Shown here: in pieces, positions 1 through 41,307 of the stretch
How positions within the stretch are numbered: the first letter of the stretch is position 1
Layout of the letters: each line of letters opens with the position of its first letter
Source of the DNA: Bacteroidia bacterium
GTDB taxonomy: Bacteria > Bacteroidota > Bacteroidia > UKL13-3
Assembly: GCA_025454975.1 (NCBI GenBank)
Contig: JALONK010000038.1
Location: 1-41,307 of the forward strand
DNA: 41,307 bases
Direction of reading: 5' to 3'
Position numbers and translations under genes: made by a program
The notes under the pieces: generated by a model
The model's database searches: none
The model's input: the letters and a program-made list of their open reading frames with translations, nothing else
What the model was told of the DNA's origin: nothing

Positions 1-1182
1 TACCACAAAAGCATTAGCCTTTTTTCCGACCTCTTGATAATAATTATTTGTAAATAATTGATTGAGTATCGAACTTGCTTCTTCCTGTGATGAAACTCTA
101 AACAAAGCACCGGCATTTTTTAACAAGTTAACTTCAGGAAATCGTTCATGGTTATTTGGACCAATGATTACAGGTAAGCCAAAAGCTGCGGCTTCTAAAG
201 TATTGTGAATACCCTTTGTACCAAAGCCACCTCCAACAAAAGCAATATTTCCGTAGGCGTATAAAGAGGCTAATAATCCTATGTTATCTATAATTAAAAC
301 CTTACTTAAACTTAGCAATTCAGGTTGTGTGGTTGCAACTGACCAAGTGATGGTTGGAAATGAATTAAAAATGGATTGTACTTCCGCTATTCGTGTTGCA
401 TTAATATGATGAGGTGCAATGATGAGTTTTATATCATTGGTCGCAACCAGCCAATCAGCTAATATTTTTTCTTCAGATGCGTAGCTGCTTCCGGCAATAA
501 TTACTTTTGATTGTTGAACAAATGCTTCAACCATAGGTAATTGTTTCTTATTGGCAACCGTTTGCATCACCCGATCGTAGCGGGTATCATCTGTATAATA
601 AGCTTGTGTAATACCGTATTTATTAAGTAAAGTTAACGAATCTTTGTCTTGAGTAAAAATGGCATCAAATTGTTGTAATGCGCGGAAAAATGCACGACCA
701 TACCATTTAAAATAACGCTGATCAGAACGAAACGTGGCCGACAATAAATATAAATCAATTTGATATTTCTTAATCGTTGAAATGAGTCGCAACCAAATTT
801 CATACTTAACAATAAACACCACCTGAGGTTGTAATGCACGAATTAATTTTTCGGCATTAGCAGTTGTATCATTTGGAAGATAAAATACTAAATCAGCGAA
901 CTCATAATTTTTACGTATGTCGTAACCTGATGGAGAGTAAAAACTCACTGCAATTTGATATCCTTTATTATGATAAACTTCTATAACCGGACGTGCCTGC
1001 TCAAATTCACCTAAAGATGCGCAATGAAACCATGCCAACTTTTTATCGGCCGACCTTTTAAATTTGTGCAATAACACAAAAGTATTTTTACGACCTGCTA
1101 TTAACTTTGATGCTTTTTGATGAAAGGGTGCTATGAGTTTTAGCAGAAGTTCGTAAATAAAAAGTGCTAGAGAATACACCAT
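1..1182 (-). CDS. waaA: 3-deoxy-D-manno-octulosonic acid (Kdo) transferase, 3' end cut by window
   Basis: Transfers Kdo from CMP-Kdo to lipid A precursor at the inner membrane during lipopolysaccharide synthesis. The frame is open for 394 codons from the ATG at 1182 to the window edge, so the last residues are missing. The N-terminus has a hydrophobic stretch (VYSLALFIYELLLKLIAPF), as expected of the membrane anchor. It is followed by the family segment FHCASLGEFEQARPVI with the catalytic-type Glu. Near the C-terminus lies the GT-B donor-site signature FVGGGFGTKGIHNTLEAA followed by GLPVIIGPNNHERFPE, which is highly characteristic of WaaA/KdtA. The next gene on the same strand starts four bases upstream of the ATG (stop at 1187), so the outer-membrane protein gene and waaA are probably co-transcribed. 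Family assignment is firm; Kdo number per lipid A cannot be judged. Confidence 0.93.
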   Translation of the reverse strand, partial: MVYSLALFIYELLLKLIAPFHQKASKLIAGRKNTFVLLHKFKRSADKKLAWFHCASLGEFEQARPVIEVYHNKGYQIAVSFYSPSGYDIRKNYEFADLVFYLPNDTTANAEKLIRALQPQVVFIVKYEIWLRLISTIKKYQIDLYLLSATFRSDQRYFKWYGRAFFRALQQFDAIFTQDKDSLTLLNKYGITQAYYTDDTRYDRVMQTVANKKQLPMVEAFVQQSKVIIAGSSYASEEKILADWLVATNDIKLIIAPHHINATRIAEVQSIFNSFPTITWSVATTQPELLSLSKVLIIDNIGLLASLYAYGNIAFVGGGFGTKGIHNTLEAAAFGLPVIIGPNNHERFPEVNLLKNAGALFRVSSQEEASSILNQLFTNNYYQEVGKKANAFVV

Positions 1183-1186
1183 TTTA

Positions 1187-1963
1187 TTAACGGAAAATAT
1201 ATTCATCATCACTACCTGATGCATTCAGATAAATAGGAATCATCCACCCTAAACGAAGTCCGATGTAATTATCCCTTTTTAAGTTGGTATCAAACTCCAT
1301 GGTATCATAATTATATTGTCGGCGGTTGTATGTAAAGCCCTGGATAAAATCGCCACCAATAAAAAAGTTGTATAATTTATTTTTGCTTTGATGATAATAG
1401 CCGATAAATTGGCTGAATGCCCAACCGCTTGTATATCTGTCATAGCCTTTTTTCTTTTCGTCGGTAAGCGAAGGAATATCATTTCTGCTAACGGCAATAT
1501 TGTATCTATGCATTACTATCCCTCCTCCAAACATTACAACAAATCCGGTATTTTTATTGATGCTGCTTACCGGAAACAAATAACCTAATTTTCCCATTAC
1601 ATTAAATCCCCTCATGCTTAAACTAATTTCGCCGGGAAATCCTGCGGCATTATTTACGTTGCCCATGCTATTGGTTAAATTTAACAACATGTTGGTTGGT
1701 TTAATATCGTTACCAAAATTGTAATGACCTTCAGCACTTAAAATAATATTATGCTTAGTTTTATACAACATGCCGCCTCCAAGTCCGTGAAATGTGTTAA
1801 AACGTGAAGCAAAATCGCCTGATGCAGTTACATGTGTGTACAAAAACTGAAAGTTTAAAATGCGACTTGCGTCCTTTGTAAACAGTTTAATTTGAGCATT
1901 AGCCGGAGCTTGCGACCATGCAATCAATAAACCTAACAAAAATGATTTAGCTATTAGTTTCAT
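1187..1963 (-). CDS. Predicted outer-membrane beta-barrel protein, function unknown
   Basis: A 258-residue protein with a clear N-terminal signal peptide (MKLIAKSFLLGLLIAWSQAP, cleavage likely after ANA). The mature part has many alternating aromatic/polar segments typical of outer-membrane strands, for example GYLFPVSS, GFVVMFGGGIVMHRY, FFIGGDFIQGFTY and NYIGLRLGWMIPIYL. I do not recognise a specific family. Glycine-rich turns and Tyr/Asn-rich loops fit a small 8-10 strand barrel of the kind common in Bacteroidota. It lies between an RlpA-like gene (10 bases upstream) and waaA (4 bases downstream), a cell-envelope setting. Localisation is moderately sure; role is unknown. Confidence 0.75.
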   Translation of the reverse strand: MKLIAKSFLLGLLIAWSQAPANAQIKLFTKDASRILNFQFLYTHVTASGDFASRFNTFHGLGGGMLYKTKHNIILSAEGHYNFGNDIKPTNMLLNLTNSMGNVNNAAGFPGEISLSMRGFNVMGKLGYLFPVSSINKNTGFVVMFGGGIVMHRYNIAVSRNDIPSLTDEKKKGYDRYTSGWAFSQFIGYYHQSKNKLYNFFIGGDFIQGFTYNRRQYNYDTMEFDTNLKRDNYIGLRLGWMIPIYLNASGSDDEYIFR

Positions 1964-1973
1964 GTTCCTGTTT

Positions 1974-2435
1974 TTACTCTTTTTCTTGATATCCTTGGGG
2001 CCATTCTACCACACGAAGTTTTACTTTTAATAATCCTCTTCCTTTAGTTAATCCAAGTTGTCGCGCCGCTTCATAGCTTAAATCAATAATACGTTTATAG
2101 TTATGAGGACCACGGTCGTTAATTTTAACCACTAGCCATTTACCTGTTTTAGCATCCGACACTCGTACTAAAGTTCCAAATGGCAGTGTGCGATGAGCCG
2201 CTGTTAATTTATATTTGTTATACCTCTCGCCACTTGCTGTTCGTCGGCCGTGAAAACGATTAGCATAATAAGAAGCCAGTCCTGTTTGTTTAAATACTAC
2301 AAACGAGCTATCAACTGAGGTTTGAAGAATTAATGGCGGATAAGGTTTAGATTCTAAGTGGTTATACCATCCACCTAAAAAAAATAAACAAATCAGCAAA
2401 CCTACTGTGATTTTATATTTACTTTGAACTGACAC
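1974..2435 (-). CDS. rlpA: RlpA-like double-psi beta-barrel protein (septal/peptidoglycan lytic enzyme family)
   Basis: A 153-residue exported protein. Residues about 8-25 are hydrophobic (VGLLICLFFLGGW), a signal anchor or signal peptide. The rest is an RlpA-type DPBB domain with GLASYYANRFHGRRTASGE, then LTAAHRTLPFGTLVRV, the catalytic-type KINDRGP and IDLSYEAARQLG. RlpA proteins bind or cleave glycan strands lacking stem peptides, usually at the division septum. There is no C-terminal SPOR domain, unlike the Pseudomonas enzyme, so septal recruitment cannot be inferred. The start lies only 22 bases from the divergently transcribed rarA start, so both promoters must overlap or lie inside the neighbouring genes. 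Confidence 0.88.
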   Translation of the reverse strand: MSVQSKYKITVGLLICLFFLGGWYNHLESKPYPPLILQTSVDSSFVVFKQTGLASYYANRFHGRRTASGERYNKYKLTAAHRTLPFGTLVRVSDAKTGKWLVVKINDRGPHNYKRIIDLSYEAARQLGLTKGRGLLKVKLRVVEWPQGYQEKE

Positions 2436-2457
2436 AGTCGCAATTTAAGTTTTATAG

Positions 2458-3720
2458 ATGAATAATGCTAAACCACTAGCCGAAAGAGTGAGGCCACACG
2501 ATTTAAACACCTATTTTGGACAACAACATTTATTGCATGAGCAATCATCATTCAAAAAAATGTTAACCTTAGGAATGGCTCACAGCATGATATTATGGGG
2601 ACCGCCGGGAGTAGGAAAAACAACACTTGCCCGAATTATCGGACATACTTTACACCTTCCATTTTACCAGTTAAGTGCCATTAGTGCCGGGGTTGCAGAA
2701 GTTAGAAAGGTGATAGATGAAGCAAAGAAGCTAGGTAAGGTATTATTATTTTTAGATGAAATCCATAGGTTTAATAAAAGTCAACAAGATGCCTTATTAG
2801 GAGCTGTTGAAAACGGTAGCATTTTACTGATTGGTGCCACAACAGAAAACCCTTCATTTGAAGTTAACAATGCGTTATTATCAAGGTGCCAGGTTTATAT
2901 ATTACATGAATTATCAGCTGAAGATTTACGCACTATTGTGCATCATGCCATAAGTACCGATGAGCTAATGCAACGTAAGAAAATTATTCTTAAAGAGGAA
3001 GAAGCTTTGTTTTTATTTTCGGGTGGTGATGCCAGAAAACTCTTGAATTTGTTAGAGCTATTATACATTGAAGGTGGAGAAGAAATTGTAATTACCAATG
3101 CATTAGTAAAACAGGTTTTTCAAAAACATGTGCATCACTATGATAAATCGGGAGAATCTCATTATAACATCATTTCAGCGTTTATAAAATCAATAAGGGG
3201 AAGCGACCCAAATGCAGCAATTTATTGGTTGGCTAGGATGTTGGAAGGAGGAGAAGACATAAAATTTATAGCCAGAAGAATGGTTATTTCTGCGGCCGAA
3301 GACATAGGAATGGCTAATCCGAATGCTTTATTAATGGCTAACCAAACCTTTCAGGCGGTGCAATACATTGGCTTGCCCGAAGCAAGAATTATTTTAAGTG
3401 AATGTGCCATTTTTCTAGCCTCAAGTGCAAAAAGTAATTCGGCTTATATAGCCATTGATGATGCGTTAGAACTGGTTAAAAAAACCGGTAACTTACCGGT
3501 ACCGATTCACCTAAGGAATGCGCCAACTAAATTGATGAAAGAATTAAACTACGGCAAAGAATATGAGTATGCACACTTATACGAACAAAACTTTGTGATG
3601 CAAGAATATCTTCCAGAAAATATTTCAGGGGCAAACTTTTATGTTCCCGGAAATAATACAAGAGAATTGGAATTAAAGCAGTTTTTAAACAAAAGATGGA
3701 AAGGAAAATATGGATATTAG
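2458..3720 (+). CDS. rarA: Replication-associated recombination protein A (AAA+ ATPase, MgsA/RarA)
   Basis: A 420-residue clamp-loader-like AAA+ ATPase that acts at stalled replication forks. Visible motifs are Walker A GPPGVGKTT (residues 48-56), Walker B LLFLDEIHRF (96-105), sensor 1 LLIGATTENPSFEVN, an arginine-finger segment NALLSRCQVY, and the C-terminal oligomerisation/MgsA domain with DPNAAIYWLARMLEGGED and AAEDIGMANP. Length matches the family. The stop overlaps tail-to-tail by four bases with the convergent channel gene. Nothing unusual in the motifs. Confidence 0.97.
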   Translation: MNNAKPLAERVRPHDLNTYFGQQHLLHEQSSFKKMLTLGMAHSMILWGPPGVGKTTLARIIGHTLHLPFYQLSAISAGVAEVRKVIDEAKKLGKVLLFLDEIHRFNKSQQDALLGAVENGSILLIGATTENPSFEVNNALLSRCQVYILHELSAEDLRTIVHHAISTDELMQRKKIILKEEEALFLFSGGDARKLLNLLELLYIEGGEEIVITNALVKQVFQKHVHHYDKSGESHYNIISAFIKSIRGSDPNAAIYWLARMLEGGEDIKFIARRMVISAAEDIGMANPNALLMANQTFQAVQYIGLPEARIILSECAIFLASSAKSNSAYIAIDDALELVKKTGNLPVPIHLRNAPTKLMKELNYGKEYEYAHLYEQNFVMQEYLPENISGANFYVPGNNTRELELKQFLNKRWKGKYGY

Positions 3721-4397
3721 TTTTGTTCTTTAGCTGAACTAACCTGTTGTTGATGTTGTAAATATTTACCTAATACTACGGCTATAAATATGGCTACGTA
3801 TAATTGTCCGAACAAGCTTATAAATATAGCTGCAACCTTTGCAAATTCATTAACCGGAGTTACATCACCGTAGCCTAAAGTAGCCATAGTTACGAAACTA
3901 AAATAAACAAAATCATGTAATTGATGGATGGCCACCGGATGACTGATAGAAAAAGAGCCGGGAATTAAAGTTTCGATTAACCAACTTAAAGCCGCACCTG
4001 CATAGGCAGAGGTGATGTAACAATTTATACAAATTATTAAAACAGTTTTATCAACGCGAGATGATTTTAAAATTGCGCCTATCTGCATAACCGTTCCTAC
4101 AACTAATAACATTATAATAGCTACGATATAAGTTGTTTTATAGAGTTGTACATCCGGACTGATGTAATACAAAACACCGGAAAGTAGAACCGTGAGCATG
4201 ATAAACCATTTAAAGATACGATGCGTTTGTTGCAGCGACGTTAGCATAACTCCGGTTAATAAAAATCCGGCAACAAGTCCGTAAAGCAGAGTAAAACTAT
4301 TCCCACTTAGTAATAAAGGTTGAATAATTAATACCAATAATTGGCAGATAAGCAATGCCAAAATTGGCAGAAAAGGTTGTTTAACCGTTATCGCCAT
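3717..4397 (-). CDS. Two-pore-type potassium channel subunit (TLGYGD selectivity filter)
   Basis: A 226-residue integral membrane protein counted from the ATG at 4397. The frame is open further upstream to 4517, but those codons lie inside the TerC gene and give a Cys-rich non-membrane leader. I count four hydrophobic segments before a pore region, then the filter TMATLGYGDVTPVNEFAK followed by a last helix VAAIFISLFGQLYVAIFIAVVLG. This is the K+ channel pore-domain arrangement (Ion_trans_2). No RCK or cyclic-nucleotide-binding domain follows, so gating is not visible. The chosen start overlaps the end of the TerC gene by 17 bases, suggesting translational coupling. Confidence 0.85.
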   Translation of the reverse strand: MAITVKQPFLPILALLICQLLVLIIQPLLLSGNSFTLLYGLVAGFLLTGVMLTSLQQTHRIFKWFIMLTVLLSGVLYYISPDVQLYKTTYIVAIIMLLVVGTVMQIGAILKSSRVDKTVLIICINCYITSAYAGAALSWLIETLIPGSFSISHPVAIHQLHDFVYFSFVTMATLGYGDVTPVNEFAKVAAIFISLFGQLYVAIFIAVVLGKYLQHQQQVSSAKEQN

Positions 4398-5106
4398 GAT
4401 ATTGCTTTTTAAATTGCAGGTTAAGCATTTCGTTAAAAAAGGCAAACCCCATTCCGAAATACAACAAACTTTTATCGAAAGGAATATGCAGCGATTCGGA
4501 AATGAGATAACCGCCAATTAATAATAAAAAAGATAATGCAAGTATTTTAACACTTGGGTTTTCATTAATAAATTCACTGATTTGTTTTGCTATCATAACA
4601 ACCACAATTGTTGAACCAACAACAGCAATTACCATTAAGGTTATTGATTCAACCAGCCCAATTGCGGTTAATATGGAATCGAAAGAAAAGATAAGATCAA
4701 TAAAAATAATTTGAATGATTATTCGGCTCACTACTGCACCATTATGTATAGTTTGCGGTTGTTCTAATTTGGGTTGATACACTTTATGGTATAACTCTAT
4801 AAGTGTTTTTACAACTAAAAACGCTCCACCAACAAATAAAATTAGGTCGCGCCCGGTTAAATTAAATTGTTGTATGGTTAGAATAGGTGTGGTTAAACCA
4901 ACCAACCACCCAATAAAAAACAGCAACACAATTCTGCAACCCACAGCTAAGGTTATACCAAGCTGCATAGTTGATTTACGTTTATGTTCCGGTAGTTTAT
5001 CTACAAGAATTGATATAAAAATAATATTATCTATTCCCAGCACCAACTCCATAAAAAAGAGCGTGAGTAAGGGTAAAATCCAATTGGTATCCTGCAAAAA
5101 TTCCAT
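4381..5106 (-). CDS. TerC/YkoY-family integral membrane protein
   Basis: A 241-residue membrane protein of the TerC family, whose members are linked to metal efflux (manganese) or tellurium-resistance loci. The diagnostic pieces are ELVLGIDNIIFISILVDKLP near the N-terminus and FIDLIFSFDSILTAIGL in the middle, each carrying the acidic residue of the proposed metal path, with about seven hydrophobic segments. I place the start at the ATG at 5106 (MEFLQDTNW); an in-frame ATG at 5178 would add 24 residues with a Cys-rich hydrophobic leader not usual for the family. It forms a two-gene unit with the potassium channel, hinting at ion homeostasis (inference). Confidence 0.88.
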   Translation of the reverse strand: MEFLQDTNWILPLLTLFFMELVLGIDNIIFISILVDKLPEHKRKSTMQLGITLAVGCRIVLLFFIGWLVGLTTPILTIQQFNLTGRDLILFVGGAFLVVKTLIELYHKVYQPKLEQPQTIHNGAVVSRIIIQIIFIDLIFSFDSILTAIGLVESITLMVIAVVGSTIVVVMIAKQISEFINENPSVKILALSFLLLIGGYLISESLHIPFDKSLLYFGMGFAFFNEMLNLQFKKQYHGDNG

Positions 5107-5200
5107 AATAAAAATTAAAACTAACGATAACGTTAAAATAAATAATAGACATGGGCACACCGAAGATGGCGCGCCCATTAAGAAAACCTATATGAGCTAT

Positions 5201-5467
5201 TTACGAGCGTGGAGGCTTCAGCAATTTTGCAGTAAAGTCGGTAAGTTTAATGCTGGGCAAGGTGTTAGGCACCAAGCTACTATTTAAAAAGCATAAAAAG
5301 TTGTAATTTGAAAGTATTACATCGTCAACTGTTAAGTCTTGTTCAACATCTTGGGCTTTTTCGGCAAGCACACTTTGATTCGGGTAATCAAAAGTACCCA
5401 AATACATGAGGTTTCCCACAGCCAAGGTGAAACAAACTGAATAGAGTAAAACAATATACTTTTTCAA
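5201..5467 (-). CDS. Small exported or membrane-anchored protein, unknown
   Basis: An 88-residue ORF with a positively charged start and a hydrophobic segment (MKKYIVLLYSVCFTLAVGNL), consistent with a signal peptide or anchor. A short acidic stretch (AEKAQDVEQDLTVDDV) follows. I see no known domain. It precedes the TerC-family gene on the same strand, with about 95 bases between its stop and that start. It is probably a real gene because the signal-like N-terminus is coherent, but the shortness and lack of a recognisable family keep confidence moderate. Confidence 0.5.
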   Translation of the reverse strand: MKKYIVLLYSVCFTLAVGNLMYLGTFDYPNQSVLAEKAQDVEQDLTVDDVILSNYNFLCFLNSSLVPNTLPSIKLTDFTAKLLKPPRS

Positions 5468-5548
5468 TACAAGTAAAACTAAAGAAATAAATAAAAGTTT
5501 TGGAGAGGGGGTATGGTTAGTATAAAGTTTAAACTGATAAAGTTTTAT

Positions 5549-6268
5549 TTAGGCCATAAAACGCTCCAACTTCATTTTGCGTTTCTCCCAATCTTTTAAA
5601 TGTTTTGTTTGTAATTCTATAAACTTTTGCGTGTGATCATGATATATTAAGTGACAAAGCTCGTGAATTATTACATACTCAATACAAAGTTTAGGAGCTT
5701 TAATTAATTCAGGATTTATGATAATTTTACCTTTAGCAGTGCAACTTCCCCAACGGGTAGGCATGCTACGAAATGAAAATTGAAATGAACTAACCTTCAA
5801 CTTATTCCTTTTTATGAAGTTATTGAATAAATTTTCTGCGAGAGGTTTAATTATCGCTTTTGCTTTTGATAAGTACCAATTATCAACCATCATTTTCACC
5901 TTCGATAAATCAGAGGTGTGAACTTCAATGAATTGGCCCTTAAGCTTTACAACATCGCTCTTAGGATTAAGTTTAGCCTTAATAATTTTTAGGCGATATT
6001 GACGACCTAAATACAAATGAGTTTCACCACTAACATATCTACGCTGAGGAGTAATTGGTTGAAAGGAAAGGAAAAGACTTTGTTGTTTAATAATCCAAGG
6101 TGCCTTTTTAATGATTTTATCCTTAATTATTTCAAGTTTTGCATGAGTTGGTGCTTTTACAAGAACTTCCAAATCAGGCGTAACTGTTATCCCAAGAGAT
6201 TTACGGTTTACGTACACCAAACGAAATTGAATAGTTCTACTTCCGTATTGTATATAATCAAAAATCAT
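5549..6268 (-). CDS. YgjP-type zinc metallopeptidase (DUF45/SprT-like), linked to hsdR
   Basis: A 239-residue cytosolic protein of the YgjP/DUF45 (M48-like) family. The conserved RSMPTRWGSC (about 167-176) is followed by the zinc site HELCH (202-206), with the third ligand probably His212 in YHDHTQKF. Such genes often sit beside type I restriction genes; here the start overlaps the end of hsdR by four bases (ATGA), so it is translationally coupled to it and is the last gene of the defence island. Its substrate is unknown; a role in regulating or processing the restriction subunit is only inference from position. Confidence 0.88.
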   Translation of the reverse strand: MIFDYIQYGSRTIQFRLVYVNRKSLGITVTPDLEVLVKAPTHAKLEIIKDKIIKKAPWIIKQQSLFLSFQPITPQRRYVSGETHLYLGRQYRLKIIKAKLNPKSDVVKLKGQFIEVHTSDLSKVKMMVDNWYLSKAKAIIKPLAENLFNNFIKRNKLKVSSFQFSFRSMPTRWGSCTAKGKIIINPELIKAPKLCIEYVIIHELCHLIYHDHTQKFIELQTKHLKDWEKRKMKLERFMA

Positions 6269-9200
6269 CTGTAGTGCCTACTTGCAACATCAATAAATTT
6301 TTCAGCTAAATCATCCATATCTGAGTATTCAAAATGAATTCCATACTTAGAACAAATTTCATCAATAATATAATCCCCAATTTCAATAATTAACTTTCCC
6401 GTAATATTTGATTTAGTGTACCAATCAATAACAAGCTTACTATCTTCGAAAACAATACTTTGAATTAATTGATCAATATGTTTGGCAATTTGTAAGGCTA
6501 CATCATTTCTAATTTTATTGTCAATTATTTTTTCGTCAAGAGCAAGTAATGATATTCCATAAATTGCTTTTGCTACTTCTAGTTTTTTGAGCTCTTCAGG
6601 CAAGTGGCTGTCATCACGATTAACTACAGCATTCATAATATTAATCACCTTATTTAAATACTGTAATTCATTGATTCGTTTGGCCTCATAATCAGCAATA
6701 GTCTCTTTTAAAAGCTGAGAAAACTTCTTATAAAACGCGGGATCTTCATCCATTCGTTCAGTAATATGTTTAGCTGTTCGACTTAAAATTTTATCAGCCT
6801 TTGCAGCTTTGCCAGTTGTATTTTCGACTTCCTGTTTAAATTTATCTTTATCAAAAATATTTACCAACTCAGTTATTTGTTTTATTTCTTCTGTGGTAAT
6901 ATGCGTGTCAATTAATTTTTGAATTTGTCCTTCATATTGTTTATAATCTATCTCATCGCTATATCTTTCAATAACTGCAATACGCAACTTTAAAAACATT
7001 GTTAAATCTTCTTTATATCTATTAATTAGCATTGCATCAACTTCTCTATGAAATTGAATTGATGACAAGGCCAATTTTAAGCCCTTCGCAAAAATTGCAA
7101 GTTTATCATAAAACTGCACCCTTAGTGCTTCATCTTTTAATAATTGCTGGTATGCCTCGGCATCTCGTTTGTTAGATATAATTTTAAATATATCCCATAA
7201 GTCAGCGTGTTTCTGTGATAATTGATTAACTACTGTGCTTATATCTGTAAGAGTACCTGCTAAATCCGTTTCATCAAAATCACTAAAAGAAGAATACATA
7301 TTTAAGGCACTATCTAAATTTTCAATTACCCCATAATAGTCAATAATATAACCATATTCTTTATCCGGATAAACTCTATTAACCCGAGCGATTGCTTGCA
7401 ACAGTTTATGCCCTTGTAAATTTCTTGTAAGGTATAATACAGTATTTTTAGGTTCATCAAATCCGGTAAGGAGTTTATCAACCACTATAATTATTTCAGG
7501 ATCTTTTTGATTTTTAAACCTATTAATTATATTCTTTTCATAGCTTTTAGCGTTGCCATGTTCATTAATCATTCGTTTCCAAAATTGATTTATTCTTTCA
7601 TTAGATTTTTCAAATACACTCTCCTCACCTTCTCGCTCATCAATGGATGAAATAATCACTTCACTACTTACCAATCCAATTTCATCTAAGTATTCTTTAT
7701 ATTTAATAGCACTAGTTTTTTTATCACAAACCAATTGTCCCTTAAATGGTGTTTTGCCTTGCCAGTTGTCGCGAAAATGGTAGCTTATATCCCATGCAAT
7801 CATCCTCATTTTTTGCTCTGCCGAATTTAAATGATCACTTCTAGTAAATTTTTTCTTGATATCTAACTTTTGATATTCAGTTAGAGGCTCAGCAACCATA
7901 TTAAAAAAAGTATCAATTGGTTTGGCATTCACTTCTTGTAATGCCAATCTTCCTTCATAAAGTAATGGAACAACAGCTTGATCTGAAACAGCTTGATCTA
8001 CTGTATATGTATCAATTATTCCACCAAATTTTTCAGCAGTACTTTTATCTTTCTTAAAAAGTGGTGTTCCTGTCATAGCGATGAAACATGCATTTGGCAA
8101 GGTCTTTTGCATATCAATATTAAATGTTCCGTATTGTGTTCGGTGACCCTCATCTACTAAAACAAATATATCATGACTTTCTAATGGCTGATTGATTTTT
8201 CTGACCGCCGCAACAAACTTGTTGATAATGGTTGTAACCACTGCATCGCTTTTACTTTCCAGCAATTCCACCAAACGTTGTCCGGTTGTTGCATTTTCTA
8301 CGAACTTGCCACATTTTCTAAACGTACTAGTAATCTGATTATCTAAATCAGTTCTATCTGTTACCAATACAATCTTAGGGTTGCGAATACTTTGTTCCAT
8401 AGCAATAGCTTGAGCTAACATCACCATAGTTAATGATTTTCCGCTTCCTTGTGTATGCCAAATTACGCCACCTTTTCTTCTACCCTGCTCAACATTTCTG
8501 ATGCGTTGCATTGATTTTTTAATAGCAAAAAATTGTTGGTAACGTGCTACCTTCTTTACACCGTTATCAAACAAAATGAAATTAAAAACAATATCCATCA
8601 ATCGTTGAGGACTACATAAGCCATACAAATAAATGTCTTGTTCCGTTGGTAAAATTTCTTCTTGCTCCAGTGCATCAAAGTATTGGCTTACATATTTGAA
8701 GCGGTCTGAAAATAATTGTTCTTTAACCAAGTTAGAAAGTGGAGTATTTTTAAGCTTTTTCAACTGTTCATTATACTCTTTTAACTTTTCGCTATCATCA
8801 AATTTCTCCTGCCACTTAGCCCAAAATTTTTCAGGTGTGGCGTTTGTAGCATAAGTGGCTTTTTGCGTAGCAATGCTCAAGACAAGTTGAGCATATACAT
8901 ACAAGCTAGGAATTCCGTCTTCTTGCTGATTGCGTACATGCTGACTGATAGCCTGTTTCAACGGCTCTTTCATATCAGGTCGTTTGCATTCTATTATACA
9001 AAGCGGAATACCATTTACAAATAAAACCAAATCAGGTCGGTAATGTTCTTTGCTATTGCTTCGCATTACATTGAACTCCTCGGTTACATGAAACACATTA
9101 TTGCTTATATTTTTCCAGTCAATGTACTGAAGTGTAAAACTCTTCTTGTCGCCATCCACACTTTGTTCCAAGGCTTGCCCTAAAGTAAGCAGGTTATATG

Positions 9201-9492
9201 CTTTCTCACAAGCTGCAATGTAGCCTTCATGCATAGGGAGGTTTTTCAAAGTAAGAATACCCCGTTCAATATTTTCATCTGTGAAAATACCGGTTTTAGT
9301 TGTACTTACTCTTATGCTGTTAATTTCCTTCAATTGTTTTCTCAAGATATCTTCCAACAACACATTGATTGATTTTCCACTTCGTTGCCTGTCGGCTTCT
9401 GCCGGGCTTAGATAGGTGTAGCCCAAATTTACTAACATTTGCAATGCAGGAATTTGACTGATATGGTCTTCTTTAAAACTTGGTATGTCCAT
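6265..9492 (-). CDS. hsdR: Type I restriction endonuclease subunit R
   Basis: A 1075-residue motor and nuclease subunit that cuts unmodified DNA after translocation. The N-terminal PD-(D/E)xK nuclease core is visible as YRPDLVLFVNGIPLCIIECK (Asp154, Glu168, Lys170). The SF2 helicase follows: Walker A HTQGSGKS (346-353), DEGH box (447-450), MTGTP (473-477), and motif VI region LLQAIARVNRVYP. A long helical C-terminal region presumably binds the methylase core. Length and motif order are normal, with no frame breaks. It is separated from the upstream DUF3800 gene by 194 bases, so it may have its own promoter, and from hsdM by about 8.6 kb of mainly CBASS-type genes, which is unusual. Confidence 0.97.
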   Translation of the reverse strand: MDIPSFKEDHISQIPALQMLVNLGYTYLSPAEADRQRSGKSINVLLEDILRKQLKEINSIRVSTTKTGIFTDENIERGILTLKNLPMHEGYIAACEKAYNLLTLGQALEQSVDGDKKSFTLQYIDWKNISNNVFHVTEEFNVMRSNSKEHYRPDLVLFVNGIPLCIIECKRPDMKEPLKQAISQHVRNQQEDGIPSLYVYAQLVLSIATQKATYATNATPEKFWAKWQEKFDDSEKLKEYNEQLKKLKNTPLSNLVKEQLFSDRFKYVSQYFDALEQEEILPTEQDIYLYGLCSPQRLMDIVFNFILFDNGVKKVARYQQFFAIKKSMQRIRNVEQGRRKGGVIWHTQGSGKSLTMVMLAQAIAMEQSIRNPKIVLVTDRTDLDNQITSTFRKCGKFVENATTGQRLVELLESKSDAVVTTIINKFVAAVRKINQPLESHDIFVLVDEGHRTQYGTFNIDMQKTLPNACFIAMTGTPLFKKDKSTAEKFGGIIDTYTVDQAVSDQAVVPLLYEGRLALQEVNAKPIDTFFNMVAEPLTEYQKLDIKKKFTRSDHLNSAEQKMRMIAWDISYHFRDNWQGKTPFKGQLVCDKKTSAIKYKEYLDEIGLVSSEVIISSIDEREGEESVFEKSNERINQFWKRMINEHGNAKSYEKNIINRFKNQKDPEIIIVVDKLLTGFDEPKNTVLYLTRNLQGHKLLQAIARVNRVYPDKEYGYIIDYYGVIENLDSALNMYSSFSDFDETDLAGTLTDISTVVNQLSQKHADLWDIFKIISNKRDAEAYQQLLKDEALRVQFYDKLAIFAKGLKLALSSIQFHREVDAMLINRYKEDLTMFLKLRIAVIERYSDEIDYKQYEGQIQKLIDTHITTEEIKQITELVNIFDKDKFKQEVENTTGKAAKADKILSRTAKHITERMDEDPAFYKKFSQLLKETIADYEAKRINELQYLNKVINIMNAVVNRDDSHLPEELKKLEVAKAIYGISLLALDEKIIDNKIRNDVALQIAKHIDQLIQSIVFEDSKLVIDWYTKSNITGKLIIEIGDYIIDEICSKYGIHFEYSDMDDLAEKFIDVASRHYR

Positions 9493-9518
9493 CGTTTTTG
9501 CGTTTCATTTTGAATTAA

Positions 9519-9549
9519 TTTGCATTTTCAAATTTTGTGCGTACGTTTG
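9519..9549 (+). promoter_or_regulatory. Bacteroidota-type promoter candidate for an antisense-oriented RNA
   Basis: TTTG at 9519-9522 and an exact TAnnTTTG (TACGTTTG) at 9542-9549 are separated by 19 bases. This is the spacing and sequence of the housekeeping sigma consensus described for Bacteroides (-33 TTTG, -7 TAnnTTTG). It points away from hsdR, into the gap before the DUF3800 gene, where no convincing plus-strand coding sequence begins. Confidence 0.45.
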
Positions 9550-9554
9550 CATTA

Positions 9555-9685
9555 CTTATTTTACCATTTGGAAAAACAAGTTTCGAAAATCAATACATTA
9601 CGATATGCATTGTACCTTTCGAAAAAAATTTTGGACCGGGGTGTCCCCGATCGGCAAGAAGCTCAGCGAAAGTTGAGCTTTTTGT
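9555..9685 (+). ncRNA. Candidate structured small RNA, about 130 nt
   Basis: The gap between hsdR and the DUF3800 gene contains, in plus-strand order after the promoter candidate, three predicted stems. The first is 9581-9598 with 9605-9624 (outer pair TTTCGAAA/TTTCGAAA, inner CAT/ATG and CAAT/ATTG). The second is GACCGGGG-TGT-CCCCGATC at 9634-9652, strikingly GC-rich for its surroundings. The third is AAGCTCA/TGAGCTT at 9659-9680 followed by a T-rich tail, an intrinsic terminator. No reverse transcriptase or CRISPR gene is near, so a retron or guide RNA is not supported. Read on the minus strand, the second stem could instead be a weak terminator after DUF3800. Identity is unknown; existence of the transcript is inferred. 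Confidence 0.33.
9659..9685 (+). terminator. Rho-independent terminator, plus orientation
   Basis: A seven-base-pair stem AAGCTCA (9659-9665) with TGAGCTT (9674-9680) and an eight-base loop runs straight into TTTGTTTT. The T tract lies only on the plus-strand 3' side. No plus-strand gene precedes it, which is why a non-coding transcript is suspected. Confidence 0.6.
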
Positions 9686-9686
9686 T

Positions 9687-10421
9687 TTATGGATAAATCT
9701 TAAGGCCATAACGTTTCCCGTTTTTATTGTATATTTTTTGCTGAACAATATCGTATGCAGGATTTGCTCGATAAGGTTCTATTACATTTCTTGCTATTGG
9801 ATATGCAATTAAATCAGCCAATTGCAACCCATTGATGTTTTCTTTTTTATTTTTAAAATGAATGCTTAAACCATAGCTCTTTAGCCTCTGAGCAGATACA
9901 TAACTTGTACCTCTGGCCAGCAGTCGTTGAAAATGTTCGTCAAGTTTTTTGTCTTCTTTTTTTCCTCTTTTTTCTATTACAATAAATAGTTTTTTGCTGT
10001 TATCGTTTACGTCATCAAGGTAAAATATTGCCCTTTCGATAATGAATGACAAGGCAAGTTCATACACATCGTTTGATAGTTTTCCAAACTTCCTGATGTA
10101 ATTGTCCTTTTGTATGGCTGATGCAATAATGGTGTAATTATGATTAGCTATTGCCGCATTTAAATGCTCATAAAACCACTTCTTTTTCTCGAGATCAAAT
10201 AAGATTGAAAACTCCTTTTCGCATTTTCTGATATCCCGACTGTGGAATATAACCGACTTATTTCCCCACAAATTGAGTTTAATGGTATTAAATGAGCCTG
10301 TAATTTTTTCATACTCTTGTTCAGCTATCAGTGCTCCACAAAGCAAAAACACGGGAAAGTCAGGGTTTAATGTAGTTAAACCATGATCGCCAGTTTCGTC
10401 TATGAACAAGTAGTAATTCAT
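9687..10421 (-). CDS. DUF3800-domain protein (putative RNase H-like fold)
   Basis: A 244-residue protein from the ATG at 10421; a TTG five codons further upstream would overlap the preceding gene. The N-terminus MNYYLFIDETGDHG carries the DUF3800 hallmark acidic motif (Asp8, Glu9, Asp12). A second acidic site appears near the C-terminus in NGLQLADLIAYPIARNV. DUF3800 proteins are common in phages and defence islands and are thought to adopt a ribonuclease H-like nuclease fold, but no activity is established that I can cite. It follows the metallophosphoesterase by four bases, so it belongs to the same transcript. Role in this island is unknown. Confidence 0.82.
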   Translation of the reverse strand: MNYYLFIDETGDHGLTTLNPDFPVFLLCGALIAEQEYEKITGSFNTIKLNLWGNKSVIFHSRDIRKCEKEFSILFDLEKKKWFYEHLNAAIANHNYTIIASAIQKDNYIRKFGKLSNDVYELALSFIIERAIFYLDDVNDNSKKLFIVIEKRGKKEDKKLDEHFQRLLARGTSYVSAQRLKSYGLSIHFKNKKENINGLQLADLIAYPIARNVIEPYRANPAYDIVQQKIYNKNGKRYGLKIYP

Positions 10422-10425
10422 TAGT

Positions 10426-11190
10426 TTATAAATCAATTACTTTATTCGTTTCAAAAAGCGAATGTTCGTTTCGTTGCACATAGCCAAACTGGTTGGTTAT
10501 AAGCTTGGTGTTGCCAATTGTGAACTCAGGGGTATTGGTATGATGATGTCCATAACACCAATAGTTAATGTTTGAATGTTCAATTACATCGTATAACTCC
10601 ACTGCAAAAGCTTCGTTTAAAACATCACCTTTGTATTGCTCGGGGTAGTTTAAAAAAGTTGGGCAGTGGTGGGTAAAAACAGCCATGTGTTCTTCTATGT
10701 TTTTATTTAGTTCGTATTTAATAAACGCTAAACTTTGTGCATGCAGTTGGTTGTATAACTCAGCTGTAAAACGATAGCTTTTGTGCTTGATTAAATGAAA
10801 ATCATTCAGGCTGCGTTCAATCTGCCATTGGCAGCCGGTACTGATGTGACTCCACAGGGTTGAGAAAATCAACTTCACACCTTCATGTACCACAGAAGTA
10901 TTGTTTACCAAAAACACATTGCTGCGAATGGCCTCGTGCACTAAACCGCTTTTTTCGGCTATATCAAAATGGTAATACTCATGATTACCCGGAAGCCAAT
11001 AAGTAGTTTTAAAGTTATCTGATATATAACTAAAAAAATCTCGGTGTTTATCAATTACAGAAAAGGGCACAATATCGCCTGCCAACACCAATACATCAGC
11101 GGTTGGCTGCAAAGGGTGCTGTTTTAAAAATTCCTTGTTAGCGGGAAATTCTAAATGCAAGTCGGAGGCGTATTGGAGTTTGAGTGGCAT
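10426..11190 (-). CDS. Calcineurin-like metallophosphoesterase in defence island
   Basis: A 254-residue cytosolic phosphoesterase. The five metal-binding blocks are readable: LQYASDLHLEF (about residues 5-15), VLVLAGDIVPF, WLPGNHEYYHF, AVFTHHCPT and CYGHHHTN. The substrate cannot be read from sequence: such enzymes cleave cyclic nucleotides, nucleoside polyphosphates, phosphoproteins or nucleic acid ends. Its ATG overlaps the stop of the GGDEF gene by one base (TAATG), a strong coupling signal. A role in removing a nucleotide second messenger made by a neighbour would fit, but that is inference. Confidence 0.88.
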   Translation of the reverse strand: MPLKLQYASDLHLEFPANKEFLKQHPLQPTADVLVLAGDIVPFSVIDKHRDFFSYISDNFKTTYWLPGNHEYYHFDIAEKSGLVHEAIRSNVFLVNNTSVVHEGVKLIFSTLWSHISTGCQWQIERSLNDFHLIKHKSYRFTAELYNQLHAQSLAFIKYELNKNIEEHMAVFTHHCPTFLNYPEQYKGDVLNEAFAVELYDVIEHSNINYWCYGHHHTNTPEFTIGNTKLITNQFGYVQRNEHSLFETNKVIDL

Positions 11191-11951
11191 TAAACAATTG
11201 ATTTCGTGTTATTCTTACCTGAAATTTTCTTTGCTTCGTTTAGAGCTTCTGTTACTCTATCGGTAAAAGAAGTATAATCGTCATTCTTTTTGAGCTCAGT
11301 TACTCCGCAGCAAACTGTTAATTTGTGAATTTCGCCATCAATAGAAAAAAGGTTTTTTTGAATCAATTTCCTTTTTCTTTCTGCTGCTTGCATTGCTTGA
11401 CTTAACGTTGTATCATAAGCAACAACTAAAAATTCATCCCCTCTATTGAAGTATCTAAACGTCTCGTCTGTGACTCTTTTATCATTGCTTAATAGTTCGC
11501 CTAGGTTCTTCAATATTTGGTCTGCCTTTTTAAATCCATAAAGTGTGTTGAAGCTTTTGAAATCATCAATATCAATTATTATCAAGGAAAGAGATTCTGA
11601 TCTATTCTTGGACTGTTGTAATTTTAGTTTTAAATACTCATTTAGTGCTTTATGATTTTTTAGTCCTGTAAGTTCATCTGTGTGGTTGTCATTTAAAACT
11701 AAACGTATTTTTTTTCTAAAATACCTACTAACGAAAAAAGTTGTAATAGTAATAAGGACAATTGCAGAAATGATAATTGCATATGTAGTAATATAGTGTT
11801 GAGTTAAAAACCATTTTTTTACATATGGAATCCATTTTGTTGGAATAAGCAGTATTAATGAAATTATGAGCCATTTAAGTAAGTCATAAATACCCTTTGA
11901 TAAGGCATCATTCTTAAATTTCTTAACGGATTCTCTAATGTAATTTACCAT
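11190..11951 (-). CDS. Membrane-anchored GGDEF-domain protein
   Basis: A 253-residue protein with two hydrophobic helices (about 25-42 and 53-75) and then a GGDEF nucleotidyl-cyclase domain. The domain shows DELTGLKNH (92-100), the metal-binding LIIIDIDDFKSFN (Asp127) and the active-site loop RGDEF (170-174), a tolerated variant of GGDEF. I see no canonical RxxD inhibitory site five residues ahead of it; the nearest RVTD is seven away. There is no EAL, PAS or CHASE domain. The family makes cyclic di-GMP, but placement ten bases after the broken CBASS synthase and coupled to a phosphoesterase suggests a specialised signal role (inference). GGDEF genes are otherwise sparse in many Bacteroidota. 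Confidence 0.85.
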   Translation of the reverse strand: MVNYIRESVKKFKNDALSKGIYDLLKWLIISLILLIPTKWIPYVKKWFLTQHYITTYAIIISAIVLITITTFFVSRYFRKKIRLVLNDNHTDELTGLKNHKALNEYLKLKLQQSKNRSESLSLIIIDIDDFKSFNTLYGFKKADQILKNLGELLSNDKRVTDETFRYFNRGDEFLVVAYDTTLSQAMQAAERKRKLIQKNLFSIDGEIHKLTVCCGVTELKKNDDYTSFTDRVTEALNEAKKISGKNNTKSIV

Positions 11952-11961
11952 TTCTTTTTAT

Positions 11962-12748
11962 TTAAATTACCGGGAACTTCTCCCCAAACTGCTGTTTCCA
12001 AATGTTTAGTGCTTTGGTTTGACTGTCTTGCTGTAAGGCCTGTTCCGCTTGTTTTATTAATTCATTAAATGCTTCTTTGAAATTGCTTTTTTGATTGCTG
12101 TCTAATTTTGCCAGAAAATCATCACCTGGTGTTGATGGGTTTATGCTAACTGCTTCCCAACCAAATGAATTCTTGATGGCTTTTGCAGTTTCATAAAAAG
12201 CAATATCATCTCGTGTATTTGATTTATAATAAGTAGCTACCCAAACACTGAAAGCAATGCCACTTGGCATTTTTCTGCTTCTCTGGTTTGCCCATGTTTT
12301 GAAGTATTTTACCAAGCGTAGCATCTGACCATTTTTATCTTTCTCTTTACGTTGTTTTTCAAACCAATCGCATAATTCTTTAGGATCGCTTTCTTGCCAC
12401 CCTCTTTTAGTAGCTAAGTATGGATGTTTTAGTTCTTGTGTAAAAAAATACATTTTTAACAGCATCTACAACATAGCCTTTCAGTGTCTCAGGTTGAACA
12501 CTTGGTCTAAATAAAAAGTATACACCCAAATCAACGTCATAACTACCGTCCCTTTTCACAACCATGGTTTTCATTTTGTATGAACCTTGTATGTAAAATT
12601 TTGGTACGGGAACTTTCGTTTTATTTTTGAAATACTCCACAATTGTTTTTTGTAAAGCTTTACGAGATGCAACAAGTTTATCCTTTCTACCTTTAGTAAG
12701 AGATATAGCTTGTTCGAACTTTAAAAATTGGTTATGTGTATTTGCCAT
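11962..12748 (-). pseudogene. CD-NTase (CBASS cyclic-oligonucleotide synthase) broken by frame shift and probable internal deletion
   Basis: Two reading frames make up one gene. From the ATG at 12748 the first frame encodes 113 residues with the nucleotidyltransferase signature: FYIQGSYKMKT (Gly55-Ser56) and DGSYDVDLGVYF (Asp71, Asp73). It stops at 12407. The next frame continues from about 12450 to 11962 with HPYLATKRGWQESDPKELCDWF and LRLVKYFKTW, the C-terminal half of the same family. At the junction the frame shifts by one base near seven T residues (A7 on the plus strand at 12442-12448). The segment with the third catalytic acid (YHIDLP-like; YHMDILP in CD-NTase 1 nearby) is missing, and the combined length of about 262 codons is shorter than usual. 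A deletion of some 35-45 codons plus a frame offset explains this better than a single-base slip. It follows capV by 25 bases. Confidence 0.78.
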
Positions 12749-12773
12749 TTCGTTATATTTTATTTCGTCATCG

Positions 12774-13847
12774 CTAAACAGTTCTTTGAGAATCAGTCCA
12801 CCGACTGCCACTCCCAAAATTCTCAATAATATATGTTGCATTGTTTTGAAATTCTATGGTTGCCTTTTCTGCAAGTTTTTTTAGTTTCCCTTTGTCGATT
12901 TCATCCATTTCAATAGGACAACTTTCATCTAATTGGGTGTCAATTCTGATATAGTTAAAATTATCTGGCTCTCTTTTATCTATACCATTTTTTAAGATGC
13001 TAATTAAGTTCTGTGCTTGTTGCGTTTGCCCTTGCATAAAAACTTCAATTAACCGTTTCTTCCCATCCTCAAGCATCCAGTAATTAATGCCATATTTAAC
13101 CCGATGGTTGTTTTTCTTGTCAATACCCGCATCGCAGAAGCGTTGATGGCCTGTCCCAATAGATAACACCGAAAGGTCTTTAAGCTCAAGATTGAAAGCT
13201 TTTTGGGCTTCAATAATTCCGTTAAGCGTAGGATTGTTAGCAAAAACGCCTCCGTCCACTTTGTTCTGAAATGGTTTTTCTAAACCATTCAAATCAATGT
13301 ATGAAGCCGAGTATGGGTCAAAGTAAGTTGGAGCTGCCGAAGTTGCTAAAGCTGCCTGATATGCTGGAATGTGAAAGTCTCTGACAAATGCAGGATGGTA
13401 ATTACTTTTTAGAACTGAAGGCCTGCCTTCCATTAAATCGTAAATCGGAATTGCAACATGTGTTTTGCAATGCGTTAACCTTGGGTCTTCGCCACCTTCT
13501 CCAGAGTGGAAAGCCTTGAATTTGTCTCTGATTAATTTTTCTAAAGCTTCACGATTGTGCGCAGCAAATTTGAATCTTCTGAGAAAGCTCTTTTTGTTTC
13601 CAAAAATGGTAGCAGCATTGTTCAAATAGAGTTCATAAATCTCTTTGGCAGGAATACCTAAAGAGAGTGCAATTGCCATAATCCCCCCGGTAGAAGTGCC
13701 ACATATTAAATCAAAGTTTTGGTACACCTGCCATTTTTCTTCACCTTTAGCTTTAAGTTCCGCTTCATAGTTGGCTAATAGCATTGCAGGAAAAACACCT
13801 CTGATACCTCCTCCGTCTATGGATAATATTTTAAATTTTTCAACCAT
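12774..13847 (-). CDS. capV: CBASS patatin-like phospholipase effector
   Basis: A 357-residue patatin-family lipase. The oxyanion loop DGGGIRG (11-17), nucleophile elbow GTSTGG (50-55, Ser52) and DGG of the catalytic dyad (Asp198) in KVDGGVFANNPTLNGI are all intact. In CBASS systems CapV is activated by a cyclic dinucleotide and degrades membrane phospholipids, killing the infected cell. The CBASS assignment rests on context: it starts eight bases inside the end of cap5 and is followed by a CD-NTase gene. That CD-NTase is broken, so the partner synthase may now be the intact one at 16607-17836. A housekeeping patatin lipase is a less likely alternative. Confidence 0.88.
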   Translation of the reverse strand: MVEKFKILSIDGGGIRGVFPAMLLANYEAELKAKGEEKWQVYQNFDLICGTSTGGIMAIALSLGIPAKEIYELYLNNAATIFGNKKSFLRRFKFAAHNREALEKLIRDKFKAFHSGEGGEDPRLTHCKTHVAIPIYDLMEGRPSVLKSNYHPAFVRDFHIPAYQAALATSAAPTYFDPYSASYIDLNGLEKPFQNKVDGGVFANNPTLNGIIEAQKAFNLELKDLSVLSIGTGHQRFCDAGIDKKNNHRVKYGINYWMLEDGKKRLIEVFMQGQTQQAQNLISILKNGIDKREPDNFNYIRIDTQLDESCPIEMDEIDKGKLKKLAEKATIEFQNNATYIIENFGSGSRWTDSQRTV

Positions 13848-14970
13848 TTTTGATCTCTATTGCTTTGAAAAAACCACTATTGACTGTGTTCTCATCATAG
13901 ATGTGCAAAGGCATATCTGCTTTTGGCATCCAAACCCTGCCAAATTCAATTGCTGTAGCAATTGGCATGGCTGGAAAAACATGCAGTGGGATGTGAGCAT
14001 CGCATTTTGATTTAATACAATTCAGCAACTTTCTCATTTCCATACTAAAATCCTGAAGCTGTTTTTTAGACTTTAAAAAGTCATTGAACGGTGCATCAAT
14101 AGTTAAGGTATAAATTGAACAATCATTTCCTAGCACTGAAGTTATTCGGTCATTATTAATTGTTGCACTTAACGAGATATTCAAAGCAACTGTTGGTAGA
14201 GTTTCTGAAGGCTCAATAACCTTATAAAGCGTTTCAGTTGCATCATCATTCAAATTCCACGTCTTTGGGGCTCTTACTGGTTGGTGTATTTCTGCGTGCT
14301 GAATATCATTTATAAGTGTGCCAAGTTTAATCAACAAGGGCATTGGAGCAAATGCAAATATGGAAAGATGATTGATTTCACCTTTTCTGAACTTTGGTCT
14401 TAATTGTTCATTAAACTGACTCTCAAGATTCTCCAATTCTGTTGCCCAAAAGCTTAAGTCTTTGTCACGCTGAGGGCTATTGCTCAAACTTAAATCTATT
14501 GCTTGTGACTGTGCCGGATAATGTGAAGGCAATAGGAATTCACGAACAGATTCATAGGAGATAACTGGAGTATGAACGCCAATATTTGCCTTATAGGTAA
14601 CAATGTGGCTATGCATGTTTGGATTGATTGAAGCTACTTTTTCAATTCTATCTTCATGTTCCTTTTTCATTACTAACAGTAATGATTCGGGATGACCTGC
14701 AACATCCTTTTTATCAATTAGTCTATGATGTTCATCACATAGAAGCATAAGATTAGAAATGTCGTCTTTTAATAATTCAGATCTAACCGAATCTCCTCTA
14801 GGTCCACCAGGCACGTCTGCAACAATATGAGCTATATAAGCTTGGTTAAATTCACTCTTTGTTAGCGCATCCACGAATAAAGGCTTGTTACATCCTCTAT
14901 ATTGGCACCTTCCGGCAGCTTTACCCCATAAAATGTATTTATTTGCTGGTGAAATATTTGTTACACTCAT
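13840..14970 (-). CDS. cap5: HNH-SAVED CBASS effector nuclease
   Basis: A 376-residue protein with an N-terminal HNH nuclease and a C-terminal SAVED sensor. The HNH part shows CQYRGC (Cys22, Cys27), AHIVAD (His48), GPRGD, NLMLLCDEHHRLID (Asn73, Cys78, His81/82). The SAVED-like half (about 180-376) has INHLSIFAFAPMPLLIKLG and the conserved tail HVFPAMPIATAIEFGRVWMP. In characterised Cap5 proteins, binding of a cyclic nucleotide to SAVED drives oligomerisation and indiscriminate DNA cleavage. Both halves look intact. The start overlaps the full-length hsdS stop by four bases (ATGA), and the gene is followed by capV, so two different effectors are adjacent. The domain assignment is from motif recognition; the ligand is not known. 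Confidence 0.9.
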   Translation of the reverse strand: MSVTNISPANKYILWGKAAGRCQYRGCNKPLFVDALTKSEFNQAYIAHIVADVPGGPRGDSVRSELLKDDISNLMLLCDEHHRLIDKKDVAGHPESLLLVMKKEHEDRIEKVASINPNMHSHIVTYKANIGVHTPVISYESVREFLLPSHYPAQSQAIDLSLSNSPQRDKDLSFWATELENLESQFNEQLRPKFRKGEINHLSIFAFAPMPLLIKLGTLINDIQHAEIHQPVRAPKTWNLNDDATETLYKVIEPSETLPTVALNISLSATINNDRITSVLGNDCSIYTLTIDAPFNDFLKSKKQLQDFSMEMRKLLNCIKSKCDAHIPLHVFPAMPIATAIEFGRVWMPKADMPLHIYDENTVNSGFFKAIEIKNG

Positions 14971-16166
14971 TTGATTCTGATTTTTCCGGTTAATAATTTC
15001 TGCATCAAGCCTTTTTTCTTTTCACGAAGTTTTTCAGCCTTTAATTTCAAAAGAGATATTTCTTTTTCTGCCGCTTGCAGTACTTGGGCAATGGCGGTTT
15101 GTTCCTCTAAAGACGGTATTTTAAAGCTCCATTCTTCTAAAGTTTCTCTATCTAGATTTCTTCTAACGATACTTGCTCCAATCACTGATGAACCTATCAA
15201 ACATTGAAGCATAATTTCACTTCGCACAAAAGACTTCATGAATTCAGCTGAAATCTTTGGATTGCAAATTTCAAAAACCTTATATGCAGGAGAAACCATA
15301 CCTATTTCATTTTGACTAAGTACATCGATTGAACCCATCCAGAAGTTCAATCCACTCATTACCATATCGCCTTTTCTTACCACTAAATATGGAGATGTAT
15401 CTTCGCTTGCTATTTCCTTATTGAAATACTCTGCCTGAGAGACTATACCATCTTTAGTAACAGATAATACCAAGTGTTTATCATCCCCAGCTTTTTGTTT
15501 GACTTGAGTGTATATTTCTTTAAAGCGGACAAATTTCCACTTCCCACTAAATCCCTTCAACCTCTTCTTCCCCGTGAGCAATTGCTGCATGAGCCATTTT
15601 TTGCGGAGTTCTTTTTGGACAATGAGTTTTTCTGTGGTGTTGATGGCTGTATCTGCCGTGCTTAGCACATGGGCTATGGCTTTTTGTTCGTGGAGTGGAG
15701 GAATTGTGATTTTATATTTTGAAATTTGTTCCCCAGTTAACTGTGGAATACCTCCACTTTCCTGATGAATTTGTAAAACTCCATTTACAAATTCTGTTAT
15801 ATAATGTGCAATAACATTTTCTTTTGGGAATAAAACCAAAAGTCTTCCAATGGCCCCATATTTTCCATTTCTAGTAAATGCTGTTCCTAAACCTGCACCT
15901 CGACCAACAATAGTCGTACTTTCCCCTGAAAATTCCTCAATATTGTAATAGCCATATAAACCTTCATTTTCGACAGTATTGGAATATACAGGTACTTGAT
16001 ATTCTTCACATTTACTACTAGAAAAATTATTTTCTTTCAAATCTCTGCCAACATAAATATTACAAACATCAGCAATAAATTTTAGCTCCCAACCTGCTGG
16101 AACTTTGGAGTCATAATTTGACATAGAGTCTTCGTTAACTTTATTTTTTGCTGCTACTTGCTTCAT
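14967..16166 (-). CDS. hsdS: Type I restriction-modification specificity subunit S, two target-recognition domains
   Basis: A 399-residue S subunit with two tandem target-recognition domains and two conserved helical spacers. The first spacer contains IPPLHEQKAIAHVLSTAD and ends KWLMQQLLTGKKRL (to about residue 203); the second contains IPSLEEQTAIAQVLQAAE and ends GLMQKLLTGKIRIK. This gives the normal two-half DNA recognition for the HsdM/HsdR complex. The ATG at 16166 lies 26 bases inside the end of the E2-like gene; an internal ATG at 16124 (MSNYDSKVPAGW) is an equally natural start. Unusually, hsdS is separated from hsdM by three genes, two of them CBASS genes. Confidence 0.93.
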   Translation of the reverse strand: MKQVAAKNKVNEDSMSNYDSKVPAGWELKFIADVCNIYVGRDLKENNFSSSKCEEYQVPVYSNTVENEGLYGYYNIEEFSGESTTIVGRGAGLGTAFTRNGKYGAIGRLLVLFPKENVIAHYITEFVNGVLQIHQESGGIPQLTGEQISKYKITIPPLHEQKAIAHVLSTADTAINTTEKLIVQKELRKKWLMQQLLTGKKRLKGFSGKWKFVRFKEIYTQVKQKAGDDKHLVLSVTKDGIVSQAEYFNKEIASEDTSPYLVVRKGDMVMSGLNFWMGSIDVLSQNEIGMVSPAYKVFEICNPKISAEFMKSFVRSEIMLQCLIGSSVIGASIVRRNLDRETLEEWSFKIPSLEEQTAIAQVLQAAEKEISLLKLKAEKLREKKKGLMQKLLTGKIRIK

Positions 16167-16626
16167 CTATAGTTTCTTTTTGTTTGTTGGCTTGTTTTTC
16201 GGCTTCTGTTTCGTGATTTATTCCACCACCGTGCCAAGTACCTGTGCAAACCCATAACTCGTAATGGCAAAGCCATTCGCAAGCCCAGGGAATTATTGTT
16301 CTGGTATAAAGCATTCCAACATTCCATTCAATTCTGTTGGGATAGTACAAGCATAGTCTCTGCTGCGGTGTGGAATAAACGTGTGGCAAGTGTTTATTAC
16401 CTGCTGCTAATGGCAAGGGCTTAGGGTCAATTACATATACTTTTACACCCTTGTTTCTAATGTACTCTAATTTCAATGTGTAAACACTGCTTAATGGTGA
16501 TGGTGTTACCGAACACGTCCAAGTGAGTGATTCCTCACGGAAGCGTTTGGTTACTCCATCGGGAAACATATTTTTCAATGTTCCCTCTTGCACAATCAAT
16601 GATATTCTATTGTTCTTCCTTACCAT
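16141..16626 (-). CDS. E2-like ubiquitin-conjugating-type protein of type II-short CBASS
   Basis: A 161-residue protein from the ATG at 16626 (the frame is open to 16689, but that overlaps the CD-NTase coding end). The sequence LTWTCSVTPSPLSSVYTLKL, then LPHVYSTPQQRLCLYYPN, then TIIPWACEWLCHYELWVCTG and TWHGGGIN is the pattern I associate with the stand-alone E2-like proteins next to CD-NTases. Cys92 in LCLYYP is the candidate catalytic cysteine. In related systems the E1-E2 protein Cap2 conjugates the C-terminus of the CD-NTase to cell targets and so primes it; short systems have only the E2. No E1 or Cap3 peptidase is present here. The last 20 residues are charged and Lys-rich. It overlaps the CD-NTase end by 20 bases. 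Confidence 0.8.
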   Translation of the reverse strand: MVRKNNRISLIVQEGTLKNMFPDGVTKRFREESLTWTCSVTPSPLSSVYTLKLEYIRNKGVKVYVIDPKPLPLAAGNKHLPHVYSTPQQRLCLYYPNRIEWNVGMLYTRTIIPWACEWLCHYELWVCTGTWHGGGINHETEAEKQANKQKETIDEASSSKK

Positions 16627-17836
16627 AAAAATTGTGATTCTTAACAGTAGTTCCGGCAGTTCCAAGCATTCCGGTTTTTGCAGCCACATTCAAACTTCCT
16701 CCTTCACGTTGTATTCGCAAGTTTTCACCGTAATTGCTGAACGCTTTTGTAACTGCATCTTTACCAAATGGCTTTTGCATGGATTCATTGATAAATTGTA
16801 AGCCCTTTCCGCTTTGTCCAATTATGTTGTTCAAGTCTTTCTTTACTTCATTTAACCAATGGTAAAAATTCTTCTCACGTTGCGGGTACTCTTGCCATTT
16901 ATCAGCAAAATTTTCTTCATCATTAACAGGGTTTGAAATCCACTTTATCCTTTTACCATGTTCATCTGACCAGCGTTCTTCAATGTAGTTTTCCATGGTG
17001 TTCACGACATTAATCAACGCCTCTATAATGTCTGTTTCCTTGTTATAGGCTTTTGAGGTAAGGGTTGTGATGATAATAGATATAGGCTTGTGCTCATTTC
17101 CATTAAATAGCATATCTCTATGCCTTTTCAGAATTTGAACTACTCTTTGTAGGGGAAGTTTTTCCTTTTTGAATTTGGGCACAGGGGCAATTGATTCGTT
17201 CAGAGAAAATGCTTTCTTGAAATCAAGCGTTGCTTGCTGAAAAAACCAACGACCATAACCGAAAGGGTTACTCTTTAGCCATTCTAAATGATTGGTTTCC
17301 CAGTCGTAGTTGTCTGTTTGATTATCGGTTATGCGAATACCAAGTTTCTCGATATCCTTAAGTTCAGAATCTGAAAAGGCCTTTTCCAGAATCATTCTGT
17401 AGCCTTTGTCAACGATGGAAGGAAGAATATCCATATGATAATTTGCATCATCAGAATAAACCAAAGTCCAGCATCGCCTTCCTTCTTCATCAAGCATCTC
17501 TTTATAGGTTCCGTGTGCTTTTAAACGGTCACCTACTTTATGTTTTAAATCTTCCTGTGTCCAGTCAGGATTTTTGCCTTTCAATTGGCAAACAAGATCA
17601 ATATCCAAATCGTCTTTATCATTGATTGGCTTAACCATTGTACCCAACATGAATGAGCCTTGTGGCAAAATTTCAGGCGAATAAGGTGCAAGTGTGGAAT
17701 CCTCTTTTGCAAGCCAATTTCCAACAGCTTCATAGCTTTTTACGGCTGCTTCGTATTGTGTTTCTGAAATGTCAAGTGTCTTTCCTAACTCTTCCAGAAT
17801 ATCGCTGAATTGTTGTTTTTGTTCTTTTGTAAGCAT
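16607..17836 (-). CDS. CD-NTase (CBASS cyclic-oligonucleotide synthase), intact
   Basis: A 409-residue cGAS/DncV-like nucleotidyltransferase, the sensor and signal-maker of CBASS anti-phage defence. The catalytic set is complete: LPQGSFMLGT (Gly60-Ser61), DDLDIDLV (Asp78, Asp80) and NYHMDILP (Asp136). A helical C-terminal half follows with KLPLQRVVQILKRHRD. The C-terminus reads GTTVKNHNFYGKEEQ: a His-x-Phe-x-Gly-like end that in type II systems is the conjugation site, but with four extra residues after the glycine. It starts two bases after the 81-aa gene and overlaps the E2-like gene, the type II-short order. Clade (CdnD/CdnG-like) and product nucleotide cannot be fixed by eye. Confidence 0.92.
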   Translation of the reverse strand: MLTKEQKQQFSDILEELGKTLDISETQYEAAVKSYEAVGNWLAKEDSTLAPYSPEILPQGSFMLGTMVKPINDKDDLDIDLVCQLKGKNPDWTQEDLKHKVGDRLKAHGTYKEMLDEEGRRCWTLVYSDDANYHMDILPSIVDKGYRMILEKAFSDSELKDIEKLGIRITDNQTDNYDWETNHLEWLKSNPFGYGRWFFQQATLDFKKAFSLNESIAPVPKFKKEKLPLQRVVQILKRHRDMLFNGNEHKPISIIITTLTSKAYNKETDIIEALINVVNTMENYIEERWSDEHGKRIKWISNPVNDEENFADKWQEYPQREKNFYHWLNEVKKDLNNIIGQSGKGLQFINESMQKPFGKDAVTKAFSNYGENLRIQREGGSLNVAAKTGMLGTAGTTVKNHNFYGKEEQ

Positions 17837-17838
17837 AA

Positions 17839-18084
17839 TTATTGGGTTTGAATAGAGTAGCAGTTAATAGCTTTCTTGTTTTTATCATAAACTGTTAGGA
17901 TTTGACAAGTTTCATCAACATCGAGTTCATAAGAAAAATCTGGGCTTACGATTCCATGCAGAAGTGAATCAAGTTTTACATTTCGTCTCTCAGTTGTGAA
18001 CTCAATTTCAGACGGATTAATAACTGACCATCCCTTTTCCAAAAGATATTTGTCCAACTCTATTATGTCATCGAATAGTTTCAT
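17839..18084 (-). CDS. Small unknown protein between hsdM and CD-NTase
   Basis: An 81-residue soluble, acidic protein (starts MKLFDDIIELDKYLLEKGWS). I do not recognise a family. Predicted alternation of short helix and beta segments (KLDSLLHGIVSP, CQILTVYDKNKKAINCYSI) suggests a compact alpha/beta domain. Its ATG overlaps the hsdM stop by four bases (ATGA) and its stop is two bases from the CD-NTase ATG, so it is tightly locked into the operon at the junction of the restriction and CBASS parts. That position makes it a candidate accessory, inhibitor or antitoxin-like protein, but nothing in the sequence proves this. Confidence 0.75.
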   Translation of the reverse strand: MKLFDDIIELDKYLLEKGWSVINPSEIEFTTERRNVKLDSLLHGIVSPDFSYELDVDETCQILTVYDKNKKAINCYSIQTQ

Positions 18085-19640
18085 TTCATTAATTGTTTAA
18101 GGTAATTATCCATTTCAGCCTGCACCGTTTTTAGTTCGCCTTCCAATTGCTCAATCTCTTTTTGCACGGCAGAAATATCCACTTCGGCTTCTTCTTCAAA
18201 GGTGTCTATATAGCGGGGTATGTTCAGGTTGTAATCGTTTTCCTGTATTTCTTTGGGAGTTGCTACATAGCTGTATTTATCTTCCACCACACCTGGCTTT
18301 AATTTACCATTGGCAAATTGGTTGTAGGTGTTTACTATATCGTTAATGTCTTGCTCGCGTAACTTGTTTTGGTTTTTAGCACTCTCGTAACGTTTGCTTG
18401 CATCAATAAACAATACATTATTGCTGCTCTTTTGCTTGTTAAAAACCAATATAGCTGCCGGTATACCTGTACCAAAAAACAAGTTGGCAGGTAAACCAAT
18501 TACGGCTTCTAACAAATTTTCTTCAATGGTTTTTTGCCTAATTTTTCCTTCGCTGCTGCCTCTAAACAACACTCCATGCGGCACTACTACACCAGCTTTG
18601 CCGTGTTCGTTTAAGGTTTCAATCATGTGGGTAATAAATGCCCAGTCGCCTTTGCTTTTTGGTGGTACACCGCGCCAAAAACGGTTGTATTTATCACTCT
18701 CAGGGTCGTAGCTCACTGTAGTTTTATCACCATCTTTGTCTTCTACCTTGCCCCATTTATCTAAAGAAAAAGGTGGGTTTGCCACAACAGTATCAAACTT
18801 CATTAAGGCATCACCTTCTTTTAATTTAGGGTTACGAATGGTATCGCCCCAACGGATAGTGGCATTATCAAATCCATGCAAAAACATGTTCATTACAGCT
18901 AATGCCCATGTACTGCCGTTGGCTTCTTGCCCGTAAAGTGAAAAGTTATCGGAGCCTACTTCTTGTCCGGCTTTAATAAGCAACGAACCCGAACCACAAG
19001 TAGGGTCGCAAATACGAGAACCAGGTTTGCTTTTGGTAAGTTTAGCCAATAATGTAGAAACCTCTGCAGGTGTAAAAAATTCGCCCGCTTTTTTGCCCGC
19101 ATCACTTGCAAAGTTGGCAATCAAAAACTCGTATGCACCACCTATAATATCGGTACCACCTAAATGCGAAGGACGCAGGTTCAATTTATCTGAACTAAAG
19201 TCAATTAAAAGCGTTTTTAAACGTTGGTTTTTATCTTTAGGTTCGCCTAGCAAGCTGCTGTTAAAACTTATATTTTTAAAAATTCCGGATCCATCTTCAC
19301 TGTATAATTTATCGCGGTTGGCTTCTTCCAAATCGGCAAAAGCAATATCAATTAACTCACCAATGTTACTCTCATTGCGGTGTTCGTATAAATAATTAAA
19401 GTGGCTGTGTTCGGGCACGGTAAAGCGTTCGTATTGCATCGAGCGTTTGGCACGGGTTAAATCGCCATCGTATTTTTTTAAATATGTATCTAACGTATCA
19501 TCATGCACATCACTTAAATATTTTAAGAACAGCATGGTTAGCACATAATCTTTATAAACACTTGGATCAATACTTCCCCTAAAAGTATCGCAAGCTTTCC
19601 ATACAGCATCGTTTATGTCTTTCTGTGTTATTTTAGCCAT
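18081..19640 (-). CDS. hsdM: Type I restriction-modification DNA methyltransferase subunit M
   Basis: A 519-residue N6-adenine methyltransferase. The N-terminal helical domain (ITQKDINDAVWKACDTFRGS) is followed by the SAM-binding motif RICDPTCGSGSLLIKAG (DPTCGSG at 212-218) and the catalytic motif VVANPPFSLDKWGK (NPPF at 288-291). The C-terminus ends in a coiled coil (VQKEIEQLEGELKTVQAEMD) used for contact with HsdS. Length and motifs are normal. A half-size S-like gene lies five bases upstream, and the full S lies three genes downstream. It is the core enzyme that protects self DNA for the HsdR at 6265-9492. Confidence 0.96.
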   Translation of the reverse strand: MAKITQKDINDAVWKACDTFRGSIDPSVYKDYVLTMLFLKYLSDVHDDTLDTYLKKYDGDLTRAKRSMQYERFTVPEHSHFNYLYEHRNESNIGELIDIAFADLEEANRDKLYSEDGSGIFKNISFNSSLLGEPKDKNQRLKTLLIDFSSDKLNLRPSHLGGTDIIGGAYEFLIANFASDAGKKAGEFFTPAEVSTLLAKLTKSKPGSRICDPTCGSGSLLIKAGQEVGSDNFSLYGQEANGSTWALAVMNMFLHGFDNATIRWGDTIRNPKLKEGDALMKFDTVVANPPFSLDKWGKVEDKDGDKTTVSYDPESDKYNRFWRGVPPKSKGDWAFITHMIETLNEHGKAGVVVPHGVLFRGSSEGKIRQKTIEENLLEAVIGLPANLFFGTGIPAAILVFNKQKSSNNVLFIDASKRYESAKNQNKLREQDINDIVNTYNQFANGKLKPGVVEDKYSYVATPKEIQENDYNLNIPRYIDTFEEEAEVDISAVQKEIEQLEGELKTVQAEMDNYLKQLMK

Positions 19641-19645
19641 GATAT

Positions 19646-20203
19646 TTATTTTATTGCGTTGATGATTTCTTGTTGAATTTGTTTTTCACGAAGCATTTCA
19701 ATTTTCTGCTTCAAAGATTTTTCTTTCTTGCGGAGTTTTGAAATTTCTACAATGACTTGTTGCGTTTTTATATCAGGAATCTGTATCTGTAAGTTTTCAA
19801 GCACCTGCTTTGAAATAGATGGAAGTGAACTTCCAATTGCTTGGGTTTTTAAAATTGATTGTATTAAATTACTATTTAGAAACCATACTATATATTCAGG
19901 TATCACTTGATCGGTTGTAAGTTTAACTACAAAAAAAGAAGTTGATGCAACAGCCGGTTCATTATGACTTTCATATAATGCTGCAAAATTTTTAAACCCT
20001 TTAGCAGCAAAAATAACATCCCCCGGTTTCAACAAATGTCGTTCTGAAATATCCTTACTACTAATTTCGCCATGTAACTTTTGTTGCAACACACCATTTT
20101 CATCGAAATGTTTAACTTGCAGATAAACTATATCGCCTGCACCTAGCGGCTTAGCGAAAACGCCTGTATGTATATTGGTAATATTTTTTATGATTTGTTT
20201 CAA
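19646..20203 (-). CDS. Half-length HsdS-like protein (single target-recognition domain)
   Basis: A 185-residue protein with one type I S target-recognition domain and one helical spacer. The TRD-type segments are LKPGDVIFAAKGFKNFAAL, STSFFVVKL and VIPEYIVWFLNSNLIQS; the end of the domain shows SSLPSISKQVLENLQIQIPD, and a coiled coil (ISKLRKKEKSLKQKIEMLRE) closes the protein. Full S subunits are about twice as long. It is the first gene of the island, ahead of hsdM by five bases. It could act as a homodimeric half-S subunit giving a second specificity, or be a remnant of an older S gene. The reading frame is clean and starts from an ATG. Confidence 0.82.
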   Translation of the reverse strand: MKQIIKNITNIHTGVFAKPLGAGDIVYLQVKHFDENGVLQQKLHGEISSKDISERHLLKPGDVIFAAKGFKNFAALYESHNEPAVASTSFFVVKLTTDQVIPEYIVWFLNSNLIQSILKTQAIGSSLPSISKQVLENLQIQIPDIKTQQVIVEISKLRKKEKSLKQKIEMLREKQIQQEIINAIK

Positions 20204-20651
20204 TTTATTTTTAAGTATTAACGCTACAAATATTAATAAAAGTTGGTACTATTTCTAGTAATTTTACTAATTTATTTTATTGTAGAGATGCTACAAATTA
20301 TAATCCAAAAATAACTTTTGTTCATAAATATAGCTTTAAACACTACTAATATACTGTTTTACTGTGCTTTAATTTATAAAAATTACAAAATTTATGTTTA
20401 ATACTTGTTAAATATTTTTTGATTAAATTTTTGAATTTAAAATTCAGAAATAAGTTTAATGACCAAATATTGTTTATTTTTATAAACAAGAACTAGCTAA
20501 AACAAGCAAGGTTTTTCTAACCATAAACAAGAACATTAACGTATTTTTTTTACCGGTAAATAATCCCCCCACCCCAAACATGATTCATTTAATAACTATT
20601 GTTTTTACTGTTGCAACCTATTAATTTGCCAACTGTTTAAACAGATTCGTT
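20204..20651. other. AT-rich intergenic region between the defence island and nbaC, divergent promoters
   Basis: This 448-base gap separates two divergent transcripts and must hold both promoters. It is very AT-rich, with runs such as the seven T at about 20541, one short C-rich patch (aatccccccaccccaaac near 20562-20579) and two nearby GCTACAAAT copies (about 20222 and 20289). I see no convincing ORF, tRNA, CRISPR repeat, integrase site or direct repeat matching the other end of the island. Confidence 0.6.
20599..20628 (+). promoter_or_regulatory. Promoter candidate for nbaC
   Basis: TTG at 20599-20601 and TTAATTTG at 20621-20628 are 19 bases apart. The second element matches seven of eight positions counted against TAnnTTTG, the Bacteroidota -7 element. 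The ATG of the 3-hydroxyanthranilate dioxygenase lies 23 bases downstream, a plausible short leader. Confidence 0.4.
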
Positions 20652-21179
20652 ATGATTAGAGCTCCTTTTAACTTACAAAAATGGATTGATGAAAACAGGC
20701 ACTTATTAAAACCGCCTGTTGCTAATAAAAATCTTTATCCGGAAGGAACAGATTATATCGTAATGATTGTGGGCGGACCAAACGCACGTAAAGATTATCA
20801 TTATAATGAAACTGAAGAATTGTTTTATCAATTAGAAGGTCAGATAACCGTGCGCATTCAGGAAGAAGGACAACCAAGAGATATACAATTAGGTCCGGGT
20901 GATATGTTTTTATGTCCGGCTAAAATCCCTCATTCACCTGTAAGAAGTGAAGGCAGCATAGGATTAGTAATTGAACGGGTAAGAGAAGGTAAAGGATATA
21001 CGGATGGTTTGTTATGGTTTTGCGAAAAATGCAATAACAAATTGCATGAAACGTATTTTGAACTTAAAAATATTGAACAAGATTTTTTACCTAGGTTTAA
21101 GTTATACTACAGCGATGAGCAACTACGTACTTGCAAAGCGTGCGGACATGTAATGGAAAGCGACCCTAGATTTGTATAA
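20652..21179 (+). CDS. nbaC: 3-hydroxyanthranilate 3,4-dioxygenase
   Basis: A 175-residue cupin that opens the ring of 3-hydroxyanthranilate to give the precursor of quinolinate in the kynurenine route from tryptophan to NAD. Iron ligands fit His50, Glu56 and His94 (DYHYNETEELFYQLEG; CPAKIPHSPVRSEG), with substrate arginines Arg46 and Arg98. The C-terminal rubredoxin-like zinc or iron site is present as CEKC (124-127) and CKAC (161-164), typical of the bacterial enzyme. Length and motifs are standard. Other kynurenine genes are not in the window. It is the first gene after the defence island, with a small membrane-protein gene five bases downstream. Confidence 0.96.
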   Translation: MIRAPFNLQKWIDENRHLLKPPVANKNLYPEGTDYIVMIVGGPNARKDYHYNETEELFYQLEGQITVRIQEEGQPRDIQLGPGDMFLCPAKIPHSPVRSEGSIGLVIERVREGKGYTDGLLWFCEKCNNKLHETYFELKNIEQDFLPRFKLYYSDEQLRTCKACGHVMESDPRFV

Positions 21180-21184
21180 AAAAT

Positions 21185-21484
21185 ATGGCACTAAAAAGAT
21201 TAAAGTTTTTGATTGGAATAATTATGATGATTGGTATTTTTAACCTACCATACAGCATTGCATATCCATTACGGGCCGTGGTTCTTGGTTCATTTTTTTA
21301 TTTTGTTTGGAAAGCTTATAAAAGCAAAAAAGAGTTGGAAGTTATTTTAGCCGGTACAATTAGTTTAATGTTATTGGTGTTTTCATTTTCTAACCGTTGG
21401 TTTGTATTATACAATATAGGTACATTTATTTTAGGTATAGGATTAATAGTTTCTATTTTTTTAGATAAAGAAGGTTGGGAATAA
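21185..21484 (+). CDS. Small multi-pass membrane protein, unknown
   Basis: A 99-residue hydrophobic protein with about four predicted membrane helices (FLIGIIMMIGIFNL, YPLRAVVLGSFFYFVW, VILAGTISLMLLVFSF, LYNIGTFILGIGLIVSIF) separated by short basic loops. I recognise no family. It follows nbaC by five bases and is probably co-transcribed. Its stop lies only a few bases from the convergent DUF1223 gene end. Coding is likely because of the regular membrane pattern, but the function is unknown. Confidence 0.72.
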   Translation: MALKRLKFLIGIIMMIGIFNLPYSIAYPLRAVVLGSFFYFVWKAYKSKKELEVILAGTISLMLLVFSFSNRWFVLYNIGTFILGIGLIVSIFLDKEGWE

Positions 21485-21489
21485 CCAAC

Positions 21490-22257
21490 TCATTTAAACT
21501 CTAAAATTTGTGCTGCCTTTATTTCTTTGGTGCGTTTATGTTGCAGCATTCCTATCATAATATACTTATTAAACTCAATGGTATTTGAAACCATCTTCAT
21601 AGATAAAGTTCCGATTAATGTTGGCGTTTCGGAAGAAACCATTTTACGAACAACATTATGGTGACTTAATTTTTTGCCCGCATTTTCGCCACCATTTGGT
21701 GTGTTATAAATTACTTTTTCTGCAAAAACCACAATAATATCGAGGCTATCTAAGCTACCTTTTATATCATATTCAACCAATACAGTCGAATTTTCGGGAA
21801 GCCATGCAGCGTTGAGTAACAAATAATTATCGGCTGGTTTTTTGGCATATTGTTCTATTAATTTACCTACATCATTTTTAGCACCGGCAGGAAGTGCACC
21901 TTTGCCATTTACAAAAGCCATTGGTGTAAACATTGCACGTTGGTTATTTTTCAAGGCCATCATCAATTGACGTTCGGTATATAATGAATCGCTGAATGGA
22001 TCGGTATAAGCGGCATTATTCCATAAATCAACATGATAATCTAAAGTAAATACTCGTAATCCGGAAGAGTCGGCAATAGCTCGAATTTGCATGGCAAACT
22101 CATCGGCCACCGGACAACTGCTGCAACCTTCACTTGTAAAAAACTCAACCAAAACAGTTGGCATATACTTTGTTTTTCCGGTTGCTTCGGTTTGAGCGAA
22201 GGCATTTAGCTGAATGGTAAGTGCTAATAGAACAACTAATTTTTTAAGCATCATCAT
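21490..22257 (-). CDS. Secreted DUF1223 thioredoxin-fold protein
   Basis: A 255-residue exported protein with signal peptide (LKKLVVLLALTIQLNAFAQ). The mature N-terminus reads TVLVEFFTSEGCSSCPVADE, the DUF1223 signature in which a thioredoxin-like fold carries a CSSCP motif. Further family segments are DYHVDLWNNAAYTDPFSD and MFTPMAFVNGKGALPAG. Function is not established for the family; a periplasmic thiol role is plausible from the CxxC. The ATG abuts the stop of pdeM directly, so the two genes form an operon. Three consecutive ATG codons allow small start shifts. Confidence 0.88.
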   Translation of the reverse strand: MMMLKKLVVLLALTIQLNAFAQTEATGKTKYMPTVLVEFFTSEGCSSCPVADEFAMQIRAIADSSGLRVFTLDYHVDLWNNAAYTDPFSDSLYTERQLMMALKNNQRAMFTPMAFVNGKGALPAGAKNDVGKLIEQYAKKPADNYLLLNAAWLPENSTVLVEYDIKGSLDSLDIIVVFAEKVIYNTPNGGENAGKKLSHHNVVRKMVSSETPTLIGTLSMKMVSNTIEFNKYIMIGMLQHKRTKEIKAAQILEFK

Positions 22258-22893
22258 TTAATTTATTGCAATTACTTCTTGTTTTGTTATTACATACACC
22301 TTATCATGTTTGTTGGGCTCGACAAGCTGCAATCCGGTAAAGTTACCAAATGCAGGCAATAATGCATAGCTTTCACCAAAATAAAAACAGGGCAAAGTAA
22401 GGTGTTGTTTTCCTTTGCCATTTAATTTGATACCTGGATGAATATGTCCGCTGATAACATATAACGAATGATGTACTTCGGGTTGATGCACAAATAAAAA
22501 TGGTTCCTGAATAAACGACATTGAAGTTTTCATGTTGGCATGTTTAAACACATAAGCCGGAATGGTGTCATGATTTCCTCTAATTAATGTGAATGAAATG
22601 GAGTGATATTGTTGTAACAATTCAACCCACTTATCCCATTCTTTATTTATTTTGGCATGAAACAAATCGCCTACAATTATACATGATGAAGGATTAAACA
22701 GATTAAACAATTCTATTAATTCATCAAATTGATATTTAATTAATTCAACAGGAGCTGCAATGCCATGAAGGCGGAAATGAGAAACTTTACCCACATGTAA
22801 ATCGCTTATAATAAGCATGCGCTTACGTGGCCACCAAATGGCTTTTTGTTTACAAAGAATAAGTTCTTCATTTTTTACTGAAACAGAAATCAC
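22258..22893 (-). CDS. pdeM: Ligase-associated DNA-damage-response endonuclease PdeM
   Basis: A 211-residue calcineurin-like phosphoesterase. The N-terminus (LILCKQKAIWWPRKRMLIISDLHVGK) with the aromatic WWPRKR stretch before the first metal motif is typical of the PdeM group. The other metal motifs are VGDLFHAKINKEW, TLIRGNHDTIP, LFVHQP and ISGHIHPGIKLNG. PdeM is named for its usual linkage to an ATP-dependent DNA ligase, a helicase and an exonuclease-like protein in a repair cluster. Those partners are not adjacent here; the only operon partner is DUF1223. Confidence 0.87.
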   Translation of the reverse strand: MISVSVKNEELILCKQKAIWWPRKRMLIISDLHVGKVSHFRLHGIAAPVELIKYQFDELIELFNLFNPSSCIIVGDLFHAKINKEWDKWVELLQQYHSISFTLIRGNHDTIPAYVFKHANMKTSMSFIQEPFLFVHQPEVHHSLYVISGHIHPGIKLNGKGKQHLTLPCFYFGESYALLPAFGNFTGLQLVEPNKHDKVYVITKQEVIAIN

Positions 22894-22930
22894 GCATCAA
22901 AATTAATAGTTATACCCAAGTGCAAAAAAC

Positions 22931-22958
22931 AAAAGGCCGGAATTATCCGACCTTTTTT
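22931..22958 (-). terminator. Rho-independent terminator after hsp20
   Basis: AAAGGCCGGA and TCCGACCTTT form a ten-base stem (one mismatch) around ATTA, with T-rich sequence on both strands. Read on the minus strand it lies about 45 bases beyond the hsp20 stop and ahead of pdeM, so it separates the two transcripts. Confidence 0.75.
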
Positions 22959-23001
22959 ACCCACTTATGAAACACTGCATTTAAAAAACACAGCAAATAG
23001 T

Positions 23002-23457
23002 TTATTTAATTGAAATTGTGTTTTTCACTTGTTTTGCTTCAGTTTTATTTAACACAATTGTTAATACACCATGTTCAAATGAAGCTTCAATAGCCGACTT
23101 ATCAATATTTTCAGGTAAAGTAAATGTGCGTGAAAATTTGCCGTAATAATTTTCCACCAAGTGAAATTTTTCACCGGTATTTGTTTCAGACAATTTACGT
23201 TCACCGCTAATAGTTATCTTCTCCGCTTCAACTTCAATTTGAATTTCTTCTTTCTTCATTCCCGGTAAAGCCAGGTGTATTTCATAACTGTTTTGCTTTT
23301 CTAAAACATCTACTCTTGGTGTAAAAAATACGTTACGCTCAAAACGTGCTACCGAGTCGTTAAACACCGTATCAATTAAACTCATAACATGAGCAGGTAC
23401 TACAGTGTCTCTAAAAAAATCTTTTGCAACAGCAGGTTTAAATTTTAACATTGTCAT
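23002..23457 (-). CDS. Small heat-shock protein, Hsp20/alpha-crystallin family
   Basis: A 151-residue ATP-independent holdase that binds unfolding proteins. The alpha-crystallin domain is plain: PRVDVLEKQNSYEIHLALPG, KITISGERK, FHLVENYYGKFSRTFTLPEN and the closing AEASFEHGVLTIVLNK-like stretch (IEASFEHGVLTIVL). The short N-terminal arm is FKPAVAKDFFRDTVV. Unusually for this window, a good Shine-Dalgarno (AAAGGAGA) sits nine bases before the ATG at 23457, supporting that start over the ATG two codons later. It is monocistronic, with a terminator behind it. Confidence 0.95.
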   Translation of the reverse strand: MTMLKFKPAVAKDFFRDTVVPAHVMSLIDTVFNDSVARFERNVFFTPRVDVLEKQNSYEIHLALPGMKKEEIQIEVEAEKITISGERKLSETNTGEKFHLVENYYGKFSRTFTLPENIDKSAIEASFEHGVLTIVLNKTEAKQVKNTISIK

Positions 23458-23701
23458 AGTTGTGTTCTCCTTTAATTTTTATTGTTTGATTTGATGCAAG
23501 GAAAGAATCAATTGTTATTCCAATTAAATTTTAAAGCCAATATGACCGAAATAGCATAAATCAGAAAATATTTAACGTCAATATGTCTTGTTATTAACTA
23601 AAAGTACCTTAAGTAAACCTACAATACGGCAGCCTGTTGAGGAATAAAAAACAAAAAAGCGATAATATAAGATGGAAATAAAAGGTATAAAACGATTGAA
23701 T

Positions 23702-25045
23702 TTATTTCAATAAATCCATCATTTTAGAAGAGATGCGTTGGCTTAGTTCCCTGTTAATTTCTTCTTGCCAAATGGAAAGCGGGATTAAACTTTTACGAGG
23801 ATTCAACATCATTTCGCGCCACTCGGGAGTAAGCTGAGGCAATATATTATCTTCAGGTAAGGTTGGATAAAGTTGTGCCGGATTTGCCGAGGTTGTTGCC
23901 GCATGAATTTCGTCGCGTTTATTAATTGAAAAAGTTTCGTTTAGCAGAATCTGATTATCGGCAATTTTAATCAGAGCATACCTAATGGTTACAAATAATT
24001 GTTGGGCTTCTGTTTTATCAATAAACTTTGCTTTTTTAAAGCGTGTTATATTTTGGTAGGTTTGGGTATAAGGATTAAGAACCGATTCAGTAACTGCCTC
24101 AAATGCATCTCGTTCAATGGCTTTCGGTGGATGTTTTAGATAATAAACCGAATCAACAGCAATTAAAACTACATATCCTAAATTAAGGCTGCTTCCAACT
24201 AAGAAAGCGTTATCAGTTTTATCAGGAGCTTTAAATCCCCTTGCAAACAAATCGCGATGAAGGGCTTGAACATTAGCAATTTTAAGGTATGCATCTTGGT
24301 TGCGAGATAACTGGTCGGCAACTAAATCCGGTAAACTTTGAAAATTTAAAACAGGTTTACCCGAGATGGCAACAGGCATAACCCCCAGCAATAAAGTTGC
24401 TTTTTGGAGAGATGCATTTTTAAGTTTTTGGGCATCTTTAAATCCATCATCAATGGTTACAATTTTATTAAATATAAAATATGATTTTTTAAAATCGCCA
24501 TTTTGATATGCTTGTAAGCCTTGAATATATAAAGGCTCAAGAACAGTATTCAAGCGCAGCACCGAAACATTTGCATAACCGGAATCATAAGTGGCTATTC
24601 TTTCGAATACTTTTTCAGCCATTTCATATTTTCTTTGGGTCATTAATGCTATGGCAAGATCAAACTGCTCATCAACATATTCATTACGAATATCTAAATA
24701 TACCTCATCATATTCATGCGGCCATTCGAGTTGTACGCCAACTTTAGCTGCATTTTTAGCATAACCTGCGGCAAAACGATAAACAGATAATGCATCAGCA
24801 ATTTGCCCTTCAATTACCAGTTTACTAAACCTTGCAAATTTATCGGCTAAAACTTTTTGACCGTTTAACATGAGTCCTTGTTTTGCTTCCTTATTTTTGG
24901 TGTCAATTAACAACACATTATAATAAGCATTAGCAGCCTCTTCGTGCATACCGGCAGCCGATTGCACGCGGGCTTGCTTAATCAATTTTTGCTGTGGAGC
25001 ACAAGCCACAAAAAGCAGCACAAGAAAATAAAAAATGAGCCTCAT
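23702..25045 (-). CDS. TPR-like lipoprotein
   Basis: A 447-residue lipoprotein from the ATG at 25045. The signal ends in the lipobox LFVAC with Cys15, followed by APQQKLIKQAR. Residues 20-215 are helical repeats of TPR type (GMHEEAANAYYNVLLIDTKN; FDLAIALMTQRKYEMAEKVFERI; GLQAYQNGDFKKSYFIFNKIV). The C-terminal half (about 220-447) resembles no domain I know and contains Tyr- and Gln-rich beta segments and AITSVLNPYTQ-like text (VTESVLNPYTQTYQNITRF). It starts one base after the argS stop, as the last gene of a five-gene run. It is probably an envelope scaffold or assembly factor; role is unknown. Confidence 0.8.
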   Translation of the reverse strand: MRLIFYFLVLLFVACAPQQKLIKQARVQSAAGMHEEAANAYYNVLLIDTKNKEAKQGLMLNGQKVLADKFARFSKLVIEGQIADALSVYRFAAGYAKNAAKVGVQLEWPHEYDEVYLDIRNEYVDEQFDLAIALMTQRKYEMAEKVFERIATYDSGYANVSVLRLNTVLEPLYIQGLQAYQNGDFKKSYFIFNKIVTIDDGFKDAQKLKNASLQKATLLLGVMPVAISGKPVLNFQSLPDLVADQLSRNQDAYLKIANVQALHRDLFARGFKAPDKTDNAFLVGSSLNLGYVVLIAVDSVYYLKHPPKAIERDAFEAVTESVLNPYTQTYQNITRFKKAKFIDKTEAQQLFVTIRYALIKIADNQILLNETFSINKRDEIHAATTSANPAQLYPTLPEDNILPQLTPEWREMMLNPRKSLIPLSIWQEEINRELSQRISSKMMDLLK

Positions 25046-25046
25046 A

Positions 25047-26834
25047 TTACATGCGTTCCGGAACATTTATTCCTAATAAAGCACAAGAAGTTTTTATAAC
25101 ATGAGCAGTTAAACTACATAGTTGTAAACGCAAGGTTTGTTTATCAAGATTGGTTTCTTTTAGTACCGAATGTTCGTGATAAAAGTGGTTAAATTGTTTA
25201 GCCACTTCATACAGGTAATTACATAACACACCCGGACTATAAGTATTGGCAGCTTCTTCTATAATATTTGAAAACTGGTAGAGTGATTTGATGAGTCCAA
25301 TTTCTACCTCGTCGGGATTTACTTGTTCAACCGTTAAAGAACTTTGCATGTGTATAGAAGGAGCGTTCCTAAGAATACTTTTTATACGAGCATGAGTGTA
25401 CTGGATAAACGGACCGGTATTGCCATGAAAATCTATAGATTCTTCAGGATTGAATAACATTTTTTTCTTAGGATCAACTTTTAAAATAAAATACTTTAAG
25501 GCACCTAATCCAACCATATTATAAAGTGCATTTAACTCATCAGTTTGCAGGCCTTCTGTTTTACCAAGTTCGTTGGTTATGCGTTCAGCCTCTGAAACCA
25601 TTCCTGCTATTAAATCATCAGCATCAACAACGGTACCTTCCCTACTTTTCATTTTACCATCAGGTAATTCAACCATACCATAACTTAAGTGATAAATTTC
25701 AGGGGCATAAGGGCGACCTAATTTTTGTAGAATAAGTTGTAAAACTTTAAAATGATAATCTTGCTCGTTGCCTACAACATAAATAGATTTATTACAATTA
25801 AAGTCGTCATATTTCAAATCGGCTGTACCCATGTCTTGTGTGATATAAACACTGGTTCCATCGGTGCGCAACACCAATTTATGATCGAGTCCGTCGTCTG
25901 TTAAATCAACCCAAACACTTCCGTCAGCCTTTTGATAAAAAACTTCTTTTTGCAACCCTTCCGTTACAATTTCTTTTCCTAATAAATACGTATTACTTTC
26001 ATAATAATATTTATCAAAACTAACACCAAGGTTGCGGTAAGTGTAATCAAATCCATCATAAACCCACTCATTCATCATTTTCCACACACGCATTACTTCT
26101 ACATCGCCTGCCTCCCATTTTCTTAATAATTCTTGAGCGGCTAAAATGGAAGGAGCTTGTTTTTCAGCATCCTCTTTCGACAATCCATTTTGCATGAGAG
26201 AATCAACTTCCGCGGTAAATGCTGTATTAAAAAGCACATAATATTTACCAACTAAATGATCACCTTTAATACCTGATGATTGGGGTGTTTCGCCGTTTCC
26301 AAATTTCATCCATGCATACATACTTTTACAAATATGAATGCCCCTATCATTAATTAAATTACAAGTAAAAACGGCATACCCATTAGCTTTTAATATTTCA
26401 GCAACGGCATAACCTAATAAATTATTACGGATATGCCCAAGGTGCAGAGGTTTGTTAGTGTTAGGTGATGAGTATTCAACCAATACGCGGTTATTTGGTT
26501 GAGTAGCTTTAAGTCCGAATGTATCATTAAACGCTTGCTGAGCAAGAAAATCAATCCAAAACTGTTGTTTAATATTGATATTAAGAAAGCCTTTTATAAC
26601 ATTGTAAGAATCAGTCAAGTTGGCATTTACTAATAAATATTCACCTATTTCTTTCGCAACCATATCAGGTGCTTTAGCAGCTTTTTTCACATAAGGAAAA
26701 ACAACAAATGTATAATCACCGTTGAAATCGGAATTAGTTTTTTCAATAGCAATAGCATCTTCATCAATAGCAATAGTATATAAAGCCTGTAACGCTTGTG
26801 CAATTTGTTGTTTAAAATATTTTTCAATCATCAT
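25047..26834 (-). CDS. argS: Arginyl-tRNA synthetase
   Basis: A 595-residue class I aminoacyl-tRNA synthetase that charges tRNA-Arg. The HIGH motif is HLGH (131-134) in SSPNTNKPLHLGHIRNNLLG, and the KMSKS-like motif is KMKSREG (394-400). The N-terminal additional domain and the C-terminal DALR anticodon-binding domain (IKSLYQFSNIIEEAANTYSP onward, ending CALLGINVPERM) are present. Full length, no break. The ATG overlaps the end of the upstream SDR gene by four bases. A tRNA-Arg gene lies in the same window at 36064-36135 but is not linked to it in transcription. Confidence 0.97.
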   Translation of the reverse strand: MMIEKYFKQQIAQALQALYTIAIDEDAIAIEKTNSDFNGDYTFVVFPYVKKAAKAPDMVAKEIGEYLLVNANLTDSYNVIKGFLNINIKQQFWIDFLAQQAFNDTFGLKATQPNNRVLVEYSSPNTNKPLHLGHIRNNLLGYAVAEILKANGYAVFTCNLINDRGIHICKSMYAWMKFGNGETPQSSGIKGDHLVGKYYVLFNTAFTAEVDSLMQNGLSKEDAEKQAPSILAAQELLRKWEAGDVEVMRVWKMMNEWVYDGFDYTYRNLGVSFDKYYYESNTYLLGKEIVTEGLQKEVFYQKADGSVWVDLTDDGLDHKLVLRTDGTSVYITQDMGTADLKYDDFNCNKSIYVVGNEQDYHFKVLQLILQKLGRPYAPEIYHLSYGMVELPDGKMKSREGTVVDADDLIAGMVSEAERITNELGKTEGLQTDELNALYNMVGLGALKYFILKVDPKKKMLFNPEESIDFHGNTGPFIQYTHARIKSILRNAPSIHMQSSLTVEQVNPDEVEIGLIKSLYQFSNIIEEAANTYSPGVLCNYLYEVAKQFNHFYHEHSVLKETNLDKQTLRLQLCSLTAHVIKTSCALLGINVPERM

Positions 26835-27643
26835 GATGTAAATGGACTATCTTTTTCCTTAGAAACTACTTTATAAATCATATTATCTACCAATGAAGGT
26901 ACAAATTTAGATAACCAAAAGGTAAGTTTACCTTGCGTTGTAAGAACTTGTTGTTGGATACGATTTGTTGCCATGTTTAAAATACATTCTGCAACAGTTG
27001 AAGCGGGCATTAATTTTGATTCATCAAATGGAGATTCTTGCTGCGCATTACCCCTTGCATTTAAAGCAGTATTTCTGATATTACTTTCAGTATAACCGGG
27101 ATAAATTACCCCCACGTGTAAGCCTGTTTTTTTATTTTCAGTTCGCAAACTTTGCATAAAACCTTCCAGAGCAAATTTGCTGGCAGAGTAGCCTGTGCGA
27201 CCGGGCAAACCACGAATACCTGCAATTGAAGACACGCTAATCACAACACCTTTTGATTTAACTAGGGCATCAATCGCATATCGTGTACAATAAACTGCGC
27301 CCCAAAAATTTACTTGCATTACTTGTTCAATCACTTTAATATCAGCTTGATTAAACAAGGCGCGCATACTTATGCCTGCATTATTAATAAGCACATCAAT
27401 GGTTTTATATTGCTGAATAACGGTTTGCATTAATTTTTCGCAAGATGAGGCGGAAGTAACATCGCACGGCACTGCTAAACATGATGCTGCACCATAATTA
27501 AGACAAGCCTTTGCAACTTCATTTAATTTGTCGGTATTACGAGCCGCAATAATCACATGGGCTTGTTTACAAGCAAATGCATAAGCAGTTTCCTTGCCTA
27601 TTCCGGATGAAGCTCCGGTAATAACCACTATTTTATTTTTCAA
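26831..27643 (-). CDS. Short-chain dehydrogenase/reductase
   Basis: A 270-residue NAD(P)-dependent oxidoreductase. The nucleotide-binding glycine motif GASSGIGKE spans residues 10-18, NNAG is at 87-90, and the catalytic set is Ser139 (VISVSSIAG), Tyr152 and Lys156 (GYSASKFALEG). The long C-terminal part (VYPGYTESNIR-like: GVIYPGYTESNIRNTAL) is of the classical SDR type acting on lipids or keto groups. Substrate is not predictable. It sits between sixA and argS with small gaps, in the same operon. Confidence 0.93.
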   Translation of the reverse strand: MKNKIVVITGASSGIGKETAYAFACKQAHVIIAARNTDKLNEVAKACLNYGAASCLAVPCDVTSASSCEKLMQTVIQQYKTIDVLINNAGISMRALFNQADIKVIEQVMQVNFWGAVYCTRYAIDALVKSKGVVISVSSIAGIRGLPGRTGYSASKFALEGFMQSLRTENKKTGLHVGVIYPGYTESNIRNTALNARGNAQQESPFDESKLMPASTVAECILNMATNRIQQQVLTTQGKLTFWLSKFVPSLVDNMIYKVVSKEKDSPFTS

Positions 27644-27651
27644 TGTATGTT

Positions 27652-28149
27652 TTATTTATGGCTGTTCTTAGGGGCATCAAACAAATTTAACTTCCCTATA
27701 CCGGCCGATATTTGATGCCAGGTTTTTACATCAAAAGTAATTAGCGCAACACCTGCTGTTGGTACATGTTCAACAAGTTGATTACTTAGGTAACCAACCA
27801 AACCTGTAATGGTAGGGTTATGACCAACCAATATCATTTTTTTTACTTCGTCAGGTGTATTTCGAATTACTCGAAGCACATCAAAAACGCCTGCTTCATA
27901 AATATCTTGTTCTCCAACAACCAAGTTTTCATCATAACCTAACTCATGAGCAACAATTTTTGCAGTTTTTAATGTTCGGTTTGCGGAACTTGCAATAATC
28001 AAATCAGGCTGAAAAGACTTCTTGTGTAAGCGTTTTCCCATTTCGGATGCATCATGCTTACCACGATCTGCCAAATTTCGGTTAAAATCCATTTCACCTG
28101 CCTCTGCTTGTAATGCTTTGGCGTGTCGCATGAGTACAAGTGTTTTCAT
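27652..28149 (-). CDS. sixA: Phosphohistidine phosphatase, SixA family
   Basis: A 165-residue histidine-phosphatase-superfamily protein. The catalytic RHG-like motif is LVLMRHAKA (His9), and the second histidine is in ILVGHNPTITGLVGYL. NRTLKTAKIVAHELG is the region binding phosphate. SixA removes phosphate from histidine on HPt or PTS proteins in E. coli, but bacterial relatives vary in substrate. No signal peptide is seen. It follows the pRiA4-like gene by twelve bases and precedes the SDR by eight. Confidence 0.92.
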   Translation of the reverse strand: MKTLVLMRHAKALQAEAGEMDFNRNLADRGKHDASEMGKRLHKKSFQPDLIIASSANRTLKTAKIVAHELGYDENLVVGEQDIYEAGVFDVLRVIRNTPDEVKKMILVGHNPTITGLVGYLSNQLVEHVPTAGVALITFDVKTWHQISAGIGKLNLFDAPKNSHK

Positions 28150-28161
28150 TTAGCAGTATGT

Positions 28162-28761
28162 TTAAAATTTATCGTCATCAAATCCGCCCGAACCCGATTC
28201 GTCGGCTTCATCAAATAAACCAAATTCATCCGCTTCATCATCACTGATTTCGCCGGGAATTTCATCTGATTTGTCTAAATAATTTTTGGTAATTTCGTCA
28301 AATTCATTGTCATCAACCATACCAAAACGTTGCACTTTGTCGTACTGCTTAGGTGCTAACCCCACAGTTTTTGAACATAATGGATATTTCACTCCGGCTT
28401 TTTCTTTCATCTCAATCCCAACCAATTCAATATGTATGGTCCACATTTCCATGTAATCATACACATAAATTATCTTTTGATGGGGATCATTGATAAACAT
28501 GCTTAGTTTAGCATCCTTCATAATCGGAATAGGAAGTACATCTTCATCATCAGGATCCGACATATCTTCGAGAGATATTTCTTGTTCCTTTTTCCATGTA
28601 TCATTACTCATATAAAATGACGCCAACTGTTTTTGATCAAAACCAATTGAATCTAAAATCGCCTTGTGAAAATCAAAGAAGGTTTGAGTTGATTTAATTT
28701 CAATCACTCGGTAGATGTCATCATACTCTTCAAACGATACCTTAAACTTATAAACTGCCAT
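28162..28761 (-). CDS. pRiA4b ORF-3-like protein
   Basis: A 199-residue protein matching the PRiA4_ORF3 family. The opening MAVYKFKVSFEEYDDIYRVI and LDSIGFDQKQLASFYMSND, together with IIYVYDYMEMWTIHIELV, are the usual blocks. The C-terminal 45 residues are strongly acidic (SDEIPGEISDDEADEFGLFD). The family was named from a plasmid gene and is sometimes labelled a transposon passenger, but there is no transposase here, and the protein is common on Bacteroidota chromosomes. Function is unknown. It is the first gene of a five-gene operon with sixA, SDR, argS and the lipoprotein. Confidence 0.85.
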   Translation of the reverse strand: MAVYKFKVSFEEYDDIYRVIEIKSTQTFFDFHKAILDSIGFDQKQLASFYMSNDTWKKEQEISLEDMSDPDDEDVLPIPIMKDAKLSMFINDPHQKIIYVYDYMEMWTIHIELVGIEMKEKAGVKYPLCSKTVGLAPKQYDKVQRFGMVDDNEFDEITKNYLDKSDEIPGEISDDEADEFGLFDEADESGSGGFDDDKF

Positions 28762-28914
28762 GTGCTCACATTAATTAAAGGTGCAAAAATATACTTTTCA
28801 CTAAATTGACAATAAATGAATCAAAAGTATTGAAAATTCGTTGATTCCGACTCCCGTCTTAAGCAAACAATTTTAAAAGCATTTTTGTTATTTTGCGAAA
28901 AATTAACTTACCCT

Positions 28915-31002
28915 ATGCACAAACTTTACATTGCAGTAATATACTTTTTCTTACTATCAATATACAACCAATGCCAAGCTCAGTGTGCCCTACCAAGGAT
29001 TGATTTCAGTTCGTGCAGTTACACACCTGTGGGGCATCGTGCGTACTCTGCCGTTTATCCTGAAAACACATTGTTAGCCATTGAAGAATTATTTAAGAGA
29101 GGTATTAAATATACGGAAGTTGATGTGATGTTGACCAGCGATGGCAGATATGTGTTGTTTCATGATGAACATAGTTTACATCGAACCACTAATGGACATG
29201 GAGAATTGCCTGACTTCAGCGTATTACAGTTGCAGCAATTGGATGCTGGCAGTTGGCGAGGACCACATTTTGCAGGAATAAAAATTCCGACATTAGAACA
29301 AGCACTATTATTGGCCGAAAAATATGATGCTCATTTATATTTAGATTGTAAAGATTATAGCGCCACTGCACTACGCGCAGCACTGATAAACTCGGGGGTA
29401 TCGCCTAACAGGATGTTACCTTCTATTAACAGTATTGCAAATGCAACAGCCTTTCGTCAACTATTACCAAACACACCATGGGTATGGTATTCAAAAGGTT
29501 TATTACCTGATAATGTTAGTGATCAAAGTTTTTATGAGCAATGTGTTAACCTGGGATGTTATGCATTTGAAGTTGGTTTTAACAGTGTTCGCGATTCAGG
29601 TTGGAGTGAATTTGTTTCAAACGTACATCGCGTAAATGCTAAAGTTTGGGTATTTACCATTAATAATGATAGTATATTACGACACTTGGTAAACAATGGG
29701 ATTGATGGTTCGGAAAGCGATAGAACGTGGGAAACCGGAAGAGCAATTTGTGATAATTTTATTGGCAATAATGGATTTGATTCTTCCACCACAGGAAATT
29801 GGATGTTTATGAGCGACTTGAATGCAACCGGTGTTGGATCGCAATTACGACCGTTAAATTATACCAATCCTCCCTTGAATCAATTACCAACCTTTGGTAG
29901 GTGCACATCATTCGGAATTCCAAAAATTGGTGCTGATGATAAGGTAGTAATGAAGGTTCCCAAATTTGATTCTGCAAATGGATTAATGGTTTTAAATAAT
30001 TTCAGGGTAGAAGATTATGGTATATTAGACCAAAGTTTTACGGTATTAATGGATGTATATATTCCTTTGGCAGCAAGAGGCGACTTTGTTTCATTATATC
30101 AAACCAATACTACAAATGTAAATGATGCAGATTTGTTTATTGACCCTAATGGTGCCATTGGTATAGGTAGCGGATACCATGGACAGGTAATATATAATGC
30201 CTGGAACCGAATAGTATTTACCATCAACGGTTACGAAAATAAAATTGAAAAGTATTTAAACGGGATTTACATTGGAAGTTCAGTAACATCAGGCAGTCGC
30301 TGGGCTGCATGGAACAGTTCGCGTTCGGGTGAAGATTTAGGTTTTTTAATTTTTAGTGATAACGACGGTGAAACCGCTGAATTGTATTGCAGTGCTTTAC
30401 AAATAAGAAACTACGTATTAGATAGTGCTTCAATAATTAAACTTGGAACGGTTAACAGTATTGGTTTTGCAGTAAATAATGCAGATTGTTGGAATGCTAA
30501 ACTTACCGGAGCAATTGCCGACAGCAGCATTTTAGATTATGAAACACAAACTTGGCACTTTTTAGTTCCGGCTGATATACAAGGCGACAGTGCAACGTTA
30601 GAGATAACACCATCATGGGGAGCAACTTCCAAAAAAGGAAATACATTTAAAGTTAGTATCAACAATCCAACCGAGTGGAATATTATTTCACAAGATAGTT
30701 TAACTGTAAAACGTTGGAAAGTTTGTGTTCGTAAATCGAGCAAACCTGCAGGCTTATCGGAAGCTAATACCAAACCAATTTTAGCAATATATCCTAATCC
30801 TTCCACTAGGTTTGTTAATATTGAAACTGCCCACGTTGGTAAAGGTCAATTAAGTATTTACAGCATACAAGGGATAAAAATATTTGAGCAAAACATAACC
30901 GGTAATACCACACTTGATTTAGGAGAATTGGCGACAGGTATTTATCTAATTCAGATAGAAACTGCCGGCGGAAAAGCACAACAAAAAATAATTAAGTATT
31001 AG
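28915..31002 (+). CDS. Secreted glycerophosphodiester phosphodiesterase with LamG-like domain and T9SS sorting domain
   Basis: A 695-residue secreted protein counted from the ATG at 28915; a TTG ten codons upstream is in frame but would spoil the signal peptide (LYIAVIYFFLLSIYNQCQAQ). Residues about 30-275 are a GDPD domain: GHRAYSAVYPENTLLAIEEL, TEVDVMLTSDGRYVLFHDEH with the Glu-Asp pair and second catalytic His, and LHRTTNGHG. The usual HRG of the family is HRA here. A concanavalin/LamG-like module follows (FTVLMDVYIPLAARGDFVSL; YNAWNRIVFTINGYENKI). The C-terminus (IYPNPSTRFVNIE to the end) is a type A T9SS sorting domain. It likely releases glycerol phosphate from deacylated lipids outside the cell. 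Confidence 0.9.
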   Translation: MHKLYIAVIYFFLLSIYNQCQAQCALPRIDFSSCSYTPVGHRAYSAVYPENTLLAIEELFKRGIKYTEVDVMLTSDGRYVLFHDEHSLHRTTNGHGELPDFSVLQLQQLDAGSWRGPHFAGIKIPTLEQALLLAEKYDAHLYLDCKDYSATALRAALINSGVSPNRMLPSINSIANATAFRQLLPNTPWVWYSKGLLPDNVSDQSFYEQCVNLGCYAFEVGFNSVRDSGWSEFVSNVHRVNAKVWVFTINNDSILRHLVNNGIDGSESDRTWETGRAICDNFIGNNGFDSSTTGNWMFMSDLNATGVGSQLRPLNYTNPPLNQLPTFGRCTSFGIPKIGADDKVVMKVPKFDSANGLMVLNNFRVEDYGILDQSFTVLMDVYIPLAARGDFVSLYQTNTTNVNDADLFIDPNGAIGIGSGYHGQVIYNAWNRIVFTINGYENKIEKYLNGIYIGSSVTSGSRWAAWNSSRSGEDLGFLIFSDNDGETAELYCSALQIRNYVLDSASIIKLGTVNSIGFAVNNADCWNAKLTGAIADSSILDYETQTWHFLVPADIQGDSATLEITPSWGATSKKGNTFKVSINNPTEWNIISQDSLTVKRWKVCVRKSSKPAGLSEANTKPILAIYPNPSTRFVNIETAHVGKGQLSIYSIQGIKIFEQNITGNTTLDLGELATGIYLIQIETAGGKAQQKIIKY

Positions 31003-31003
31003 A

Positions 31004-34000
31004 TTATTTAAAAATGGTAAGGTTACCTGTACGAGTACCGGAGCTGCCTTCAAAACCGGTATAATTAAGTACATAAACATATACGTCGGTTGGCAGTACC
31101 TCGCCATTCATATCTGTTGCCGCTAATTTTTTATTTTTATCCGTGGTAATAAATACCAATCGGCCCCAACGATCGTACAGCCTTAATTCAAACGATTTAA
31201 CAAATAATGGAACAATATCCCAAAGGTCGTTGGTACCATCGTTGTTAGGAGTATAAGCATTAGGAATATATACAATTGGCGCTTGTTTTAATTCAACAAT
31301 ATTTGAGTAGCTATAAAATCCGCTAATATTTGCTCTAGCAGATGCGCGGTAATAATAAATTCCGGTTTGAGTATTTAATTTTTCATCGAAACCTACCATA
31401 AATTTATCGGTAAGACGATTTAATAATTCGAAATTCGATTCAGTTAAATCCTTCTCTTCCAATTCGTGATAATCTGTTCCATTGCGATACCATTCATAAG
31501 GTGTCCAGGTTAATGTATGTTTAAATGGTTCGGAAATACCATTTAATAAAATAGAGCAGGCAAATTGGGATAGCTTAGGTTTCAATCCACATTCATTTTT
31601 CGGTTCAATAATAAAACAGTACTGTTGTTTGGCAGTATTCAAATCATTAATTACAATAAGCGTATCTTCATTTGCATTGGCACCGGTTGAATATATTGTT
31701 TTAACATTCTTAAAAGGATTGAAATTATAAAGTGTATATGAGCTATTGGCTAAGGAAGGAAAAGACAGTTCGATACTTTGGTTATCAATAACAGATACAT
31801 AATGGAAATATTGATTTGGAGGATATTGATTTTCGGTATAAGGTGTGCAGGTGAAAGTTCCTGTATCATCAGGTAAATCGCATGTGTTATAAGCCAATAA
31901 TGCAAAACAATAAGGATTGTTTAGCGGATCATCCACTATTTGTTCAACATAATTATTTTGAACATTTGGGAAGCGACCTTTATTTATGATACTCCCATCC
32001 TTGTCTTTAAATAAAACGGCAAAGTCTTTAAAATAAATATCATTTGTTATATAGCTCCACTTGATTCCAATTTTATTACTATCTAGCAATACAGGACAAG
32101 GTAGGTTAAGTGAGGTTATTGGTGGCAAAGTTTTTATCACCAACAAAATTTTTCCGATATCTCTTAAAGGTATTGGGCAGTTATTATCCATTACGGTAAA
32201 ATCCATAATAAATGTATCACCAATTTGATTGCAGCTTGGCGTAATACAAAATTTAAGTTTAGCCATTCCACTTCCATTTTCCGTGGTGATTGTAACACCC
32301 GGAATATTTCTTAAACTTCCTGCATAACTAATAAAAATGGAGTCTTCAAATTCTCTATCCGTTATCAAGGCTTCATAACAAAACTCTTTTATTGCCTGTG
32401 CGTAAAGGATTGTATCTTTTGTAAATGAAAAGGCATTAGGACTAATAGTATCCTTTTGATTGGTGCAAGATTGTCGAGATGTATCACCGTATACATCACA
32501 AATATTTACCATGTTAATACGATAACAATAATTATTAACGGCTAAATCTTCTATCTCTTTATCAATAAATGAGGCAGGAAAATCTGCGGCCTTAATCATA
32601 CCAACTGAATCATACTTACCATTATTTAGGCTGCGCAGCACAACTAAACGTTGCTGAAACTTTCGTTGATTCAGTGGAACATTAGTATTACTCCATCTTA
32701 CCTCCACACTATTTTCGCCTCTTAACACACAAGTTAATTGTGGATTTAATTTAGGAGCCGGCTTAACCAAAATTTTAATAAAACCGGTATCCCGTTGTGA
32801 AGGATCACATGAAACATCAGATATAAAAAATTTAATTACCAAGGTATCACCAACAGCAGCGCAGTTTGCCTTCCACTTCAATCTCATTTGCAAGAAGCCC
32901 GGTTGATTAATTACCGGTATAAGTTCAATATTAGTGTTATTAATGATATCAGGGGCATCATACCCATCAATTACGATATTATCTCCATTTACGTCTGTAA
33001 TGTTTATTAAATACTGAATCGAATCAGTTGGAAACATTACAAATGTTGTATCTTTCATTTGAGGTGCCTTGGGGTCAGGTCTCAATGAAATTTTAAACAC
33101 TGCGTTATTACAACCGCCAAGCGACGGGTCAAATGGTCGTACACCTCTGTTAACTTTGCTGTAAGCATCAGGAGATGTTGGAAAGTCAGAAAATCCGCCA
33201 CATCCGGCGCATACCGATTGATAAATCACACCAGATTCATCGAAATGACTCGTACCTCCGTCAACATGTTCCTGACTTACATTGCCACCATAATATGTTG
33301 CATAAGCAACACTACTTAAGTTTTTATTGAAGATGATTAAATAAAAATCAGAACCATCTGAATTCCTTTTAAAAGCATCAGGCGTGGTTAATAATCCTGT
33401 TGTGTTATCGGTATTGCTATTGAAGCTACTATTAGATCCTCCACCCCATCCACTAAAATAAATCCTATTACAATAATCAACCATAAAAGCTGATGGAGAA
33501 AGTTTAGGAAAAGAAGGACTTCCGGCAAATGCCATTTGTGAGGTTATACCATTTAATAAGCTATCGGTAACCACTATAAACTCCTTTCCATTATTTTCGT
33601 GATACACATTGCCTACCCTAGGGAAAACACCACGTGTTTGTCCGGTTACATAAACTTTTCCAACGTTATCAAGTGCGATAAAATAATTTTGATCGTACAG
33701 GTTAGAGCCAATATATACCGAACGCGCCAACGAAAATGAATTCCCAATTCTTGACAATCGGGTTATGAAACCATCCACCCCGCCATGATATATAAACACA
33801 CCTGACGTAGGCGTTTGTGGTAAATTATTGCTTAATGTTCCACCTGCAATATAAACATGGTTTTTATTTGCACGAATCGAATAGGCCGCATCCGCTGAGT
33901 TACCTCCAAGAAAAGAACTCAAGAGAATATTGCTTAAGCTGTGATTCAGTGCTATTACCCAACCATCTTGAAATCCGCCACCGTAACTAGCTTGAAATGC

Positions 34001-35326
34001 ATTAACAATGGGTATCGAACCTTCGCTTCCGTTACTTTTGGTAACAGTAGCTACAAACACATTACCATCTTCATCTAAGCGAATATCTCCCCTGAAATAA
34101 TCACCGAAATTATAGGTAAGTTGATTATCACCCGTTCCCTCGCTGTGGTTGTTAAATCCATCATCATCTGATCCTCCTATGTACGTTGAGGCTAATAAAC
34201 TAGTACCATCAGCAGATAATTTAGTTATGTAAACATCATACCTTCCGTTATAGATAGAATCAAAACCATTTGCAACCGGGAAATCGTCAGAATTAGTAGT
34301 TCCCATGATATATAAATTGCCCGATGCATCGCAAGTAATACTATGGGGCTGTTCGTTGCCTAAGCCTCCAAGATACGTGCAGGTTAACAGTTGTTTTCCG
34401 TCGCTGCTAAATTTAATTATCCCAATATCTCTTGAACCACCTCCGATAATCTCCGGAAATCCTCCTTTAAAGTTTACCTGATAAGCTCCGGGAGTTACCG
34501 GAAATCCGGCACTATAAACTGTTCCGCCTCCGTATGCATTTCCATTTCTATCAGACGTTGCCGTAAATCCAAAATTATCGGCAACCGATCCACTAAATGA
34601 ACTAAACACAATAGTTGGGTCAATTAAAATAGTATCTGTTGCATTAAGATGAGCAGGTGATTGAACCATCCAACTTAAGGTGTCACCGGAAAGTTTGTAA
34701 TAAGAAGGTAGCAGTTGTTTAGTTGCACAATTTTGTAAATAAGTTAAAGGCTCGTCTTCTATTAAATTTCCAACACGATGTTCAACGGTTAATTTTCCTT
34801 TATGCAAAAACATTTGCTGTGCGCCTCTATACCTAAGTTTAATTTGTTTGTATGAGGATTTATTTCGAACAATGAAATTGGTTTTTATGGCGCCATTTAA
34901 TCCTGATATTTCAAAGTCAATTCCGGGATAAATGTTCAAAAGTTTTACAGTTGAATAAGCTTTAACATTAGTTGCCCATTTTAAAGGATTATTACCTAAA
35001 TAATAATTATATCGGGTTAAGGAAGGCATGTTAGTTGAAATGGCTGATGGCTGTTTACAGCCTATAAAATCAACAAATACGGCCGCTCCATTAACAATTC
35101 CATCATTCAGGTGGTGTTGAATTTCATGTAAGCTTTTTTCATCCAAAAAATTATAAACCAGTCCTGAATTAGTAATAAATAACCTACCTCCGGGCACATC
35201 AGCTGCAAATTGAACGGTTTGGTCCCATTGGCCTTTATTTTCAATAAATGAAATATGCTGTGCATTGCTGCAATAACAAATGCTTAAAAGTAATAGGAAA
35301 ATAATATGTTTGATGTGTGTTTTCAA
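31004..35326 (-). CDS. Very large secreted protein with beta-propeller repeats and gliding-motility (CHU_C) C-terminal domain
   Basis: A 1440-residue T9SS-type exoprotein with signal peptide (IKHIIFLLLLSICYCSNAQ). The N-terminus ISFIENKGQWDQTVQFAADV is a known start for such proteins. SBBP-like propeller repeats follow (GNLYIMGTTNSDDFPVANGF; DVYITKLSADGTSLLASTYI; NVFVATVTKSNGS). From about residue 690 there are immunoglobulin/fibronectin-like stretches rich in Cys pairs. The last 95 residues (VYIPNAYTPNNDGTNDLWDI, FELRLYDRWGRLVF, and ending GNLTIFK) form the gliding-motility-associated C-terminal domain. The role is probably adhesion or surface scaffolding. Its stop lies two bases from the end of the convergent GDPD gene. 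Confidence 0.92.
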   Translation of the reverse strand: MKTHIKHIIFLLLLSICYCSNAQHISFIENKGQWDQTVQFAADVPGGRLFITNSGLVYNFLDEKSLHEIQHHLNDGIVNGAAVFVDFIGCKQPSAISTNMPSLTRYNYYLGNNPLKWATNVKAYSTVKLLNIYPGIDFEISGLNGAIKTNFIVRNKSSYKQIKLRYRGAQQMFLHKGKLTVEHRVGNLIEDEPLTYLQNCATKQLLPSYYKLSGDTLSWMVQSPAHLNATDTILIDPTIVFSSFSGSVADNFGFTATSDRNGNAYGGGTVYSAGFPVTPGAYQVNFKGGFPEIIGGGSRDIGIIKFSSDGKQLLTCTYLGGLGNEQPHSITCDASGNLYIMGTTNSDDFPVANGFDSIYNGRYDVYITKLSADGTSLLASTYIGGSDDDGFNNHSEGTGDNQLTYNFGDYFRGDIRLDEDGNVFVATVTKSNGSEGSIPIVNAFQASYGGGFQDGWVIALNHSLSNILLSSFLGGNSADAAYSIRANKNHVYIAGGTLSNNLPQTPTSGVFIYHGGVDGFITRLSRIGNSFSLARSVYIGSNLYDQNYFIALDNVGKVYVTGQTRGVFPRVGNVYHENNGKEFIVVTDSLLNGITSQMAFAGSPSFPKLSPSAFMVDYCNRIYFSGWGGGSNSSFNSNTDNTTGLLTTPDAFKRNSDGSDFYLIIFNKNLSSVAYATYYGGNVSQEHVDGGTSHFDESGVIYQSVCAGCGGFSDFPTSPDAYSKVNRGVRPFDPSLGGCNNAVFKISLRPDPKAPQMKDTTFVMFPTDSIQYLINITDVNGDNIVIDGYDAPDIINNTNIELIPVINQPGFLQMRLKWKANCAAVGDTLVIKFFISDVSCDPSQRDTGFIKILVKPAPKLNPQLTCVLRGENSVEVRWSNTNVPLNQRKFQQRLVVLRSLNNGKYDSVGMIKAADFPASFIDKEIEDLAVNNYCYRINMVNICDVYGDTSRQSCTNQKDTISPNAFSFTKDTILYAQAIKEFCYEALITDREFEDSIFISYAGSLRNIPGVTITTENGSGMAKLKFCITPSCNQIGDTFIMDFTVMDNNCPIPLRDIGKILLVIKTLPPITSLNLPCPVLLDSNKIGIKWSYITNDIYFKDFAVLFKDKDGSIINKGRFPNVQNNYVEQIVDDPLNNPYCFALLAYNTCDLPDDTGTFTCTPYTENQYPPNQYFHYVSVIDNQSIELSFPSLANSSYTLYNFNPFKNVKTIYSTGANANEDTLIVINDLNTAKQQYCFIIEPKNECGLKPKLSQFACSILLNGISEPFKHTLTWTPYEWYRNGTDYHELEEKDLTESNFELLNRLTDKFMVGFDEKLNTQTGIYYYRASARANISGFYSYSNIVELKQAPIVYIPNAYTPNNDGTNDLWDIVPLFVKSFELRLYDRWGRLVFITTDKNKKLAATDMNGEVLPTDVYVYVLNYTGFEGSSGTRTGNLTIFK

Positions 35327-35376
35327 GTATATATAACAAATTTAGTAACATGTTTTAATAAACAAGCTGTCTTAAA

Positions 35377-36066
35377 ATGAAAATAGTTGTATTTACAGGT
35401 GCAGGAATAAGTGCCGAAAGTGGCATACAAACCTTTAGAGGTAACAATGGCCTATGGGAAGGGTATGATATTGATGAAGTAGCCACGCCTGAAGCATGGC
35501 ATAAAAATCCCGAACTTGTACAGAAGTTTTACAATATGAGGAGAAAAGCTGTGTTAGAAGCAACACCTAACCCGGCTCATCAATTACTGGCTAATCTTGA
35601 AAAAGAATATAACCTTCACATTATAACCCAAAATGTAGATGACTTACATGAACGGGCCGGATCAAAAAAGGTTTTACACTTGCATGGTGAAATTACAAAA
35701 GCCAGAAGCAGTATTGATGATTCATTGATTTATGACATAAAAGGTTGGGAATTAAAATTAACTGATACTTGTTCGTTGGGAAGCAGGTTGCGTCCTCATA
35801 TTGTATGGTTTGGAGAACAAGTGCCTATGCTTAATGAAGCAGCTAAGCTGGCCAATGAAGCTGATATTTTTGTAGTTATTGGTTCATCATTGCAAGTATA
35901 TCCTGCAGCAGGATTGGTTCATGAAATAAAATCAACTTGCCAATTGGTTGTAATAGATCCTGAAATTCCGACGTTACGAAGCCGCAACAGAACTAAATTC
36001 ATACAAAATAAAGCAACAGAAGGGTTACCAATATTTATTGAATGGTTGAAGAACAATGTTGTGTGA
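35377..36066 (+). CDS. cobB: Class III sirtuin, NAD-dependent protein deacylase
   Basis: A 229-residue sirtuin. NAD-binding motifs are FTGAGISAESGIQTFRG (6-22), QNVDDLHERAG (85-95) with HGE (His103), and VIGSSLQVYPAAGL. Tyr52 and Arg55 in FYNMRR form the Tyr-x-x-Arg pair that marks desuccinylase/demalonylase activity in class III enzymes. Between the catalytic His and the HIVWFGE motif only one cysteine is seen (LTDTCSLG), so the structural zinc site of four cysteines is absent. The stop codon TGA at 36064-36066 overlaps the 3' end of the convergent tRNA-Arg gene. Confidence 0.95.
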   Translation: MKIVVFTGAGISAESGIQTFRGNNGLWEGYDIDEVATPEAWHKNPELVQKFYNMRRKAVLEATPNPAHQLLANLEKEYNLHIITQNVDDLHERAGSKKVLHLHGEITKARSSIDDSLIYDIKGWELKLTDTCSLGSRLRPHIVWFGEQVPMLNEAAKLANEADIFVVIGSSLQVYPAAGLVHEIKSTCQLVVIDPEIPTLRSRNRTKFIQNKATEGLPIFIEWLKNNVV

Positions 36067-36135
36067 CCTCGGGCAGAATCGAACTGCCATCAAAAGCTTC
36101 GGAAACTTCTATTCTATCCATTGAACTACGAGGTC
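36064..36135 (-). tRNA. tRNA-Arg (anticodon CCG)
   Basis: The minus strand folds into a full cloverleaf. The acceptor stem is GACCTCG/CGAGGTC, the D stem GTTC/GAAT, the anticodon stem GAAGT/GCTTT with loop TTCCGAA (anticodon CCG), and the T arm GGCAG-TTCGATT-CTGCC. The variable loop is four bases (TGAT) and the discriminator is A. The 3' CCA is not encoded. A GATATTTGC element (36142-36150), one mismatch from TAnnTTTG, lies just upstream and is a possible -7 promoter element. Confidence 0.93.
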
Positions 36136-36199
36136 GAGTGTGCAAATATCAAACATTTAACCCATAATCTTCATTAATTTTTATTCTAACCATTTTAGC

Positions 36200-37300
36200 C
36201 TATTGGTGTAAATTGCATTTACCGCTTGGGTGTGCGGTTAATTTTGCACACCTCTTTCCGGCTTTTGTTTTACCTTTACATTTTACCGTTGAGGTTGATT
36301 GTTGTTGAACTGCTTTAGGTATTACAAGTGTTTGATTTGGTGGTTGGTTTTGATGGTTGTTGCAAAAAGTTTGACTCTTACTTATTAATTCCTTACAAGT
36401 ATTTCCTAAGGAATCAATAGCTGCTCCACAAACTGTTTTAGTATTGGCAAAATTCGATGAATTATAGTTTAACCGAAACCATTTATCGGTGCAATAAAAT
36501 CTTTCAATTCCGGTTTCAATTTCATCAGGTAACCTATAGAATAAGTCGATACCTATAACCGACTCGAGGCTATCAATTGAAATAGCAAAACTATTTAATG
36601 GATTAGAAGAGGCCTGATTAGGTAATATAAAAGCAATTGCCATTATGGTTGTGGGCTGATATACTAACAGGGCTTTATAAAAATATTGAGGTATGCATAC
36701 CTGATTTTTACCAATTACTGGTAATCCACTTTTTAAAACCGGACCTGTAACAATGTAAATTTCACCAAACTGATGCATCCACTCACGGGTTTGTTCTTCA
36801 AGTTTTTTCCAAACTCCTCGATTAAATGTGGGTTGTTGCGGACAAATATTACTGTATAAAAATGAGGCCGACATACAAGTTGAACTCCAACTCATATCAG
36901 CTGCCGGAGCTAAATGTCCTCTATCAAAATTTGAATGAAGATAATCTTCATCATTGGCAGTTCCGGTCAACACTTGTTCATCCTCTGTAAAACGGTTGGA
37001 GCGTTTTACTAGTCCGAAATTTTTATTAGAATCCAAGGTGTAAGCTACCCAAGCTGCTTGTTTGTATTTATTATGGAATAGTAAACTAAAGCAATCGTGA
37101 TGCACTATTTGTTGGTTGGGATTACTCACTATTTTAGGTAGACCTAGTTGAGTTCCGAACATTAAAGGAATATATTTTAATGAATCGTTGGATTTACACT
37201 TTTCAAAATGCTCAGTATTAGAAGTTAAACCCTTTGTATTGGTTTGACTATGGCTAAATAATGGTAACAACGCGAACAGAATAACAACAAGCCATTTCAT
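36200..37300 (-). CDS. Secreted DNA/RNA non-specific endonuclease with C-terminal Cys-His motif
   Basis: A 366-residue exported nuclease (signal peptide LVVILFALLPLFSHSQ). The active site DRGHLAPAADMSW (His129 as general base) and the metal-binding region SNICPQQPTFNRGVWKKLE (Asn160) are the NUC1/Serratia-type signature. YIVTGPVL and QYFYKALL are also conserved. The last 25 residues contain CKGKTKAGKRC and KCNLH, a Cys-x8-Cys...Cys-x2-His pattern seen on various bacterial proteins and likely a small zinc module. Function is probably scavenging of extracellular nucleic acid. It is divergent from the PhoD-like gene and lies downstream of the tRNA gene on the same strand. Confidence 0.92.
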   Translation of the reverse strand: MKWLVVILFALLPLFSHSQTNTKGLTSNTEHFEKCKSNDSLKYIPLMFGTQLGLPKIVSNPNQQIVHHDCFSLLFHNKYKQAAWVAYTLDSNKNFGLVKRSNRFTEDEQVLTGTANDEDYLHSNFDRGHLAPAADMSWSSTCMSASFLYSNICPQQPTFNRGVWKKLEEQTREWMHQFGEIYIVTGPVLKSGLPVIGKNQVCIPQYFYKALLVYQPTTIMAIAFILPNQASSNPLNSFAISIDSLESVIGIDLFYRLPDEIETGIERFYCTDKWFRLNYNSSNFANTKTVCGAAIDSLGNTCKELISKSQTFCNNHQNQPPNQTLVIPKAVQQQSTSTVKCKGKTKAGKRCAKLTAHPSGKCNLHQ

Positions 37301-37509
37301 CCTTCAATTTTAAGCACAAATTAATCGTTTATTACCGACTGATATTATTTAAACGGAAAACACCATTTAAAACACTAATTCGCAAACACTTACAGATACA
37401 GTTGATGAATTTAAGTGGTAGAGGATTTAGAAACCAATTGAATTATTATTTGGATTTTAGGTCGTTTTTTTGTTAGTTTTACTTATTCTATGAAATATAT
37501 CTGTTAACT

Positions 37510-38868
37510 ATGTCACAATTGATTATAGGCGATGTCACGGAGAACTCTGCCAAAATTTGGGTTAGAGGCATTGCCAACAATGAAAGTACAACAACCCTCA
37601 CTGCACAAGTAACATTAAAAAGTGATTTATTAAATATTACTCAAAACCTTAGTATTTATAAGCATGATTATTTTATTGGTGTACTTGAATTAACCGATTT
37701 AAATCCGGCAGACAGCGGATTTATAAGGATGTTATACACAGTTGAAATTACTTTTAAAGATATTGCAAGGGTTCCTATTGGTTTTCCTGCCAGGGGTAGT
37801 TTCAATACATCACCCCGATTTAAGCCTGATGTTAGCTTTTTGCACGGATGTAATTTTATTCAAACAAACGAGAATGATGGGAAGCGTGTTTTTAAAAATT
37901 TAACAGCCATCCGAAAAAAAGAAAAAAGTCAATTGATGATTCACGGAGGTAATCAAATTTATGTTGATGCACCTGCACCTAAACAAGCCATCCAATCAGA
38001 GTCGTATACAACAAAGTATTTACAAGCATGGAAATCGAGGGAGGCTGCTGAATTTTTAGGAAGAATTGCTAATTATTCAGCTATAAACGATCATGAATTA
38101 TACTTCAGATATGCCAACGATGTAGAATATGATTATAAGCCTGCCACTTATTATTTAAGAGAGGCTTTACCTTCATATCAATTGTTTCAACAGGCACGAA
38201 ATCCTAATTCGTATGGTGAAAACAAATTATATTACAACTTTACTTGCGGTGAACATGCCTTTTTTGTACTTGATACACGAACAGAAAGATATCAGTTTGT
38301 AAAGAGTAATCAGAAACGTCAAATGATTGGTGAGCAGCAAATGGAAGCGCTGAAAAGTTGGTTATTAGAACATAAAAACAACCTAAAGTTTATTCATTCA
38401 GCAGTACCTTTCGTAACCATTAAAGAAACAGATTATAGTGAATATTGGAGTAGTGAGGCATTTATTGACCAAAAGAATGAGTTGTTGCAGTTTATCAAAG
38501 AAAACGATATTCATCATATCATATTTTTAACCGGCCAGGCCAATGCAACATTGCACAGCACGCTTAAACTAAAAAAGTCGAATAGAGAAATCGTAATTCA
38601 TGAATTAATGACCGGTCCGTTAAATATGTATGAAATTGGTATTAGTAACTATGATGATTTTATTTGGAGGCAACGAACAATTACCAACCAACTTGATTAT
38701 GAGTACCATATTCAAGTTGCCAATGCTGAGTTGGCACCAAATGTTATGAGCATTCATGTTGATGATAAGGAAGTAGTATTTAAATCGTACAGTACTAAGT
38801 ATGATTTAGAAGAGGATGAAATTCCACAAGTTATTTTATCCGGTTCGATTCCAATAACCAAAGAATAA
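37510..38868 (+). CDS. PhoD-like protein with degenerate metal-binding site
   Basis: A 452-residue protein with the fold outline of alkaline phosphatase D. It has an N-terminal beta domain (residues 1-95, IIGDVTENSAKIWVRG, as in PhoD_N) and a metallophosphatase-like domain (about 100-400). Corresponding motifs are altered: GGNQIYVDAP instead of GDQIY-D, INDHELYF instead of DDHE-N, LDTRTERY kept, and IFLTGQANATLHST instead of LSGD-H. Several Asp/His metal ligands are thus Asn, Gln or Ala. No signal peptide is present, unlike exported PhoD. It may be a catalytically dead or altered-specificity relative. It ends 20 bases before a strong bidirectional terminator. Confidence 0.75.
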   Translation: MSQLIIGDVTENSAKIWVRGIANNESTTTLTAQVTLKSDLLNITQNLSIYKHDYFIGVLELTDLNPADSGFIRMLYTVEITFKDIARVPIGFPARGSFNTSPRFKPDVSFLHGCNFIQTNENDGKRVFKNLTAIRKKEKSQLMIHGGNQIYVDAPAPKQAIQSESYTTKYLQAWKSREAAEFLGRIANYSAINDHELYFRYANDVEYDYKPATYYLREALPSYQLFQQARNPNSYGENKLYYNFTCGEHAFFVLDTRTERYQFVKSNQKRQMIGEQQMEALKSWLLEHKNNLKFIHSAVPFVTIKETDYSEYWSSEAFIDQKNELLQFIKENDIHHIIFLTGQANATLHSTLKLKKSNREIVIHELMTGPLNMYEIGISNYDDFIWRQRTITNQLDYEYHIQVANAELAPNVMSIHVDDKEVVFKSYSTKYDLEEDEIPQVILSGSIPITKE

Positions 38869-38888
38869 TTTTTGATACTTTTCTAAAT

Positions 38889-38918
38889 AAAAAAAGCTGC
38901 CCATGAGCAGCTTTTTTT
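38889..38918. terminator. Bidirectional rho-independent terminator
   Basis: GCTGC (38896-38900) and GCAGC (38907-38911) pair around CCATGA, flanked by seven A on the left and seven T on the right that extend the stem. The A and T tracts make it work in both directions, ending the convergent PhoD-like gene and the T9SS repeat-protein gene. Confidence 0.9.
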
Positions 38919-38934
38919 ATGAAGTGAATCTGAA

Positions 38935-41307
38935 TTAACGTTTCACTATTCGAATAACCTGAACAGTTCCATCTTGTACCATTCTTACAGCATATACGCC
39001 GGCCGATAACTGTTCGTCCTCGAACTTCAAGGTGTAATTATTAGCACCTTCAACCGGGGTAATATTTGTTTCATACACAACCATGCCATTCTGATTCATT
39101 ATTTGCAGTGTTACCGGTGCAATTGAACTTGTTTTAAAACTAATTACAGTTTCATTATTGAATGGATTAGGCACAGCACGTTGAACTTCGAATACTGCCG
39201 AGCTAAATTGACTGATTGAAATTACTTTCGAGTATTCAGTATTACCACTAAAACCCACTTGTTTTAATCTGTAATAAATGATGTTATTAGATTCAAGAAT
39301 ATTTCCTGCATTGATATCATCAAACAGATAATCTACACGAGTACTGCTATTTCCTCTACCTGTCACTTTTCCGATTTTAACAAAATTCACTCCATCTGTA
39401 CTTCTTTCCACATCAAAGTGACTGTTATTAATTTCTGAAGCAGTTACCCAATTTAGTTTAGCAATTCCTTTTTTGAGTGCTGCGGTAAATGAAACTATTT
39501 TTACAGGTAAAGGACTATTAATATCTCCTACTCCAAATATTCCGGTGTTTGTTGAAACAATTGAAACAGTGTATGGATTAGAACCGCTAGCAGGTACCGA
39601 GCCAGATAAAATATTACTCCAAACCCCGGCATTATATCTACCTACAATAGTTTGTGACCTGTCCATAGGAGGTAATTCATCAGCATTGTTCCATTGAAAC
39701 TGAATGTTTAAGTTTGAACCGCCTGCAACCGCCTCGTTAATGATAAAGGTACGATTAACAACTCTTGTAGTAATAGGTGATGTACCAACTTCTCCTGCAT
39801 AAACATTAAATACACCATTTAATACTTTAACCGAATAATTATCGGCTGTACCATTATTAGTTATTACTACAGGTGTGTAAGAACCATTACCTACAGGGAA
39901 GGTGCGTGTGGTGGTGAGGTTGTTTATTTCTAAATTACCTGTTCCGTTAGTAACAATATAAGATGCAGCAGTTGCATTAATTATTGTTGCCGCACTGCCT
40001 ATAGTAAGGTTATTCGAACCTAACTGAATGTTTCCATTAGTTAAGTCTAAAGTAGCATTAACCGTAACATTTCCGGTTAAGTTCTTAGCACCAGACCCGT
40101 TAACAACTAAGTTGCTAACAGTAAATCCAGCAATATTTTGAGTTCCGCTTCCCACTAATCCAACTGTTCCTAAACCGGTATTAAATGTACCGCTATTTAC
40201 AAAGTCTCCATTAATATTAATTCTGTTGGAAATACCTGAAATAGTAAGTATTGCACCCGGTTCAATAGTTAAATTATTTACCACCGCATTTGTAATATTT
40301 ACTTGTGGGTTAAATAATGTTCCCGCCGGAATGAAAACATTTGTTGAAGCAGTAGGCACGCCTCCACACCAATTTAATGCATCATTCCAATTACTTGAAT
40401 TGATACCTAGCCATAAACCGCTGGCTACAAATTGTAATTCAAATTCGTTGCTATTAGCCGACGAACAAGAGCCGCTTTGAACAACAGCTCTGAATCTGGT
40501 TGTTTGCGTTATAGTTGGTGTTATTAAGGTGGTGGTGGTATTTGCTATTGGAGTATAAGTGGTAAATGGAGCCACAGCACTTTCCCATTGAACCACATTA
40601 CCTGTATTACCCGATAATGTTAGGGTTGTACTTGCACCATTACAAGTTACTGTTGCACCATTTACAGTTCCACCAACCGAACCTGAATTTACAGTAATAA
40701 GAGCCGAAACAGAACTTGCTGAGGCACAACTTCCATTTTGAACTACTGCTCTAAAGTAGGTTGTGGTTGTTACACCTGTTGGTGTAAAGCTGGTTAATCC
40801 TGCAGTACCTGAAATATTTGTTGCTCCGGTAAAGGTTGGATTGTTTGCGCTTTGCCAAGTGGTTACAGTTCCTGTATTGCCTGTTAAGGTTAAGGCTGCA
40901 ACTATTCCGCCTGAACATATTGTTTGGTCACTGCCTACTGTTCCACCTGCAGAGGCCGGTGTAACCGTAATTAACGCCGGAACAGAACTTGCTGAGGCAC
41001 AACTTCCATTTTGAACTACTGCTCTAAAGTAAGTTGTGGTTGTTACACTCGTTGGTGTAAAGCTGGTTAATCCTGCGGTACCTGAGATATTTGTTGCTCC
41101 GGTAAAAGTTGGATTATTTGCGCTTTGCCAAGTGGTTACAGTTCCTGAATTGCCAGTTAAGGTTAAGGCTGCAACTATTCCGCCTGAACATATTGTTTGG
41201 TCGTTGCTTACTGTTCCACCTGCCGAAATTGGAGTAACAGTAATTAATGCAGCAGCAGAATTATCTGATGCACAACTTCCATTTTGCACTACTGCTCTAA
41301 AGTAGGT
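38935..41307 (-). CDS. Repeat-rich T9SS-sorted surface protein, 5' end cut by window
   Basis: The reading frame runs open to the window edge, so the N-terminus lies outside; 790 codons are visible. The first visible part has two full and one partial tandem repeat of 91 residues (period 273 bases; TYFRAVVQNGSCASASSV ... ICSGGIVAALTLTGN ... TTWQSANNPTFTGATNISG), Ig/PKD-like modules. A beta-helix-like region follows (VFIPAGTLFNPQVNITNAVV; GAGAKNLTGNVTVNATLDLT-type text). A FN3-like part (KIVSFTAALKKGIAKLNWVT) and a C-terminal T9SS sorting domain (RAVPNPFNNETVISF, ending VRMVQDGTVQVIRIVKR) close it. It is probably a large adhesin. No start is visible here. Confidence 0.9.
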   Translation of the reverse strand, partial: TYFRAVVQNGSCASDNSAAALITVTPISAGGTVSNDQTICSGGIVAALTLTGNSGTVTTWQSANNPTFTGATNISGTAGLTSFTPTSVTTTTYFRAVVQNGSCASASSVPALITVTPASAGGTVGSDQTICSGGIVAALTLTGNTGTVTTWQSANNPTFTGATNISGTAGLTSFTPTGVTTTTYFRAVVQNGSCASASSVSALITVNSGSVGGTVNGATVTCNGASTTLTLSGNTGNVVQWESAVAPFTTYTPIANTTTTLITPTITQTTRFRAVVQSGSCSSANSNEFELQFVASGLWLGINSSNWNDALNWCGGVPTASTNVFIPAGTLFNPQVNITNAVVNNLTIEPGAILTISGISNRININGDFVNSGTFNTGLGTVGLVGSGTQNIAGFTVSNLVVNGSGAKNLTGNVTVNATLDLTNGNIQLGSNNLTIGSAATIINATAASYIVTNGTGNLEINNLTTTRTFPVGNGSYTPVVITNNGTADNYSVKVLNGVFNVYAGEVGTSPITTRVVNRTFIINEAVAGGSNLNIQFQWNNADELPPMDRSQTIVGRYNAGVWSNILSGSVPASGSNPYTVSIVSTNTGIFGVGDINSPLPVKIVSFTAALKKGIAKLNWVTASEINNSHFDVERSTDGVNFVKIGKVTGRGNSSTRVDYLFDDINAGNILESNNIIYYRLKQVGFSGNTEYSKVISISQFSSAVFEVQRAVPNPFNNETVISFKTSSIAPVTLQIMNQNGMVVYETNITPVEGANNYTLKFEDEQLSAGVYAVRMVQDGTVQVIRIVKR
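40711..41307. repeat. Tandem DNA repeat, 273-base period, inside a surface-protein gene
   Basis: The string agaacttgctgaggcacaac begins at 40711 and again at 40984, and a diverged copy begins at 41257, giving a 273-base (91-codon) period. The two full units are almost identical in DNA. More units probably continue beyond the window. Near-identity suggests recent duplication or gene conversion. Confidence 0.85.

What the first reader, a model, noticed from the sequence alone, without database searches (positions are those of the whole stretch)
11190..11951. Membrane GGDEF protein embedded in a CBASS/restriction island
A two-helix GGDEF protein with active-site RGDEF is coupled by one base to a phosphoesterase and lies ten bases from a CD-NTase remnant. 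It lacks any recognisable sensor domain and a canonical inhibitory site. It could be a second nucleotide-signal generator used in defence, not ordinary cyclic di-GMP control.
Basis: inference. Interest (0 to 1): 0.55.

Follow-up and report, generated by a model that had tools for sequence, protein, structure and literature searches.

The report
Diguanylate cyclase tied to CBASS defence
In some Bacteroidota the only gene for a c-di-GMP-type messenger enzyme sits inside an anti-phage CBASS locus beside a membrane-destroying phospholipase, which suggests that bacteria also use this very common signalling enzyme as a part of their immune systems.

Summary
Window 11190-11951(-) encodes an intact two-helix GGDEF protein (RGDEF), 10 bp after a broken CD-NTase and sharing one base with a phosphoesterase gene. 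One detail needs amending: an RxxD inhibitory-site motif is present, two residues further from RGDEF than normal.

I found nine complete members of this GGDEF family; all nine lie beside a CD-NTase plus patatin-phospholipase CBASS, in four arrangements (six in one hsd-CBASS island type, a Runella plasmid, two CD-NTase/patatin loci). None of 20 ordinary GGDEF loci from the same phylum do. In the six member genomes searched it is the only GGDEF, 57 relatives of the window genome have none, and the window genome has no EAL. Catalytic, guanine-binding and RxxD residues are invariant.

Best reading: an optional CBASS accessory cyclase making a guanine cyclic dinucleotide (probably c-di-GMP) dedicated to the phospholipase effector. 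Whether it activates, or restrains/guards as in Panoptes, is open. A distant cousin GGDEF sits behind a TIR-STING in a genome with no detected SMODS CD-NTase. The searches named below listed no published description. The product is untested.

The parts
11190..11951 (-). 2TM-GGDEF protein (253 aa, RGDEF, RxxD at 159-162), the finding; only GGDEF gene found in the genome
11962..12841 (-). CD-NTase 2 (DncV-like, PADLOC PDLC00774), broken by one 80-bp frameshifting deletion; read as two ORFs 12407-12841 and 11962-12465; uninterrupted ORFs stand at this place in L002, L003, G898, G1042 and G1268
12774..13847 (-). CapV-type patatin phospholipase (NCBIfam CBASS cGAMP-activated phospholipase, 6.7e-74); a patatin is the partner common to all nine loci
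13840..14970 (-). HNH-SAVED endonuclease (CBASS effector); no tblastn match in the other eight member loci
14967..16166 (-). type I restriction specificity subunit (hsdS)
   Evidence: (match to part of one model, 5.9e-08, under its cut-off); position between hsdM and hsdR
16141..16689 (-). E2-like CBASS ancillary protein
16607..17836 (-). CD-NTase 1 (PADLOC PDLC00780), intact, inside the hsd operon
18081..19640 (-). type I restriction methylase-like protein (hsdM)
   Evidence: named from its sequence and position; not scanned
6265..9492 (-). type I restriction translocase/nuclease-like protein (hsdR)
   Evidence: named from its sequence; not scanned; homologues at the same position
10426..11190 (-). 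calcineurin-like phosphoesterase sharing one base with the GGDEF gene; variable cargo, not next to the GGDEF in the other island loci
9687..10436 (-). DUF3800 protein, variable cargo

Best explanation
The gene is an optional accessory gene of patatin-effector CBASS loci in Bacteroidota. It encodes a membrane-anchored GGDEF synthase, probably active, that makes a guanine cyclic dinucleotide, most likely 3',3'-c-di-GMP, dedicated to the neighbouring CBASS and to its phospholipase effector in particular. SHOWN here: intact ORF; invariant catalytic, guanine-binding and RxxD residues; purifying selection; 9 of 9 complete members found lie beside a CD-NTase plus patatin; sole GGDEF of its genome in the six member genomes tested; no EAL in the window genome. 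INFERRED: that it is active, that the product is c-di-GMP, that the target is the patatin (the patatin is the constant partner while the CD-NTase group changes), that the RxxD site gives product feedback, and that the two-helix unit places the cyclase at the membrane the phospholipase attacks. Sign of action: I slightly favour a guard or brake, as in Panoptes (a steady dinucleotide level that restrains an effector and is lost when a phage sponge or nuclease strips dinucleotides), over direct activation; this step is a guess.
For: Nine complete members (window, L002, L003, L004, L049, L050, L051, L063, L064): 9 of 9 loci carry a patatin and a CD-NTase by tblastn; 0 of 20 ordinary GGDEF loci of the same phylum match any of 10 CBASS query proteins. 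Four arrangements: hsd-CBASS island (six loci, GGDEF 9-11 bp after CD-NTase 2), Runella plasmid, CD-NTase-patatin-GGDEF (L051), GGDEF-patatin-CD-NTase (L064). Counting the six islands once gives 4 of 4 against 0 of 20. Only GGDEF of the genome: window, L002 and L003 genomes, G898, G1042, G1226; 0 of 57 relatives of the window genome have any; EAL absent. One clade in a tree, support 97/95. D127, D129, K132, N135, D144, R159xxD162 and G171-F174 invariant (seven members and two cousins; the other two members as read in the alignment). dN/dS 0.08-0.16 in 5 of 10 pairs. A cousin GGDEF sits 71 bp behind a TIR-STING effector in a genome with no SMODS match and no other GGDEF.
Against: No biochemistry. 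Six of the nine loci are one homologous island type, and L051 and L064 may share an ancestor, so independent events are three or four. A single GGDEF per genome is not special to members: three non-member genomes (G545, G762, G888) also have exactly one. The gene is rare and dispensable: of 91 plasmid records with a CapV match covering 80% or more of the query, only Runella has a match covering 80% of P0001; the Fibrella CapV plasmid has none in the stretch shown. Defence genes cluster, so position alone does not prove function. The one truncated relative (G1429) has no CBASS match nearby. GGDEF and CapV do not always share one history: window against G1042, dN is 0.30 for GGDEF and 0.08 for CapV. 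The first glycine of GGDEF is replaced and two residues are inserted, which could lower activity. CapV is named for cGAMP, not c-di-GMP. The TIR-STING cousin is a long-branch relative (29% identity) and a single case; by eye its STING domain lacks the guanine-reading arginine (alignments against residues named in PMC8748872).
Confidence: 0.58

Rival explanations
1. Self-contained Panoptes-like guard (a special form of the best explanation): the GGDEF half makes c-di-GMP, which bound at the RxxD site keeps the two-helix half closed; when a phage sponge or nuclease strips dinucleotides to defeat CBASS, the two helices open and damage the membrane.
For: [quoted passage not shown] The window locus has a patatin and an E2. 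RxxD present in 9 of 9. No other GGDEF in the member genomes tested.
Against: P0001 hits GGDEF, not mCpol, in Pfam (E up to 0.1); only a sub-threshold Cas10 palm match, 0.028, points that way. The helices are the least conserved part (0.32-0.34 mean pairwise identity against 0.63 for GGDEF), not obviously a specific pore. No separate dinucleotide-binding membrane effector was seen beside it.
Confidence: 0.22
2. Second activator (the other form of the best explanation): the GGDEF makes a dinucleotide (c-di-GMP, or cGAMP as Hypr GGDEF enzymes do) that itself switches the patatin on, a back-up to the CD-NTase; the window locus, whose second CD-NTase is broken, would rely on it.
For: CapV and GGDEF ORFs are intact in the window while the CD-NTase between them is broken. 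A cousin GGDEF pairs with TIR-STING without a detected SMODS CD-NTase, and bacterial STING is activated by c-di-GMP (PMC8748872 passages). A paper on a CapV variant speculated that GGDEF-made cGAMP or c-di-GMP binding could matter for it (PMC9095652 passages).
Against: CD-NTase 1 is intact in the window and could feed the effector. The guanine-reading Asp144 is conserved, whereas Hypr enzymes change it (recalled). A constantly active activator would be toxic and no sensor is evident.
Confidence: 0.22
3. Ordinary diguanylate cyclase carried as cargo in a defence island, setting c-di-GMP for adhesion or motility of the host or the mobile element.
For: GGDEF genes are common on plasmids (508 records matched P0001, 507 of them below 80% coverage) and in the phylum (118 of 395 genomes match at 1e-10). 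Residues for c-di-GMP synthesis and feedback are present. The islands carry other variable cargo. Single-GGDEF genomes also occur without CBASS linkage (G545, G762, G888).
Against: No other GGDEF in six member genomes and no EAL in the window genome, so no network to join (PilZ and HD-GYP untested). The same partner in four arrangements. 0 of 57 relatives have any GGDEF.
Confidence: 0.15
4. Not an active synthase but a dinucleotide sensor, or a scaffold holding CBASS proteins at the membrane.
For: The first motif residue is Arg or Lys, with a two-residue insertion just before it. A conserved 27-residue N-terminus (0.58 identity) looks like a binding surface.
Against: The acidic pair of GDEF, both metal-binding Asp and the base-binding Asn and Asp are invariant; degenerate sensors normally lose such residues (recalled). 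No other GGDEF source of c-di-GMP in the member genomes tested.
Confidence: 0.1

Closest known systems
Panoptes (OptS mCpol plus OptE 2TM effector; PMC12657218)
   Same: A small palm-domain dinucleotide synthase with membrane helices in play, often next to CBASS loci that carry a patatin effector and a ubiquitin-like system; rare.
   Different: Here the synthase is a true GGDEF domain (Pfam 1.3e-29), not mCpol; the helices are in the same chain; no separate dinucleotide-gated 2TM effector seen; guard function untested.
CapV-DncV type CBASS (patatin effector, cGAMP)
   Same: CapV and a DncV-like CD-NTase form the same operon here; the window adds E2 and SAVED genes.
   Different: A GGDEF synthase as an extra gene; no PADLOC 2023 model hits P0001 at E 0.1.
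TIR-STING (Cap12) CBASS
   Same: The cousin locus G1181 has a full-length Cap12-like TIR-STING (2.9e-26) with a GGDEF gene just downstream.
   Different: A GGDEF where a CD-NTase would be expected; the guanine-reading Arg of STING appears missing; one example only.
Canonical diguanylate cyclases (PleD, DgcZ) and Hypr GGDEF enzymes
   Same: Same catalytic and guanine-binding residues (PleD equivalence recalled); RxxD site.
   Different: [RK]GDEF, two-residue insertion, RxxD seven rather than five residues before the motif, two-helix anchor without sensor, CBASS context.

Membership tests
GGDEF diguanylate cyclase | GGDEF domain over the curated cut-off | tested here: met
   PF00990 103.5 bits against cut-off 23.8; TIGR00254 101.8 against 37.4
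GGDEF diguanylate cyclase | metal-binding Asp pair, GG[DE]EF loop, base-binding Asn/Asp | tested here: met
   Invariant except that the first Gly is Arg or Lys in members, Met or Asn in two cousins. PleD equivalence is recalled
GGDEF diguanylate cyclase | makes c-di-GMP from GTP | not testable with these tools
   needs enzyme assay
Hypr GGDEF (cGAMP-making) | Asp at the guanine-reading position replaced (recalled: Ser) | tested here: not met
   D144 invariant
CBASS locus | CD-NTase plus effector in one locus | tested here: met
   window CD-NTase 1 intact, CapV, HNH-SAVED, E2; all nine loci match a CD-NTase and a patatin
CBASS component | the GGDEF gene is a consistent neighbour of CBASS across different loci | tested here: met
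   9 of 9 complete members, four arrangements (three or four independent); 0 of 20 control GGDEF loci
CBASS component | needed for, or modulates, phage defence | not testable with these tools
   needs phage challenge
Panoptes | mCpol domain synthase | tested here: not met
   no mCpol hit for P0001 at E 0.1 in Pfam or PADLOC; that Pfam holds an mCpol model is recalled. A Cas10-Cmr2 palm match at 0.028 is below its cut-off
Panoptes | dinucleotide restrains a membrane effector; released by a phage sponge | not testable with these tools
   needs expression with an anti-CBASS sponge
ordinary cellular c-di-GMP network | other GGDEF or EAL genes in the genome | tested here: not met
   one GGDEF, no EAL in the window genome; one GGDEF in five further member genomes. 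EAL elsewhere, PilZ and HD-GYP were not tested

The most novel reading that the evidence does not exclude
GGDEF enzymes have been recruited into CBASS-type immunity as dedicated signal makers: as a membrane guard or brake of patatin CBASS (a GGDEF-based counterpart of Panoptes in one polypeptide), and, in a cousin locus, in place of the CD-NTase for a TIR-STING effector. c-di-GMP would then be an immune signal in bacteria that have no other GGDEF enzyme.
Probability: 0.35. Interest if true: 0.85.

Novelty: new variant of a known kind. Interest (0 to 1): 0.66.

Why it matters
GGDEF enzymes are treated as the basis of ordinary bacterial lifestyle signalling, separate from CBASS, which is defined by CD-NTases. 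A GGDEF family found only in CBASS loci, and as the sole GGDEF of its genomes, would break that separation. It would add a new accessory class to CBASS and give a testable case of the guard principle shown for Panoptes using another enzyme fold. It also makes a question directly testable: can c-di-GMP gate or restrain a CapV phospholipase? The TIR-STING-GGDEF pair would suggest a route by which STING is served without a CD-NTase.

Tried and rejected
Viral contigs: scans with P0001 and with A1 found no relative. Phage records, searched with the Runella homologue P0014: 40 records matched, none covering 80%; the ten rows listed cover 62-65%. Phosphoesterase as the dedicated degrading enzyme: rejected because it does not follow the GGDEF in the other five hsd islands. 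Weaker matches: G545 is a CBS-GGDEF with GGEEF; G762 (NGDEF, one helix) lies among starch-degradation-type genes (by eye); G1669 and G1175 read GGDEL and G888 GGEEF, on contigs of 3.5-8.5 kb without a CBASS match. G1429 is a 3'-truncated relative without a CBASS match, counted apart from the nine. Structure prediction from three sequences gave mean pLDDT 55.7, too poor for a fold search, which I did not run. Plasmids: the TIR-STING matched 3 records, TIR part only; its GGDEF gave 2840 records, eight listed, with no STING name among them. HNH-SAVED as the GGDEF's partner: rejected, no tblastn match in the other eight member loci. Literature searches listed no paper whose title or shown abstract start describes a GGDEF gene in a CBASS operon: 16 of 16 listed, 20 of 121, 0 found, 15 of 94, 2 of 2, 1 of 1, 12 of 18. 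Two papers I wanted (recalled as Burroughs 2015 and Morehouse 2020) are not held, so a mention there cannot be excluded.

Rows dropped: only 11 of 29 loci (L006-L034) yielded an ORF by my plus-strand pick; L015 was then left out of the tree because it is the same gene as L072. The tool warned of meeting long branches in that tree. Controls are 20 of the GGDEF loci listed; I passed over several on short contigs and others below, and did not match them for defence islands; a few reach the contig end on one side.

Full report
THE OBSERVATION. The ORF at 11190-11951 on the minus strand is intact (253 aa) and is a clear GGDEF protein (PF00990 1.3e-29, residues 90-243; TIGR00254 3e-29). It has two hydrophobic segments peaking at 20-38 and 56-74 with a short loop and no other domain over a cut-off. 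The motif is RGDEF. Ten bases upstream ends a DncV-like CD-NTase that is broken by a single 80-bp deletion relative to the intact L002 copy, which shifts the frame; downstream, one base is shared with a metallophosphoesterase gene. One correction: RVTD at 159-162 is an RxxD motif, the usual inhibitory-site signature (recalled), present in all nine family members but seven residues before the motif instead of five, because of two residues inserted just before [RK]GDEF.

THE SURROUNDINGS. On the minus strand the island reads: partial specificity-type ORF (19646-20203, PF01420) - hsdM-like - small ORF - CD-NTase 1 (PDLC00780) - E2 - hsdS - HNH-SAVED - CapV patatin - broken CD-NTase 2 (PDLC00774) - GGDEF - phosphoesterase - DUF3800 - hsdR-like - YgjP-like metallopeptidase. 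It is a CBASS locus nested in a type I restriction operon. That the genome is of the Bacteroidota is inferred from its named relatives and from type IX secretion domains.

RELATED LOCI. A peptide scan of genome contigs with P0001 gave two relatives, L002 (89%) and L003 (82%), both in the same kind of island, both with an uninterrupted CD-NTase 2 (319 and 318 aa) ending 10 bp before the GGDEF. A plasmid search gave one full-length relative, on a Runella slithyformis plasmid typed as conjugative, where the GGDEF is the third gene after an XRE/IrrE regulator and a 169-aa protein, divergent from CapV - CD-NTase - E2 - second CD-NTase. Whole-genome searches with family alignments added G898, G1042 and G1226 (396 genomes) and G1268, G1270 and a truncated G1429 (324 genomes). 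Among 395 genomes of the phylum 118 have some GGDEF-type match at 1e-10, but after the window's own gene (8.6e-149) the next best is 3.2e-24 over residues 66-251 only. The 64 genomes of the order gave only the own gene at 1e-22; 393 genomes of another order gave only G479 (the genome of L003) plus two non-members; 338 genomes of a further family gave no full-length member. The genome sets overlap, so they should not be added.

Of the nine complete members, six are in the hsd-CBASS island (window, L002, L003, L049, L050, L063) with the GGDEF 9-11 bp after CD-NTase 2. Three are elsewhere: the Runella plasmid; L051, CD-NTase - patatin - GGDEF; L064, GGDEF - patatin - CD-NTase. In L051 and L064 the CD-NTases belong to another PADLOC group (PDLC00788/00801), and the window's E2 has no match there; a patatin is the constant partner. 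As a control I took 12-17 kb around 20 ordinary GGDEF genes of the phylum and ran ten CBASS proteins against everything by tblastn at 1e-4: 9 of 9 member loci match a patatin and a CD-NTase, 0 of 20 controls match anything, and of seven other loci (G1429, G1181, G762, G545, G1669, G1175, G888; four of them on contigs under 9 kb) only G1181 matches, through its own TIR-STING. By my arithmetic the chance of a 9 against 0 split is one in 10,015,005; counting the six islands once, 4 against 0 of 20 is one in 10,626. The controls are not matched for defence islands, and L051 and L064 may share an ancestor (their CD-NTases are 33% identical, and their GGDEFs are sisters), so these figures overstate the case.

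NO ORDINARY NETWORK. The window genome (98% complete) has this GGDEF and no other and no EAL. None of 57 relatives has a GGDEF (1 of 58 counting the window genome itself). The genomes of L002, L003, G898, G1042 and G1226 have exactly one each, the CBASS-linked one. Against reading too much into this: three non-member genomes searched in the same call, G545, G762 and G888, also have exactly one, so a lone GGDEF is not special to members; what it shows is that the CBASS-linked enzyme has no other GGDEF to work with. G1268, G1270 and Runella were not tested, nor EAL outside the window genome, nor PilZ and HD-GYP anywhere.

THE PROTEIN FAMILY. In nine aligned sequences (seven members plus two cousins) D127, D129, K132, N135, D144, R159, D162 and G171-F174 are invariant; the remaining two members show the same residues. 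By recalled PleD equivalence these are metal, substrate and guanine contacts and the inhibitory site. Mean pairwise identity over the nine members is 0.63 in the GGDEF domain, 0.58 in the 27-residue N-terminus, and 0.32-0.34 in the two helices. The members form one clade (97/95) apart from 16 other GGDEF sequences, with a warning about long branches. dN/dS is 0.08-0.16 in the 5 of 10 pairs that could be computed, against 0.04-0.08 for CapV in 6 of 10; synonymous divergence between window and L002 is 0.43 for GGDEF, 0.37 for CapV and 0.85 for the CD-NTase 2 part, but saturated for hsdR, so the CapV-to-GGDEF stretch appears to be exchanged between islands separately from the restriction genes. 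It is not one indivisible block: window against G1042, dN is 0.08 for CapV and 0.30 for GGDEF.

A COUSIN WITH STING. In G1181 a one-helix GGDEF (MGDEF, 29% identical to P0001) follows, by 71 bp on the same strand, a full-length TIR-STING (PF20300 1.6e-14, PF10137 6.4e-14; Cap12 structure 9lmq 2.9e-26). The 5.8-Mb assembly has no SMODS match at E 0.01 (the model did find the weak CD-NTase of G1226 at 0.0015) and no other GGDEF. Bacterial STING is activated by c-di-GMP (PMC8748872, passages). Against a simple reading: by eye the phmmer alignments place no arginine where the paper describes the guanine-reading one, the branch is long, and there is one example.

HOW IT PROBABLY WORKS. A probably competent cyclase with no other GGDEF in the cell, constantly beside a patatin, most likely serves that patatin. 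The Panoptes paper (section 12 read; [quoted passage not shown] it suggests that they are guardians of CBASS. The present protein has the same context and a similar build with a different enzyme. I therefore favour a dedicated dinucleotide for the CBASS locus (0.58), and within that a guard or brake slightly over an activator. The window's own broken CD-NTase 2 with intact CapV and GGDEF fits an activator role too, but CD-NTase 1 is intact and could feed the effector.

NOVELTY. No PADLOC 2023 model hits P0001. The literature searches listed no paper on a GGDEF gene as part of a CBASS operon; I saw titles and abstract starts (capped lists), passages of PMC12657218, PMC8204762, PMC8748872, PMC12375680 and PMC9095652, found none of the terms GGDEF, diguanylate, c-di-GMP or CapV in PMC12657230, and read section 12 of PMC12657218. 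Papers not held could mention it. I rate it a new variant of a known kind: a CBASS accessory synthase of the GGDEF fold.

Noticed in passing
window 6265-19640; also L002, L003, L049, L050, L063: A CD-NTase plus E2 pair sits inside a type I restriction operon (between hsdM and hsdS) in six of six islands, with interchangeable genes between hsdS and hsdR; L002, L049, L050 and L063 have two CD-NTases and a GGDEF for one recognised effector, the patatin.
   Followed up: partly
L052 9242-10944 (genome G1181): TIR-STING effector followed by a one-helix GGDEF gene in a genome without a detected SMODS CD-NTase; the next gene upstream looks like a RelA/SpoT protein (from its sequence, not scanned).
   Followed up: partly
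L042 9638-10231 (genome G762): A one-helix NGDEF protein, possible distant cousin, lies among starch-degradation-type genes (by eye) and is the only GGDEF found in its genome.
   Followed up: no
L065 9792-10433 (genome G1429): A 3'-truncated member of the same GGDEF family without a CBASS match nearby, perhaps the remnant of a lost locus; that genome has no SMODS match either.
   Followed up: no
window 12774-12841: Counted from its first ATG, the CD-NTase 2 frame overlaps the 3' end of the patatin gene by 68 bp, as it also does in L002, L003 and L050; in L049 it does not, so the true start may be a later ATG.
   Followed up: no
L003 7121-7657: A 178-aa ORF beginning with a hydrophobic stretch stands between hsdS and CapV, where the window has HNH-SAVED; possibly another effector.
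   Followed up: no

What the first reader, a model, noticed from the sequence alone, without database searches (positions are those of the whole stretch)
11962..12748. Second CD-NTase lost its third catalytic acid through an out-of-frame deletion
The first half keeps GS and DVD, and the second half keeps the LATKRGWQESDPK block, but the part between them that should hold the YHxD acid is absent and the frames do not join. In CD-NTase 1 in this window that acid is Asp136, 56 residues after Asp80; here only about 25 residues follow Asp73 before the later block begins. The rest of the gene is well conserved, so the loss looks recent.
Basis: partly seen in the sequence, partly recalled or inferred. 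Interest (0 to 1): 0.62.

Follow-up and report, generated by a model that had tools for sequence, protein, structure and literature searches.

The report
Broken second cyclase in CBASS operon
One of two signal-making enzymes in a bacterial anti-phage operon has lost 80 DNA letters, including a residue its active site needs, so it is almost certainly dead here although eight related operons keep it intact; this is ordinary recent gene decay inside an unusually cyclase-rich defence island.

Summary
The gene at 12748..11962 (minus strand) is a clade-B CD-NTase (CdnB-like) split into two frames. Its three nearest relatives (L014, L015, L016; 87-88% identical over the C-terminal fragment) have intact genes exactly 80 nt longer. 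The missing 80 nt cover about 27 codons and hold the third catalytic Asp (Asp123 in their numbering) and two core beta-strands. All 12 homologues aligned keep Asp71, Asp73 and Asp123. The remaining parts show dN/dS of 0.04-0.09 against close relatives, like neighbouring genes, so the loss looks recent. Misassembly cannot be excluded without reads.

The context is more interesting than the lesion. Nine loci share an operon with a CdnG-like cyclase, a patatin and a tail-less CdnB-like cyclase, eight of them inside a type I restriction-modification locus. The slot after CdnB usually holds a GGDEF protein, the only GGDEF in this genome. Only the window copy has a broken CdnB. It also carries an extra HNH-SAVED effector, the known partner type of CdnG. 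Most likely this strain now signals through CdnG alone.

The parts
12407..12748 (-). N-terminal fragment of the CdnB-like CD-NTase (CD-NTase 2): GS motif, Asp71/Asp73, then an out-of-frame tail VFFYTRTKTSILSY and stop
   Evidence: (PADLOC Cyclase PDLC00774, 6.5e-34, profile 1-101)
12441..12460 (-). deletion junction, with a run of seven T on the coding strand; 80 nt (26 codons + 2 nt) of the intact relatives are missing here
11962..12465 (-). C-terminal fragment ORF of CD-NTase 2 (homologous from about 12453); helical domain, no C-terminal E2-target tail
   Evidence: (PDLC00774, 1.4e-53, profile 128-287)
16607..17836 (-). CD-NTase 1, CdnG-like, intact: GS(60), Asp78, Asp80, Asp136; C-tail ..NFYGKEEQ
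16141..16626 (-). E2-like conjugating protein of a CBASS type II-short arrangement
   Evidence: PADLOC E2, 2.4e-50
13840..14970 (-). HNH-SAVED effector (Cap5-like), not found in the other dual-cyclase loci
12774..13847 (-). patatin-like phospholipase effector, intact (GTSTG, DGG)
11190..11951 (-). GGDEF-domain protein (RGDEF) with a hydrophobic N-terminal part, just downstream of CD-NTase 2; the only GGDEF hit in the genome
14967..16166 (-). HsdS specificity subunit lying between the E2 and the effectors
18081..19640 (-). HsdM of the type I restriction-modification locus that encloses the CBASS genes
6265..9492 (-). HsdR of the same type I locus

Best explanation
CD-NTase 2 is a CdnB-like CBASS cyclase inactivated by a recent 80-nt frameshifting deletion, most simply a single event. 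Shown: the segment with the third metal-binding Asp and two core strands is absent, and the halves are in different frames. Inferred: no full-length or active CD-NTase 2 is made, and immunity in this strain rests on CD-NTase 1 (CdnG-like, intact, E2-coupled), which would signal to the intact HNH-SAVED effector and perhaps also the patatin. The gain of the HNH-SAVED gene, or a patatin already responding to CD-NTase 1, may have made CD-NTase 2 dispensable.
For: L014, L015 and L016 each have an intact gene of 867 nt against 787 here, a difference of exactly 80. The gap is clean in the nucleotide alignment. Asp71, Asp73 and Asp123 are invariant in 12 homologues, and the missing stretch also holds T101, H107, K110, C111, R113, V114 and P125, invariant too. 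The predicted fold of the intact homologue (pLDDT 91.5) places strands 112-116 and 120-124 in the missing stretch and matches B. fragilis CdnB 7LJO at TM 0.94. In VcCdnG the three metal-coordinating acids are D73, D75 and D135 (PMC12804361). dN/dS of the remaining pieces against L014-L016 is 0.05-0.09 (N) and 0.04-0.09 (C), in the range of E2 and patatin. CD-NTase 1 is the only other SMODS hit in the genome. VcCdnG signals to the effector Cap5 (PMC12804361).
Against: The genome is an 83-contig assembly, and no reads or second assembly could be checked; the junction 36-mer was not found in viral contigs. Sequence on both sides of the junction is more diverged from relatives (60-68% over 60 nt) than the rest, so the history may be more than one event. 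That CD-NTase 1 now drives both effectors is not shown.
Confidence: 0.78

Rival explanations
1. The gap is an assembly or sequencing error, and the organism carries an intact CD-NTase 2.
For: Draft assembly of 83 contigs; the junction carries a T7 homopolymer; all eight other dual-cyclase loci are intact.
Against: Loss of 80 nt is not a typical homopolymer error; the other genes of the island are full-length with their motifs; the junction is about 12 kb from the window end; no second copy exists in the genome that could have caused a collapse.
Confidence: 0.16
2. The shortened gene still works in a new way: the two parts are made as separate chains, or slippage at the T7 run joins them, giving a catalytically dead CD-NTase that binds a partner or nucleotide.
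For: Both pieces look conserved at the protein level when measured against relatives; an ATG precedes the C part (12465) and the T7 run lies at the junction.
Against: Low dN/dS is equally expected for a very recent loss; two core strands and about seven other invariant residues are gone too, so the NTase domain should not fold; no relative shares this form.
Confidence: 0.05
3. The allele is natural for its lineage: a shorter CD-NTase 2 family without the segment.
For: None found.
Against: No homologue among the 12 aligned lacks the segment, and the two halves are in different frames.
Confidence: 0.01

Closest known systems
CdnB clade of CD-NTases (Bacteroides fragilis CdnB, PDB 7LJO)
   Same: The intact homologue L014 matches 7LJO over nearly the full length (2.4e-56; TM 0.94, 36% identity)
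   Different: The window copy lacks 80 nt with the third acid and is frameshifted; the dual-locus copies lack the C-terminal tail seen in single-cyclase CdnB loci
CdnG-E2 type II-short CBASS (Serratia marcescens CdnG-E2, PDB 8YJY/8HSB) and the V. cholerae CdnG-Cap5 system
   Same: CD-NTase 1 matches SmCdnG (2.4e-41) and 9woo, a 396-aa cyclic GMP-AMP synthase that is probably VcCdnG (5.9e-59); an E2 follows; an HNH-SAVED effector is present in the window
   Different: A second CD-NTase of another clade and a patatin sit in the same operon, inside a type I RM locus
Patatin-CdnB-E2 CBASS with one cyclase (loci L027, L028, L029, L053)
   Same: Patatin followed by a CdnB-like cyclase
   Different: There the E2 follows CdnB, and CdnB keeps a C-tail ending in YGG or YGE (L027, L029, L053); in the dual loci CdnB has no tail

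Membership tests
CdnB-clade CD-NTase | sequence and fold of clade B | tested here: met
   Intact relative: 7LJO 2.4e-56, TM 0.94; both window fragments hit PDLC00774 best
Active CD-NTase | GS motif and first two acids | tested here: met
   G55-S56 and D71-V-D73 present
Active CD-NTase | third metal-binding acid in one continuous frame | tested here: not met
   80-nt out-of-frame gap removes it
CBASS type II-short (operon as a whole) | CD-NTase with E2 and an effector, no E1 | tested here: met
   CD-NTase 1, E2, HNH-SAVED and patatin by PADLOC; no E1 or JAB gene seen in the ORF list, which was not searched gene by gene with profiles
CBASS type II-short (operon as a whole) | E2 conjugates the cyclase C-terminus | not testable with these tools
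   A tail ending NFYGKEEQ is present in CD-NTase 1; conjugation needs an experiment
CBASS (operon as a whole) | protection against phage | not testable with these tools
   No data

The most novel reading that the evidence does not exclude
The operon is a recurrent multi-cyclase CBASS. An E2-coupled CdnG-like enzyme and a tail-less CdnB-like enzyme share a patatin effector, and the next slot often holds yet another cyclic-nucleotide enzyme: GGDEF in six loci, a third CD-NTase in L015, Pycsar-type cyclases in L050. CdnB would act as a second sensor or as a guard of the first pathway, for example against phage proteins that mop up the signal. The window is then a natural knock-out of that second branch.
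Probability: 0.25. Interest if true: 0.7.

Novelty: new variant of a known kind. Interest (0 to 1): 0.33.

Why it matters
The broken gene itself is ordinary decay. It matters because it marks a dispensable part of a conserved two-cyclase CBASS operon and offers a natural comparison: eight loci with both cyclases against one with only CdnG plus an added HNH-SAVED effector. Whether two CD-NTases in one operon give different signals, share an effector, or guard each other is directly testable. No paper found in the searched library described this arrangement, but that library lacks most subscription journals.

Tried and rejected
A natural shorter family: rejected, none of the 12 homologues lacks the segment. 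A second, intact CD-NTase 2 elsewhere in the genome: none. The same locus in the same genus and family: not found by patatin or by E2, apart from the CdnG-only locus L037. An independent copy of the junction in viral contigs: none. Promoter and terminator scan around the gene: about what chance gives. Plasmid relatives of the C part: all below 60% identity, so no help with the junction. Papers on two CD-NTases in one operon: phrase searches gave none.

Full report
What is there. The window holds a type I restriction-modification locus on the minus strand (half HsdS 20203-19646, HsdM 19640-18081, HsdS 16166-14967, HsdR 9492-6265, YgjP-like peptidase 6268-5549) with CBASS genes inside it: CD-NTase 1, E2, HNH-SAVED, patatin, CD-NTase 2, then a GGDEF protein, a metallophosphoesterase and a DUF3800 protein. 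Those checked (CD-NTase 1, HNH-SAVED, patatin, GGDEF, HsdM, HsdR) are full-length with their motifs; only CD-NTase 2 is broken.

The lesion. CD-NTase 2 starts at the ATG at 12748 (MANTHNQF), as the match to B. fragilis CdnB begins at the same Met in the relative. The upstream ORF start at 12841 overlaps the patatin and need not be used. The N part runs in frame to VDAVKN and then reads VFFYTRTKTSILSY and a stop. The C part resumes in another frame with YFFTQELKHPYLATKRGWQESDPK. Close relatives read VKDQTVSGIEHKEKCIRVIYKGDFDIDLPVYYKTPNDKHPFLATK at that place. From ATG to stop the window has 787 nt, and L014, L015 and L016 have 867 nt each, so the net loss is exactly 80 nt. The best single-gap placements put the breakpoint at 12454/12452 or 12441; all remove Asp123, the third acid. 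A run of seven T lies at the junction.

What was lost. In an alignment of 12 homologues from Bacteroidota, Gly55-Ser56, Asp71, Asp73 and Asp123 are invariant, and about seven further invariant residues lie in the missing stretch. The AlphaFold2 model of the intact L014 protein (mean pLDDT 91.5) has strands 112-116 and 120-124 there and matches CdnB 7LJO at TM 0.94. CD-NTase chemistry uses three metal-coordinating acids, D73, D75 and D135 in VcCdnG (PMC12804361). Even if the frame were continuous, the enzyme would lack its third acid and two core strands. Inactivity is therefore inferred with high confidence but was not measured.

Age of the loss. dN/dS between the window and L014-L016 is 0.05-0.09 for the N part and 0.04-0.09 for the C part; patatin and E2 against the same loci give 0.05-0.08. 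So most of the divergence arose while the gene was still selected. The gene is also more diverged at silent sites from L016 (dS 1.5 and 0.8) than its neighbours patatin, E2 and GGDEF are (0.37-0.43), which suggests that this allele arrived by recombination from another lineage (inference). Identity falls to 60-68% in the 60 nt on each side of the junction; the same region is somewhat variable among the relatives too.

The operon type. Nine loci carry CD-NTase 1, patatin and CD-NTase 2 in this order: the window, L014-L019, L026 and L050. An E2 is present in all but L050, where CD-NTase 1 carries a fused AGS-C sensor domain. All but L026 are combined with the type I locus. CD-NTase 2 is intact in all eight others. 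CD-NTase 1 is CdnG-like (9woo 5.9e-59, SmCdnG 2.4e-41) and keeps a C-tail ending NFYGKEEQ. CD-NTase 2 in the dual loci has no tail, whereas single-cyclase patatin-CdnB-E2 loci (L027, L029, L053) have CdnB with a tail ending in YGG or YGE. The dual arrangement therefore looks like a tail-less CdnB added to a CdnG-E2-patatin core (inference). L037 shows that core alone (CD-NTase 1, E2, HsdS, patatin, HsdR, no CD-NTase 2), with a patatin 64% identical to the window's, against 32-41% for patatins of CdnB-only loci.

How it most likely works here. In V. cholerae, CdnG makes 3'2'-cGAMP, which activates the nuclease effector Cap5, an HNH-SAVED protein (PMC12804361). The window has an HNH-SAVED protein (closest solved chain 7rwk, 8e-98) that no other dual locus has. 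With CD-NTase 2 dead, CD-NTase 1 is the only intact CD-NTase found by the SMODS profile in this genome. The likely state is a one-cyclase CBASS with HNH-SAVED as effector and the patatin either served by the same signal or orphaned. The L037 arrangement favours the first. None of this signalling was tested.

Limits. No reads were available, and an assembly error remains the main rival. Family-wide counts come from samples of about 395 genomes each and from one pattern scan. The paper library is partial, so the dual arrangement may have been described in papers not held.

Noticed in passing
window 11190-11951 (minus): The GGDEF protein next to CD-NTase 2 is the only GGDEF in its genome and among 58 related genomes, and no EAL or PilZ domain was found in this genome. 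The same gene follows CD-NTase 2 in L014, L016, L017, L018 and L019. PADLOC has no model for it.
   Followed up: partly
L050 4585-6945: In place of GGDEF, this dual-cyclase locus carries two class III cyclase proteins matching PycC (1.3e-42 and 5e-9) and a PycTM-like effector, so CdnG, CdnB and Pycsar parts lie in one type I RM locus.
   Followed up: partly
L015 5649-6527: A third CD-NTase (CdnB-like, PDLC00774 7.1e-66) directly follows CD-NTase 2 in place of GGDEF.
   Followed up: no
L051 6657-8486: A tail-less CdnB-like cyclase next to a TIR-STING effector (prok_STING 5.3e-38).
   Followed up: no
window 16607-17836 and L015, L016: CD-NTase 1 is only 65-67% identical to its counterparts in L015 and L016, while the C-terminal tail is nearly identical by eye and the E2 is 93-95% identical: the cyclase body looks swapped by recombination while the E2-target end is kept.
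   Followed up: no
window 19646-20203 (minus): A half-length HsdS-like protein of 185 aa precedes HsdM here and in L014, L016-L019 and L050, apart from the full HsdS downstream.
   Followed up: no
L018 5995-6531: A 178-aa protein without Pfam or PADLOC match sits between HsdS and patatin, the place where the window has HNH-SAVED.
   Followed up: no
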